From Pseudaquabacterium terrae (GTDB lineage: Bacteria; Pseudomonadota; Gammaproteobacteria; Burkholderiales; Burkholderiaceae_C): 47,423 bases of DNA. The translations under genes were made by a program, and so were the position numbers. Below, one piece after another: positions 1-47,423 of this stretch. Within the stretch, counting starts at the first letter, position 1. Each line of letters opens with the position of its first letter. The stretch is taken from assembly GCF_013266755.1 (NCBI RefSeq), contig NZ_JABRWJ010000021.1, forward strand, positions 1-47,423, read 5' to 3'. The notes under the pieces are model-generated. The model worked only from the letters and a program-made list of their open reading frames with translations, had not been told where the DNA came from and did not search any database.

Positions 1-71
1 GTAACGTCCTACCTGCATGGAGGCCGCCGGCGAGCGCCGGGGGCCTGCACCATCACGGCACGGTGGCCAGG

Positions 72-119
72 GTGGGGGAATTTACGTGTCGATCAGTGGG
101 GGAGTTCGGGTGTCGTTCG
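72..119. repeat. Tandem 24-bp repeat
   Basis: Two adjacent 24-bp units (72-95 and 96-119) both start GTGGGGGA and share a GTGTCG core, with about 17 of 24 positions identical. A third partial copy may follow. Multiple end repeats of this sort are a property of IS21-family termini, so this could be the outer end of such an element lying to the left of the window. No transposase is visible here, so that is inference only. Confidence 0.4.
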
Positions 120-248
120 GGGGTAGGTCGCTGACATCCCGCGATAGGTGCGCTCGGCTTCGTCGTCCTGGTGGTCGGTTTGGGCTGCGCCCGCCCCTGC
201 TTGTTGGTGAGCCTCGGGAGGTTCGGAGGGAACGTCCGATGTGGCATT

Positions 249-587
249 GGTGGCGGGGCTGGTGTTGGGTGTCGATGCGTTCATAGCTGTGCTGTCCCTT
301 TCGCTGTGGGTGTGTTGGTCGAAGAACCTGCTCGTCGGAGCCGCCTCGACGCATGGCCAGCGCTGGGATGGAGGGAGACAAGGGGCGCGCCCACAGGCCG
401 CATGCCCGAGCGCAGCGAGGGACCGGGCGCGGAGCGCGGGCTGCAAGCCCTTGCCCCTTGGCACCGGCCAGCCCTGCGCTATGCGTCGAAGCAGAGGCGG
501 CCCGAACGAGCAGCGACCAACCCACTCACAGCGAAGCGCACAACGAACGCAGCCGACCAGGTGTTTCCCAACACCAGCCCCGCCACC
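249..587. repeat. Large imperfect inverted repeat
   Basis: The left arm (249 to about 366) and right arm (about 467-587) are inverted copies of each other. The outermost 21 bp (249-269 against 567-587) match perfectly. Inward, blocks such as TTGGTCG, CTGCTCGT, GCCGCCT and CGACGCAT recur in order with small insertions between them. The loop is about 100 bp. It could be two inverted copies of one interspersed repeat, or a structured transcript; no gene is supported. Confidence 0.6.
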
Positions 588-1168
588 GCGCAGGCCAGGC
601 CTGCGCCCACCGCAGCGCAGCTGCGCTGACCAGGTCACCCGCAAGTGGGACCACCCAAAGGTGGGAGACTGTTTTCGCGCCCGCGGACACGACCAAGCCC
701 AGGCCACCGGGCCCACGCCTTCAGCCGTCAGCGACCGACGACCGCAAGCCGGCCATGTCCCGCGCCGGGCTGCGGGGTTCGATCAGCGCAGGCTGATCGA
801 AGCGCTACCGCGCCGGCCCCTACCGGCGCACCCGGCCGTCCGCCGGACGCCCGGGCAAGGGACGATGATGGCCGTCTGCACCACCGAGCGGAGGCACCCG
901 AAGGTGGGAATACCGGCTTTAGAGGGGAAGGTCCCCACGGACCGACAGCTCGAGTACGAGGGCGTTAGCCGAGAACTGCAGCGAAGGCGCCGACAGCCCG
1001 CGTGAGCTTCAGCGAGCCGGGTCGAGACCCCGCTAGGCGAGGAGGCTCGACGCCGCCAGGCGCAACACAGCCGGTTTTCGCGGGCGCGAAAATCGCTCAA
1101 CCCTAGGACGTCAGTGCAAGCGGACCCAACGCTGAAGGACCGGGCGCGCTTAGCCAGCGCGTCCGTTC

Positions 1169-3415
1169 TCACTGTCCAACGAGCGGCCCGATCCCGAACT
1201 CCATCATTGCCGGTGTAGCGGTGAGGTCGGGATAGAACAGGCCGGTTTGCTGCGGAATGAGCAGCGTTCCCGGGTCATTCGGGCTCATGCCTATGAAGTA
1301 GTCGGGGTACCAATACAGGAAACCGATCATGTTGGGATTGTTGTTGGCATGGCGCAAATGCTCGCGCACCCAACCGGCCTGGCCGCTGTCGGTGAACGGG
1401 AACTCAGGCATGGGCAGGGCAGCATAGGCGCCGCTCGCGCGCGGATAGTTGCCCTCACTGATCATGGTTCGCTTGCCCAGCGTGGCGATGTAGTCCGAGG
1501 TCTCCTGGATTCGCTGCATCCAGCAGTCGGTGCTGTACTCGTCCACACGCCCGGGGTAAGTCAAGTACGGATGCGAAAGTGCCGCGTAGTCGAACGGGAC
1601 ACCCTGGTCCACCATGAACTTGAAGAACGCCTTGATGAAGATGTCGGAGGGCACTGGCAGGCTCAACCCTGCGATGTGCAGCACGATCTTTGCATTCGGA
1701 TCAGCCGCCTTGATTCCCTCGATGCCCGCTTTCAGCAGGATCGCTTCGGTCGGCCAGACCGAGGCCCTGAGGTAGTTGACGTCCAGCGTCGAGAGACCGG
1801 CTGGCGGCAGCGCGATGCGTTCGCCTGGCCTGAAACCGAGGATGCCCAGATCGATCTCGTTGCCGACGGCATAAACCTCGACGTTGATGCCCTGCGCCTT
1901 GTAGCTCGACACCAGCGCATGGGTCTCGGTCCTCAAGCGACTGGCGGTATCGGCCACCGACAGGCCCTGCCAGGCAGCCGGTGCACTTTGCGTACCGAAG
2001 TGGGCCGGCCCTTCCGTCAAGTACAGCTGAAGGTACAGGCGCAGGCCTGCCGCCGCGGCGTTCTTGAGATCCTGAGCCACGATCTCCTTGGCGCGCCAGA
2101 ACTTGTTCTGGAAGGGAATCGTGCCCCATTGCGAAGGCGGCAACGCTGCCAGCTCGGGCGCGCTGTTGAACGTGACGTCGGTGCCGTACCAGCTCATGCC
2201 GCTGGCCTTCATTGCCTGCAACGGGTTGACGTTGCCCCAGCTATTGCCCCAGATGCGGTAGTTCATCGAGTCGCCGCCGGTGCCACCCGCGATGAAGTCG
2301 GCGCGCCGCTGTTGCCGACCCCGGACGTATCTGTGCCAACTGGTGGTGCCGTCCGTGATCTTGAAGTCGGAGAAAGTGGCGGTGACCTGCCGGGCCACGC
2401 CGACCGTCGTCGTCGTCAGTTCCACATAGGCGCCTCCGCTGAGGGCTGCCAGCGTGGCGGCAGTTCTCCAGTTGCCATCGATGTTGTACGAGAGCGTGGC
2501 AGTTGCGCCCGATTGAACAACGCGCAGCTTGATTGACGTGGCGGTCACGACGATGTCCGGGAAACTCTGGAACACCGGCGCGCCGTTCACGCCGCTGCTG
2601 ACGGCCAATACCCGGATGACGGATTTGTCGGCTGCCTTGGCCAAGGCGATGAAATAGCGGTTGTTGTCGTCCGCCATCAGGCCGAACGATGCGTACAACT
2701 GCGCCGTGTGGGCAATCGCCGTGTCGAAGCCTGTGGCGGCGTTGACGGTAATTTCCGCCTGCACGTCACCCTTGGTCATGTACTGCGAAACCACCCTGGC
2801 CGACGAGAACGTTCCCGCTGCGCTGGTCTGCATGCGCATCCCGTTGCCTTGCGACGTGCCCCCGCCGGACGCGCTCCAGTCGAACCAGCGGCAGGTGTCG
2901 ATCGTGGGAGAAGAAAAGTCGTCGTTCTCCTCGCGCGTCGCCACAGGGCAGTCGCCAGGGGCGATGCGGCAGCGGAATTCTCCGAGTGTTCCGACATACA
3001 GGATCTGGCCGCCCGACACTGGCCCCAATACGTACACCTTGGCGCCGGCAATGCCGATGTAGTTGCCCATCGCCGGGTAGTAGCGGTACGTGTAGATGTC
3101 GTACACGCCATCCGCGAACGGCCCCGAGAAGTACTGCGGATAGGTCTGCTCTGCCCAGTTGAGCAAGGCGGGACCCTCCAGCGGCGCGCTTCGCAGCGCA
3201 ACCATCCGAAGTGGTGTGGCAGACAGTGCCGCGGGTCGGGACCCGCACAGACTGCTTGCCGGGAAGGCAGCGGCTTCTCCCGCGGGCAGGCGGCACAGGT
3301 CCGTGGCCGAGGTTGTCGCCCCGCGTAAGGCGGAACCGTCGACTGCCGAAGTCCCTGACATGCCGCAAGATTGCAGGCACAGGCTCGCCAGAAGCAAGAT
3401 TGCGCAACGTCGCAT
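1169..3415 (-). CDS. Secreted GH53-like endo-beta-1,4-galactanase lipoprotein
   Basis: Predicted to hydrolyse beta-1,4-galactan outside the cytoplasm. The ATG at 3415 is chosen because GGAGG lies 8 bases upstream and the product (748 aa) then opens with a lipoprotein signal, MRRCAILLLASLCLQSC, with a lipobox-like end. After it comes a domain with a WAEQTYPQYF motif (about residues 80-150), then a jelly-roll/lectin-like beta domain (about 160-360), then a TIM-barrel catalytic domain to the end. In the last, YAVGNEID carries the expected acid/base Glu and MISEGNYP the expected nucleophile Glu of clan GH-A, GH53-like. The family is known for galactan side chains of pectin. It is transcribed alone and ends about 170 bp before the left non-coding region. 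GH53 membership is from motif recognition; another clan GH-A family is possible. Confidence 0.8.
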   Translation of the reverse strand: MRRCAILLLASLCLQSCGMSGTSAVDGSALRGATTSATDLCRLPAGEAAAFPASSLCGSRPAALSATPLRMVALRSAPLEGPALLNWAEQTYPQYFSGPFADGVYDIYTYRYYPAMGNYIGIAGAKVYVLGPVSGGQILYVGTLGEFRCRIAPGDCPVATREENDDFSSPTIDTCRWFDWSASGGGTSQGNGMRMQTSAAGTFSSARVVSQYMTKGDVQAEITVNAATGFDTAIAHTAQLYASFGLMADDNNRYFIALAKAADKSVIRVLAVSSGVNGAPVFQSFPDIVVTATSIKLRVVQSGATATLSYNIDGNWRTAATLAALSGGAYVELTTTTVGVARQVTATFSDFKITDGTTSWHRYVRGRQQRRADFIAGGTGGDSMNYRIWGNSWGNVNPLQAMKASGMSWYGTDVTFNSAPELAALPPSQWGTIPFQNKFWRAKEIVAQDLKNAAAAGLRLYLQLYLTEGPAHFGTQSAPAAWQGLSVADTASRLRTETHALVSSYKAQGINVEVYAVGNEIDLGILGFRPGERIALPPAGLSTLDVNYLRASVWPTEAILLKAGIEGIKAADPNAKIVLHIAGLSLPVPSDIFIKAFFKFMVDQGVPFDYAALSHPYLTYPGRVDEYSTDCWMQRIQETSDYIATLGKRTMISEGNYPRASGAYAALPMPEFPFTDSGQAGWVREHLRHANNNPNMIGFLYWYPDYFIGMSPNDPGTLLIPQQTGLFYPDLTATPAMMEFGIGPLVGQ

Positions 3416-3580
3416 GCAGGAATCCTCCACCTTCATCGGCAACGGTGCCGATGCCGTCGCTCGTCCAGCCGCCAGCGAAAACCGACCTGCGGGCCAGCGC
3501 GAAATCATTGAACGGGATCATGCAGCACTGCGGCAGACAAGAGCTCCCCCCTTTTCCCTGCCACGGAGTGGACCAGCCCG

Positions 3581-3803
3581 TCAGTCGAGGCTGTGATTCA
3601 CATGTCGGTTGGGCTGCTCAGGCTGCGACGGGTCGCGTCGCGGCCCACACGCTACGACTGAGATCTGGATGCGCTTCTCGCCGCTTGGCACGAACTTAAA
3701 GGTCGCCTTTCGTTCAGCGCCGCACGCGAGCACGTCGGCGACCTCGACGGCGCTCAGCTTGAACGCATCTTCGGGGAAGGCCTCACCGTTGTAGATACGA
3801 CGT
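3581..3803 (-). pseudogene. C-terminal remnant of an unknown protein
   Basis: The open frame reads IYNGEAFPEDAFKLSAVEV, then a segment with VPSGEKRIQISVVACG, to a stop at 3581. Its composition is protein-like, unlike the Arg/Pro-rich shadows, but there is no start codon at a sensible place. It begins just where the AbrB-like gene ends, in another frame. I read it as the tail of a lost gene, perhaps a third member of this broken toxin-antitoxin cluster. No family is recognised. Confidence 0.35.
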
Positions 3804-3804
3804 C

Positions 3805-4035
3805 TCAGATGGGAAGCTTCATCTGTGTCGTGCTGGCGGGAACAGGCACTTCGAGCCGGCTTGATCGCTGCCGCCTCAGCAACGCCGCGTTGCGAACCTC
3901 GGCCTTGATTTCGAAGCGACCCGGTGCGGTCTCGATGAACACCACGTCGTCGCCCGACTCGAGCTGCAGCGCCTGGCGGACGCCGGCCGGGATGGTGACC
4001 CGCCCTCGGCTCTGAACCTTCGTGACGTGTGGCAT
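3805..4035 (-). CDS. AbrB/MazE-family DNA-binding antitoxin-like protein
   Basis: A 76-aa protein with a swapped-hairpin AbrB domain at the N-terminus: TKVQSRGRVTIPAGVRQAL followed by ESGDDVVFIE, the signature of SpoVT/AbrB/MazE proteins (about residues 5-50). The basic C-terminal part is less typical. Such proteins bind DNA as dimers and usually serve as antitoxins or transition-state regulators. No toxin gene follows; only a protein remnant does. Its start codon coincides exactly with the end of the 310-bp duplicated segment, so its ribosome-binding site comes from that repeat. Probably an orphan antitoxin. Confidence 0.75.
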   Translation of the reverse strand: MPHVTKVQSRGRVTIPAGVRQALQLESGDDVVFIETAPGRFEIKAEVRNAALLRRQRSSRLEVPVPASTTQMKLPI

Positions 4036-4342
4036 CGAGGGACCTCCAGAGATGGCTACTTCGCCAGGAAGGCGGCAAGCACCGTGCCGCCCGGCGCTTC
4101 CTGATCTTCGCGCCCGCGAAACGTCCCCAACGCGCCCTACCCTTCCCCGCCGCGGCGCATACGCGCCAGTACCGCCTCCGCGATCTCAACCTCTGGGGTC
4201 AAGCCCTGCTCGGCGATCGCCGCGAACTCGAGCAGGTCGAGTCGCTCCTCGGGGCCGGACACCTCCGCTGCCAAACGCCTGGTCCATAGCGCAAGCCGCT
4301 GCAGCGCAGCTCGGTCTTGTTCGGTCACTCACACCTCTGCAA
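4033..4342. repeat. 310-bp direct repeat, copy A
   Basis: This segment is repeated in the same orientation at 6769-7079 with roughly 93-95% identity by eye. It carries the whole 63-aa gene plus its flanks, from the start codon of the AbrB-like gene to a TTGCAGAGGTGTGAG sequence (minus-strand sense) upstream of the 63-aa gene. Outside these limits the two loci are unrelated. Confidence 0.9.
4137..4328 (-). CDS. Hypothetical 63-aa acidic protein, copy A
   Basis: Starts with GTG (MTEQDRAALQRLALW) and is predicted all-helical, with an acidic centre (SGPEERLDLLEFAAIAEQGL) and basic tail. It is nearly identical to the protein at 6874-7065, differing at five residues, all outside the tail. The conservation of both copies as open frames suggests selection or recent duplication. 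It lies upstream of an AbrB-type antitoxin, while its twin lies just after a VapB antitoxin, so a small antitoxin-like role is conceivable. No family recognised. Confidence 0.55.
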   Translation of the reverse strand: MTEQDRAALQRLALWTRRLAAEVSGPEERLDLLEFAAIAEQGLTPEVEIAEAVLARMRRGGEG

Positions 4343-4451
4343 AAGGCCCATCGGAAGTCAGCTGACGATGCGCGACGAGGAAGTCCCGCTGGGGCCATTG
4401 CTGGCCACGTTTCACGCCAAGCCGCATTTTCGCGGACGCGAAAGCCGTCCC

Positions 4452-4559
4452 TCATCCCCCCGCAGCCACGAACTCGTCGAGGATCTTGACCTTGTCTGCG
4501 CGCGCTGCGGCTCGGTGCCGAACTCGTAACGCCCCGACCAACTCCTTGCGTGTTGCCAT
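4452..4559 (-). pseudogene. N-terminal fragment of a transposase
   Basis: A 35-codon frame opens MATRKELVGALRVRHR and ends with KVKILDEFVAAGG before a stop. This resembles the first residues of integrase-core transposases that begin with RKELVEALR and KILDEFVAVTGYHRKH (recalled family pattern). Everything after the first ~33 residues, including the DDE domain, is missing. The adjacent TTTTCGCGGACGCGAAAG palindrome at 4427-4444 follows directly. Confidence 0.5.
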
Positions 4560-4741
4560 GCTCATTCGCCTCGTCACGTTCCGCTTGCTCCCGCCGGCCC
4601 ATGCGGCGGGTAGCAAGTTACGTGAGGCAACGGGTCAGCTCCGGTAGCGGAACTGATGAGTCGATGCGCCGGCCAAGGTAATTGTCGTCAGCCAGATCGC
4701 CGACATCGAGGCGTTGTTGAAGGCTCTGGCCTGACCTTGAC

Positions 4742-6430
4742 CTACCCCACGATCAGCCTCGGGTCGTCGACCGGCCCGCCGACTGTGAAGTGATAGAGCG
4801 ACTGGAACGCCAGGTCCTCGAGCCCGAACACCCGGTGTACCGGCTCGTCGAAGAAGCAGCCGATGCCTGTGGCCCGCAGGCCCGCCGCTTCGGCTTCGAG
4901 GTACAAGACCTGCCCGATCAGCCCGGATTCCCAGAACAGCCGCCGATAGAACCAGGCGCCGTGCGTGAAAAGCGCATCCCGGTACTCGGCAATCATCCCG
5001 AGCGAGAAGGCGCCGTCGCCGGCGATGTCCTGGTGGCAACTCAGCTGTGTCGCGAGGCGCTGCGCGTTGCCGGCTTCGAGCAGGCACAGCGTCAAGTCAG
5101 CTGGACAGCCCGGCGGCGTCGACCCCTCGAACCGGGCGTGCATCGCGCGTTTCAGCCGCTCCACCTTGGCCGGGTCACGCACCAGCAGGTACAGCCCGGG
5201 CACGATGCCCTCGACCCGGTGAACGAACAGGGCGAGGTGAACGGCCGCATCCCAGGGCAGCGTGTCCCAGGGCATCGGACGCCGGCAGGGCGGCAGGTCG
5301 CAGCGTGGCATCAGCCGCGAAAGCATGCGGTAGAAGCGTTCGGCCGCGATCGGCGTGCGGCCGTCGCACGCCAGCAGGCTGCGCCGCTGCAGGATGATCT
5401 GGCCGGCCGCAGGGCCGCCGGCGCCGGCGCGGCCGGGGCTCTCGCCCGCCGGCGTATCGAGCGCATCGAAACCTTGTTCCGCGCCGGCCAGTTTGCGCGT
5501 TGCCGCGGCGACTTGGTCGATGGCCTCCCAGTGCACCGGCGCGTCGCGGCTGAGCCGGTTGGCGGCACCCTGCCAACCCGCCCGGGTCAGCTGGCGTACC
5601 AGCTCCGGATCGAGCTGCCGGGGCACCACCCGTTGCTCGCCGGCGGGCCTGCCCCCGGCGAGCCCGGCCGGCCAGACCACCAGCACGGCCGCCGGGTGCT
5701 CGCGTTCTGCACCCGCAAAGTCCTCGGCCCGGTTCAACCCGAGCAAGTCTTCGATCGTTTCGTCGGCCAGCTTTTGCAGCAGGGCAGCGCGCCAGCCCAG
5801 GGTCGCGGCGGCGATGCGCAGTGCACCGATCGCGTGTCCCACGTCATGCTGGCAATAGCGGAACGCGCGCTCGCCGTACTTCCATGCCTCGCGCCAGTGG
5901 ACCGAAGACAGCCCGACCAGGAAGGCCTGCGCCGGGAATTCGCGCATCAACGCCGTGAACAGCGCTGCGCCGCAGTCGGCGCGCCGTTCGAACGCGTGCT
6001 CGCGTGGCGCGTAGTGGTACAGGCCGGGAGCGTCTGCCAGCCCGGGCAGCGCGCCGATCAACAGGTAGCCCTCGGTCGGGTGCAGGTTGCCGCTCGACGG
6101 GTTGCAGCGCAGCGCCCAGCGCGTGGCGCCAGCCTGCTTCCAGGCGGAAATTGCCAGCGCGTACTGCAGCAGGCGCGACAGCGCGTTGAGCGTCAGCGTC
6201 GCACTCACCACCGAACCGGGACAGTAGAGGTCGTCGTAGCGCGGCGACAGCGGCTCCTCGTCGGCAGCCAGCAGCGGCAGGTGGACCAGCGGCGCGCCTT
6301 CGTAGCGGCGGAACGGATCCGGCTGGTTCGCCCAATCGAGCGCGCCAGGCCCCGGCGCATAGCGGTTGAAATGATGCTTGGTCCGCTCGTGATAGCGCAT
6401 CACCGTTTCGATCTTGTCGATGTCGTGCAT
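4742..6430 (-). CDS. SagB/ThcOx-type nitroreductase-family oxidoreductase
   Basis: A 562-aa protein with two tandem nitroreductase-fold halves. The N-terminal half begins YHERTKHHFNRYA and DWANQPDPFRRYEGAP, a segment characteristic of this SagB-like family, followed by NPSSGNLHPTEGYLL, the usual FMN-contact region. A Pro/Ala/Gly linker near residues 320-340 leads to the second half (QRRSLLACDGRTPI onward). SagB proteins are FMN-dependent dehydrogenases that oxidise azolines in modified peptides. No precursor peptide, cyclodehydratase (SagC/D) or transporter is nearby, so the substrate is unknown. It is preceded, 46 bp upstream on the same strand, by a broken CBS-domain gene, and the pair is bracketed by the two 310-bp repeats. 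Confidence 0.82.
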   Translation of the reverse strand: MHDIDKIETVMRYHERTKHHFNRYAPGPGALDWANQPDPFRRYEGAPLVHLPLLAADEEPLSPRYDDLYCPGSVVSATLTLNALSRLLQYALAISAWKQAGATRWALRCNPSSGNLHPTEGYLLIGALPGLADAPGLYHYAPREHAFERRADCGAALFTALMREFPAQAFLVGLSSVHWREAWKYGERAFRYCQHDVGHAIGALRIAAATLGWRAALLQKLADETIEDLLGLNRAEDFAGAEREHPAAVLVVWPAGLAGGRPAGEQRVVPRQLDPELVRQLTRAGWQGAANRLSRDAPVHWEAIDQVAAATRKLAGAEQGFDALDTPAGESPGRAGAGGPAAGQIILQRRSLLACDGRTPIAAERFYRMLSRLMPRCDLPPCRRPMPWDTLPWDAAVHLALFVHRVEGIVPGLYLLVRDPAKVERLKRAMHARFEGSTPPGCPADLTLCLLEAGNAQRLATQLSCHQDIAGDGAFSLGMIAEYRDALFTHGAWFYRRLFWESGLIGQVLYLEAEAAGLRATGIGCFFDEPVHRVFGLEDLAFQSLYHFTVGGPVDDPRLIVG

Positions 6431-6476
6431 GACGGCGGATGCCCTTGCGTTCGACCAGCCCGCGGCTTGCAGCGCG

Positions 6477-6755
6477 TCAGTCGCGTTGGCCGGAGATGTG
6501 GCGTTTGAGTTGGTCGATGATGAACTGCTGTTCGGAGATGGTGGCTTTGACCAGGTCGCCGATGGAGACCAAGCCGCTCAGCTGGCCGCCGTCCATCACC
6601 GGCAAGTGGCGCAGCCGGTTTGCACTGATCAGCGCCATGCACTCTTCGTTGGCTGTTGGGGGTGCACGTACATCACCGGGCTTGACCTGATGTCAGCCAG
6701 CCGCATCTCTTTCGAGGACCGCGCCAGCAGCACGACCTTGCGGCGTAACGCGCTC
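6477..6755 (-). pseudogene. Truncated, frameshifted CBS-domain protein
   Basis: Minus-strand translation gives KVVLARSSKEMRLADI and SSPVMYVHPQQ in one frame. After a one-base shift near 6650 it continues TANEECMALISANRLRHLPV, MDGGQLSGLVSIGDLVKATI and SEQQFIIDQLKRHISGQRD to a TGA at 6477. This is the second half of a typical ~145-aa tandem-CBS protein of Burkholderiales. The first CBS motif and start are missing and are replaced by the 310-bp repeat. CBS pairs bind adenine nucleotides. It sits upstream of the SagB-like gene and probably once shared its transcript. Confidence 0.75.
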
Positions 6756-6768
6756 CGAGAACGTGATG

Positions 6769-7079
6769 CATCGAGGGGCCTCCCGGAGATGGCTACTTCG
6801 CCGGGAAGGCGGCAAGCACCGTGCCGCCCGGCGCTTCCTGATCTTCGCTCCCGCGAAACGTCCCCAACGCGCCCTACCCTTCCCCGCCGCGGCGCATACG
6901 CGCCAGTGCCGCCTCTGCGATCTCAACCTCTGGGGTCAAGTCCTGTTCGGCGATCGCCGCGAACTCGAGCAGATCGAGTCGCTCTTCGGGGTCGGACACC
7001 TCCGCTGCCAAGCGCCTGGTCCACTGCGCAAGCCGCTGCAGCGCTGCTCGGTCCTGTTCAGTCACTCACACCTCTGCAA
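6769..7079. repeat. 310-bp direct repeat, copy B
   Basis: Second copy of the segment at 4033-4342, same orientation. One end lies within codon 9 of a vapC gene, the other beside the truncated CBS gene, so both neighbours were cut at the repeat borders. This looks like a mobile or recombining cassette, or an unequal-recombination junction. Confidence 0.9.
6874..7065 (-). CDS. Hypothetical 63-aa acidic protein, copy B
   Basis: Near-identical twin of the 4137-4328 product, with GTG start and the sequence MTEQDRAALQRLAQW. The substitutions (for example Asp for Gly in two places) keep the acidic helical character. It follows the VapB-like antitoxin gene by only 34 bp and occupies the place where the VapC toxin should be encoded. 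Function unknown. Confidence 0.5.
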   Translation of the reverse strand: MTEQDRAALQRLAQWTRRLAAEVSDPEERLDLLEFAAIAEQDLTPEVEIAEAALARMRRGGEG

Positions 7080-7103
7080 CGTGTCGAGCGTGAGCAGGCT
7101 CAT
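7062..7103 (-). pseudogene. vapC toxin remnant (first eight codons)
   Basis: ATG at 7103 overlaps the vapB stop (ATGA), the usual vapBC arrangement. The codons read MSLLTLDT, matching the N-terminal beta strand and first catalytic Asp of PIN-domain VapC ribonucleases. The 310-bp repeat then begins, adding LQRCE and a stop. The rest of the toxin is absent from the window. Confidence 0.65.
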
Positions 7104-7372
7104 GCGTCGGAGCCTGCAAACGGGTCGCGCGAGCTGCCGGCCGCGTTCAGGGGCCGCTCAGACAGGAAGCCGTCTGCCTCGGTAAGGGGGCCCAACTCCG
7201 CGCGCAGCTTCATGAAGTCGCTCCAAGCTGAAGGCGGACGACTGGAGAGGATCACGTCGCCGGTGTGCGGATCGCGCCGCACGAAGACGCGATCGCCCTC
7301 GAAGCGGCAGTCCGGGGGCAGCCGGACGGCCTGGCTGCCGCCGCTGATGAAGATCGGCGCGGTCTTGGTCAT
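7100..7372 (-). CDS. vapB: VapB-type antitoxin
   Basis: A 90-aa protein of the VapB/AbrB kind: KTAPIFISGGSQAVRLPPDC is the DNA-binding hairpin, followed by GDRVFVRRDPHTGDVILSSR and the PSAWSDFM segment that in VapB proteins leads to the toxin-binding tail. VapB neutralises a PIN-domain ribonuclease and represses its own promoter. The cognate vapC survives only as eight codons, so this is an orphan antitoxin. A TTTTCGCGGGCGCGAT palindrome-like motif lies just upstream (7394-7411), close to where its promoter would be. Confidence 0.8.
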   Translation of the reverse strand: MTKTAPIFISGGSQAVRLPPDCRFEGDRVFVRRDPHTGDVILSSRPPSAWSDFMKLRAELGPLTEADGFLSERPLNAAGSSRDPFAGSDA

Positions 7373-8094
7373 CGCATTTCACTCCGGGGACCATTTTCGC
7401 GGGCGCGATCAAGGTCATGCTCTGTCCGGCTCCGAACGCCCGGTCGACCCCGGGGTTGACCGGTGCCTGTGGTCAGCAACACAGGTTGTTGAACGCTAGC
7501 GTTGACTCGTCTGCGTCGAGGTGGAGAGTTTCCGGGATGGACTCCACGGACTCCAAGAGGGGTGGGAGTTGACGTCCCGCGAAGCGGTGTAACTCCAACC
7601 AGGGCGTCGCGGTTTGCCGCGAAGCTGTGGCGGCCATCCCGCCACGGGTGGCCTTCGTGAGTCCAGATAGGTTGGTGCGAAGGCCAGGGGCGGAACCTGC
7701 GGACGTTCGGGTGTTGGAACGGTTCGGCAGCTGCGCTGGGACCACTAGAGATCCCGAAAATCCTCACGCGCCTCTGGCTGCGCACCGGCGAAGGACCCAA
7801 AAGTCATCACATCCGGACCCGGCGATCGCTTTGGGCGTCAGCCTCCATCAGACCCGGCGCAGCGTCTGTGTTGGACGGTCTAACTGCCGGGATTCATGTC
7901 CACCCCCAAGCGACCCCACTCGGGCCACCGTCGGCTATCTCCAGTTGCCGGCGGCCACATTCCGGATTAATCTCTGGGCCGATTCTTGACGTCATGATGG
8001 GGATTTCTGGAGATACCTCTCCTAAGTCCTTGAATCGGAAGGATTTTTCGGTCCGACCTCAGCGCGCGCGACCTTTCACCGTACCCAAGAACCA
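7373..8094. other. Intergenic region, no confident gene
   Basis: It contains the TTTTCGCGGGCGCGA motif at 7394 and a perfect 12-bp palindrome AACGCTAGCGTT at 7492-7503. A minus-strand frame (7473-7745) ends in LHLDADESTLAFNNLCC, which looks more protein-like than its neighbours but cannot be tied to a family. The region around 7960-8060 is less GC-rich and probably carries the promoter of the recombinase gene. Confidence 0.4.
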
Positions 8095-10023
8095 GTGCCC
8101 TCCCCGCCCGCACCTCCGCCGAAGCAGAGCATGCAACTCACATCGGCGCTGCCGACGGGAGCACCTGTCACCGCTCGATTGGGTGCCCATCACTTCGCAT
8201 ACCTACGCGCCGTGGCCGAGGGTGTTGCGCTCATCGCCGCCGCGCGCCACTACCTGCATGTCGAGCACGGCGCCCAGGCACCTCGCCTTCATCGGCTCAT
8301 CGTCGAGCAGGCGCGGGCGCTGGCGCGGCGTCAAGGTGACTCGCGCTGGCGCCTGATCGGTCTGGACCTTCCCCAGGCAGGAGAGCGGCCCCAGGCCGCT
8401 TCAACCGCCCTGCCCTCCCCCCGCTCGCAGCCCGACATCGACACCTGGGCGGAGTCTCAAGGACTGGAGGGTTGGAGCCAGGCAGAGCTGCAGGCCATGT
8501 ACACCGAGGCCTTCGGGTCCGATGCACCAGCCCCGGTGGCAGCCCTTGCCGAGCGGATCACAGCACAGCGGGTGCATCGCCAGCGCGAACGCAACGCCCG
8601 GCTGCGCTTGCAACGCCTTCAGCTGCTGCGCGAGCTCGAGCGCTCGGTCGCAGCTCCCGCATCGCGGTCTGACCCGATCGAAGCCTGGCTTGCGCCGCGC
8701 CAAGTCGCCGCGCTGCGCGCGTCCGGGGAAACGACCTTGGGCGACCTCGAGGCCCGAATCCAGCGCGGCGGGCGGTGGTGGATCGGAATCAGCGCCATCG
8801 GGCCGACCAAGGCGGAGCGGCTGAAGTCGCTCCTGGGACGCCTGCTGCCGACACCCGTCGCGCCCGCGTTCGACCTTCCCGCCTGGCCCCTCGAACAGGC
8901 TAAAGCGGCCCTGCTGCCGGGGGCCGGACTTTCCGGACAGTTCGGCCAGAACCGGCATCGCAGCGCCGCCTGCGAGCTACAGGCAGACGACGATCTCTCG
9001 GCGATTCGAGCCTGGGTCGTGGCCCGGGCAGCGTCACCTCACACGGCGCTGCACTACGAGCGCGAGGCCGAGCGCTTCCTGCTGTGGTGCGTACTGCTGC
9101 GGCGCAAGGCGCTCTCGGACGCCACCCTCCAGGACTGCCAGGCCTACATCGACTTCCTGGCGGACGTGCCCGCGCAGTGGATCAGCCGCCTCAAGGTGCC
9201 CCGGATGTCGCCGGGCTGGGCTCCTTTCAAAGGCCAGCTCAGTGCAGCGAGCCGGTCGCAGGCGGTGAGCGTGCTGAGCGCCCTCTGCGACTGGCTCGTG
9301 GGCGCCAGATACCTCGTCGTCAATCCTTGGGGACAGGTCGATCGCAGAGCACTCGGCGCGGCACCGGCAGCCGAACCTGCACCGCGCGCTTTCACCGAAG
9401 CGGCCTGGCAGGCGCTTGAGCAGCACTTGCACACCCTGCCCCCATCGGCGGCCGGCGCACGGCTGCGTTGGATTTGCGCGTTCGTGCATGCAACCGGCCT
9501 CCGGGCTTCGGAGCTCCTGCGCGCCCTGCGCAGCGACTTGCGGTCCATCCCCTCCGGGTATGAGTTGCACGTCGTGGGCAAGGGCGGACGACACCGCGTT
9601 GTGCCCGTTCCGGCGCATGCGGTCGACGCAACGCGTGTGTACTTTGAATCGCGAGGCCTGCCCTGGGATACGGCCGCGCCCGCCACACCCCTCCTGGGAC
9701 GCCTGGATGGTCGGGACGAGCCGCTGAGCTACCCAGCGCTGTATGAGTGCTTCGCTACGTTCGTGCGCAATGCCCTGGACGCGAGTTCGCTGACGAGCGC
9801 CGAACGTTCCCGGGCGGCGCGCGCCTCGGCACGCTGGCTACGCCACACCTACGCAACGCGCTCAGCCGAGCGCCAGGTGCCTGTAGGGGTCCTTCAGCAC
9901 AACCTGGGCCACGCGGATCCGCGATCGACCGCGACCTACTACCGTGCCCAGCGCGCAGCGATCGAGCCTCCACGCATGTCGCCGATCCCGCTGGCACCAA
10001 CCGAAAGCGCCGAGTCCGCCTAA
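8095..10023 (+). CDS. Large tyrosine recombinase (phage integrase family)
   Basis: A 642-aa site-specific recombinase (630 aa if the ATG at 8131 is used; neither start has a clear Shine-Dalgarno). The N-terminal part with LGAHHFAYLRAVAEGVALI is the accessory domain seen in long Burkholderiales integrases. A core-binding domain follows (about residues 300-410). The catalytic domain shows ATGLRASELLRAL with the first Arg (about residue 468), KGGRHRVVPVP with the Lys, RWLRHTYATRSAE with the HxxR box, then NLGHADPRSTATYY with the GH and nucleophilic Tyr. All catalytic residues are present. Its stop codon directly abuts the centromere-like repeats of the partition locus, so a role in resolving replicon multimers is as likely as element integration. 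Confidence 0.88.
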   Translation: MPSPPAPPPKQSMQLTSALPTGAPVTARLGAHHFAYLRAVAEGVALIAAARHYLHVEHGAQAPRLHRLIVEQARALARRQGDSRWRLIGLDLPQAGERPQAASTALPSPRSQPDIDTWAESQGLEGWSQAELQAMYTEAFGSDAPAPVAALAERITAQRVHRQRERNARLRLQRLQLLRELERSVAAPASRSDPIEAWLAPRQVAALRASGETTLGDLEARIQRGGRWWIGISAIGPTKAERLKSLLGRLLPTPVAPAFDLPAWPLEQAKAALLPGAGLSGQFGQNRHRSAACELQADDDLSAIRAWVVARAASPHTALHYEREAERFLLWCVLLRRKALSDATLQDCQAYIDFLADVPAQWISRLKVPRMSPGWAPFKGQLSAASRSQAVSVLSALCDWLVGARYLVVNPWGQVDRRALGAAPAAEPAPRAFTEAAWQALEQHLHTLPPSAAGARLRWICAFVHATGLRASELLRALRSDLRSIPSGYELHVVGKGGRHRVVPVPAHAVDATRVYFESRGLPWDTAAPATPLLGRLDGRDEPLSYPALYECFATFVRNALDASSLTSAERSRAARASARWLRHTYATRSAERQVPVGVLQHNLGHADPRSTATYYRAQRAAIEPPRMSPIPLAPTESAESA

Positions 10024-11137
10024 GGGGGTGGGACCGTCCCACCCCCTCCGCGCGGAGGCCATGGACAACTTGCGCAGGGGGCGACGGCGACGCACGGTTG
10101 AGCGGCAGTTCCGGCGCGCGACCACGTTGCGGCACCCGCGAACGACGTACGACGGCGGTCGGCTGTTTGGAGAGCATGGGGTGGGACGGTCCCACCCTGG
10201 GCGTCTTCGTGTCGTCGCAGCCCGTCTCGCACTTGCCACGGAGGGTGGGACGGTCCTACACCACAGGGCGGGCGACCCACGGGCTTCGGCGTGAGGGTGG
10301 GACCGTCCCACCCCTCGATTGATATGACGGTCCCCGCAAGCGGTTCGGTGCAGCGCGGGGTGGGACGGTCCGCCCCTCAGCTCAAGCCCGAACATTCGCG
10401 TCGCGGCATCCGGATCCTTCATCGGCCGGCCGGCATGGATCGAGCTATGGCGCCGAACGAATTGTTGGGGGTGGGACCGTCCTACCCCTACCCAGGCCGT
10501 GGGCCTTTGCCCGCTGAGCGGAGCGAATGGCCGTCGTCGATTCCGGCCAGCTGGCGCTGCCAACCGGCTGCCGCCTTCAGCCCGCCTACGTCGGCCGACA
10601 GCGCGCTGAAAGGGTCCGTGGCCGGGACGGTTCGGCTCGTTGCCGGAGTCGAACGAGACCTGCGATCAGCGGCGTCTGCGTTGGGTGCAAAAGTGCTCGC
10701 TTGCGGAGACCCAGGTGGCCATCCTCGTCGCGTCGCCGCGTGGCGTCGTGCCCGAATCCGAGCTGCCGGGCAGGGGGTGGGACCGTCCCACCCCTTGCTT
10801 CTGCACGCACTCTGGATTCCGAACGGCGGGTAGCCCAGTCCGAGACGCTTTCGCAGTAACGCTCGAATCGACGTATGTGGAGACGCGCCGTGAGTGCGCG
10901 GCCGTAGCGGGACTGCCCGGCCTGATGCACCAGCCAACGAGGGGGTGGGACCGTCCCACCCCAAAGGTTTAGGCCAGGAGCTTCCGTATCGCGACGTCCA
11001 GATCCTTCCACCGACTTGCGGGCAGGGCGCCGGGCGGCAGTTCGAGGATGGTGCGCCCTTTCGCATCGCTTCGAATTTGGGCCGTACCCGCCTTGCCAAG
11101 GTCGACCTTCACGGGGGGGTGGGACGGTCCCACCCCC
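10024..11137. repeat. Centromere-like array of nine palindromes (putative parS)
   Basis: Nine copies of an odd-length palindrome with core GGGTGGGACSGTCCCACCC. Perfect sites: 10024-10046, 10179-10197, 10295-10313, 10774-10794, 10942-10962, 11115-11137. Imperfect sites: 10243-10261, 10357-10376, 10468-10488. Arms are 9-11 bp about a single central C or G. Eight fill the 945 bp between the recombinase and parB, which hold no gene; the ninth lies inside the 3' part of parB. Position beside parAB and palindromic symmetry argue for ParB binding. The sequence differs from the chromosomal parS (TGTTTCACGTGAAACA). Confidence 0.8.
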
Positions 11138-12003
11138 TTGTTGCGCAAGCACGCCGTGAGCGCGTCAAAGACCTCGCTCGCCGCCGGCCGCTCCGGCAGA
11201 CGCCCAAGCTCACGGGCCGCGGCCATGACTTTGCCTTCATGCAACGCCAACGCCCGTTCCAGGTCGGCGATCCATCGGAACTGAATGCTCGTTGGCGAAG
11301 GAAACGCTGAGATCACCTCCTGCGGCAGCTTCGCGGCGCGCAAAGCCTTGCCTACATCGCTCACATCCCGACCGATCGCCGCGGCGAGCTTCGTGTTGGA
11401 GGAGAAGAGCCCTTCCTCCATGGCGCGCAGGTACATGCGACCTTGTTCCCAGGCAGAGAGGTTTTCTCGACCGCGGTTCTCGCGATCCATCTGCACGAAG
11501 AGGGCCGGGTCGTCGAGCTCCTGAACCACGGCGAGCACCGGCAGGCCCAGCTCAAGGCATGCACGGTGCCGTCGATGGCCAAACACGACCTCGTACCGCG
11601 GGCTCTCGCCGGCGTTGTTCGCAAGCGGCCGCACCTTGATCGGCTGAACGTTTCCGCCTGCGTCTTGGATCTCGCGCTTGAACAGCTCGAACACTTCGCC
11701 CTGGAACGAGTCCTCATGCCTGTTGGCCCAACGACTCAGAGCGATCGACCGTGGATCCAACGCCTGCGCGCCGCGCTCGCCGGTGAGTTTTTCGACCGTC
11801 GAAGTCAGCTCTTCGATGCGTTGCTCAAGGCGCGCCGATTCGAAAACGCTTGCCGTGAGCAGGCCAACTCCGGTCCGCCCGCGCGGCCGCTCGACAACCT
11901 CCGCCGGTGCGGCGACCTCAACGTCAGGGGAGGGTGCCTCTTGCCGGGAGGGCGGAAGCACGAAAGCGATGCCAGATCCCTTTTTCCGCGTCTCGTTGAC
12001 CAT
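10969..12003 (-). CDS. parB: ParB-type centromere-binding partition protein
   Basis: A 344-aa protein starting at ATG 12003, with GGAGG 8 bases upstream; that sequence overlaps the end of parA, so the two genes are translationally coupled. The N-terminal ParB/Srx-like domain has VVFGHRRHRACLELGLPV, containing the GxRRxxA-type box used for CTP-dependent clamp closure. The HTH is around LAAAIGRDVSDVGKALRAAK. ParB loads on parS and stimulates ParA. Near the C-terminus, residues KGVGPSHPPVK are encoded by one of the putative centromere palindromes (11115-11137), so the gene contains its own likely target site. Confidence 0.9.
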   Translation of the reverse strand: MVNETRKKGSGIAFVLPPSRQEAPSPDVEVAAPAEVVERPRGRTGVGLLTASVFESARLEQRIEELTSTVEKLTGERGAQALDPRSIALSRWANRHEDSFQGEVFELFKREIQDAGGNVQPIKVRPLANNAGESPRYEVVFGHRRHRACLELGLPVLAVVQELDDPALFVQMDRENRGRENLSAWEQGRMYLRAMEEGLFSSNTKLAAAIGRDVSDVGKALRAAKLPQEVISAFPSPTSIQFRWIADLERALALHEGKVMAAARELGRLPERPAASEVFDALTACLRNKGVGPSHPPVKVDLGKAGTAQIRSDAKGRTILELPPGALPASRWKDLDVAIRKLLA

Positions 12004-12007
12004 GTCT

Positions 12008-13201
12008 TCAGCCTCCAACCTGGCGCCGCCAGAACGTACGGACCTGTGACTCGATCAGTTCGACGAACCGGTCATAAGCCTCGAAGGCCCGCTTGAACGT
12101 CCGCGTGCTGGCGTTCTCAGGCGCTGAGTCATAGACCGTGCCGAACTCAGCGCTGGCGGTGCTCGCCGCCGCCGTCTTCGGGATCTCTACCGGCAACACC
12201 TTGTCGGTGTATGCCGCTGCAATCCACTCGCGCACAAAGCTGCTCGAGATGTCCGAGGCTTCGACCTTCGCCAGCAGGATGTCGATGAAGGCGAACTCTT
12301 TCTTCCCACCCCGGTTGCGAATCAACTGGTTCGTCAGATCCGAGAACAGGTCCCAGAACTGTGCGCTCGAGGCGAAGTCGAGCGCGCTCGGAGGCAGCGG
12401 CATGATGATGCCGTCGGACGCCATCAGCGCGTTGATCGTCGTGTACGACAGGGCAGGGGGGGTGTCGATCACGATGACGTCGTACTCGAGCCTCGCCCTG
12501 TCGATGCCGAAGTTCAAGACGTTCCAGAACTCAAAGTTCGAGTCCTTGCTTTGCTTGGCCGGAAGAATGAACTCAGCCGAGAACAGGAAGGAGGCGGCGG
12601 CCACCAGGTCGATGCCATCCCAATAGGTCGGACGGATCGCATACGCAATCTCGGTCTGCTCGCCCGAAAACAGCGGCAGCACGGTCTCGTCCATCGACAC
12701 TTCGGAGTCCGGCAACAAGCCGAACAAGGTCGTGAGGCTGCCCTGCGGATCGCAATCGATCACGAGCACCTTGTGTCCTCGCAGACTCAGCCCTTGGGCC
12801 AGCGTCAGGGCTGTCGTCGTCTTGGTGACCCCACCCTTGAAGTTGCCCACCGTGATGGTGATGGCCTCGGCCCCTTCCGGGCGCAATTCCGCCGCCCGCA
12901 CGTCCTTGACCCAGGTCCGGACCTCAGCCAACGTGAACTCCCTGCGGTATCCGGTCTTGTTCAGGCGCCCCGAGGGCAGTTCACCCTTTCGAAGGCGATA
13001 GTCGACCTGGGCTTTGTCGAGACCGGTCAGGGCCATCAGCTGGGCCGAGCTGAACATCGGAGCCTTCTTGCGCGCGTTCGGTGCCAGCATCTGCCCGCGA
13101 ACCTGCTCCACAATCGCCTTAACGCGGTCTGCCTGATCCACCAGGGCATCCAGCGTGATCGGACGCGACGCGTTGACCAGAGTATCCAAGCCGTCCTCCA
13201 T
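12008..13201 (-). CDS. parA: ParA-type partition ATPase
   Basis: A 397-aa ParA with an N-terminal DNA-binding extension (about residues 1-110, helix-turn-helix around LMALTGLDKAQVDYRLRKGE), the type Ia architecture in which ParA also represses its own operon. The deviant Walker A is FKGGVTKTTTALTLAQG, Walker A' is VLVIDCDPQGSLT, and Walker B-like DVIVIDTPPA follows. The ATG at 13201 is preferred over upstream starts because it follows an inverted repeat and a TAGAAT box, and because the longer frame would run into the origin region. It forms an operon with parB. Confidence 0.92.
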   Translation of the reverse strand: MEDGLDTLVNASRPITLDALVDQADRVKAIVEQVRGQMLAPNARKKAPMFSSAQLMALTGLDKAQVDYRLRKGELPSGRLNKTGYRREFTLAEVRTWVKDVRAAELRPEGAEAITITVGNFKGGVTKTTTALTLAQGLSLRGHKVLVIDCDPQGSLTTLFGLLPDSEVSMDETVLPLFSGEQTEIAYAIRPTYWDGIDLVAAASFLFSAEFILPAKQSKDSNFEFWNVLNFGIDRARLEYDVIVIDTPPALSYTTINALMASDGIIMPLPPSALDFASSAQFWDLFSDLTNQLIRNRGGKKEFAFIDILLAKVEASDISSSFVREWIAAAYTDKVLPVEIPKTAAASTASAEFGTVYDSAPENASTRTFKRAFEAYDRFVELIESQVRTFWRRQVGG

Positions 13202-13207
13202 TACGCA

Positions 13208-13233
13208 GCATTCACCGAATGCGCCGGATTCTA
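13208..13233 (-). promoter_or_regulatory. parA promoter and probable operator
   Basis: Minus strand: a TAGAAT -10-like hexamer (13233-13228) is followed within 6 bases by the perfect inverted repeat GCATTC-acc-GAATGC (13208-13222, plus-strand sense), which ends 6 bases before the parA start codon. Type Ia ParA proteins repress their own promoter through such sites. The -35 box is weak. ParA as the binding protein is inferred. Confidence 0.5.
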
Positions 13234-13380
13234 GCGATAGACGCAGGTTACGCAGAACCAAACGAGACTCGCGTCCTCGCAAAGCACTTGCGATGGAATT
13301 CCGGACGGTTTGGCTCTTCGATCGACCTCTGGGTGTCGAGTCTTCCAACAGTTTCAGCGGTTTCAAGACTTTGACGCCGA

Positions 13381-13680
13381 GAAAAATCATATAAATCAAC
13401 GGCTTAGGTCAACAAGTGTCCGGCTAAGGCCGCGCACCCGTCCGGGTTTGTCGTGATGCCCGTCCGGGAAGACCAAGCTCTCTGTCCTGCTTTGGTCCGT
13501 CGCGTCCGGGAATGCCGGCTTGTGGGGAGCTTCGAGCCTGCGCTCTCTCCGATCGCGAGCCCGCCAGCGCAGTTGTCCGGGATTTCCGGCGTCCGAACTA
13601 CCACGCCGAGCGGCGCCGGGGCCATGATCTGTCCGGGAAGGCCGGCCCTGCGCGTGTCCTGACTGTCCGGAAATCCATGG
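13381..13680. other. Putative replication origin with iterons
   Basis: An AT-rich stretch (13381-13400) is followed by repeated copies of a sequence near TGTCCGGGAANGCCGGC: 13418, 13440, 13462, 13504, 13575, 13631 and 13665 (start of the GTCCG core), plus a degenerate one at 13591. All are in the same orientation as the adjacent rep gene. An AT-rich segment beside iterons just upstream of a Rep_3-type initiator gene is the standard layout of an iteron-controlled origin. No clear DnaA box was found. Confidence 0.75.
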
Positions 13681-13760
13681 ACAAGCGCCACGGCGAGTCG
13701 GGATGAACACTAAGTGCGGCTCCCGTACCGTCCAGGGTCCCTTGGACATATACTTTTTGG

Positions 13761-15215
13761 ATGGAGAGGACCTCGTCACGGAAGAAGCTCGACGCAGCGC
13801 CGCCGGCCATCCTGAACAAGCCGGTGGTTGCGCTGGCGATCGTTCCTCTCAACCGAAGCCTTACGGTCACCGCACGCAAGGCCTACAACGTCATGCTGCA
13901 CATTGCGCAGCGTGAGGGCGACACCGGCGACGCCGGCTTCAGCGCTCCCCTGAACGCGATCCTTCGAGGCTTCGGGTCGGGGAACAACATTTCGACCGAT
14001 GCCAAGCGGTACATCGATCAGATGATGTCGACAAAGATCGAGTGGCGACCGCTCTCGGAAGGGGAGCAATTCCTGCTGCCCCTCGAAGAACCTGCCACGT
14101 CGGGCGGCTCGTCCCCGAAGCTGGACGGTCCGACCGACGAGATCCGATCGTTCCACATGCTCTCGGAGGTGCGCCTGTACAAGCGGGCAGGGGAGAACTG
14201 GGTGACCTGGTTCTACCCACCGACGATCAAGGAACAGATGCTGGGCCCGAACCGTTGGGCGAAGCTGGAGCTCGAGATGATTGCCCGGCTCAGCACCTAC
14301 ACGTCGGTCGCCCTCTACGAAATTTGCGCCCGTTATCGCGACAACCCCGGGGGCGTCACGTCGAAGCACCCATGCGACTGGTGGGTTCAGGTGCTCAAGG
14401 GATCCGAGGGCAACAAGCAGCGCGAGTGGCGCAAGTTCAAGAACGAGTTTGTTAACCCGGCGATCAAGGAGATCAACGAGGTCAGCGACATCGAGGTTGA
14501 GCTGCTCGAATACAAACAGGGCAGGGCGATCGCCGATGTGCAGTTCGGCGTCAGAAAGAAGGCCGCCAGTGCCATGCCCCACAAGCCGCAGCCCCCCGAC
14601 GTCACGAACCTGCTGCACGCAGCGAGGCTCGGTGTACGCGAGGCCGATGTGGAAACCTTCACCGAGAAATACGGAGAGTCGGCGCTCACTTTGGCGCTTG
14701 CCGCCATGGAGCGGTTTGTTCAGGCCAATCCGAACAAGCCCATCGCGAATCCCGGTGCCTACCTCAAGGCGGTGCTCGCTGATCGCGATCGAGAGGGCGC
14801 GAAGGTGCCAGGGCAGGGTGGTTCGTCGGCCGCTCCGCCTGCAACTCCGCTGTCGGTCGGGCAGACCCTGAAGTCGCTAGTGGATGCCGGCTCGGAGCCA
14901 GTGCCCCAGGCGGGCAATCGGGCAGGGCGCCTGACGAGCGAGGCGGACGATCGCCAGGCCAAGAACCTGATCGCGGCACGTCGGATATTCGAAGCATTGG
15001 ATCCGGCAGAGCAGGGGGTCTGGGTCAGGCGCTTGGCCGAGCATGCCTCCGGCAGCGGCTGGGCGACGCTCAACATCATGCGACGGCTGCAGGCCGGTCA
15101 GTGGCAATCGCCGCTCGTGACGGCCATGTTGATGCGCTTCTATGCCGAACAGACCTTCGGACCCAACTGGGCTTCAATGGACCTGGAGACAGAGCCCGTA
15201 CCGCAGCCCTCGTAG
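13761..15215 (+). CDS. rep: Plasmid replication initiator protein (Rep_3-like)
   Basis: A 484-aa initiator. Residues about 15-270 look like the paired winged-helix domains of iteron-binding initiators: VALAIVPLNRSLTVTARKAY in WH1, then YTSVALYEICARYRDNPGG, WWVQVLKGSEGN and EWRKFKNEFVNPAIKEINEV in WH2, ending with DIEVELLEYKQGRAIADVQF. The C-terminal ~200 residues are variable (Pro/Ala/Gly-rich, then helical). It binds the upstream iterons to open the origin. The start follows a TATACT box at 13749-13754 by only 6 bases with no Shine-Dalgarno, so a leaderless transcript is possible. An imperfect inverted repeat (GTCCA...TGGAC, 13730-13747) could mediate autorepression. Confidence 0.85.
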   Translation: MERTSSRKKLDAAPPAILNKPVVALAIVPLNRSLTVTARKAYNVMLHIAQREGDTGDAGFSAPLNAILRGFGSGNNISTDAKRYIDQMMSTKIEWRPLSEGEQFLLPLEEPATSGGSSPKLDGPTDEIRSFHMLSEVRLYKRAGENWVTWFYPPTIKEQMLGPNRWAKLELEMIARLSTYTSVALYEICARYRDNPGGVTSKHPCDWWVQVLKGSEGNKQREWRKFKNEFVNPAIKEINEVSDIEVELLEYKQGRAIADVQFGVRKKAASAMPHKPQPPDVTNLLHAARLGVREADVETFTEKYGESALTLALAAMERFVQANPNKPIANPGAYLKAVLADRDREGAKVPGQGGSSAAPPATPLSVGQTLKSLVDAGSEPVPQAGNRAGRLTSEADDRQAKNLIAARRIFEALDPAEQGVWVRRLAEHASGSGWATLNIMRRLQAGQWQSPLVTAMLMRFYAEQTFGPNWASMDLETEPVPQPS

Positions 15216-15361
15216 TTGCGCCCCTCCCATGAGAGGCGATGACATCGCCAGCCGACCGAGCCGGGCGTGCGGGGCCTTCGTCTTGCCGCAGGGGGAGCGC
15301 GGGGGGAGGCCCAGGCGGCTCAGGCGAGCAAAGCGTTGGGCTAGGCCCGGGTGACCTTGCC

Positions 15362-15436
15362 TTAGCTGATCAGCTAATCAAGGCATTTATATCGTAAAGC
15401 GTTAGAATTTGCCGCACAGCTAATCAAGCTATTTAT
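15362..15436 (+). promoter_or_regulatory. Probable operator of the AbiEi-type gene
   Basis: A perfect 16-bp palindrome TTAGCTGATCAGCTAA (15362-15377) is followed by a direct repeat: CAGCTAATCAAGGCATTTAT at 15371 and CAGCTAATCAAGCTATTTAT at 15417. The second copy overlaps the ATG at 15435. AbiEi antitoxins are known to autorepress through repeats in their promoters, so these are the expected binding sites. Sequence here is visibly more AT-rich than around it. Confidence 0.55.
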
Positions 15437-16547
15437 GAACGAGATCGTCGTCGATCAGCTCGCGGCTGCGCTGGCCAAGTGGAGTCCGCGCCTGCGTGTC
15501 GTCCGCTCGAGCTTCGAGGTGCCGGCGGCGACCACGGACCGGCGCGTCGATGCCCTGCTCGACTTGGAAGGCGGCTGGTGCCTCGCGGTCGAAGCGATCG
15601 GCGAGGGCTACCCCCGCGATGTCAGCGCGGCAGCCGACCACCTGGCGAACCTGCTGCCCGCGCTGCCAGAAGGCCCCGTCGAGCCCATCCCCCTCGTCGC
15701 GGCGCGATACATGACGGAGCCCTCGCGAGCCCTCCTGCGCGAGCGGGGCTTCGGCTACTTCGACTCGAGCAGCGGCAGCTTGCATCTGCAGCGCGGCGAC
15801 CTGGTCGTCCATGTCGACCGGCCTGCACAGAAGCCTGCCAAGCGCGGTCGACCAGTGGACCCCTTCCTCGGCGCGCGCGAGCAAGTCGTCCTCGCGCTGC
15901 TGCTGTCCGACCAGGCCTGGACGACCGGGCAGGAGCTTGCCGCCACCAGCAGCACCTCCACCTTCACCGTCTCCACAACCCTAGACGAGTTGGAACGCCA
16001 GGACTGGATCGAGAGCAAGGGCACCGGCAAGCTCATGCAGCGGCGACTCGCCCGCCCAGGAGCCCTGCTGGATGCCTGGTCCGAGGCGTGGCGCGAGCGC
16101 ATCGCCAAGGGGCGGGTGCCCCAGCGTCGCTACTACAAGTTCTCAAACCCGGTGTCGAAGCTCATGCAATGGGCGGCGGACAACCTCGAGGTGCTGGGCC
16201 TGGCCGACCGGACGGAGCGCCTGCCCTGGGCGTTCACCGGACCCGCCGCGGCGAACCTTGTCGCGCCCCACCTGACGGCCGTGAATGTCGTGGACATCAT
16301 CGTGCCCCCCAAGACACTGGATCTGGTCGAGACTGCCCTCGAGCTCGAGCCGGTCGACCAAGGGCCCAACCTCGCGATCTCCGAGCGCGGCGGGGCGGCC
16401 TTGATGGCGCGTGGGCGCAGTCCGTCGCCGCAGCTCCACGTCGGCTGGATCGCCAACCCCTTCGTCCTCTACCTCGACTTGCAGGATGGTCGTGGCCGCA
16501 ACAAGGAACTCGGCCAGCACCTGCGCGAAACCGTGCTGCACATTTGA
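15435..16547 (+). CDS. AbiEi-family (type IV) antitoxin / transcriptional regulator
   Basis: A 370-aa protein resembling long AbiEi antitoxins. The N-terminal ~130 residues (RVDALLDLEGGWCLAVEAIG, then AARYMTEPSRALLRERGFGY) match the nuclease-like module before the winged helix. The winged helix is at about 155-210 (EQVVLALLLSDQAWTTGQEL, then LDELERQDWI). The rest is the conserved C-terminal domain, ending PFVLYLDLQDG. AbiEi silences its own operon and, in type IV systems, opposes an AbiEii nucleotidyltransferase toxin. The expected toxin gene starts 3 bp downstream but is destroyed. Confidence 0.72.
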   Translation: MNEIVVDQLAAALAKWSPRLRVVRSSFEVPAATTDRRVDALLDLEGGWCLAVEAIGEGYPRDVSAAADHLANLLPALPEGPVEPIPLVAARYMTEPSRALLRERGFGYFDSSSGSLHLQRGDLVVHVDRPAQKPAKRGRPVDPFLGAREQVVLALLLSDQAWTTGQELAATSSTSTFTVSTTLDELERQDWIESKGTGKLMQRRLARPGALLDAWSEAWRERIAKGRVPQRRYYKFSNPVSKLMQWAADNLEVLGLADRTERLPWAFTGPAAANLVAPHLTAVNVVDIIVPPKTLDLVETALELEPVDQGPNLAISERGGAALMARGRSPSPQLHVGWIANPFVLYLDLQDGRGRNKELGQHLRETVLHI

Positions 16548-16550
16548 GCC

Positions 16551-16800
16551 ATGAGCGACAAACCCTCGACTGCTGAAGGCTACTCGCCGGCAACCACGCT
16601 GGCCTGCGAGCGCGCGCTCGTGACCTTGCTGCGCGGCCTCGGCACGCTGAAGCCTCACCTGCGGCTGATCGGCGGGCTCGTCCCGAGGTACCTGACTCCG
16701 GCTCGACCGCCCGACATACCGGAGCACGAGCGCCACGTCGACGTCCATCGTGCCGGCGGCGCGGCTCGATGCGCAACGCGCCAGGCTCACTACCCGGTGA
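16551..16800 (+). pseudogene. Remnant of an AbiEii-type nucleotidyltransferase toxin
   Basis: The frame opens MSDKPSTAEGYSPAT and continues to LRLIGGLVPRYLTPARPPDI, matching the GG-x-(PR)YL start of AbiEii-like nucleotidyltransferases. The next expected motif, HAGTxDVDV with its metal-binding Asp residues, is missing from the plus strand. Reading the opposite strand at about 16733-16763 gives AGTMDVDVALVLR, so the active-site segment appears to be inverted in place. Sequence after about 16800 belongs to a different toxin. Confidence 0.65.
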
Positions 16801-16837
16801 GCTACAGCGTTCGGCCGCTCCAGCCGCCCAAGAGCAC

Positions 16838-17116
16838 CTACTCGGTCTTCTTGACTTCCCTCTCGAGCGCGCCCAGACCCCCGAGGACCTGGATCTGGCC
16901 TAGGACGTGATCAAGGCGCTGCGCAAGGCCATCTACGGGCAGCTGGCGGTGACGCCGTGGAGCCTTGGAAAGACAGGAGATGGCAGTGGCTCCACCCGGC
17001 GGGCGTTGATCGCGCTGGCGAGCGCTACGGGATACTTCGCAGTGTTCGAGATCGGCGGGCCTACCAGCGTGCTGGTGCTGGCTGTGCGGCGCCAGCTTGA
17101 GCCTGACTGTCACTGA
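16838..17116 (+). pseudogene. Broken RelE/ParE-family toxin
   Basis: After TYSVFLT the frame shifts into LDFPLERAQTPEDLDLA, meets a TAG stop (16901-16903), then continues in the same frame as DVIKALRKAIYGQLAVTPWS, ATGYFAVFEIGGPTSVLVLA and VRRQLEPDCH to a TGA. The pattern, ending VLAVRxQ(x)3-4H, is that of ParE-type toxins. There is at least one deletion or frameshift plus a nonsense codon. No cognate antitoxin is seen. Confidence 0.65.
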
Positions 17117-17193
17117 CGCAGCACGGCGGCTGGGAGCTTGGGCGACCGTCCGAATGCAGCAGACTTCAGACCCCACACGAGAGAACCTGGGCC

Positions 17194-19503
17194 GTGGACC
17201 AAGCAACGCACAACAAGATCGTTTCCTTCATCTGGGGGATCGCCGACGATGTCCTGCGTGACCTGTTTCGTCGCGGCAAGTACCCCGACGTCATCCTGCC
17301 GATGTGTGTGCTGCGGCGCATGGATGCCGTGCTGGAGCCGACCAAGCAGGCCGTACTCGACACCAAGCAGATGCTGGACGATGCGCGCATCACCGAGCAG
17401 CGCGCCGCGCTGGCTGGCGCAGCTGGACAGGCCTTCTACAACACCTCGCGCTTTACGCTGCGAGACCTGAAGTCGCGTGGCAACCACCAGCAGTTGCTCG
17501 CCGACTTTGAGGACTACCTCGACGGCTTTTCACCCAACGTCCAGGACATTCTCGAGAACTTCAAGTTCCGCAACCAGCTGCCCACGTTGTCAAAGGCCGA
17601 CGCGCTGGCCACGCTGATCAACAAGTTCCTCGATCCCGACATTGATCTCTCGCCGGCCGGCATCGACAACCACGCGATGGGCACGGTGTTCGAAGAGCTG
17701 GTGCGCAAGTTCAACGAGGACAACAACGAAGAGGCCGGCGAACACTGGACACCACGTGACGCCGTGCGGCTGATGGCGAATCTGGTGTTCCTGCCGGTCG
17801 AAGAGAAGCTCAAGTCCGGCACCTACCTGTTGTACGACGATGCCTGCGGCACCGGCGGCATGCTCACCGTGGCCGAGGAAACCCTCATAGCCATCGGCAA
17901 CAAGCGCGGCCTGGACATCAAGTGCGGCCTCTACGGTCAGGAGATCAACCCCGAGACCTACGCGATCTGTAAGGCCGACATGCTGATCAAAGGGGAAGGC
18001 GAGAACGCCGACCACATCGTCGGCGGCGCCGAGTGGTCCACGCTAGCGCACGACGCGTTCCCAGGCCAGGAATTCGACTTCATGGTCGCCAACCCGCCCT
18101 ACGGCAAGAGTTGGAAGAAAGACCTGGAGGCGATGGGCGGCAAGGACGGCATGCGCGACCCCCGCTTCAAGGTCATGCACGAAGGTGAGGAGCTGTCGCT
18201 CGTCACCCGCTCCAGCGATGGCCAGATGCTCTTCCTCGTCAACATGGCGTCGAAGATGAACCACAGCTCGGCCCTGGGCAGCCGCATCGCCGAGGTGCAC
18301 AACGGGTCGTCGTTGTTCACTGGCGACGCCGGCCAGGGCGAGAGCAACATCCGCCGCTGGCTGATCGAGAACGACTGGGTCGAGGCCCTTGTCGCGCTGC
18401 CGCTCAACCTCTTCTACAACACCGGCATCGCCACCTACGTTTGGGTGCTGAGCAACCGCAAGCCGGCGCACCGCAAAGGGCAGGTTCAGCTGATCGACGC
18501 TAGCCAGTGGTTCAAGCCGCTGCGCAAGAACCTGGGCAAGAAAAACTGCGAGCTGGGCCCGGACGACATCGAGCGCATCTGCCGCACCTTCCTCAATTTC
18601 AAGGAAACGCCCGAGTCGAAGATCTTCCCCAACGCAGCCTTCGGATACTGGAAGGTCACGGTCGAGCGCCCGCTTCGGCTGCACAGCCAACTGTCATTGA
18701 AGGCCATCGAGACACTGCGCTTTGCCTCGGGCGATGAAGACCTTCGGGCCGCGCTTTTCGAGGAGTTCGGCGACGCGCTCTTCAACGATTTCGACGCAGT
18801 AGCGGACGCGCTCGACAAGCGCCTGGCCGACTGGGGCAGCGACGACGAAGGCGGCGACGACGAAGAGGATGCCGACACCAAGAAGAAGGGCCTGCCCGAG
18901 AAGAAGCGCAAGAAGCTACTCGACGCCAAGACCTGGGAGCGCGACGGCCGCCTTGTCGACGTGGCCTCCGCGCTGCGCGCATCGCTGGGCGACACGCTGT
19001 TCGAGGACCACAACGTCTTTCGCGATCTTGTCGACGGCGCGCTTAAGAAGGGCGGCACCAAACTGCCGGCCGCTGAGCTGAAACTCATCCTGAAGGCCGT
19101 GAGCTGGCGCGTCGAGACGGCGCCGCCCGTGATCGCCAAGGTGCACAAGCCAGGCAAGACGGCGGCCGACCCTATGCTCGGCCTGTATGACGCCGTGGTC
19201 GCCGGCAAGGCCTGCGTGGTCGAGTACGAGCCCGACAGCGACCTGCGCGACACCGAACAGGTGCCGCTGATGGAAGACGGCGGCATCGAAGCCTTCGTCC
19301 GGCGCGAGGTGTTGCCCTACACACGCGATGCTTGGGTCAACAACGACGCCACCAAGATCGGCTACGAGGTCAGCTTCACCCGCCACTTCTACAAGCCGCA
19401 GCCACTGCGCACGTTGGCGCAGATCAGCGCCGACATCTTGGCTGTCGAGAAGGAAGCCGAGGGACTGCTGGACGGGCTCCTGATGACGGATCCGACTCCG
19501 TGA
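17194..19503 (+). CDS. hsdM: Type I restriction-modification DNA methyltransferase subunit
   Basis: A 769-aa N6-adenine methyltransferase (GTG start). The N-terminal HsdM helical domain runs to about residue 150. The SAM-binding motif I is DDACGTGGMLT (about residue 214) and the catalytic NPPYGKSW motif IV lies near residue 300. A long C-terminal extension has an acidic and Lys-rich linker (DDEGGDDEEDADTKKKG, about 550-575) and a tail beginning near SFTRHFYKPQPLRTLAQI. It methylates one strand of the recognition site as part of HsdM2S. First gene of a five-gene operon; its stop overlaps the next start by GTGA. Confidence 0.93.
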   Translation: MDQATHNKIVSFIWGIADDVLRDLFRRGKYPDVILPMCVLRRMDAVLEPTKQAVLDTKQMLDDARITEQRAALAGAAGQAFYNTSRFTLRDLKSRGNHQQLLADFEDYLDGFSPNVQDILENFKFRNQLPTLSKADALATLINKFLDPDIDLSPAGIDNHAMGTVFEELVRKFNEDNNEEAGEHWTPRDAVRLMANLVFLPVEEKLKSGTYLLYDDACGTGGMLTVAEETLIAIGNKRGLDIKCGLYGQEINPETYAICKADMLIKGEGENADHIVGGAEWSTLAHDAFPGQEFDFMVANPPYGKSWKKDLEAMGGKDGMRDPRFKVMHEGEELSLVTRSSDGQMLFLVNMASKMNHSSALGSRIAEVHNGSSLFTGDAGQGESNIRRWLIENDWVEALVALPLNLFYNTGIATYVWVLSNRKPAHRKGQVQLIDASQWFKPLRKNLGKKNCELGPDDIERICRTFLNFKETPESKIFPNAAFGYWKVTVERPLRLHSQLSLKAIETLRFASGDEDLRAALFEEFGDALFNDFDAVADALDKRLADWGSDDEGGDDEEDADTKKKGLPEKKRKKLLDAKTWERDGRLVDVASALRASLGDTLFEDHNVFRDLVDGALKKGGTKLPAAELKLILKAVSWRVETAPPVIAKVHKPGKTAADPMLGLYDAVVAGKACVVEYEPDSDLRDTEQVPLMEDGGIEAFVRREVLPYTRDAWVNNDATKIGYEVSFTRHFYKPQPLRTLAQISADILAVEKEAEGLLDGLLMTDPTP

Positions 19504-20651
19504 AGAGGGACAAGCTCGCCATCAGCAAGCCAGGCGGGGCCGTGGCGCACAAGAGGCGCCAACGTACGTCGACGGCGGCAGCGGCGCCCGTGCTGGCAAC
19601 AGACCTTACCGCCATCGATGAATCGGCCTTGCTCGCCGACTTGCGCGCCCTCATTGGGTCCGCACGGCAGCGCATCGCGACCGCAGCCTTCGCCACCCAG
19701 ACCCTGCTGTGCTGGCACCTGGGGCGGCGGCTCTTGAGCGAGAACCTGCAAGGCGCGCGCGCTGAATACGGCAAGCAGATTCTCGTGACGGTGTCACGAG
19801 ATTTGGCGGCGGAGTACGGCCGCGGTTTCAGCTACGCCGAACTGGCCCGCATGGTGCAGTTCGCCCAGGCGTTCCCCGACGAAGCGATTGTCGTGACGCT
19901 GTCACAACAATTGAGCTGGTCGCACTTTCATGCGCTGCTGCCGATCAAGGACCCGCTGGCACGCGACTTCTATGCAGAGATGTGCCGCATCGAGCGCTGG
20001 AACGTGCGCACCCTGCGCCAGAAGATCAGCGGCCTGCTGTTCGAGCGCACGGCACTGTCGAAGAAGCCGCCGGCCACGGTGGCCACCGAGATCGCCAGGC
20101 TGCGCGATGGGCAGATGAGCCCTGACCTGGTGTTCCGTGACCCCTACCTGCTCGACCTGCTGGGCCTGAAGGGCGCCTACAGCGAGCGCGACCTGGAAAG
20201 CGCCATCCTGCGAGAACTCGAAGGCGTGCTTCTTGAGCTGGGCGCCGGCTTCACCTTCGTGGCACGCCAAAAGCGCATGAGCGTCGGCAAGGACGACTTC
20301 CACCTCGACCTGCTGTTTTTCCACCGCCACCTGCGCTGCTTGGTCGCCGTCGAGCTGAAACTGGAGTCGTTCCAGCCCGCGCACGTCGGCCAGATGGAGT
20401 TCTACCTGCGCTGGCTGGACAAGCATGAACGCGCGCCAGGCGAAGCGGCACCCATTGGCCTGATCTTGTGCGCATCGGCCGACGCCGAGCAGGTGGAGTT
20501 GCTGCAGCTCGACGCCAAGTCGATCCGCGTCAGCGAATACCTCACCGACCTGCCGCCGCTGCCGCTGTTGCGCGAGCGCCTGCACCACGCCATCGAGCAT
20601 GCGCGCGAAAGCGCGGCCCGCCGACTGTTCACCGACGAGGACCAATCATGA
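19500..20651 (+). CDS. DUF1016 / YhcG-like PD-(D/E)xK nuclease
   Basis: A 383-aa protein starting at GTG 19500, overlapping the hsdM stop. The N-terminal helical DUF1016_N region includes TLLCWHLGRRLLSENLQG and RGFSYAELARMVQFAQAF. The C-terminal PD-(D/E)xK nuclease fold has DLDLLFFHRHL-like residues (DFHLDLLFFHRHLRC) and the VAVELK catalytic segment. Such proteins are common companions of type I systems and are thought to be nucleases. Whether it takes part in restriction here is unknown. The longer frame from 19332 is rejected since it would overlap hsdM by 170 bp. Confidence 0.85.
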   Translation: MKRDKLAISKPGGAVAHKRRQRTSTAAAAPVLATDLTAIDESALLADLRALIGSARQRIATAAFATQTLLCWHLGRRLLSENLQGARAEYGKQILVTVSRDLAAEYGRGFSYAELARMVQFAQAFPDEAIVVTLSQQLSWSHFHALLPIKDPLARDFYAEMCRIERWNVRTLRQKISGLLFERTALSKKPPATVATEIARLRDGQMSPDLVFRDPYLLDLLGLKGAYSERDLESAILRELEGVLLELGAGFTFVARQKRMSVGKDDFHLDLLFFHRHLRCLVAVELKLESFQPAHVGQMEFYLRWLDKHERAPGEAAPIGLILCASADAEQVELLQLDAKSIRVSEYLTDLPPLPLLRERLHHAIEHARESAARRLFTDEDQS

Positions 20652-20956
20652 GCGATGGCGACGCAATCGCCGGCGGGCTGGATGCCCTGGTCGGGCAACT
20701 GCAGCGGCTGCAGCTACAGGCCGCAGAGCAATACCAGCCGGTGGTGGATGCGCTTGTGCGCGCCGGCAGCCGTGACGTGCAGCAGATCGAGCACACGCTT
20801 GATGGCCTGCTCGACTTTTGTGGTCACGAGCCGGTGCTGGAGATGTACAGGCGCTTGTGCCGCCACTACTGGGACATCGATCCGACAGCGACGGCCGACT
20901 ACGTCAAGGCCTATCGCGAACGCTGGGATAGCGAGGAAGACGGAGGACAAGCGTGA
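20648..20956 (+). CDS. Small helical protein of the restriction operon
   Basis: A 102-aa protein starting at ATG 20648 (ATGA overlap with the nuclease stop) and ending in GTGA overlap with hsdS. It is acidic and largely helical: LDALVGQLQRLQLQAAEQYQ, then VQQIEHTLDGLLDFCGHE and DYVKAYRERWDSEEDGG. No family or catalytic motif is recognised. The overlaps at both ends imply coupled synthesis with the restriction subunits, so a role in complex assembly or control is plausible. Confidence 0.7.
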   Translation: MSDGDAIAGGLDALVGQLQRLQLQAAEQYQPVVDALVRAGSRDVQQIEHTLDGLLDFCGHEPVLEMYRRLCRHYWDIDPTATADYVKAYRERWDSEEDGGQA

Positions 20957-22311
20957 TCGCCGGGCTCAAGCCCTATGCCGAGTACAGTGACTCGTGTTCG
21001 CCGTGGCTTGGGCAAGTGCCGGCCCATTGGCGCACGGTTCGCAATGGCAGCCTGTTTGGCCAACGCAGCCAGACGGGTTTTGCTCAACTGCCGATCCTGG
21101 AGGTGTCACTGAAGACGGGCGTGCAAGTGCGCGCGTTCGGCAGCGCCAAGCGCAAGCAGGTCATGGCGGACCTCGCAAAGTACAAGCGTGCGGCGAAAGG
21201 CGACTTGGTCTACAACACGATGCGCATGTGGCAGGGCGCCCTGGGTGTATGCCCGGTCGATGGCTTGGTTAGCCCGGCGTATGTGGTGGCGCGGCCGTAC
21301 GCGGGTGTCGAGCCGCAGTACTTCGCAGCGCTGTTTCGCACCGGCGATTACATGGCAGAAATCGACGCCGCGTCGCGCGGCATCGTAAAGGACCGAAACC
21401 GCCTCTACTGGGACCAGTTCAAGCAGATGCAATCGCCTTGCCCGCCGCCGGGAGAGCAGGTGGCCATCGTGCGATTTCTGGATTGGGCGAGCGGCCGGCT
21501 GGAGCGGGCGATCCGGGCAAAGCGCAAAGTGATCGCGCTGCTGACCGAGCAGAAGAAGGGGATCATCAAGCAGGCCGTCACGCTGGGCCTCGATGAAAAT
21601 GTTGAACTCAAGTCAACGGGCATACCTTGGCTCGGAGACATTCCGAAGCACTGGGAAGTCTCAAGGGTCAAGAGTGAGTTCCGCTGCCTCAACACAATGC
21701 GCGCGCCACTCAATTCAGTAGAGCGAGGGCGGATGAGGTCGCGAACCTATGACTACTATGGCGCGTCCGGAGCAATCGACAAAGTTGACGATTTTTTGTT
21801 CGACGATGAACTACTACTGATCGCAGAAGATGGCGCCAATCTGGTGCTTCGCAATCTACCGCTGGCGATCATCGCCAGCGGAAAATTTTGGGTCAACAAT
21901 CATGCTCACATCCTCAAGCCGCGACGCGGCAGCATTCGCTACTTGGCGCATTTGCTTGAGACTTTGAACTTCTGCCCTTGGATCACCGGAGCAGCGCAGC
22001 CAAAACTCACGCAGGATCGGCTACTAGCAATATCGATTGCGGTGCCACCGGGCGAAGAACAAATGGCGATAACGGCCGCTGCGGAGTTGCGCTGTCAGCC
22101 GCTCAATGATGCGCTCGCACGACTCGCACGCGAAGTCGAGTTGTTGCGTGAATACCGTACCCGCATCGTCGCCGACGTGGTGACCGGCAAGCTTGACGTG
22201 CGCGAAGCCGCAGCGACTCTGCCCGAGGCCGTAACAGCTGGCATCGAGGCCGAGCCTACTGACGAAGCTGACGACTCCGAACTCATCGACGAAGAGGCCA
22301 CTGAAGCATGA
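20953..22311 (+). CDS. hsdS: Type I restriction-modification specificity subunit
   Basis: A 452-aa HsdS with two target-recognition domains, each opened by a family signature: WLGQVPAHWRTVRNG near residue 17 and GIPWLGDIPKHWEVSRV near residue 220. The central and C-terminal conserved helices (GEQVAIVRFLDWASGRLERA, then LLTEQKKGIIKQAV; later LLREYRTRIVADVVTGKLDV) set the spacing between half sites. The second recognition domain (about 21650-22080) is visibly less GC-rich than the rest of the operon, consistent with domain swapping. The acidic tail runs to the ATGA overlap with hsdR. Confidence 0.93.
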   Translation: MIAGLKPYAEYSDSCSPWLGQVPAHWRTVRNGSLFGQRSQTGFAQLPILEVSLKTGVQVRAFGSAKRKQVMADLAKYKRAAKGDLVYNTMRMWQGALGVCPVDGLVSPAYVVARPYAGVEPQYFAALFRTGDYMAEIDAASRGIVKDRNRLYWDQFKQMQSPCPPPGEQVAIVRFLDWASGRLERAIRAKRKVIALLTEQKKGIIKQAVTLGLDENVELKSTGIPWLGDIPKHWEVSRVKSEFRCLNTMRAPLNSVERGRMRSRTYDYYGASGAIDKVDDFLFDDELLLIAEDGANLVLRNLPLAIIASGKFWVNNHAHILKPRRGSIRYLAHLLETLNFCPWITGAAQPKLTQDRLLAISIAVPPGEEQMAITAAAELRCQPLNDALARLAREVELLREYRTRIVADVVTGKLDVREAAATLPEAVTAGIEAEPTDEADDSELIDEEATEA

Positions 22312-25300
22312 ACACTGACATCAGCGAGAAGGGACTCGAATCGCTGATCGTCCGGCACATGACTGGCGCCGATGGTCTTGCTGTCTTGGCCAACTCGGCG
22401 GCCAACACCGTGGCCGAGCCGCCCGCACCCTCCGGCGGCACCGGCTACTTCGCCGGCAGCCCCAAGGATTTCGACCGTGCCCACGCGCTGGACGTGGCCC
22501 AGCTCTTCGCCTTTCTGCGCGCCACGCAGCCAGAGGCCTTCAAGAAGCTGGGCATGGCCGATGCCAACGACGCCAAGGACATCAACCGCCTGAAGTTCCT
22601 GACCCGGCTGTCGGCCGAACTGGGCAAGCGCGGTGCCATCGATGTGCTGCGCAAAGGCATCGATCACCACCCGGCCGGCCACTTCGATCTGTTCTACGGC
22701 ACGCCGTCCGAAGGCAATGCCAAGGCGGCCGCGCTGCATGCGCAAAACCGCTTCTCCATCACGCGCCAGCTGGCCTACAGCATGGACGAGACACGCCGGG
22801 CCCTGGACTTGGGCTTGTTCATCAACGGCCTGCCCATCGCCACATTCGAGCTGAAGAACAGCCTCACCAAGCAGACCGTTGAAGACGCGGTGGAGCAGTA
22901 CCGGCGCGACCGCAACCCCCGCGAGCGGCTGTTCGAGTTCGGCCGCTGCGTCGTGCACTTTGCTGTGGACGATGCCGAGGTGCGCATGTGCACCGAGCTG
23001 AAAGGCAAGGCCTCGTGGTTCTTGCCCTTCAACAAGGGCCATGAAGACGGCGCCGGCAACCCGCCCAACCCGAACGGCCTGAAGACCGACTACCTCTGGA
23101 GGGAGATGCTCACGCCGGCCGGCCTAACCGACATCCTGGAGAACTACGCCCAGATTGTCGAGGTCAAGCACCCCAAGACCGGGAAGAAGAAGCGCACCCA
23201 GGTCTTCCCACGCTACCACCAGCTCGGCGTGGTGCGGCAGGCGCTGGCCGATGTGCGCGTGCACGGCGTGGGCCGGCGCTACTTGATCCAGCACTCGGCC
23301 GGCAGCGGCAAGTCGAACTCCATCGCCTGGCTGGCTCACCAACTCATCGGCGTGAAGACCGGTGGTGAAGAGGTCTTCGACTCGGTCATCGTCATCACGG
23401 ACCGGCGCATCCTGGACGACCAGATCCAGAAGACGATCAAGCAGTTCATGCAGGTGGGCGCGACAGTGGGCCACGCCGAACGCTCCGGCGACTTGCGGCG
23501 CTTCATCGAGCAGGGAAAGAAGATCATCGTCACCACGGTGCAGAAGTTTCCGTGGGTGCTGGACGAGATCAGCGCCGTCGGCGACAAGCACTTCGCCATC
23601 GTCATCGACGAGGCGCATTCAGGGCAGGGCGGAAAGACGTCGGCGGCGATGGGCAAGGCGCTGGGGGAGGGCGTTGACACCGAAGCCGCCGGCGACGACG
23701 AGGAATGCGACGCTGAAGACGTGGTGAATGCAGCGCTGGAAGTGCGCATGGCCGCGCGCAAGATGTTGATGAACGCCAGCTACTTCGCCTTCACCGCCAC
23801 GCCGAAAAACAAGACGCTGGAGATGTTCGGCGAGCCGCTGCCGGCCGACGCCGAAGGCAAGGTCAAGCATCGACCCTTCCACAACTACAGCATGAAGCAG
23901 GCGGTGCAGGAGCGCTTCATCCTGGACGTGCTGGAACACTACGTGCCGGTCGACAGCTACTACAAGCTGATCAAGAAGATCGAGGACGACCCGGAGTTCG
24001 ACACCAAGAAGGCGAAGAAAAAGCTGCGCCGGTACGTGGAAAGCCACGACCACGCGATCCGCCTGAAGTCCGAGATCATGGTGGACCACTTCCACGAGCA
24101 GGTGCTGGCGGCCGGCAAGATTGGTGGGCAGGCGAGGGCGATGGTCGTGACCAGCGGCATCGAGCGCGCCATCCAGTACTTCCACGCGATGAAGGCCTAC
24201 CTGGTGGAGCGCAAGAGCCCGTACCGGGCCACCGTTGCGTTCTCGGGCGAGCACGAGTACGACGGCGTCAAGGTCAGCGAGGCGTCGCTCAATGGCTTCC
24301 CAAGCAAAGACATCGCCGACAAGATTCAGGACGATCCTTACCGCTTCTTGATCTGCGCTGACAAGTTCCAGACCGGCTATGACGAGCCGCTGTTGCACAC
24401 GATGTACGTGGACAAGGCGCTGTCCGGCGTGAAGGCCGTCCAGACGCTGTCGCGCTTGAATCGGGCGCATCCGCAGAAGCATGACTGCTTCGTGCTGGAC
24501 TTCCAGAACAACAGCGAGACCATTACGCTCGCCTTTCAGGACTACTACCGCGCCACGCTGCTGGCTGAGGAAACCGACCCGAACAAGCTGCACGACTTGA
24601 AGGCTGCGCTGGACGGTGCGCAGGTGTACTCGCCCGACCAAGTGCAAGAGTTCGCTGCCCTTTTCCTGGCCGGCGCCGAGCGCGACCAGCTTGACCCAAT
24701 CCTGGACTCGTGTGTGGCGGCGTACAAGGGCGCACTCGATGAAGACCAGCAAGTGGATTTCAAGGGCAAGGCCAAGGTGTTCTGCCGGACCTACGACTTC
24801 CTGGCCTCGGTGATGCCCGGTACCAACGTCGAATGGGAGAAGCTGTCGATCCTGCTGAACTTGTTGGTTTCCAAGCTGCCGGCGCCGAAGGAAGAAGACT
24901 TGGCCAAGGGCATCCTCGAAGCCATCGACATGGACAGCTACCGTGTCGAAAAGAAGGCACAGATGAAGATCGCTTTGGCCGATGCTGATGCCGAGATCGC
25001 GCCGGTGCCCACTGAAGGCGGCGGGCGGAAGCCCGAGCCTGAGTTGGACCGGTTGAGCAACATCCTCAAGACCTTCAACGACAACTTCGGCACGCTGTTC
25101 GCCGACACTGACCGCGTGGCCAAGCGCATCAGGGACGACATCGCGCCGAAGGTGGCTGCCGACAAGGCCTTCCAGAACGCCAGGGACAACACGCCCCACA
25201 CCGCGCGCATGGCCCACGACCAGGCGCTGGGCAAGGTGATGCAGATCCTGTTGAAGGACGACACGCAGGTCTACAAGCAGTTCGTCGAGAACGAATCGTT

Positions 25301-25379
25301 CAGGCGGTTTGTCGGGGACATGGTGTACCAATTGACGAACCAAGGGCCATCGCAGCCTGGGAGTTCTCCAGCGGTCTGA
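22308..25379 (+). CDS. hsdR: Type I restriction enzyme, motor/nuclease subunit
   Basis: A 1023-aa HsdR. The N-terminal PD-(D/E)xK nuclease shows LFINGLPIATFELKNSLT (about residues 170-188). The SF2 helicase motor follows: Walker A in HSAGSGKSNSI (about 330), DEAH box in VIDEAHSGQGG (about 432), motif III-like FTATPKNKTLEM, and motif VI-like QTLSRLNRAHPQK. The C-terminal helical region binds the methyltransferase core. It translocates DNA and cleaves unmodified targets. All key residues look intact, so with hsdM and hsdS the system should be functional. It ends the operon; no clear terminator follows. Confidence 0.94.
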   Translation: MNTDISEKGLESLIVRHMTGADGLAVLANSAANTVAEPPAPSGGTGYFAGSPKDFDRAHALDVAQLFAFLRATQPEAFKKLGMADANDAKDINRLKFLTRLSAELGKRGAIDVLRKGIDHHPAGHFDLFYGTPSEGNAKAAALHAQNRFSITRQLAYSMDETRRALDLGLFINGLPIATFELKNSLTKQTVEDAVEQYRRDRNPRERLFEFGRCVVHFAVDDAEVRMCTELKGKASWFLPFNKGHEDGAGNPPNPNGLKTDYLWREMLTPAGLTDILENYAQIVEVKHPKTGKKKRTQVFPRYHQLGVVRQALADVRVHGVGRRYLIQHSAGSGKSNSIAWLAHQLIGVKTGGEEVFDSVIVITDRRILDDQIQKTIKQFMQVGATVGHAERSGDLRRFIEQGKKIIVTTVQKFPWVLDEISAVGDKHFAIVIDEAHSGQGGKTSAAMGKALGEGVDTEAAGDDEECDAEDVVNAALEVRMAARKMLMNASYFAFTATPKNKTLEMFGEPLPADAEGKVKHRPFHNYSMKQAVQERFILDVLEHYVPVDSYYKLIKKIEDDPEFDTKKAKKKLRRYVESHDHAIRLKSEIMVDHFHEQVLAAGKIGGQARAMVVTSGIERAIQYFHAMKAYLVERKSPYRATVAFSGEHEYDGVKVSEASLNGFPSKDIADKIQDDPYRFLICADKFQTGYDEPLLHTMYVDKALSGVKAVQTLSRLNRAHPQKHDCFVLDFQNNSETITLAFQDYYRATLLAEETDPNKLHDLKAALDGAQVYSPDQVQEFAALFLAGAERDQLDPILDSCVAAYKGALDEDQQVDFKGKAKVFCRTYDFLASVMPGTNVEWEKLSILLNLLVSKLPAPKEEDLAKGILEAIDMDSYRVEKKAQMKIALADADAEIAPVPTEGGGRKPEPELDRLSNILKTFNDNFGTLFADTDRVAKRIRDDIAPKVAADKAFQNARDNTPHTARMAHDQALGKVMQILLKDDTQVYKQFVENESFRRFVGDMVYQLTNQGPSQPGSSPAV

Positions 25380-25410
25380 TGTCGTAGCGGGTCCCCTATC
25401 GGTCAGTTCG

Positions 25411-25605
25411 GCGTCGCACGCGAGCCACGCCATCGCCACGGGCATGGTTGCATGGGTCCACCTCGACATGGTGGACGCCATCGTGCTCAATCGCGGCGCT
25501 CAACTCAACAGGGTACTGAGGCCAACTGAGGCCACGCTTACGGCGTACGACCCGGTCAGCTTCATGAAGAAGCCAGCGCCGGTAAGGGCTCCACCGAAGA
25601 AGTGA
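25411..25605 (+). pseudogene. Chimeric recombinase fragment
   Basis: The frame begins SHASHAIATGM, the active-site segment of a tyrosine recombinase, then continues VAWVHLDMVDAIVLNRGAQ and ends with FMKKPAPVRAPPKK and a stop. The 30 bp at 25417-25446 recur with one mismatch at 26687-26716 in the next recombinase remnant. The C-terminal part is not recombinase-like and its origin is unknown. It lies 32 bp after hsdR. The 260 bp up to the next remnant hold nothing recognisable. Confidence 0.5.
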
Positions 25606-25867
25606 GTGGGCCTGGAGCAGGCGCTATGGCGCTATCTAGAGGCAGTCGCATGCGCACTCAAAAGCGGGTCCAATTCAGCATCGTCCCCCCGTTGTCAGCG
25701 GCCACGCCCAATGGATCTCTACTGCTTTTGCCCAGCCGGCTCCGCCGCGTGGAGCATGGCGCGCGCCGTCAGTGCCATATCGAGCGACTGAATTGCCCCG
25801 CTTCGGGCGCCGGCACCCTCTACGAGCATGCGAGCAATGGCACCATAGGCTGTCGACTCAGCGGCCG

Positions 25868-26786
25868 TTCGAGGGGCCCCTGAAACCCTCGGCGCAGCGC
25901 CAGGCGGTGTCGATCCTGGCCAACTTGTACGCCTTCCTGGTCGAGCAGAACTACTTGATGGGCAACCCGTGGCGGGCGGTGACGCCGCCGCGCGTGGCCG
26001 GGCCCAGCATCGACGTCGGGCGCAGCCTCACGCAGGCGCAGTGGCAGTTTGCGGAAGAGCTGGCGGCCGAGGATGCGGCTGACGCGCTGGATGACGCGTC
26101 ACAGCTCGCGGGGGAGGGCGGGGCGCTGGGGCCGCAAGCGCTGCTGGCGCTGCGGCTGCAGTTCACGCTGGAGCTGCTGTACGCGACCGGGCTGCGGCGC
26201 GAGGAGGCGGTGGCGGCCAGGGTCGATGACCTGCGGTACGTGAGGTTTCCGGTGGCCGAGGGTGAGCCGGTCCAGGGGTGGGTGTTGCACGTGCTGGGAA
26301 AGGGCCAGAAGCTGCGGGAGGTGCCGGTGCCGGTGCCGGTGCCGGACCCGGTGGTCGAGCGGCTGAAAGCGTACCTGGCGGCCCGCGGGCTGCATCCGGA
26401 GCCGGACGACGTGGGCAACCGGGGAGCGTACCTGCTGGGCAGGCACGAGGACCTGGTGGGTTAGGCTGGTGGGCAGGTGGCCGAGCGCGCCGTCGGCTTG
26501 AGCGTCGCGGTGCGGCAGGCGCGGCCGGCGGACCCGCGGGACCCGCGGGAAGGGATCGGCGCCGAGGCGCTGTACGCGCACCTGAAGCGGTTCTTCGAGC
26601 GCTGCGCGAGGAAGCTGCGGCGGTCCGACGATGTGCAAGGTGCGGAGCGGTTCGCGAAGGCCAGCACCCCCTGGCTGCGGCACACCCACGCGAGCCATGC
26701 CATCGCCACGGGCATGCCGCTGGAGATCGCGCATGCAGCGGCAGCTCGAGGCGCTGAAGCACTGTGCCACCGCGGGCCGGCGCTGA
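25868..26786 (+). pseudogene. Inactivated tyrosine recombinase
   Basis: The frame runs LKPSAQRQAVSILANLYAFL, LLYATGLRREEAVAARVDDL (catalytic Arg), LGKGQKLREVPVPVPVP and YLLGRHEDLVG, then a TAG at 26462-26464. It resumes in the same frame with ALYAHLKRFFERCARKLRRS and TPWLRHTHASHAIATGMPL. The segment with the catalytic Tyr is deleted; only a short tail, MQRQLEALKHCATAGRR, follows in another frame. The N-terminus is also missing. It is related to the intact 8095-10023 enzyme. A GTGCCG hexamer is repeated four times near 26322-26345. Confidence 0.75.
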
Positions 26787-26821
26787 CGGCAGACGTGAAA
26801 TGCGCGCGTGGCCGCTCAGCG

Positions 26822-26840
26822 CGTTCTCGGTGTGAGAACG
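26822..26840. repeat. 7-bp inverted repeat near the operon boundary
   Basis: CGTTCTC-ggtgt-GAGAACG followed eight bases later by five Ts. It could be a weak intrinsic terminator for leftward-arriving transcription or part of an attachment site beside the dead recombinase. From here to 27050 the DNA is clearly more AT-rich than the surroundings, marking a change of origin. Confidence 0.35.
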
Positions 26841-26993
26841 TCAGATTTTTGACATCGGTCGGCGATCGATTGTCGGGTTTCGATCTTCTGTTCCGTTTTA
26901 GCTTTACAGCAGGCCAACTTCCGGGGCGAAAGCCATCGGGCGGCCGAGCTGGACTTCGCTTCAACCAGGGAGGTGGGTGGTCGAGATAGAAAA

Positions 26994-27035
26994 TACTGTA
27001 TTGACATACAGTATCGTTGGTACGATATTCGTACC
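26994..27035 (+). promoter_or_regulatory. SOS (LexA) box and second operator over a promoter
   Basis: TACTGTATTGACATACAGTA (26994-27013) is a palindrome with 8-bp arms containing CTGT-N8-ACAG and matching 17 of 20 positions of the E. coli LexA consensus. Its centre contains a perfect -35 box, TTGACA (27001-27006). Seventeen bases on is GATATT (27024-27029) as -10. That box lies in a second perfect palindrome, GGTACGA-tat-TCGTACC (27019-27035), the likely site of the XRE repressor encoded in the operon. Transcription should start near 27036. Confidence 0.85.
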
Positions 27036-27069
27036 ATCGCTGTTCGAGCATCGAACCATAGAGGCCCTG

Positions 27070-27345
27070 ATGATGGAAGAAAAACGCGAACAGATCATTG
27101 CAGCGCTCGAGGCATTCTGGGCTGGGCAGACGCTGTGCGCCGAAGGCGGTGACACCGTTGACGACCTGGTTGCAGCGATGGACTCGTTCACCGCCTCGGA
27201 TGCACTGGAAGAAGTTGAGGACATCGTCGACATGGAACTGCCCACCGGCGAGGTGATCCGGCGCGGTGGCTACGAGAGCAAGGACCAGTTCGTCAACGAG
27301 CTAACTCAAAGCGTCCTGGACTACGTCGCGGAGCACCGGAAATGA
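27070..27345 (+). CDS. Small acidic protein, possibly acyl-carrier-like
   Basis: First gene of the SOS-box operon, 91 aa from ATG 27070 (27073 also possible). It is acidic and predicted helical. The stretch AAMDSFTASDALEEVEDIVD followed by MELPTGEVIRRGGY resembles the DSL...LEE...hxxP region of acyl carrier proteins, with a Ser where phosphopantetheine would attach. That likeness is only by pattern; a small antitoxin-like protein is an alternative. A frame extension back to 26977 is unlikely because it would start within the promoter. Its stop overlaps the next start (ATGA). Confidence 0.6.
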   Translation: MMEEKREQIIAALEAFWAGQTLCAEGGDTVDDLVAAMDSFTASDALEEVEDIVDMELPTGEVIRRGGYESKDQFVNELTQSVLDYVAEHRK

Positions 27346-27707
27346 ACGCCGACGACACCGATGCGCGGCGTGCGGAGATGGGGAAACGGTTGCGCGAAGC
27401 GCGCGAGTACCTGAACTTTTCACAAGACGAGGTCGCTACTGCGCTAGGACTCTCGCGGCCGTCGGTTACCAACATGGAGTCAGGCAGCCGCAAGGTCGAC
27501 TCGCTCGAACTGGACAAGCTGGCGCGCCTCTACGGTCGCAGCGTCAACTACCTTCTCACCGGCGAAGAGGAATTCAAAGCTAATGAGAAGGTCGCGTTCG
27601 CTGCCCGCGCCCTTCGCGGCCTGAGCGGGCGCGATCTCGAAGAGGTCACGAAGTTCGCCAACTACCTGCGCAACTCCGGCAGGCCGAACACGAGAAAGGG
27701 CAGGTGA
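27342..27707 (+). CDS. XRE-family repressor
   Basis: A 121-aa protein with an N-terminal Cro/C1-type helix-turn-helix (about residues 15-68): GKRLREAREYLNFSQDEVAT, ALGLSRPSVTNMESGSR, then LDKLARLYGRSVNYLL. The C-terminal 50 residues probably dimerise or contact the metallopeptidase. XRE proteins immediately followed by an ImmA/IrrE peptidase are typical repressor/antirepressor pairs, as ImmR/ImmA of ICEBs1, where the peptidase cleaves the repressor after DNA damage. The GGTACGA palindrome at 27019-27035 is its likely operator. Confidence 0.88.
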   Translation: MNADDTDARRAEMGKRLREAREYLNFSQDEVATALGLSRPSVTNMESGSRKVDSLELDKLARLYGRSVNYLLTGEEEFKANEKVAFAARALRGLSGRDLEEVTKFANYLRNSGRPNTRKGR

Positions 27708-28723
27708 TGGCGAACCTCAGGCAGCGGCTGTTGGACGCCTCGAAGAAGGCTACGCAAGTGCTCAGCGACGCGGGGACGGCCGCTCGCATCCAGAGCGGCT
27801 TCTCGCGGATTGATCCGATGCTTCTGGCTCAGGAACAAGATGTTCCAGTCATGCTGACGGAGCAGTTCGACAAATTGCTCGGAGCATTCCTGCGTGAAGG
27901 GCGCGCCGGCATCATCGTGAATTCAGATCGTCCTATCGGGATGATGCACATGACGTGTGCGCACGAGCTTGGCCACTATTTCCTTGGCCACGTGTCCACC
28001 CACGACGAGCACATCGACTACGGCGACATGGACTCCGTTACGGAGCAGGAGGCGAATCAGTTCGCCTATCAGCTGATGGCGCCGATGTGGCTGGTGGTGC
28101 GCACCGTCAAAGCCAAGGGTTGGGGAAAGACGAATCTGCTTCAGCCTGCAGTCGTCTATCAACTTTCGCTCCGGCTCGGCATCAGCTTTACGGCGATGGC
28201 CTGGGCGCTCGCCCGGCTCAAGCTGGTCACGCCTGCGCAGGCCAGCACGCTCTGCGTGGCCAAGCCTAAGGCGCTCAAGAACGATATGTTGCCGCCAGGC
28301 GTCGCTCTCGGGAAGAACGCCGACGTCTGGGTGCTGGACTCGCGCGACAAGGACTGGATCATCGAGCCGCGTAGTACCGATCGCTTCCTGTTGAACTTGC
28401 CGAGCCACGCGACAGCGGGCTACCTCTGGTCTGCGGACGAACTGGCTGGAGAAGGATTCACGCTCAGCCCTATTCTTGTGGACGCGCGCGAGCAAAAGCG
28501 CGAGGGCCCGCCGTTGGTGGGCGGCGGCGGCGAAGACAGCTACTTCTTGGCTGGTCCCGCGGTTGAGCAGCAGGGTGGAAGTGTCTCTGAGTTTCACCTC
28601 CGCGAGACGCGCCCGTGGGTCGCCAACGACGAAGCGGCAACGGAGCTCGCGCTGAAGATGCAGTTCGAAACGGTTGAAGAAGGTCTGAGCGACAGCACCC
28701 GCCTCCGGGAGATTCAGCCGTAA
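27707..28723 (+). CDS. ImmA/IrrE metallopeptidase fused to a chagasin-like protease inhibitor
   Basis: A 338-aa protein from ATG 27707 (TGATG overlap with the repressor stop). Residues 86-90 are HELGH in CAHELGHYFLGH, the zinc site of M78 peptidases, with a downstream EQEANQFAYQLM providing a Glu. From about residue 205 a second domain resembles the I42 chagasin family of papain inhibitors: NLPSHATAGYLWS corresponds to the NPTTGYxW loop, VGGGGEDSYF to the GxGG loop and ETRPW to the RPW loop, the three loops that wedge into a C1 protease active site. The next gene encodes such a protease. The metallopeptidase would cleave the XRE repressor; the inhibitor domain would restrain the cysteine protease. 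Both roles are inferred. Confidence 0.85.
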   Translation: MANLRQRLLDASKKATQVLSDAGTAARIQSGFSRIDPMLLAQEQDVPVMLTEQFDKLLGAFLREGRAGIIVNSDRPIGMMHMTCAHELGHYFLGHVSTHDEHIDYGDMDSVTEQEANQFAYQLMAPMWLVVRTVKAKGWGKTNLLQPAVVYQLSLRLGISFTAMAWALARLKLVTPAQASTLCVAKPKALKNDMLPPGVALGKNADVWVLDSRDKDWIIEPRSTDRFLLNLPSHATAGYLWSADELAGEGFTLSPILVDAREQKREGPPLVGGGGEDSYFLAGPAVEQQGGSVSEFHLRETRPWVANDEAATELALKMQFETVEEGLSDSTRLREIQP

Positions 28724-29358
28724 TGATCTCCTCCGTCATCGACCTCTCCGTCACCTTGGGTGCTGCACGGCACCAGGGGCAGCGACTGACCTGCTTGGCA
28801 TTCGCGGTGTCCGATGTGAACCGTCGGCTAGCGCCGGCGCCCGACGAACTTAGCGCTGAATTCCTTTATCAGCACGCTGGCGCAATCACTCCCGGATGGG
28901 CGGCTGGTGGCGCGCTCTACTTGTCGCCAACACTGACGGTCGCTGGCAAGCCGGGTCAACCACTCGAGGCAGACTTCCCCTATCAGGCGGCGAGCAACGC
29001 AACGGTGGCTGTGCCAGCCCAACCTGCGGGCGCGAAGATGTACAGCAGCGGTGTGCGCGAGATCAAGCGGACGTCGGACGTGGTGGCTGCCGAGCTTCAG
29101 GCCGGACACGTGGTTGGCTTGATCATCGAGAGCACGGCTACCTTGATGGCGCCCGTCAACGGCATCGTTGCGTTCACGCCAATGATCCTTCCTGGTCGAG
29201 CGCACGCTGTAGTGGCGGTAGGGCTTGGCGAGACTGCCGGCGGTGCCCAGTACGTGCGTGTGCGAAACAGTTGGGGAGCGAAGTGGGGCGACCAAGGCCA
29301 CGCTTGGTTGCCTATCGAATACATCGACCTGCACACTCTGCAGGCATTCGGGAGGTAG
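28723..29358 (+). CDS. Papain-like (C1A) cysteine protease, cytosolic
   Basis: A 211-aa protein whose ATG shares a base with the previous stop. All four papain residues are visible: Gln18 and Cys24 in HQGQRLTCLAFAV, His161 in GRAHAVVAVGLG, and Asn182 in RVRNSWGAKWGDQGHAWL. The Gln-to-Cys spacing of six equals papain's. There is no signal peptide and no inhibitory prodomain, so the enzyme would be active in the cytoplasm unless held by a separate inhibitor. The chagasin-like domain encoded immediately upstream is the obvious candidate. Bacterial C1A enzymes are usually secreted or virulence-linked, so this setting is unusual. Confidence 0.87.
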   Translation: MISSVIDLSVTLGAARHQGQRLTCLAFAVSDVNRRLAPAPDELSAEFLYQHAGAITPGWAAGGALYLSPTLTVAGKPGQPLEADFPYQAASNATVAVPAQPAGAKMYSSGVREIKRTSDVVAAELQAGHVVGLIIESTATLMAPVNGIVAFTPMILPGRAHAVVAVGLGETAGGAQYVRVRNSWGAKWGDQGHAWLPIEYIDLHTLQAFGR

Positions 29359-29360
29359 AG

Positions 29361-30200
29361 ATGGGGAAAGTGTTCGCTGAAGACCGCATCGTGCCGACGT
29401 GGCTTGCTGCGGCCAGGTACCTGCTGGAGAACGGCCGGCGCGCACGCAACCTCGTTCTCGAGATCGAACATCCGCGCTTGCTCACCGACGAAGACAGGCG
29501 TGCGATTGCTTCCGTGGATGGGGCACTCCGTCAGAACTGCGACCTGAGCGTCTTGACGGTGGCGGGCACCCTCTTTCCGCAGGGGCTGTATCGCAAGCAT
29601 GGAGCCGATGGTCTCGCCGAGCGCTATCTGAAAATCATGGAGCGCGCGAAGAAGAAGGGAACGTGGGGCACGTATGCGATGCGCATGATGGAGCGGCGCG
29701 GCCGCAAGCCAGGCATCACATTCAACCCACTTGAGCAGGTCATCTTCAAGCTTCGGCGGGCCTCAGCCCAAGGTGACGGAAACGCGTACGAGTCCGTCTA
29801 CGAGATGGGCGTGCATGTGGCTGAGGATCTCGACGGCGAGCCGTTGCTCGCGGCATGCGAGCTACCGACCTTCGATTCGGCGCTCGATGGGGGCAAGGTC
29901 TCCAACATGCCTTGTTTGAGCCACCTGACCTTCAAGCTCACTGATGCGAAGTCAGTCGATCTGACGGCGATCTATCGCTCGCACTACTACGCGCAACGCG
30001 CGCTCGGCAACCTGATCGGCCTCACGCATCTGCTGACCTTCGTCGCGGAGCAGGCCGGTATCGAAGCCGGCCGCCTGACCTGCATCTCGACGGACGCGAA
30101 CCTCGACTTTGAGAATTGGGGCGGCGCACCCGCCGGAAGAGCGCTCTTGAGCGAGCTCGAGCCTAGAACAACAGCGGCTGCGACGCCAAGCGCGGTGTGA
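29361..30200 (+). CDS. Thymidylate-synthase-like protein
   Basis: A 279-aa protein, ATG 29361 with GGGAGG 5 bases upstream. Weak but ordered similarity to ThyA: WGTYAMRM and FNPLEQVIFKLRRA in the N-half, NMPCLSHLTFKL at the place of the catalytic PPCH loop (Cys present), AIYRSHYYAQRALGNLIGLT at the nucleotide-phosphate Arg and Asn region, and CISTDANLDFENWGG near the end. It may bind or modify a deoxyuridine nucleotide; a classical housekeeping ThyA is unlikely given the divergence. Last gene of the SOS-box operon; its 3' end overlaps the converging glycosylase gene by 38 bp. The longer frame beginning at 28896 is a shadow. Confidence 0.7.
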   Translation: MGKVFAEDRIVPTWLAAARYLLENGRRARNLVLEIEHPRLLTDEDRRAIASVDGALRQNCDLSVLTVAGTLFPQGLYRKHGADGLAERYLKIMERAKKKGTWGTYAMRMMERRGRKPGITFNPLEQVIFKLRRASAQGDGNAYESVYEMGVHVAEDLDGEPLLAACELPTFDSALDGGKVSNMPCLSHLTFKLTDAKSVDLTAIYRSHYYAQRALGNLIGLTHLLTFVAEQAGIEAGRLTCISTDANLDFENWGGAPAGRALLSELEPRTTAAATPSAV

Positions 30201-30834
30201 TCTTCGTCAGGTTGTAGAGACGGCAGACTCCCGCGCGGAACTCGGTGGTACCGCCGTAGCTGGGGTGGCGCACGCACTCGACGCGCGCACCGAACTGCGT
30301 GGCGTAGCCAGCTGCGTCCTGGCCGATCGCAATGATTCGGTCGATGTGCAGCATCTGCACAAGCTCGCTGTTGAGCTCATCGACCGTGCACCGCTCCTTG
30401 CTGGTGAACTTGCGATTCGTAAACGGCTGGTCCGGCTCGTGCGGATGAAACGGGAAGACATTCCAAAGCAGCGGAGGAATGTCCAACTGTGACAGTGCGC
30501 CCCAAATCTCTGCGGCCGTCCGTTCAGCCACGACCTCGCCGCGAGTCGTCTTCGTCACGTCTGTGCCTGGGTAGAAGCGCGAGAAGAGCGGTAGATGCGC
30601 CTCGTCGGTGAGCGCCAGGCCCGTACGCCGGCCACCACGGTAACCGAGGTCGCGCCCCATCCAGATCGTCTCCGACCCGAGAGCCATGATGGCCTCAAGG
30701 TACGTGCGCAGCGCGCGGCGGCGCAGGGCCGGCGCGTTGGCGCGATCGTGAACGTCGCACTGATCGGCGTAAGGATTGAAGACGTTGGGCAGGCGAATCG
30801 TCGCCATGGCCTGGGCGAAGGATGCGGGCGTCAT
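30163..30834 (-). CDS. Uracil-DNA-glycosylase-superfamily protein
   Basis: A 223-aa protein (ATG 30834, preferred to 30894, which overlaps DUF4031). Motif 1 region: ETIWMGRDLGYRGGRRTGLA, then LTDEAHLPLF. Middle: PLLWNVFPFHPHEPDQPF. Motif 2 region: IIAIGQDAAGYATQFG followed by VECVRHPSYGG, the HPS-type loop of the superfamily. It would excise uracil or a related base, or merely recognise it. The water-activating motif is not canonical, so activity is uncertain. Cotranscribed after the DUF4031 gene (19-bp gap) and converging on the thymidylate-synthase-like gene. Confidence 0.75.
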   Translation of the reverse strand: MTPASFAQAMATIRLPNVFNPYADQCDVHDRANAPALRRRALRTYLEAIMALGSETIWMGRDLGYRGGRRTGLALTDEAHLPLFSRFYPGTDVTKTTRGEVVAERTAAEIWGALSQLDIPPLLWNVFPFHPHEPDQPFTNRKFTSKERCTVDELNSELVQMLHIDRIIAIGQDAAGYATQFGARVECVRHPSYGGTTEFRAGVCRLYNLTKITPRLASQPLLF

Positions 30835-30853
30835 GCGTGTCGAGCTTGCAGTT

Positions 30854-31183
30854 TTAGAAGAGCGAGAGGGTCTGGCTCGAGAGCTGGGGAGCAACGTCGG
30901 GTACGTGGGGCTGGGAAGCGTCGCCTGCCATCTCGGCTTTGAGCTTGCGCGCCGCGATCAGCATCTGGGTCTTCCGCGATGCGACGGCGCCGGCGACCAA
31001 GGCGCGCTCGCGCATATCGGTCGTGACGTCGTAGTGCGGGTACGAGGCGCGATCCTGGAACCAGCTGCGGCGAAGCCCGATGCGCGCAGCGAAGGCGTGC
31101 AACTCCTCGAGCGAGTCTGCCACCACGTGGCACCACAGCTTGCCGCGCCACCTGATTCGTTCGTTGTCCACGTACACAGCCAT
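30854..31183 (-). CDS. DUF4031 family protein
   Basis: A 109-aa protein from ATG 31183 with AGGAGG a few bases upstream. It shows the DUF4031 pattern MAVYVDNERIRWRGKLWCHV, ELHAFAARIGLRRSWFQD and YPHYDVTTDMRERALVAGAV. The family occurs in phages and plasmids; its function is unknown. It is the first gene of a leftward pair with the uracil-DNA-glycosylase-like gene and diverges from the second XRE regulator across a 37-bp gap with a palindromic operator. The longer frame from 31297 would run through that regulator and is rejected. Confidence 0.78.
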   Translation of the reverse strand: MAVYVDNERIRWRGKLWCHVVADSLEELHAFAARIGLRRSWFQDRASYPHYDVTTDMRERALVAGAVASRKTQMLIAARKLKAEMAGDASQPHVPDVAPQLSSQTLSLF

Positions 31184-31204
31184 TGTGCCTCCTGACTCAA
31201 AATA

Positions 31205-31217
31205 GCACATAATGTGC
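31205..31217. promoter_or_regulatory. Palindromic operator between divergent genes
   Basis: GCACAT-a-ATGTGC is a perfect palindrome lying between the divergent DUF4031 and XRE genes, in AT-rich sequence, 3 bases before the preferred XRE start. Its position would let the XRE protein repress both directions. Confidence 0.55.
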
Positions 31218-31220
31218 AAA

Positions 31221-31550
31221 ATGGCAAGGAAGATCAAGCCTGAATTCGCACAAGAGCTTGGCTCCAGACTGAGGGGCGCGCGGCTCGGTCTGGGCATGAC
31301 TCTTACTCAGGTGGCTGCAGCCTGTGGAGGTGACCATACACGGGTGTCGAAAATCGAGCGCGGCCAGTTCGCCACAGTGAACACATATGTGCAAGCGATT
31401 TGCAAAGAAGTGCATGTCGACCCCGACTGTACTGACGACGCCAGCCCGCAAGCGCTCCACGCCAAACTGGAGCAGCTGATACGTCGAAAGCCCTCAACCG
31501 CACCAGCCCTTCGCGCCGTTTTCGACGCGCTCGATCGCATGGCGAACTAG
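31221..31550 (+). CDS. XRE-family transcriptional regulator
   Basis: A 109-aa protein (ATG 31221; an upstream ATG at 31212 lies inside the palindrome). Helix-turn-helix at about residues 10-60: SRLRGARLGLGMTLTQVAAA, CGGDHTRVSKIERGQFATVN. The C-terminal part is short and may dimerise. Expected to autorepress and to control the DUF4031/glycosylase pair and perhaps the pyrophosphohydrolase gene 125 bp downstream. It is not closely similar to the first XRE protein at 27342. Confidence 0.83.
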   Translation: MARKIKPEFAQELGSRLRGARLGLGMTLTQVAAACGGDHTRVSKIERGQFATVNTYVQAICKEVHVDPDCTDDASPQALHAKLEQLIRRKPSTAPALRAVFDALDRMAN

Positions 31551-31675
31551 CAGCATCGGCGCCGCGATTGCCGCTCGCATTCCCGGCCCATTCCATTCAG
31601 AATGGGCTCTGCAGCCCGGTAGACGGAGACATCACGCAACGGGCAGCGCACGCCACTTTGAACAGGGAGGAGCTC

Positions 31676-32950
31676 ATGGCGCAAGCCACTCAGGTCAATG
31701 ACAGGCCGCACACGCCGCTTGTGTCCTATGCGGTAAAGGCGCTCAAGACGAACCAGCTGGATGGCGAACACGCTCGAGACCAGCTGCGATTCGGGCTGTT
31801 CGGCGAAATCGGCGGCTTGCTCTCGCTGGTGAAGAAGGAGCATCGCGATCTCGAGCCAGCTGAGCACAACGCGATCACCGAGGAAATCGGCGATGCGCTT
31901 TGGTATTTGGCCAACGTCGCCCATCAGTACGGCACAAGCCTGCAGGAGGCTGGCATTGCGGCGATGCACGAGCTTCAGCGAGACCTGAGCATCCAACGCG
32001 AGGTGCCGGAGGAAGTCGCGTTCGAAGAATTCGACGCGCTGCTACAGCTCTCGAAGGTCAAGCTCACGGAGCCGAACAAGCTGACTTGCATGCGGCAGCT
32101 TGCGGCGCACGCGGGTCAACTGCTCAGTTCCGCGTCGAGCGAGACGGACTTGCTCTCCGAGGCGCCGCAACGCTTGCTTGGGAGACTGCTAGCCGATCTG
32201 GCGATGGTGGCTGCTCATTTTGGGCAGCAACTGAAGGACATCGCGGACTCGAACATAAGGAAGATCCAGTCGCGCTGGCCCGAAGAGGGCGCAATGCACC
32301 TGCCACTGTTCGATGAAGGGGGCATGGAGATCGAGCAATTCCCACGCGAGTTCGACATGCACTACACCGAGGTGGTTCCAAGCAACGGTGGGGACCCCTA
32401 CGCCATCCAGCGTCTGCGTGGAATCAATATCGGCGATCGGCTCACCGACAATCGCGCCGATCCTGACGGGTACCGTTTCCACGACGTATTCCATCTGGCG
32501 TACATGACGCACTTGGGATGGTCGCCGGTGATGCGCTCCCTCTTCAAGGTCAAGCGCAAGAGCAACCCGAAGACGGATCAGAACGAAGATGGCGCTCGCG
32601 CCGGCATCATCGAGGAGGCCATCTCGACGCTGATCTTCAACCATGCGCGAGCGCGTAGCTTCTTCGCGGACAAAAAGCCGGGCCGCCTGAACTACGACCT
32701 CCTCAAGGAGGTGCACAACATGGTCAGTGGCTACGAGGTCGAACGTTGTCCATTGTGGCAGTGGGAGTTGGCAATCCTGGATGGGTTCGCTGTGTTCCGC
32801 GAGCTGAGAAAGCATGGCGGTGGCATCGTCAGCGTCAACCTCAAGACGCGGAAGCTGACGTTCGCCCAGGGCGAGCGGATCTTCGAGCCGTCGCCGCCGC
32901 CGGTGGCCCGGGAGCCGTTCGTTGGCGCGCTGCCGCCGCCTGGTCTGTAA
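31676..32950 (+). CDS. MazG-like nucleotide pyrophosphohydrolase with a C-terminal HD-like helical domain
   Basis: A 424-aa protein; ATG 31676 follows GGGAGG. The N-terminal MazG-type all-alpha domain has RFGLFGEIGGLLSLVKKEHR and EEIGDALWYLANVAHQYG, the EExxE...EExxD metal sites that hydrolyse NTPs to NMP and PPi. A middle helical region (about 140-215) resembles a second, degenerate copy. The C-terminal domain (YRFHDVFHLAYMTHLGWSPV, IIEEAISTLIFNHARA, YEVERCPLWQWELAILDGF) has His and Asp residues of possible metal-binding type. Substrate unknown; in this setting a deoxyuridine or damaged nucleotide is possible. Confidence 0.75.
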   Translation: MAQATQVNDRPHTPLVSYAVKALKTNQLDGEHARDQLRFGLFGEIGGLLSLVKKEHRDLEPAEHNAITEEIGDALWYLANVAHQYGTSLQEAGIAAMHELQRDLSIQREVPEEVAFEEFDALLQLSKVKLTEPNKLTCMRQLAAHAGQLLSSASSETDLLSEAPQRLLGRLLADLAMVAAHFGQQLKDIADSNIRKIQSRWPEEGAMHLPLFDEGGMEIEQFPREFDMHYTEVVPSNGGDPYAIQRLRGINIGDRLTDNRADPDGYRFHDVFHLAYMTHLGWSPVMRSLFKVKRKSNPKTDQNEDGARAGIIEEAISTLIFNHARARSFFADKKPGRLNYDLLKEVHNMVSGYEVERCPLWQWELAILDGFAVFRELRKHGGGIVSVNLKTRKLTFAQGERIFEPSPPPVAREPFVGALPPPGL

Positions 32951-33146
32951 GCTCGGCTCCGAGCAGTCTGCAGATGCGCGCCGGTATGCGCTTCAAGTGG
33001 GCATCTTGCTGAGCGGTCCCGGGTGTCGACCTCGCGGCCACTCGGGTGCAGTTGGCCAACCAGCTGCGCAGCCTGCTGCAACGTTCTGGCCGGGCGCCGC
33101 GGTAGCTCCAGCGTGTATCCTGTCGTAACACATGAAGGGGCGGGCA

Positions 33147-34397
33147 ATGGACAAGCGGCTAACGATTCTGTGGTCACTCGTTGCCGTGACGCCCCTGGCC
33201 GCCGCGCACTCGGGCGGCACTGACAAGAACGGGTGCCACACCAACAGGTCGACGGGCCAGTTCCACTGCCACACCCCGCCACCGCCACCGCCACCCCCGC
33301 CTCCGCCCCCGCCGGCTCCGGCTCCGGCTCCAAACAAGCCGCCGAGCGTGCAACTCACGAGCCCGGTGACGGGATCGCACTTCCCTTCCTCTGGTGAGAT
33401 TTCGGTTGCGGTGAGTGCCTCAGACCCGGACGGATACGTCACGCGGATCACGTTCTACCGCGGCACCACGATGCTCGGAGACGACACCACATCCCCGTTC
33501 TCGTTCGTGTGGCGCAATCCGGCCGCCGGAACGCACAGTCTGACCGCTGTGGCCACGGACAACGCGGGCGCGACGACAAGATCGTCAGCGGTCTCGGTCA
33601 CAGTCGCTGCGCCACCAGCTCCGCCCCCGCCGCCTGCTCCCCCGCCACCTCCAGCAGGCCCCCCTGAAGTGGCTGTGAAGCCACCTGCCCCTTCGTCTGC
33701 GTGCTCGACAGTGAGCGTGGTCTCGGTGGTCGACGGGGACACGCTTCGCGTCCGATCAGGAGGTGGTCAGATCGAGAGCGTCCGGCTCAATCAGGTCGAT
33801 GCCCCAGAACGCAGCCAGACTTTCGGACCTGAAGCAGCGGCATGTCTGGCGCGCTTGGTGGCGATTGGGCCGATCTCGATCTGTCGCGATGGGCGCGACA
33901 AGTACGGCCGCACGGTTGCGAGCGTGACGGCCTATGGCAACAACGTGGCCGAGCGGATGATCGCCGAGGGGTGCGCTTGGGCATATACCAAGTACCTGGA
34001 GGCGAACAGCTTTCTCCCGTCCCTAGAGCAGGCCGCGAGGCAAGCGCGTCGCGGCCTATGGGCCCTGGACGCGGTGGAGCCCTGGCTATACAGATCAGGC
34101 AGGGCTCCTGTCACGTACAGCCCCACGACGAACCAGTGGGCGGTCGCAATCCACGCGTCAAACCGAGGGACGGTCTTTGATCGCGTCTTTGACTGGGCCG
34201 AACACCAGTACCCTGACCTGCTGGTGGGTGGGACCACGAATCAGGCGCTTGGCGACGGAACCATCTATCGGTGCTACGCGAACAACTTCTGCATCGGCTA
34301 TCGAGATGGCATCTTCCTAACCTACGATGGGCGCGTCATGAGCCAAGTCGGCACCGAAGCGCAGTTGCTACCGCAGGCTGAGGCCCAGGGCTTTTAG
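33147..34397 (+). CDS. Secreted staphylococcal-nuclease-like protein
   Basis: A 416-aa exported protein. ATG 33147 is preferred (GGGG upstream; signal MDKRLTILWSLVAVTPLAAA). Next comes a small HSGGTDKNGCHTNRSTGQFH segment, a Pro-rich linker, a Big-type immunoglobulin-like domain (about 70-150), a second Pro-rich linker and an SNase domain (about 180-320). In that domain VRLNQVDAPERSQTFG and DKYGRTVASV supply the Arg, Glu and Arg of the active site. A C-terminal domain begins FDWAEHQYPDLLVGG and ends YDGRVMSQVGTEAQLLP; it resembles the domain after the signal in the 1169-3415 galactanase. Predicted periplasmic or extracellular nuclease. Confidence 0.85.
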   Translation: MDKRLTILWSLVAVTPLAAAHSGGTDKNGCHTNRSTGQFHCHTPPPPPPPPPPPPPAPAPAPNKPPSVQLTSPVTGSHFPSSGEISVAVSASDPDGYVTRITFYRGTTMLGDDTTSPFSFVWRNPAAGTHSLTAVATDNAGATTRSSAVSVTVAAPPAPPPPPAPPPPPAGPPEVAVKPPAPSSACSTVSVVSVVDGDTLRVRSGGGQIESVRLNQVDAPERSQTFGPEAAACLARLVAIGPISICRDGRDKYGRTVASVTAYGNNVAERMIAEGCAWAYTKYLEANSFLPSLEQAARQARRGLWALDAVEPWLYRSGRAPVTYSPTTNQWAVAIHASNRGTVFDRVFDWAEHQYPDLLVGGTTNQALGDGTIYRCYANNFCIGYRDGIFLTYDGRVMSQVGTEAQLLPQAEAQGF

Positions 34398-34908
34398 CTG
34401 GTCCCCGACAAGGCTCGTCTCCACCTTTGAGGGATTCTCACTGGTGCGCTCGCGTGGGGATCCGGCTTGGATCCTCAAGTGAGTGGCTTGAGGCTAGGCG
34501 CACTCGATAGAAAGTCGCTCCGTGGGTCCGCATTGACTCCGGTGTTCAGCATCGACGCCAGTCCATTGACGTCGGCGATGGTGAGCATAGGTTCCGAACT
34601 CGCTGAAGACCGCGCGGCGTCCAGAGCCGCCGCCTTGGTCCCGGAGTTCAGTCATGTGAGGGACAAGCCGGCGGACAACCGGCAGGGCAACGCGCGCAGC
34701 GAGCAACGGCGCGAGCTATGACGGAGGCTGGCTCCGCCAACAGACATTTAACGCTCACGTTGTGGGGTATGCGAACCGCCGGGGGGATACTTGCCATGGA
34801 AAGACTCACGCGATGTGGTCATGGCCCGCCAACCCTTGCCAAACGGTGGGTGGCAACCCCAAGGCGAGTTGGCGAACCGGCCACAAGGAGCCGGCTGGCC
34901 CGAAGAAC
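34398..34908. other. Intergenic region, no gene seen
   Basis: No frame here has a plausible domain. A short GGATCC-ggctt-GGATCC direct repeat (self-complementary hexamers) lies near 34457-34475. The AAC at 34906-34908 is the left copy of the target duplication of the adjacent insertion sequence. Confidence 0.4.
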
Positions 34909-35064
34909 TGAACCACACCGGCTTTCGAGGAGGCCTGTTGGCTTGAGTCAAACCGTGTTGGCCTGACCGTCAAGATGGCTGTTTGGCTGTTGGGGGATTC
35001 TCCTTCTATCAGCCCCCCGCAGGGGCCGCCGGAGGCCCCCCCGGTTGGGCCATGTACTCATGGT

Positions 35065-36003
35065 TCAACCCTCCCGCGATGTGGCCATCTGGCGTGGCGG
35101 GTTCGTCGCCCGGGCCTGGCCTTGTTGCCGCCAGTAGTTCGCCTCGGCCTCGGCCGGCGGGATGTAGCCGATGGGCTCGAGCAGGCGATGGTGGTTGAAC
35201 CACGAGACCCACTCCAGCGTGGCCAGTTCGACCGCCTCGCGCGTCTTCCAGGGCCCGCGCCGATGGATGATCTCGGCCTTGTACAGCCCGTTGATGGTCT
35301 CGGCCAGCGCGTTGTCGTAGCTGTCGCCAGTGCTGCCAACGGAGGGCTCGATGCCGGCCTCCGACAGCCGCTCACTATAGCGAATAGACACGTATTGCGA
35401 GCCGCGGTCGCTGTGGTGCACCAGGGCGCCTTCACGCTCGTGCCGACGCGCGTACAAGGCTTGCTCCAGGGCATCGAGCACGAAGTCGGTTTGCATCGAA
35501 CTGCTGACCCGCCAGCCCACGATGTATCGCGCGAAGACATCGATGACGAAGGCGACGTAGACGAAGCCCTGCCAGGTCGAGACATAGGTGAAGTCCGCCA
35601 CCCACAGCTGGTTGGGGCGATCCGCCTTGAACTGCCGGTTCACCCGATCCAGCGGACACGCCGCCTTGGCATCCGGCACGGTGGTGCGCACCGCCTTGCC
35701 TCGGCGCGCACCACGCAGCCCGCGCAGCCGCATCAGCCGTTCGACGGTGCAGCGCGCCACGGCCATGCCGTCGCGCCGCAGCTGGCGCCAGACCTTGTCG
35801 GCGCCGTAGACCTGCAGGTTTTGGTCGTACACCCGCTGCACCTGGGGAAGCAGTTGAGCATCGCGCTGGGCTCGCTCGGGCAGCAGCGCGGGATCGCGTT
35901 GGCGCGCCGCATGACGCCGATACGCCGACGGGGCGACCTGCAGCGCGCGGCAGATCGGCTCAACCCCGCAACGAGCGCGGTGCTCGTCGATGAAGGCGTT
36001 CAC
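35065..36003 (-). CDS. IS3-family transposase OrfB (DDE domain)
   Basis: A 312-aa product with an HTH_21-type N-terminal region ([20 protein letters not shown]) and an rve integrase core. The core shows DQ-less [20 protein letters not shown] (first Asp), [16 protein letters not shown] (second Asp) and [15 protein letters not shown] (Glu), so the DDE triad is complete. GTG 36003 overlaps the OrfA stop (GTGA), so it is made by translational coupling or, as usual in the family, as an OrfAB frameshift fusion. Confidence 0.92.
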
Positions 36004-36323
36004 TTCTTGAACTGGCGGTCGAGCTCCGCCTGGGCGAAATACGCGCTGGCCAGCTTCAGGATCTCGTTGGTCTTGCGCAGCTCGCGGACCTCGCGCTCCA
36101 GATCCCTGATGCGCTGCTGCTCGGCCGTCGTCGCGCCGGGCCGTACACCGCTGTCACGCTCGCCTTGCCGGACCCATTTGCGCAGCGTCTCGGCCGTGCA
36201 GCCGATCTTGCCGGCGATCGACTCGATCGCCGCCCACTGCGACGGGTACTGGTCCTTGGCGTCGAAGACCATGCGCACCGCGCGCTCGATCACCTCGGGG
36301 GAAAACTTCGGGGACTTCCTCAT
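36000..36323 (-). CDS. IS3-family transposase OrfA
   Basis: A 107-aa protein with helix-turn-helix ([18 protein letters not shown], then [19 protein letters not shown]) and a C-terminal leucine-zipper-like coil ([20 protein letters not shown]). It binds the IS ends and, fused to OrfB by frameshift, forms the active transposase. The gene lies 51 bp inside the right terminal repeat. Confidence 0.92.
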
Positions 36324-36417
36324 GTTGGCTCCATTCTCTAGCGAAGGAGCCTCCTCAAAATCCGGGGCGGTTCAAACTCCCGCCCGACACTCGCCCGTCC
36401 CGAGGAAGGGGAACATC

Positions 36418-36633
36418 ATGGACACGCCCGAGTCAGCGCTGCAGGTCGTAGCGCGAGATCCCATCATCTGGCGGGATCAGCTCCAGTTGGTGCTCGGCGT
36501 GAGTGGCAACACGGTGCGGCGCTGGCTCATCGCGAACAAGTAGCCCAAGCCTGACATCTATCCGACGCGGCAGACGAAGGCGCGCGAGGCGAAATCCGGG
36601 TGCCTCCGCAGACACGCCTCACACTTCCAAGGG
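36418..36633 (+). pseudogene. AlpA-like small DNA-binding protein with an in-frame stop
   Basis: ATG 36418 follows AGGAAGGGG. The first 41 codons read MDTPESALQVVARDPIIWRD to VSGNTVRRWLIANK, a helix-turn-helix like that of AlpA-type regulators. A TAG (36541-36543) then interrupts, and the same frame goes on with PKPDIYPTRQTKAREAKSG, the expected continuation. It is either a pseudogene or a 41-aa peptide. The open frame runs on without a stop into the hydrolase gene. Confidence 0.5.
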
Positions 36634-36699
36634 TTGACATTTCTGATTTCGCACGGAAGCATCCGTCGCCGCCGGCCTCCATGCCGGCTGGGGATCACG

Positions 36700-37839
36700 A
36701 TGGCTTCAACCCTGTTGTTTGTCCACGGCACCGGCGTTCGGGGAACGGCGCTTGCGGCAACGCTTGACCTGTTGCGCAAACAGGCAGCGGAGTTCCTGCC
36801 CGGCTGGAAGATCGAGGCCTGCAACTGGGGAGATGCCTTCGGTGCCGCGCCCAACCGTCGGGGCGCGTCGGTCCACGGTTATGCGGCAAGCGGCGACCCG
36901 TCGGCGCGACTCGCCGCGCAGGAAAGGGCGCGCTGGATCCTCCTCGCGGACGACCCGCTGATCGAGTTGAGGCTGGCGCCCGCGCCGAACTTCATAGGCC
37001 CCAAGCCCGGTCTGAAGGTCTGGGATCGCCTGCCAGCGCTGCGCGACCATCCCGATGTGCTGGCGCTGCTCGCGGACGTGGTGCCGCCTGGCCAGTGGCA
37101 GGTGCTGGTTGACGAGATCCTCGGCGACGCGGCCTGGCAACTGGTGATTCAGGGACTGACATTGACGCCGCCGGCGGCAAGTCCGCTGGTGGCGCGAGCC
37201 CTGGTGGTTGCGCTGCAGGTGGCGCTGCGGGAGCAAGGCCTGCCAGCGATCGGCGTGACCGTGCGCGACAAGCTCGCCGCGCTGCTGCAGTCGCCTCTCG
37301 GAGGACCGCCGGCACCGGGTGTCGTCGACTGGCTCTTGGGGCGCCTCACCGCATATGGGCGGGAGCATCGCGGCCAGATCACTGATGTCACGAGCCCGGC
37401 CGTCGGCGACATCCTGCGCTACCAGGCGCGGGGCGAGTCGGTGCGGGGGCTCATCGGTCATCGGGTGAAGGAGACCGGGGCGCGTGTGGTGCTGGCGCAC
37501 AGCCTGGGCGGGATCGCTGCCGTCGACTGGCTCGCGATGGATGCCCGTCCGGTGGACGCTCTCGTGACGGTCGGTTCGCAGTCCGCGTACTTCTACGAAA
37601 TCGACGCGCTGGCCTCGCTGCCGCTTGGCACGCCCATGCCAGGGTACTTTCCGCAGCGGTGGCTCAATGTCTACGATCCGAGCGACCTGCTGGGCTACCC
37701 GGCCGGCGGGATCTTCAGGGGAGCGGTCGAGGACCTCGTCGTCGACAACGGTGAGCCGTTCCCGGAGTCTCACAGCGCGTACTTCCGCAACCGCCACCAG
37801 TTCTGGCCGGCGTTGGCCGATTTCCTGAAGCAGGTCTGA
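36700..37839 (+). CDS. Alpha/beta-hydrolase (lipase/esterase-like)
   Basis: A 379-aa protein, ATG 36700 after GGGGA. STLLFVHGTGVRG supplies the oxyanion HG motif. ARVVLAHSLGGIAAVDWLAM holds the GxSxG-type nucleophile (AHSLGG). Asp in NVYDPSDLLGYPAGG and His in PESHSAYFRNRHQFWP complete a likely triad. No signal peptide, so it acts inside the cell. Just over 100 bp separates it from the caspase-like gene and all four large genes run the same way, which suggests it belongs to that conflict system, perhaps as a lipid- or peptide-cleaving effector. Confidence 0.75.
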   Translation: MASTLLFVHGTGVRGTALAATLDLLRKQAAEFLPGWKIEACNWGDAFGAAPNRRGASVHGYAASGDPSARLAAQERARWILLADDPLIELRLAPAPNFIGPKPGLKVWDRLPALRDHPDVLALLADVVPPGQWQVLVDEILGDAAWQLVIQGLTLTPPAASPLVARALVVALQVALREQGLPAIGVTVRDKLAALLQSPLGGPPAPGVVDWLLGRLTAYGREHRGQITDVTSPAVGDILRYQARGESVRGLIGHRVKETGARVVLAHSLGGIAAVDWLAMDARPVDALVTVGSQSAYFYEIDALASLPLGTPMPGYFPQRWLNVYDPSDLLGYPAGGIFRGAVEDLVVDNGEPFPESHSAYFRNRHQFWPALADFLKQV

Positions 37840-37946
37840 ACAACCGTGATGGGATTCAGTGCTCACGGTGACTGTGGCGTAGCGGCACGCTTGCGCGCGT
37901 GCGGACCGCTGCCCTTTGCACCGATCACCTCGGTGCATGGGTATGA

Positions 37947-40112
37947 ATGTGGATACGGGCCGGGTCCGGTGCGCCGTTCCCGTTCCGGGGGCTGAGCGTG
38001 CCCGGCGTCCTGGCCTGGATCGTCGCTGTCGAGCGTCACTACTCACGCCTCGACAGAGAGGGCAGGAGGATCCCGAACCCGCTCGACTTCGAGGCGCCCA
38101 TTTCGAGGCGCGCCCTGGATTGGGTGGAGTGGCTCGTGGCGGAGCGGCCCGGGACGCAGCTGGTACTCAACCTGGCACTCGATGAGGGCAGCGCGGAGCG
38201 CGAGCGCCTGGAGAAGCTTCGCGGGCGCGTGCTCAATGCCGCCAGTGCGCACCTGGCCGACGCGAGTGCACTGGACGACGCCGTCGACTGCATCGAGGCG
38301 GCTGCACCTGACACCTTGCTGATCGTGTGGCGCGGCCATGGTGTCATTCACGGTCGCGAACGTTACCTGCTTCACGCTGGGTCGCGCGGCTACGAAGGCC
38401 CGCGGACCTGGGATCTCGACTCACTGCTGAAGCGGCTGCGCAGCGGCCAGGCACCGACGCTGCAGATCGGATTCATCGACGCCTGCGCCGACGTCGTTGC
38501 CCAGGCACCGCAGACCGAGACGCTTGCAGGGACTGGCGACGCCACCTGCGACCAGTTCTACTACTTCGCTGCCAGCGTGGCCGCGCAGGCGTCGATGAGC
38601 GACGAACTGCCGACACTCACCTCAGTAGCGCTCGAGGCGATGATGCCGCTGGCCTGGGACCCGGCGCGTGGGCCGAGCCGCGACGAGTTGCATGCCAGGC
38701 TCATGCCCCTCATGAAAGCGCTGGACTCGCGGCCAGTTGCATGGCACTGGACGCAAGGATCCGGTGAGAGTTGGTCAGGTGCCGCCGTCGATGCGCTTTC
38801 GGTGGCGGATCTGCGGCGCTGCCTTCGTCGCACCGGGTTGCCGGGAGCCTTCTTCGAGCGCCTCTGGCACGACTTTCGGCCGATCGGCCTGACCTCGACA
38901 AAGCTCGCGACCGCGATCCTCAACGGCACCCTTCCGACGCTCGTCGATGACTGGCGCGCTCGTGCCCCTGACCACGCCGATCTCTTCCAGGAGTCATGGA
39001 ACGATGTCAGCCGCGTCATGCCCTGGGTCGCACCGCTGTACCGGCTCGGGCTCGGGCTGACGCACTGGGCCGGGATTGCGCAGGTGCTTGCGGCCGAGCG
39101 AGCCAGCGGTGCGACGCCAAGGTTCACCGATCTGGCCGAGTTGCTGCTGTGGGTCGTTGAGGGCATGTACGGTCCTGGCGCTGATGGCATGCCGCGCGCC
39201 GAGCGCGCCCTGCTCACGTTGATGGTGCTGGCCCTCAAGGAGGCCCGTCGCCTGGGGGGTGGGACGGGCGCGGACGCACTGGAAGGTGCCTTGCGCGCCG
39301 ATGCTGCGTTGGGGCCGCGCCTGGCAGCGATTGGGCCGCAGGCCGCGCTGCCACCGCGACCGCCGGTACTGATCGTGATGCTGCGTGGCGGCGAGTCGAC
39401 CAGGGAACCCTCCATCGAGCGCTGGTGGGTGCAAAGCAACGGGGTGCTTGAGCCCGGCACCTACATGCCCGCTCCCGGACGGCTCGGCCAGTCGCTTGCG
39501 AGACTCATCGAGAGTGTGCAGAAGGGGCAAGTTCGATTACTGCGGGTCGAGCTGTTGGCGCCGAGACCGTTGCTGTGGGGCCGCTTCGATTGGCGCGGCT
39601 ATCAACTGGGCGGGACGCCGAAGGTCTGGGTGGCGCTCGACAAGCGCTATCCGATGTACTGGCGCTGGAGCGAGCGGCTGCATGAACGGCAGGCCGAGGA
39701 ACTGCAGGCAGGGTACTGGCGCGTCAAGTCGAGAGAGGTGCTCGATCGCGCGCGCAGCGGCGGGACGCTCGAATGCCGCTTCGACGACGATGCCCCGCTG
39801 ACTGTGGCAGCGCCGCCCGCCCATGTGCTGGCGCTCGCCTATCCACCCCAGGTGCCGGCCAATCGCGGGCGCTTCGTTCAGGCGCTCCTCGAGGGCCATC
39901 CGTACATGCTGTGGCCCAGCACCGCGCCGGGTGAGGGCGAGCCCTTCCGGGCAGCGCTGCGTGACTGGCTCGCCCGGCAACGCCTTGACGAGTTGCCGGA
40001 GGCGCTGTGTCTGGCGCTCAAGGGGGACAGGCTGCTGCCACCCCTCGTGCTGCTGCTTGATGATCCCGGAAGCAACCCGCTGGAGGGCACCGGCTACAAG
40101 TCGATGAATTGA
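37947..40112 (+). CDS. Caspase-like protease with VMAP-type C-terminal domain
   Basis: A 721-aa protein; GTG 37998 after GGGGG is a strong alternative start (704 aa). N-terminal caspase/CHAT-like region: LLIVWRGHGVIHGRERYLLH with the His, and IGFIDACADVVAQ with the Cys (DAC). The middle is helical. The last ~200 residues resemble the VMAP C-terminal domain: PVLIVMLRGGESTREPSIER, then LLEGHPYMLWPSTAPGEGEP and PPLVLLLDDPGSNPLEG. VMAP proteins couple sensors and effectors in MoxR-vWA ternary conflict systems (Aravind-group description). Here the effector would be the peptidase. It is followed 34 bp later by the MoxR ATPase. Confidence 0.72.
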   Translation: MWIRAGSGAPFPFRGLSVPGVLAWIVAVERHYSRLDREGRRIPNPLDFEAPISRRALDWVEWLVAERPGTQLVLNLALDEGSAERERLEKLRGRVLNAASAHLADASALDDAVDCIEAAAPDTLLIVWRGHGVIHGRERYLLHAGSRGYEGPRTWDLDSLLKRLRSGQAPTLQIGFIDACADVVAQAPQTETLAGTGDATCDQFYYFAASVAAQASMSDELPTLTSVALEAMMPLAWDPARGPSRDELHARLMPLMKALDSRPVAWHWTQGSGESWSGAAVDALSVADLRRCLRRTGLPGAFFERLWHDFRPIGLTSTKLATAILNGTLPTLVDDWRARAPDHADLFQESWNDVSRVMPWVAPLYRLGLGLTHWAGIAQVLAAERASGATPRFTDLAELLLWVVEGMYGPGADGMPRAERALLTLMVLALKEARRLGGGTGADALEGALRADAALGPRLAAIGPQAALPPRPPVLIVMLRGGESTREPSIERWWVQSNGVLEPGTYMPAPGRLGQSLARLIESVQKGQVRLLRVELLAPRPLLWGRFDWRGYQLGGTPKVWVALDKRYPMYWRWSERLHERQAEELQAGYWRVKSREVLDRARSGGTLECRFDDDAPLTVAAPPAHVLALAYPPQVPANRGRFVQALLEGHPYMLWPSTAPGEGEPFRAALRDWLARQRLDELPEALCLALKGDRLLPPLVLLLDDPGSNPLEGTGYKSMN

Positions 40113-40146
40113 GGCGCGCCGGCTGGCGCGAACACCGAGAAAACCT

Positions 40147-41115
40147 ATGGACAAGCACCCCTGGAAGATCTACGACCCCGCCGTCAAACCGAGCAAGGCC
40201 AAGGTGAAGCTGCCACCGCCGCCGCCCTGGCGTCAGCCGGGCGCGGCAGGTCGCGCGGTCATCGCCAAGACCTTCCAGGCAGCACCCGAGATCGTCAACG
40301 CTGTCAACGTCGCGCTGCACTTGCGACGGCCGCTGCTCGTGACCGGAGAGCCCGGGACCGGCAAGAGCTCGCTCGTGTATTCGGTGGCGCAACGCCTCGG
40401 CCTGGGCGAGGTGCTGGTGTGGGCGATCAATTCGCGCTCGACATTGTCCGACGCGCTGTATCGCTACGACGCCCTCGCGCGGCTGCAGCAGATCCAGGCG
40501 CGCAACGTCGCGGGAACGAAGCGAGGCGAGCCTGTGGTCGACGAGGGCACGGAGCTCGGCCAGTTCATTACGCTGGGGCCGCTCGGCAGTGCGCTTGCTG
40601 CTGCCGATGCCCCGCGCGCCCTGCTCATCGATGAAATCGACAAGAGCGACGTCGACCTGCCCAATGACTTGCTGTCGGTGCTCGATACCGGCTCGTTCCC
40701 GATCGCCGAGTTGCAACGTGTTGCCGATCGATTCCAGGACGTGACGGTGCGCAGCGCGGTCGGGCAGGTGAGGGTGGCCGAGGGCGAAGTCTCCTTCACC
40801 GAGTACCCGTTCATCGTGATGACCAGCAACGGCGAACGCGACTTCCCTGCCGCATTCCTTCGCCGTTGCGTCCAGTGCCGCATGCCGGACCCCGACAACG
40901 AGCTCTTCGACATCGTCCGCGCCCACTTGCCCAAGCTTGCCAAGGATCCCAAGCTCGGCGAGCTGATCGAGACCTTCAAGAGCGGGCGCGAACAGGGTGG
41001 CCTGGCGACTGACCAGCTTCTCAATGCGCAGTACCTGGCGCCGCTGCGGGAAAGCCTGACGAAGGACGAGCGGGACGACATGCTCGCGGTGCTGTTCAAG
41101 AGCCTGACCGGCTGA
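40147..41115 (+). CDS. MoxR-type AAA+ ATPase
   Basis: A 322-aa ATPase. Walker A is LLVTGEPGTGKSSLVYSV (about residue 66), Walker B ALLIDEIDKSDVDLPND (about 157), sensor 1 FIVMTSNGERDFPAAFLRRC (about 222), which includes the arginine finger region. MoxR ATPases remodel partner proteins together with vWA-domain proteins. Here the vWA partner is probably the N-terminal part of the next gene's product. Sits between the VMAP-like and subtilase genes. Confidence 0.9.
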   Translation: MDKHPWKIYDPAVKPSKAKVKLPPPPPWRQPGAAGRAVIAKTFQAAPEIVNAVNVALHLRRPLLVTGEPGTGKSSLVYSVAQRLGLGEVLVWAINSRSTLSDALYRYDALARLQQIQARNVAGTKRGEPVVDEGTELGQFITLGPLGSALAAADAPRALLIDEIDKSDVDLPNDLLSVLDTGSFPIAELQRVADRFQDVTVRSAVGQVRVAEGEVSFTEYPFIVMTSNGERDFPAAFLRRCVQCRMPDPDNELFDIVRAHLPKLAKDPKLGELIETFKSGREQGGLATDQLLNAQYLAPLRESLTKDERDDMLAVLFKSLTG

Positions 41116-41161
41116 GCCGCCTGCCGAGGGGCTCCATCCATATCCACCGACAAGCATCGCG

Positions 41162-44100
41162 ATGCCGACGCCGCCTCCGCCTTCTCCGCCCACGCCGCCG
41201 CCTGCGCCCAGGCCGTCGACCGCCGCCGAGCAGGAGATCGCGCGCTGGCGGCAACGCGTGCACGAAGCACTCCGACTTCTCGACGTCGATGCCTCCGCCT
41301 CCGACCCGCTGACTCGGGCCGACGCGCTCTGGCTGGCGCGCGTGCTGCCTGACACCGAGGTTCAGGCGACTGGGCCGATCGTTGCGGGATCAACGGGATC
41401 GAAGAAGGAGACGGCTGCTTCACGTCGACGCAACTCGCAAGCGGTATCCGGCGCGGTCTCGCGGAAGGGCGCCGCCATGGCTGCGGTGGAAGCTCCGGTC
41501 CCGCCAAGCACGGTCGATCTCTTCGTCCAGCAACCCGCCGTCGATGGCGGGCCCGGCCTCGCGGCCCGCCGGCTTCTCGTCCCTGCGGCTGACGCGCTGC
41601 CCGGACGATCCGCCATCGAGCGCGCATTGCGGCCCCTGCTGCGACGGCGACCTTCGTCGCAACGCCTTGTGCTCGATACCGAAGCGACCGCTCTGGCGAG
41701 TGCTCGCGCCAGCGCGGATCTGCTCGCTGCTGCTCGGCCCGGGACGCGCGCGCAGGCGCTGGTGCCGGTGCTGCGACCGATGCGCGAGCGCTGGTTCGAT
41801 GTCGCGCTGCTCGCCGAGCAGGACCCCGGGATGCTTCCGTTCGAGGACACGCTGCATGCCCTGCGTGACCTCATGGCGCGCCATGGCGCGTTTGGGCGTG
41901 TGCGGCTGTGGCGTTGGTCGGTGCAGGGCGACAAGGTCGCGGTTCGCACGCCATCAGGGCAGCCGGCGGGGCGGCGCGCGATGGTGCAGGTACAGCGGCC
42001 GCAGATCGTTCTTGTCGTCACCCATGGTGTGTCGGGCCACTGGGGCAGGTTGCCGCTTCGCGAGTTCATGCACGAACTGGGGCGCCAGGCGGTGCTGGGC
42101 CTCGTCCAGGTCCTGCCTGCGCCAGCATGGGGATTCACGGCGCTGGGTGCGGCCGACGAGCGCGTCCGCAATCGCGAGCGTGGAGGGCCTAATCGGCTGC
42201 TGCAGCGGTTGGACCCCTGGAGCGGCCTGTGGCGCAACCGCGCCGGGCTCAGCGCCGTTCCGGTGCTCGAGCTCGAAGCGAACTCGCTTGCCCGCTGGGC
42301 ACGCTGGGTGATGGCGCCGCGGCTGCTGGAGCACGCGGCGGCTGCGATTGGGCGTCCATTTTCACCAGAGCCTTCTCCGGGGAGCGCCCCACTGGCTGCC
42401 TCGGCCGCCACGCAGACACCGCCTCCGCCACCCCCGCCGCCGTCTCCGTCCGATCCGGTCGAAGCCGAGGCAGCGCTGCGCAAGCGCGTGCTGCAGTTCC
42501 GGGCGATTGCCTCACCCCAGGCGTTCGCGCTGTTGCGCCTGCTCGCGGGGGCCTGGATCACGCTGCCGGTGATGCGGCTGCTGCTGGCGTCCCTGCCAGG
42601 TCCACCGTCGGCTGCGCCGCTGGCCGAGGTCCTGCTGTCCGGACTGTTGCGACGCACGCCACCTGCGCCGGACGCTCAGCCGACGGATCCATTGGTCTTT
42701 GAGTTCGAGCCCGGTGTGCGGGACTGGCTGCATGGATCGCTATCGCGCGAAGAACGCGCCATCGCCGAGCGCACGATGGCCGCTTCGCGCGAACAGATTC
42801 GACGCTTCGTCGAGCAGGTCACGAAGACCCGGATCGAGAGCTTCGCCGCGCTGTTGCTCGACCCGTCCGGGGATGAGCGACTGCCGGCCTCGGCGCGCTC
42901 GTTCGTCGAGGTCTCGCGCCGGTTGCGTGCGTTGCGCGGCGCTGGCGGGCCGACAGGCGCCACGCTGACAGGTGACCAGCCAACGGGGCCGGGCCCCAGG
43001 CCCGGTAGCGCGGCGCTGGGCGCCCTTCACGGCTTCCCACTGCAGTTGCGCGAACTCGTGGGCCGACCCACGCTGGAGGCTTCGCTGCGTTCGATGCTGC
43101 TTGCGCTGCGCGAAGGTGCCACGCTCGCGCTGACGGCGCGGCCCGGTGCCGGAGCGCGGACTATGCTCGCGGAGCTCCTGCGGGAGCGGTCAGTGCGCGA
43201 GCGCTATCCCGGGGGCATCTGGTTCGGCACGGAGCCGCCCGCTCGCAGCAGCGGTGATCCGGCGGGAGCACGACTCGCGGTCCGCCTGGGCGGCAAGGCA
43301 CGAGGTGGCGACGCCAGTGTCGAGTTGCGCTGGTATCGCGAAGGCGAGGTTCACATCGATCTCCTGAGCACCGAGGAGGTCAACGCGTACCTTGGCCGGC
43401 AGAACATCTCGTCCGTCCAATTGCGCATCGGCCAGCAGCGCGTCCACCGCGGCGTTCCATCGCTCATCGGTGTGTTCAGTGTCGGTACCCGACTTGGGAC
43501 GACGCAGTGGCCGCGCACGAGCGGCGCGCAGCCGGAGCGCAACTGGGCCGTGATCACCCAGCGCATGCTGTCGAAGCTTCCCGACAGCTTACGGATGATG
43601 CTGATTCGCATGGGGGTGCGACAGGGCGGCTATTTCGGTGCCGACGAATCGGGTGCAGAGCTGGCGATGCAGCTTGGCTGGCGGGTCGTTGAGCCTGGTG
43701 CCGCGGGCGGCACGCTGGCTCCTTCGATCGGCAAGGCGCTCGGGACCTGGTATCCCGATGAGACCGTGCTGTCGCATGCTTCACTGCTCAATGACCTCAT
43801 GGCCGGCCCTGATGACGAAGCGCGCGCGCAGTACGCGAGCAGGCATCTCCTTTTCCATGGTGCTGGTGCTGGTGGGCGCGAAGGGGTGACGCGAGTCCTG
43901 GCAGACCGCGTGCTGCTGGGCCTTGCGCTGAAGGGAGGCATTGACGGGCTGCTCGCGCAATTGGAGGTTCGCGCGAAGCGAAACAAGGTCCTGGACGAGG
44001 TGCGACGCGAACTGCTCGGAGGGCCGAACGCGGATGTTCCCCTCGTGGACCGAGCACGTTCGCCCTTGATGCCGGACACGGGCGAGGTGTTGCGCGACTG

Positions 44101-45490
44101 GCTTGGTGCCGGGCGGGTCCCGGGTGCCGACGGCCGAGGCATTCGCGTCGCGCTGCTGTCGACCGGCGTCGATGCAACCCATCCGGAGTTGCAGCATGTG
44201 CCGATCACAGGTGCGACGACCGATCCGGACGGTCACGGCACCGGGGTGGCGAGCCTGATCGTTGGCCGCTTTGCCGGTGTAGCGCCTGGCGCAAGCCTGC
44301 AGTCCCTGGCGCTGCGCGGTGCTTTGAAGGCTGGGCCAACGATCATTCAGGCGCTCGAGATGCTTCTCGCGATGCCAGAGACAGAGCGCGCGCATATCGT
44401 TTGCCTGCCTTTCGGGTGGGATCAGCAGTTCTTGGTCATTGAGATGATGCTGAAGGATTTGCTTAAAGCCGGAATCGTCGTGATCGCGGCTGCTGGCAAT
44501 TATGGCGCCGGGAGCCGGCTATCGTTCCCGGCATCAATGGCAGGAGTGCTCGGCGTGGGCGCGCTCGATGCAGAAGGCTCACCGGCTCTGTTCAGCAGCC
44601 GCGCGGAGGGCTCCGTCGGGCAAGATCCGGAGCTCTGGGCGCCCGGCGCCGGCATCTTGGCAGCGCAGCCGGGTTTGCCGAAGGCTGGCCGATGGCCAGC
44701 ACGCTACCAGACGCAAAACGGCACCTCGCAGGCCTGTGCGATTGTGGTTGGCTTGGCCGCCATTTACGCGCAGGTGACCGGACGCCGGGGTTCGGCGCTT
44801 CGGGAGGTGTTGCTGCAGACAGCGCTCGATGGCAAGGCGAGGTTTCGAGCTCTCCTGGAACCGCATGGGCGCGATGAGGAAGGCCAGGGCGATTCATCTG
44901 CAACTGATGTTGCTGCCAACACTGGCGGTGGCACCGGGTCTGTGGCGGTGCCTAACGTCTCGCCCGAGGAAGACGGGCGAGAAGCTTTGCATGCCCGGCC
45001 GAGCCGGGCGAGACCCAGCAAGCGGTCCAGGCCGCTTTCTGACGGACAAGCGGGAGGCGAGATGGCAGACGATCTCCTCATGCCAGCCGAGGCTAGCGAC
45101 GTGACCACCCGCGAAGACCTGGCGTGGGTGAGGAAGTGGCTCACCGAGTTGGCCGATGGCCTGACGCCCCTTCTCACCGAGGCTGACGACGCAACACGAA
45201 ACGAGATCCTCGACACCCAGATTGCGGTCTCGTTGGCAGCTGGGGACCTCAACATTGCCAGCATCAAGCTCGCGATCGACGAGGCGAAGATCAGCGCCGA
45301 ACGCATCACTGCGGCCGTTGTCGAGGCGGACAGGGTCATCAAGCGCGTTGCCAGTATCAAGTCGAAGCTAGAGTTGATCGGCTCCGTCTTGGACTTCTTC
45401 GCCGCCGTCCTCACGGGTAGCGGAACCAGGATCTTGGATGGGGCGGTGAAGCTGGCCAGGGATCTAAAGAAGAAGGACGAACCAGCCTAA
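41162..45490 (+). CDS. 1442-aa vWA-like / defective P-loop / subtilisin fusion protein
   Basis: Pro-rich start, then residues about 40-400 resemble the SAV_2336 N-terminal family: LTRADALWLARVL, QALVPVLRPMRERWFDVALL and a degenerate vWA-like core with PFEDTLHALRDLMARHGAFG. At about 650 is LALTARPGAGARTMLAELL, placed like a STAND/NB-ARC P-loop but with Arg for the essential Lys. The S8 subtilisin domain (about 985-1215) has VALLSTGVDATHPEL (Asp), TDPDGHGTGVASL (His), VVIAAAGNYGAGS (oxyanion Asn) and TQNGTSQACAIVVG (Ser). The last ~140 residues form a helical coil with an amphipathic end. GGGAGG precedes an in-frame ATG at 45062, so a separate C-terminal product is possible. Probably the effector-sensor of the system. 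Confidence 0.78.
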   Translation: MPTPPPPSPPTPPPAPRPSTAAEQEIARWRQRVHEALRLLDVDASASDPLTRADALWLARVLPDTEVQATGPIVAGSTGSKKETAASRRRNSQAVSGAVSRKGAAMAAVEAPVPPSTVDLFVQQPAVDGGPGLAARRLLVPAADALPGRSAIERALRPLLRRRPSSQRLVLDTEATALASARASADLLAAARPGTRAQALVPVLRPMRERWFDVALLAEQDPGMLPFEDTLHALRDLMARHGAFGRVRLWRWSVQGDKVAVRTPSGQPAGRRAMVQVQRPQIVLVVTHGVSGHWGRLPLREFMHELGRQAVLGLVQVLPAPAWGFTALGAADERVRNRERGGPNRLLQRLDPWSGLWRNRAGLSAVPVLELEANSLARWARWVMAPRLLEHAAAAIGRPFSPEPSPGSAPLAASAATQTPPPPPPPPSPSDPVEAEAALRKRVLQFRAIASPQAFALLRLLAGAWITLPVMRLLLASLPGPPSAAPLAEVLLSGLLRRTPPAPDAQPTDPLVFEFEPGVRDWLHGSLSREERAIAERTMAASREQIRRFVEQVTKTRIESFAALLLDPSGDERLPASARSFVEVSRRLRALRGAGGPTGATLTGDQPTGPGPRPGSAALGALHGFPLQLRELVGRPTLEASLRSMLLALREGATLALTARPGAGARTMLAELLRERSVRERYPGGIWFGTEPPARSSGDPAGARLAVRLGGKARGGDASVELRWYREGEVHIDLLSTEEVNAYLGRQNISSVQLRIGQQRVHRGVPSLIGVFSVGTRLGTTQWPRTSGAQPERNWAVITQRMLSKLPDSLRMMLIRMGVRQGGYFGADESGAELAMQLGWRVVEPGAAGGTLAPSIGKALGTWYPDETVLSHASLLNDLMAGPDDEARAQYASRHLLFHGAGAGGREGVTRVLADRVLLGLALKGGIDGLLAQLEVRAKRNKVLDEVRRELLGGPNADVPLVDRARSPLMPDTGEVLRDWLGAGRVPGADGRGIRVALLSTGVDATHPELQHVPITGATTDPDGHGTGVASLIVGRFAGVAPGASLQSLALRGALKAGPTIIQALEMLLAMPETERAHIVCLPFGWDQQFLVIEMMLKDLLKAGIVVIAAAGNYGAGSRLSFPASMAGVLGVGALDAEGSPALFSSRAEGSVGQDPELWAPGAGILAAQPGLPKAGRWPARYQTQNGTSQACAIVVGLAAIYAQVTGRRGSALREVLLQTALDGKARFRALLEPHGRDEEGQGDSSATDVAANTGGGTGSVAVPNVSPEEDGREALHARPSRARPSKRSRPLSDGQAGGEMADDLLMPAEASDVTTREDLAWVRKWLTELADGLTPLLTEADDATRNEILDTQIAVSLAAGDLNIASIKLAIDEAKISAERITAAVVEADRVIKRVASIKSKLELIGSVLDFFAAVLTGSGTRILDGAVKLARDLKKKDEPA

Positions 45491-45549
45491 GCCGTGCGAG
45501 CACATGCCGGTCGACGCTACCGGGGCTGCCTCCGGCGTATCCTGCCTCG

Positions 45550-45737
45550 ATGGACATTGCTACGTGGGTTTACGCCTTCATCACCGAGCTGCAGCTCCTG
45601 CGGCCGCACCTGCGCCCGAGGAATGGCTTCGCCTCGCGCTATGTGCAGACGCTGGCCGCCAGGCCTACTCGTCCGCGGAGGACCCAGTGGCCGCCGCCCG
45701 CGCGGCGCACGAGCGCATTGGGCCGCCGCCGAAGTGA
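45550..45737 (+). pseudogene. Small protein gene with a frameshift
   Basis: MDIATWVYAFITELQLLRPH reads well, then the frame must shift by one base near 45617 to continue EEWLRLALCADAGRQAYSSA, EDPVAAARAAHERIGPPPK and a stop. The joined product (~62 aa) resembles small helical plasmid proteins with an N-terminal W..F..EL..LRPHL pattern. It may be a real frameshift mutation or a sequence error. Confidence 0.5.
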
Positions 45738-45766
45738 TCGGGCACGGTGCCTGCCGAGCACCCAGC

Positions 45767-45913
45767 ATGGCCAGCAAGCCCACCAAGCCAGCCCGCGGCC
45801 GCCGTCAGCCGTCGCCAGCCAGCGGCGCGCGCATGAAGAGCCCGGCGCGGGATGCAGTTCTGCGCGAGTTGGCCGCGGCGCCCAGGAAGCCGGCTCGCCG
45901 CCTCGGCCGGTGA
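45767..45913 (+). CDS. Small basic protein
   Basis: A 48-aa frame, MASKPTKPARGRRQPSPAS followed by SPARDAVLRELAAAPRKPAR. Highly basic and low in complexity; possibly nucleic-acid-binding, possibly spurious. It lies 29 bp after the frameshifted small gene on the same strand. Confidence 0.35.
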   Translation: MASKPTKPARGRRQPSPASGARMKSPARDAVLRELAAAPRKPARRLGR

Positions 45914-45938
45914 GCTACCCCCCTGCTACGGTGAGCCC

Positions 45939-46475
45939 GTGGACCTCGCCTTCATCCTCACCTGCTACCGCTGCCGCAGCGAGTTCCTGCACCCCGACCG
46001 TGGGTCGGCGTACTGTATGCACTGCGCAGCCCCGCCGCTCGGCATCCGCGGCGATGGACAGGTGGTGCAGCACCAGGCGCGGCCGGTGCCGCGGCACTAC
46101 GTCGAGGCCACGCCGCGCGCTCCGCAGCTTTTGGTGCAAGCCACGCACGCCCAGCGCGACGAAGACGGCATGCTCCGGATCTACCGGTGGCGCCTGACCA
46201 GCTCGACGACCGGGAAGCAGTACGTCACGAAGCGCCGGCTCAGCGCCGAGGCTGCGCGCGGCATCGACCCGAACGCCCAACCCGTGGGCGCGCCCGAGAC
46301 CATCCGCGGCTACGGTCAGGCCAGCACCAGCGCCTACATGGGCGCGTGGGGGCCGGAGCAGACCGCTGCCGGAGGCGAGGTGACGCGACCGCAAGAAGGT
46401 CCGCTGCCCGGCTGGCGCGATGGGCAGCAGCATCAGTGGAGCCGAGACCCCGGCCGCGGGCGGTGCTACCGCTGA
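45939..46475 (+). CDS. Zinc-ribbon hypothetical protein
   Basis: A 178-aa protein from GTG 45939. Near the N-terminus is a zinc ribbon: LTCYRCRSEFLHPDRGSAYC followed by MHCAAPPLG, that is CxxC...CxxC. The central part (RHYVEATPRAPQLLVQATHA, then YRWRLTSSTTGKQYVTKRRL) looks like a DNA- or protein-contacting beta segment. No family recognised. The frame is open upstream to 45852, but the GTG is where protein-like sequence starts. Confidence 0.5.
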   Translation: MDLAFILTCYRCRSEFLHPDRGSAYCMHCAAPPLGIRGDGQVVQHQARPVPRHYVEATPRAPQLLVQATHAQRDEDGMLRIYRWRLTSSTTGKQYVTKRRLSAEAARGIDPNAQPVGAPETIRGYGQASTSAYMGAWGPEQTAAGGEVTRPQEGPLPGWRDGQQHQWSRDPGRGRCYR

Positions 46476-46651
46476 ACGGCTCCCCCTTTCGGGTGATACC
46501 CCCATCGGGGCGAAGCGCTGGCCGCCCGCCGGCGGCACATTGCATCCCGGGCCGCCGCAGTGGCAGCCGAGCAATCGGCGCGCTGGCCGCACGGGGTTGC
46601 AGACCTGGCGCGATCGTGCCGGCCCACCAACGAACACAGCGGGAGGGCCCC

Positions 46652-46834
46652 ATGGCCAAGGACGACAAGCAGCGGCGCGACGAGAGAGCCGCCGCCCGAG
46701 ATGTGCTGCTCAGGATGGCCCGGATCAGCTTCTACGCCGCCGGCGGCACGCTGGCCCAGGCGCATGCCGTGTGCGAGGCCGTCGACCGCGCGATCAGGCT
46801 GGCAATGCCGGCGCGCCGGGTCGCAACCGATTGA
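46652..46834 (+). CDS. Small hypothetical helical protein
   Basis: A 60-aa protein; ATG 46652 with GGGAGGG just upstream. Sequence MAKDDKQRRDERAAARDVLL then RMARISFYAAGGTLAQAHAV and CEAVDRAIRLAMPARR; a basic N-terminal helix followed by a second amphipathic helix. No family recognised; the good Shine-Dalgarno is the main support. Confidence 0.55.
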   Translation: MAKDDKQRRDERAAARDVLLRMARISFYAAGGTLAQAHAVCEAVDRAIRLAMPARRVATD

Positions 46835-46922
46835 AGGCGCGGCGGCGATTCCGCCTCGGGAGCCTCAACGGTCGCGCTGTGGATCGTGTCGGTCCCCGAG
46901 TCCCTCGTGATCGCCTGTAGGG

Positions 46923-47215
46923 GTGACGTGGCGCGGCCGACCGTCAGCAAGCCTTCGCAGTGCGCCGGCGGACGCCTGGCGCTTCATGTTGGAAGCGCTG
47001 CGCGGCGAACTGGTGGTGCCGCAGCCGACGGCTCGCGGACCGCGGCGCATCGTGGTCGGCGAGGGCGACGACTACCCGCACCGAACGACGAGCTGGTGCT
47101 GCTGCGCGAGGTGCTGGCGGCGGTGCACGAGCAGCGCGCGCTGGCGGGCATGGCGCAGATGGTCAGCGCGCTGGTGGTGCTGGTGGGGTGGAGGTGGGGG
47201 TGGGTGCAGGGCTGA
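46923..47215 (+). pseudogene. Frameshifted hypothetical gene
   Basis: From GTG 46923 the frame reads ADAWRFMLEALRGELVVPQP and RRIVVGEGDDYPH, then one base is lost near 47080 and the neighbouring frame continues NDELVLLREVLAAVHEQRAL, AGMAQMVSALVVLVGW to a TGA at 47215. Together about 97 aa. The C-terminal part has a hydrophobic stretch. Function unknown. Confidence 0.4.
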
Positions 47216-47364
47216 GCGACACCGGTCATCGGCGAGTGGCTGGCCAGCACCTTGCGGCGAAACGGCGACGGATGATTGGCCCGCCGCCTTGACCTCTAAA
47301 CCGAAGTTCCTCCCATCCACGTAGTCATCATGCGGGCGCAAGTCCGCGTGATTGCTGAACATTG

Positions 47365-47388
47365 GCGCCCTTGAGGCGCTTTTGTTTT
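47365..47388 (+). terminator. Intrinsic terminator
   Basis: Stem GCGCC-cttga-GGCGC followed directly by TTTTGTTTT. It is the clearest rho-independent terminator in the window and would end rightward transcription from the small-gene cluster. Confidence 0.7.
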
Positions 47389-47423
47389 CTCGATTTTGTA
47401 GTCACTAAATTGGCTTGACTTCG

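Follow-up and report, generated by a model that had tools for sequence, protein, structure and literature searches.

I42 domains, to which chagasin and ICP belong, are known as protease inhibitors, and proteases of the C1A papain family usually carry an inhibitory propeptide and a secretion signal. CapH/CapP, a regulator pair found in CBASS and in further immune operons, consists of an XRE repressor whose gene immediately precedes that of an M78 protease with an HEXXH motif and a distal Glu. CapP is activated by ssDNA and cleaves CapH (PMC13373217). In PprI-DdrO of Deinococcus, an IrrE protease likewise cleaves its repressor after DNA damage, and the accessible text on this system mentions no protease/inhibitor or base-enzyme payload (PMC10904395). 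The phage thymidine hypermodification sets of M6, ViI and phi W-14 hold a thymidylate-synthase-like enzyme and MazG, and a role of a 5hmdU kinase in this hypermodification is given in PMC6449724.

The operon considered here lies in the window, that is, the whole 47,423-nt stretch analysed, which covers positions 1-47,423 of the forward strand of contig NZ_JABRWJ010000021.1 from Pseudaquabacterium terrae (GCF_013266755.1). Inspection of its ORFs places five coupled genes at 26994-30200 in the order ACP-like, XRE, ImmA-I42, C1A and ThyL (Table 1); neighbouring ORFs overlap except for a 2-nt gap ahead of ThyL, and ImmA has an alternative GTG start at 27704. A five-gene operon had been proposed by the sequence-only reading; all of its ORFs were found, and their order and pairing recur in relatives. 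A Rep3-type initiator is encoded in the window, type I restriction genes are recognised there by PADLOC, and the five-gene cluster is probably plasmid-borne; comparison of the contig termini gave no overlap as a sign of a circular plasmid.

Table 1. Positions in the window of the operon, its promoter elements and its neighbouring genes.
Feature	Coordinates	Strand	Basis
LexA-like box TACTGTATTGACATACAGTA, covers likely -35	26994..27013	.	sequence match
Promoter-like TTGACA - 17 nt - GATATT	27001..27029	+	read by eye
Probable XRE operator TGGTACGA-TAT-TCGTACCA, over likely -10	27018..27036	.	palindrome, 8/8 pairs
ACP-like protein, 91 aa, Ser39 in DS motif	27070..27345	+	ORF, family alignment, profile search
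XRE repressor, CapH-like	27342..27707	+	Pfam, PADLOC
ImmA/IrrE M78 metallopeptidase, CapP-like, HEXXH at residues 86-90	27707..28723	+	Pfam, PADLOC, alignment
C1A papain-like protease, Gln18/Cys24/His161/Asn182, no propeptide	28723..29358	+	Pfam, alignment
Thymidylate-synthase-like protein (ThyL), Cys185/Arg206/Asn217	29361..30200	+	NCBIfam, alignment
UDG-like protein, convergent; ORF open from 30894, start placed by comparison with relatives	30163..30834	-	homology to relatives
DUF4031 protein, ORF opens 31297, start estimated by eye	30854..31183	-	Pfam PF13223 1.3e-26
MazG-type protein with MazG_C domain	31670..32950	+	Pfam PF18722 4.8e-76

The operon differs from CapH/CapP in having a payload other than CBASS and an ImmA that bears an I42 domain; in the two CBASS loci examined, L229 and L230, neither I42 nor C1A rises above noise. 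The I42 domain falls in the same sequence family as chagasin/ICP and carries GYxW and RPW loop motifs, but it forms part of a metallopeptidase whose gene adjoins that of the presumed target, whereas the matched inhibitor chains are 105-132 aa long. The thymidylate-synthase-like enzyme and MazG are shared with the phage sets, as are the HMUDK_hel proteins found in relatives; here, however, they are found in plasmids and chromosomes together with ImmA/XRE and an ACP, and in the window a UDG-like protein takes the place of HMUDK. The five-gene combination was not found in a literature search; its parts may have been predicted earlier, and a 2013 NAR article by Iyer et al. is said to treat ThyA/HMUDK/MazG-type systems. 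The reading preferred here, held at even odds, is that of a mobile, probably damage-responsive operon with a payload for making or handling C5-modified deoxyuridine in DNA and an added protease/inhibitor module.

XRE matches Pfam HTH_3 (9.2e-13) and PADLOC capH (1.5e-11), ImmA matches Pfam M78 (1e-6) and PADLOC capP (4.4e-15), and CapH and CapP are the best PADLOC matches for the two proteins, bearing out the earlier assignment of an XRE/ImmA regulator pair. His86, Glu87, His90 and Glu113 of ImmA are kept in 55/55 alignment rows, with Glu113 being, on our reading, the distal ligand residue. As in CapH/CapP, a candidate operator palindrome lies at the operon's own promoter; at least seven of its eight pairs are found in 29 of 51 homologous promoters, a set made up only of loci with a profile-found ACP, in comparison to 2.8 expected from shuffles. 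The palindrome is a probable XRE operator, and autoregulation by XRE/ImmA is considered very likely.

The proposal of SOS control through LexA may apply to the window copy and was not borne out as a general rule. The LexA-like box of the window covers a TTGACA, and a scan of the 8.04 Mb genome finds its 20-base form at a single place and the reversed control 0 times; the short form CTGTN8ACAG alone means little, as 0.43 occurrences are expected in a window of such composition. The genome's own lexA has a one-mismatch form of the box, itself weak. Among the 51 promoters, the box was not found in the other 50 and other LexA forms are at chance level, while the conserved element is a different palindrome; LexA is rejected as the general control.

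The I42-like C-terminus that had been suggested for ImmA, at about residues 206-319 by profile search and model, is substantiated at the family level. A single-sequence Pfam search gives 3.5e-4 and 21.2 bits, under the cut-off of 27.2, and the ImmA-I42 family profile matches amoebiasin-2, ICP, chagasin, IrrE and CapP (7t5t) among PDB chains. In the structure model (pLDDT 85.3, pTM 0.87) the C-terminal domain is all-beta, with strands at 207-210, 226-233, 240-242, 252-255, 275-282, 293-301 and 312-319. The G and W of the GYxW loop are found in 55/55 rows and the Y in 50/55; the RPW loop is not universal (W in 53/55, P in 49/55 and R in 45/55), and the middle loop is variable among relatives with an invariant Gly272, its residues 259-273 having very low model confidence. 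The possibility of a spurious I42 match is ruled out by the family profile matches together with strict pairing with C1A. The protease itself matches Pfam PF00112 at 4.7e-10, and the Gln, Cys, His and Asn described as intact in the sequence-only reading are invariant in 55/55 rows. Only 22-46 residues (median 24) precede the catalytic Cys, and the C1A relatives lack an inhibitory propeptide and a secretion signal, a rough hydrophobicity measure giving no strongly hydrophobic N-terminus. Judged from sequence, it is highly probable that the predicted I42 domain on ImmA inhibits C1A.

Conserved co-occurrence of the two genes, set in advance as a test of the proposed pairing, was found in at least 54 distinct loci from several bacterial phyla and one haloarchaeal plasmid, in which ImmA-I42 adjoins C1A. 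The genome loci examined were the best 80 of 432 relatives, 39 with the operon and the other 41 with only a distant C1A, which in L082 shares a single ORF with I42; of the weaker ImmA records, 8 of 14 were opened. L003 duplicates L022 and is excluded from the counts of 54, yet is retained in alignments A5-A8 and in the 51-promoter set. All five genes occur in the window's order in 49/54 loci, and the genes for ImmA and C1A overlap or are separated by at most 10 nt in 52/54. I42 is present in 59/59 loci with C1A, one of which (L198) shows about 96% DNA identity with L044, L047, L049 and L050, and in 0/11 loci where this operon lacks C1A.

This strict pairing, the lack of a propeptide, the close gene spacing, the 16 plasmid records and the Rep3-type initiator would suit an addiction module, with C1A as toxin and ImmA-I42 as antitoxin, in which plasmid loss kills or slows the cell and the base enzymes are independent neighbours. 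We consider this improbable, as ThyL is also present in 53/54 loci, XRE and ThyL flank the pair in 49/54, and the antitoxin portion belongs to a fusion protein with a regulator; a free-standing pair would also be expected to occur alone, and the searches here were not aimed at lone pairs.

The protease-free form of the operon has the arrangement ACP-XRE-ImmA-ThyL-HMUDK-MazG; a Nostoc locus (L227) has no protease, and one from Methylobacterium brachiatum (L027) carries the ImmA-I42/C1A pair. ThyL searches blind to C1A returned six strong loci with both I42 and C1A, including the window, five with neither, and one further strong locus (L223) interrupted by a contig end; set aside were L187 and L201-L218, whose long ORFs hold a different ThyL family, and L188-L196, which match at the level of an ordinary ThyA. 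One genome, G1180, holds two loci, one with and one without protease/I42, and on the ImmA tree the presence state of I42/C1A changes at least two times. Since the operon lacks both in 11 loci, protease and I42 are not needed for its core function; they are probably an optional module around a payload core of base enzymes, and C1A is rejected as the core effector. In phages, C1A and ThyL had no match among 50,697 records, I42 and ThyL were absent from the best 80 viral loci listed for C1A, and scanning viral sequences for ThyL yielded a single locus.

The 11 loci also count against the protease-centred reading put forward earlier, which overlooked the surrounding pyrimidine and DNA-base enzymes. 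According to it, C1A is the chief effector and would be released by SOS derepression to abort infection, a view consistent with the intact protease, the fused inhibitor, the CapH/CapP-like regulators, the caspase-family and Shedu genes near some loci and the window's type I restriction genes. With the LexA box in one of 51 promoters, an operon form without C1A, and recurring base-pathway genes left unexplained, it is given a low probability. The gene neighbourhood suggests a link to defence, and a protease-driven abortive step within the preferred reading is kept as a tentative proposal.

The ACP-like protein has no match in Pfam, PADLOC or NCBIfam, and a single-sequence PHROG search gave weak unnamed matches only. 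It is called ACP-like for the serine of its DS motif, invariant in 51/51 rows, for weak matches of the family profile to ACPs (best 0.0015), and for relatives' records bearing the name "acyl carrier protein". ThyL matches TIGR03283 at 5.9e-12 (45.5 bits, under the cut-off of 174.55), reaches only 0.3 against Pfam thymidylate synthase with no match above the curated cut-off, and its family profile matches ThyA weakly (best 0.0026) and in the C-terminal half only. A catalytic Cys together with dUMP-site Arg and Asn residues are hallmarks of thymidylate synthases, and the corresponding residues are invariant in 49/49 ThyL rows of alignment A7, which excludes the split or cut L015, L018 and L038 and to which L023, L024 and L043 contributed no usable row; Arg206 loses its invariance after the addition of two ThyL rows from loci without C1A.

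Pyrimidine and DNA-base enzymes recur around the operon in relatives: MazG in 43/54 loci, the UDG-like protein in 33/54, the 5-hmdU-DNA-kinase-like protein (HMUDK) in 16/54, dCTP deaminase in 12/54 and, by profile search, DUF4031 in 6/54. A phosphopantetheinyl transferase is present in 18/54. UDG-like and HMUDK proteins never co-occur among the 54 loci. A point against the preferred reading is that the phosphopantetheinyl transferase accompanies 13 of the 16 HMUDK loci versus only 3 of the 33 UDG-like loci. Profiles for this transferase, dCTP deaminase and HMUDK found nothing in the window, and the HMUDK profile gave chance-level matches only against the PDB. The window's UDG-like copy has no Pfam match; it is 41-57% identical to 10 relatives, and one UDG-like relative (L010) matches PF03167 at 3.4e-6. 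Given the protease-free form, the recurring base enzymes and the mutually exclusive UDG-like and HMUDK proteins, the payload is more likely than not to make or handle a modified DNA base, under control of the CapH/CapP type.

The same genes open another reading of C1A. As papain-clan acyl-ACP transferases exist, for example BtrH of butirosin synthesis, C1A could be a papain-fold acyl- or aminoacyl-transferase that moves a group from the holo-ACP to the ThyL product, with I42 as an on/off switch. The invariant phosphopantetheine-type serine in the first gene product, the phosphopantetheinyl transferases and a ThyL-AcpS fusion in L052 speak for it; the fully conserved protease-type Gln/Cys/His/Asn and the standing of I42 as a protease inhibitor speak against it, and the 11 loci that keep XRE, ImmA, ThyL, HMUDK and MazG without C1A would make the transfer a dispensable step. 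It is regarded as unlikely.

In the preferred reading of a base-modifying operon with an added protease/inhibitor module, XRE would bind the palindrome over the -10 and shut the operon. DNA damage or phage replication may activate ImmA, which would then cleave XRE as CapP does CapH; in the window copy, release of LexA would act as a second lock. ThyL, the loaded ACP, MazG and the UDG-like protein (HMUDK elsewhere) would, judging from their families, make, alter or excise a modified uracil, with ACP loading by a phosphopantetheinyl transferase that is encoded near some loci and was not found in the window. C1A, made without a propeptide, would be kept inactive by the I42 on the ImmA translated just before it, as their co-occurrence suggests. 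Consumption or turnover of ImmA-I42 could then free C1A to cut proteins in a late, probably suicidal step, the most speculative part of the scheme. There is a lesser chance, though a real one, that the operon is a new kind of system, with an ACP-dependent C5-substituent on deoxyuridine, a UDG-like or HMUDK reader, and a guarding papain-like protease in the cytosol whose inhibitor sits on the damage sensor; in such a system one molecule would both open the operon and restrain the protease.

If protease and inhibitor work together as proposed, bacteria and archaea hold an intracellular papain-like protease by chagasin-type inhibition under a DNA-damage sensor, a wiring of which we know no other example. 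The operon would likewise represent regulated base modification outside phages, widespread and often carried on plasmids, and its natural protease-less versions, together with two alternative base-acting partners, make the parts testable by comparison.

The five genes and the LexA-like box ahead of them are as the sequence-only reading had described. The XRE repressor and ImmA have capH and capP as their best PADLOC matches, respectively. As a single sequence, the ImmA C-terminus matched Pfam I42 weakly (3.5e-4); with a family profile built from 38 sequences, one from the window and 37 from relatives, the N-terminal part matched IrrE and CapP and the C-terminal part amoebiasin-2 (1.7e-12), ICP and chagasin, which upholds the I42 domain proposed earlier for this protein. 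In the predicted structure (mean pLDDT 85.3, pTM 0.87), the N-terminal part is helical and includes a short sheet, and residues 207 to 319 are modeled as all-beta; confidence is below 50 at residues 102-108 and 259-273. The C1A protein is matched by Pfam Peptidase_C1 (4.7e-10), and the C-terminal half of the thymidylate-synthase-like protein (ThyL) shows a weak match to archaeal-type thymidylate synthase. Catalytic residues are kept in 55/55 alignment rows for C1A and 49/49 for ThyL, as is the serine of the acyl-carrier-like protein (ACP) in 51/51, one row of each count being a duplicate locus (L003).

Papain-type enzymes usually carry an inhibitory propeptide. Here the catalytic Cys of C1A is preceded by 22-46 residues (median 24), no clear signal sequence was seen on a crude scale, and in 52 of 54 loci the ImmA gene overlaps the C1A gene or is at most 10 nt away from it; the absent propeptide and the close spacing fit an inhibitor encoded directly upstream of C1A. 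Alternatively, C1A may be a papain-fold acyltransferase, a role to which the ACP encoded in the same operon would be suited. In a Chloroflexaceae MAG, C1A and I42 matches share one ORF (table), with no other profile match on that 3.9 kb contig.

By tblastn, C1A matched 16 of 72,556 plasmid records, and the order ACP-XRE-ImmA-C1A-ThyL was present in all 12 of those examined. When bacterial and archaeal genomes were scanned with C1A, the best 80 of 432 relatives were analyzed: 39 carry the operon, the first 37 without exception, and C1A scores separate those with it (at least 127 bits) from those without (at most 110). Together with the window, locus L004 and one viral contig, ImmA-I42 and C1A are found side by side in at least 54 distinct loci, so the pairing is a conserved neighborhood, as the sequence-only reading had required. 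All five genes stand in order in 49 of the 54; L023 is without ThyL, L043 begins at a contig end, and ThyL precedes XRE in L052 and L059. The ACP profile had no match in L052, L059 or L066, an ACP-like ORF being visible by eye in L066 and perhaps in L052. XRE is present in 54 loci, ThyL in 53 and ACP in 50, with neighbors including MazG (43), a uracil-DNA-glycosylase-like (UDG-like) protein (33), phosphopantetheinyl transferase (18), a 5-hmdU-DNA-kinase-like protein (HMUDK; 16) and dCTP deaminase (12); these counts are lower bounds because many loci lie on short or MAG contigs, and the taxon names of MAG loci may be wrong. ThyL matches are split over two ORFs in three loci (L015, L018 and L024).

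The relation between I42 and C1A was followed through ThyL searches blind to C1A, covering 369, 398 and 385 genomes in overlapping sets. Of 12 strong loci, six (window included) have both C1A and I42, five have neither, and one is cut by a contig end; were the 11 decided loci independent, which they are not, so perfect a split would be expected by chance once in 462. On plasmids, ImmA tblastn gave 30 records, 16 being identical to the C1A-matched ones; eight of the other 14 were examined, comprising six operons without C1A and I42 and two CBASS loci. Overall, I42 is present in 59/59 loci with C1A and 0/11 without. On the ImmA tree, C1A/I42 state changes at least twice, a number made unsure by long branches. 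This split and these changes are taken here as the best evidence that the I42 domain exists for C1A. A second ThyL-related family of long ORFs (about 500-790 aa; L187 and L201-L218), present in some Pseudomonadota, showed no operon partners in the short stretches examined.

Of two sets of ten hand-picked candidate neighbor proteins, 7/10 and 2/10 belong to HMUDK_hel, the 5-hmdU DNA kinase family. By profile, HMUDK and the UDG-like protein never occur together among the 54 loci, five of which have neither; with later, shorter loci added, the counts are 28 and 37, with both in 0/70. HMUDK is present in 11/11 loci lacking C1A. Phosphopantetheinyl transferase accompanies 13/16 HMUDK loci versus 3/33 UDG-like loci; the window has no profile match, and there the role would fall to a chromosomal enzyme. 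ThyL-AcpS (L052) and HMUDK-MazG (L057) fusions, and database record names among relatives (acyl carrier protein, thymidylate synthase, holo-ACP synthase), support one pathway. The phage 5hmdU DNA kinase is described as acting on 5hmdU in DNA (PMC6449724), and MazG-like enzymes could remove unmodified nucleotides in phages (PMC7824862). A metallophosphoesterase family occurs in 7/54 loci, L011, L017 and L018 among them, and other genes recur upstream of the operon (table).

An inverted repeat, ATGTyGGA-NNN-TCcrACAT, recurs upstream of the ACP gene. At least 7/8 pairs are formed in 29/51 promoters versus 2.8 in shuffles, and all eight in 10/51 versus 0.08; 22/51 fall short of 7/8, and the palindromes of L009, L018, L033 and L035, among the 29, differ in sequence. 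In the window, the palindrome (TGGTACGA-TAT-TCGTACCA) lies over the likely -10, and the likely -35 falls inside the LexA box. Among the 51 promoters, the window's is the only one with this box; as for other LexA forms, GTTCN7GTTC occurs in none and GAACN4GTTC in one, near chance. The 20-base form is found at one place in the 8.04 Mb genome, and the one-mismatch box upstream of host lexA is weak (3 such matches versus 0.71 expected in the 3.2 kb locus). The SOS control first proposed for the operon is thus plausible for the window copy only.

The window is the whole of its contig (C14, 47,423 bases), probably a plasmid, with no overlap found between its two ends. Type I restriction genes and integrase-like fragments border the operon to one side, the UDG-like gene to the other.

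Positions of features in the window and in related loci
Sequence	Positions	Feature	Remark
Window	13761-15215	Rep3-type replication initiator	
Window	17194-25379	Type I restriction-modification genes (methylase, specificity, restriction subunit)	Upstream of operon
Window	25772-26989	Integrase-like ORF, apparently in pieces	Weak Pfam match
Window	33132-34397	Staphylococcal-nuclease-like protein	With bacterial Ig domain
Window	40147-45490	AAA ATPase, then 1442-aa subtilase-family protein (Peptidase_S8)	Possible defence pair
L082	2380-3840	ORF with C1A and I42 matches	Chloroflexaceae MAG
L011	9471-11654	Metallophosphoesterase family	With thymidylate-synthase-like part
L025, L026, L030, L037	about 3600-5160	430-471-aa protein family	Shortly upstream of ACP gene; no Pfam match for L026 member
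L015	650-1843	Caspase-family gene	Rhizobial plasmid, upstream of operon
L017	1352-3274	Caspase-family gene	Rhizobial plasmid, upstream of operon
L018	1325-3250	Caspase-family gene	Rhizobial plasmid, upstream of operon

No literature on this gene combination was found, most subscription literature and a 2013 survey of base modification being outside reach. The regulator and the base enzymes are of known kinds; for the ImmA-I42 fusion with C1A, and for an ACP in such a setting, no published description could be found. The sequences themselves establish the protein families, their catalytic residues, the gene order, the palindrome and the co-occurrence. XRE and ImmA would derepress the operon in the manner of CapH/CapP, through cleavage of the repressor, and the payload would be base modification. 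The C1A protease, presumably inhibited by its I42 cap, would be an added fail-safe, its release and its targets being matters of speculation.
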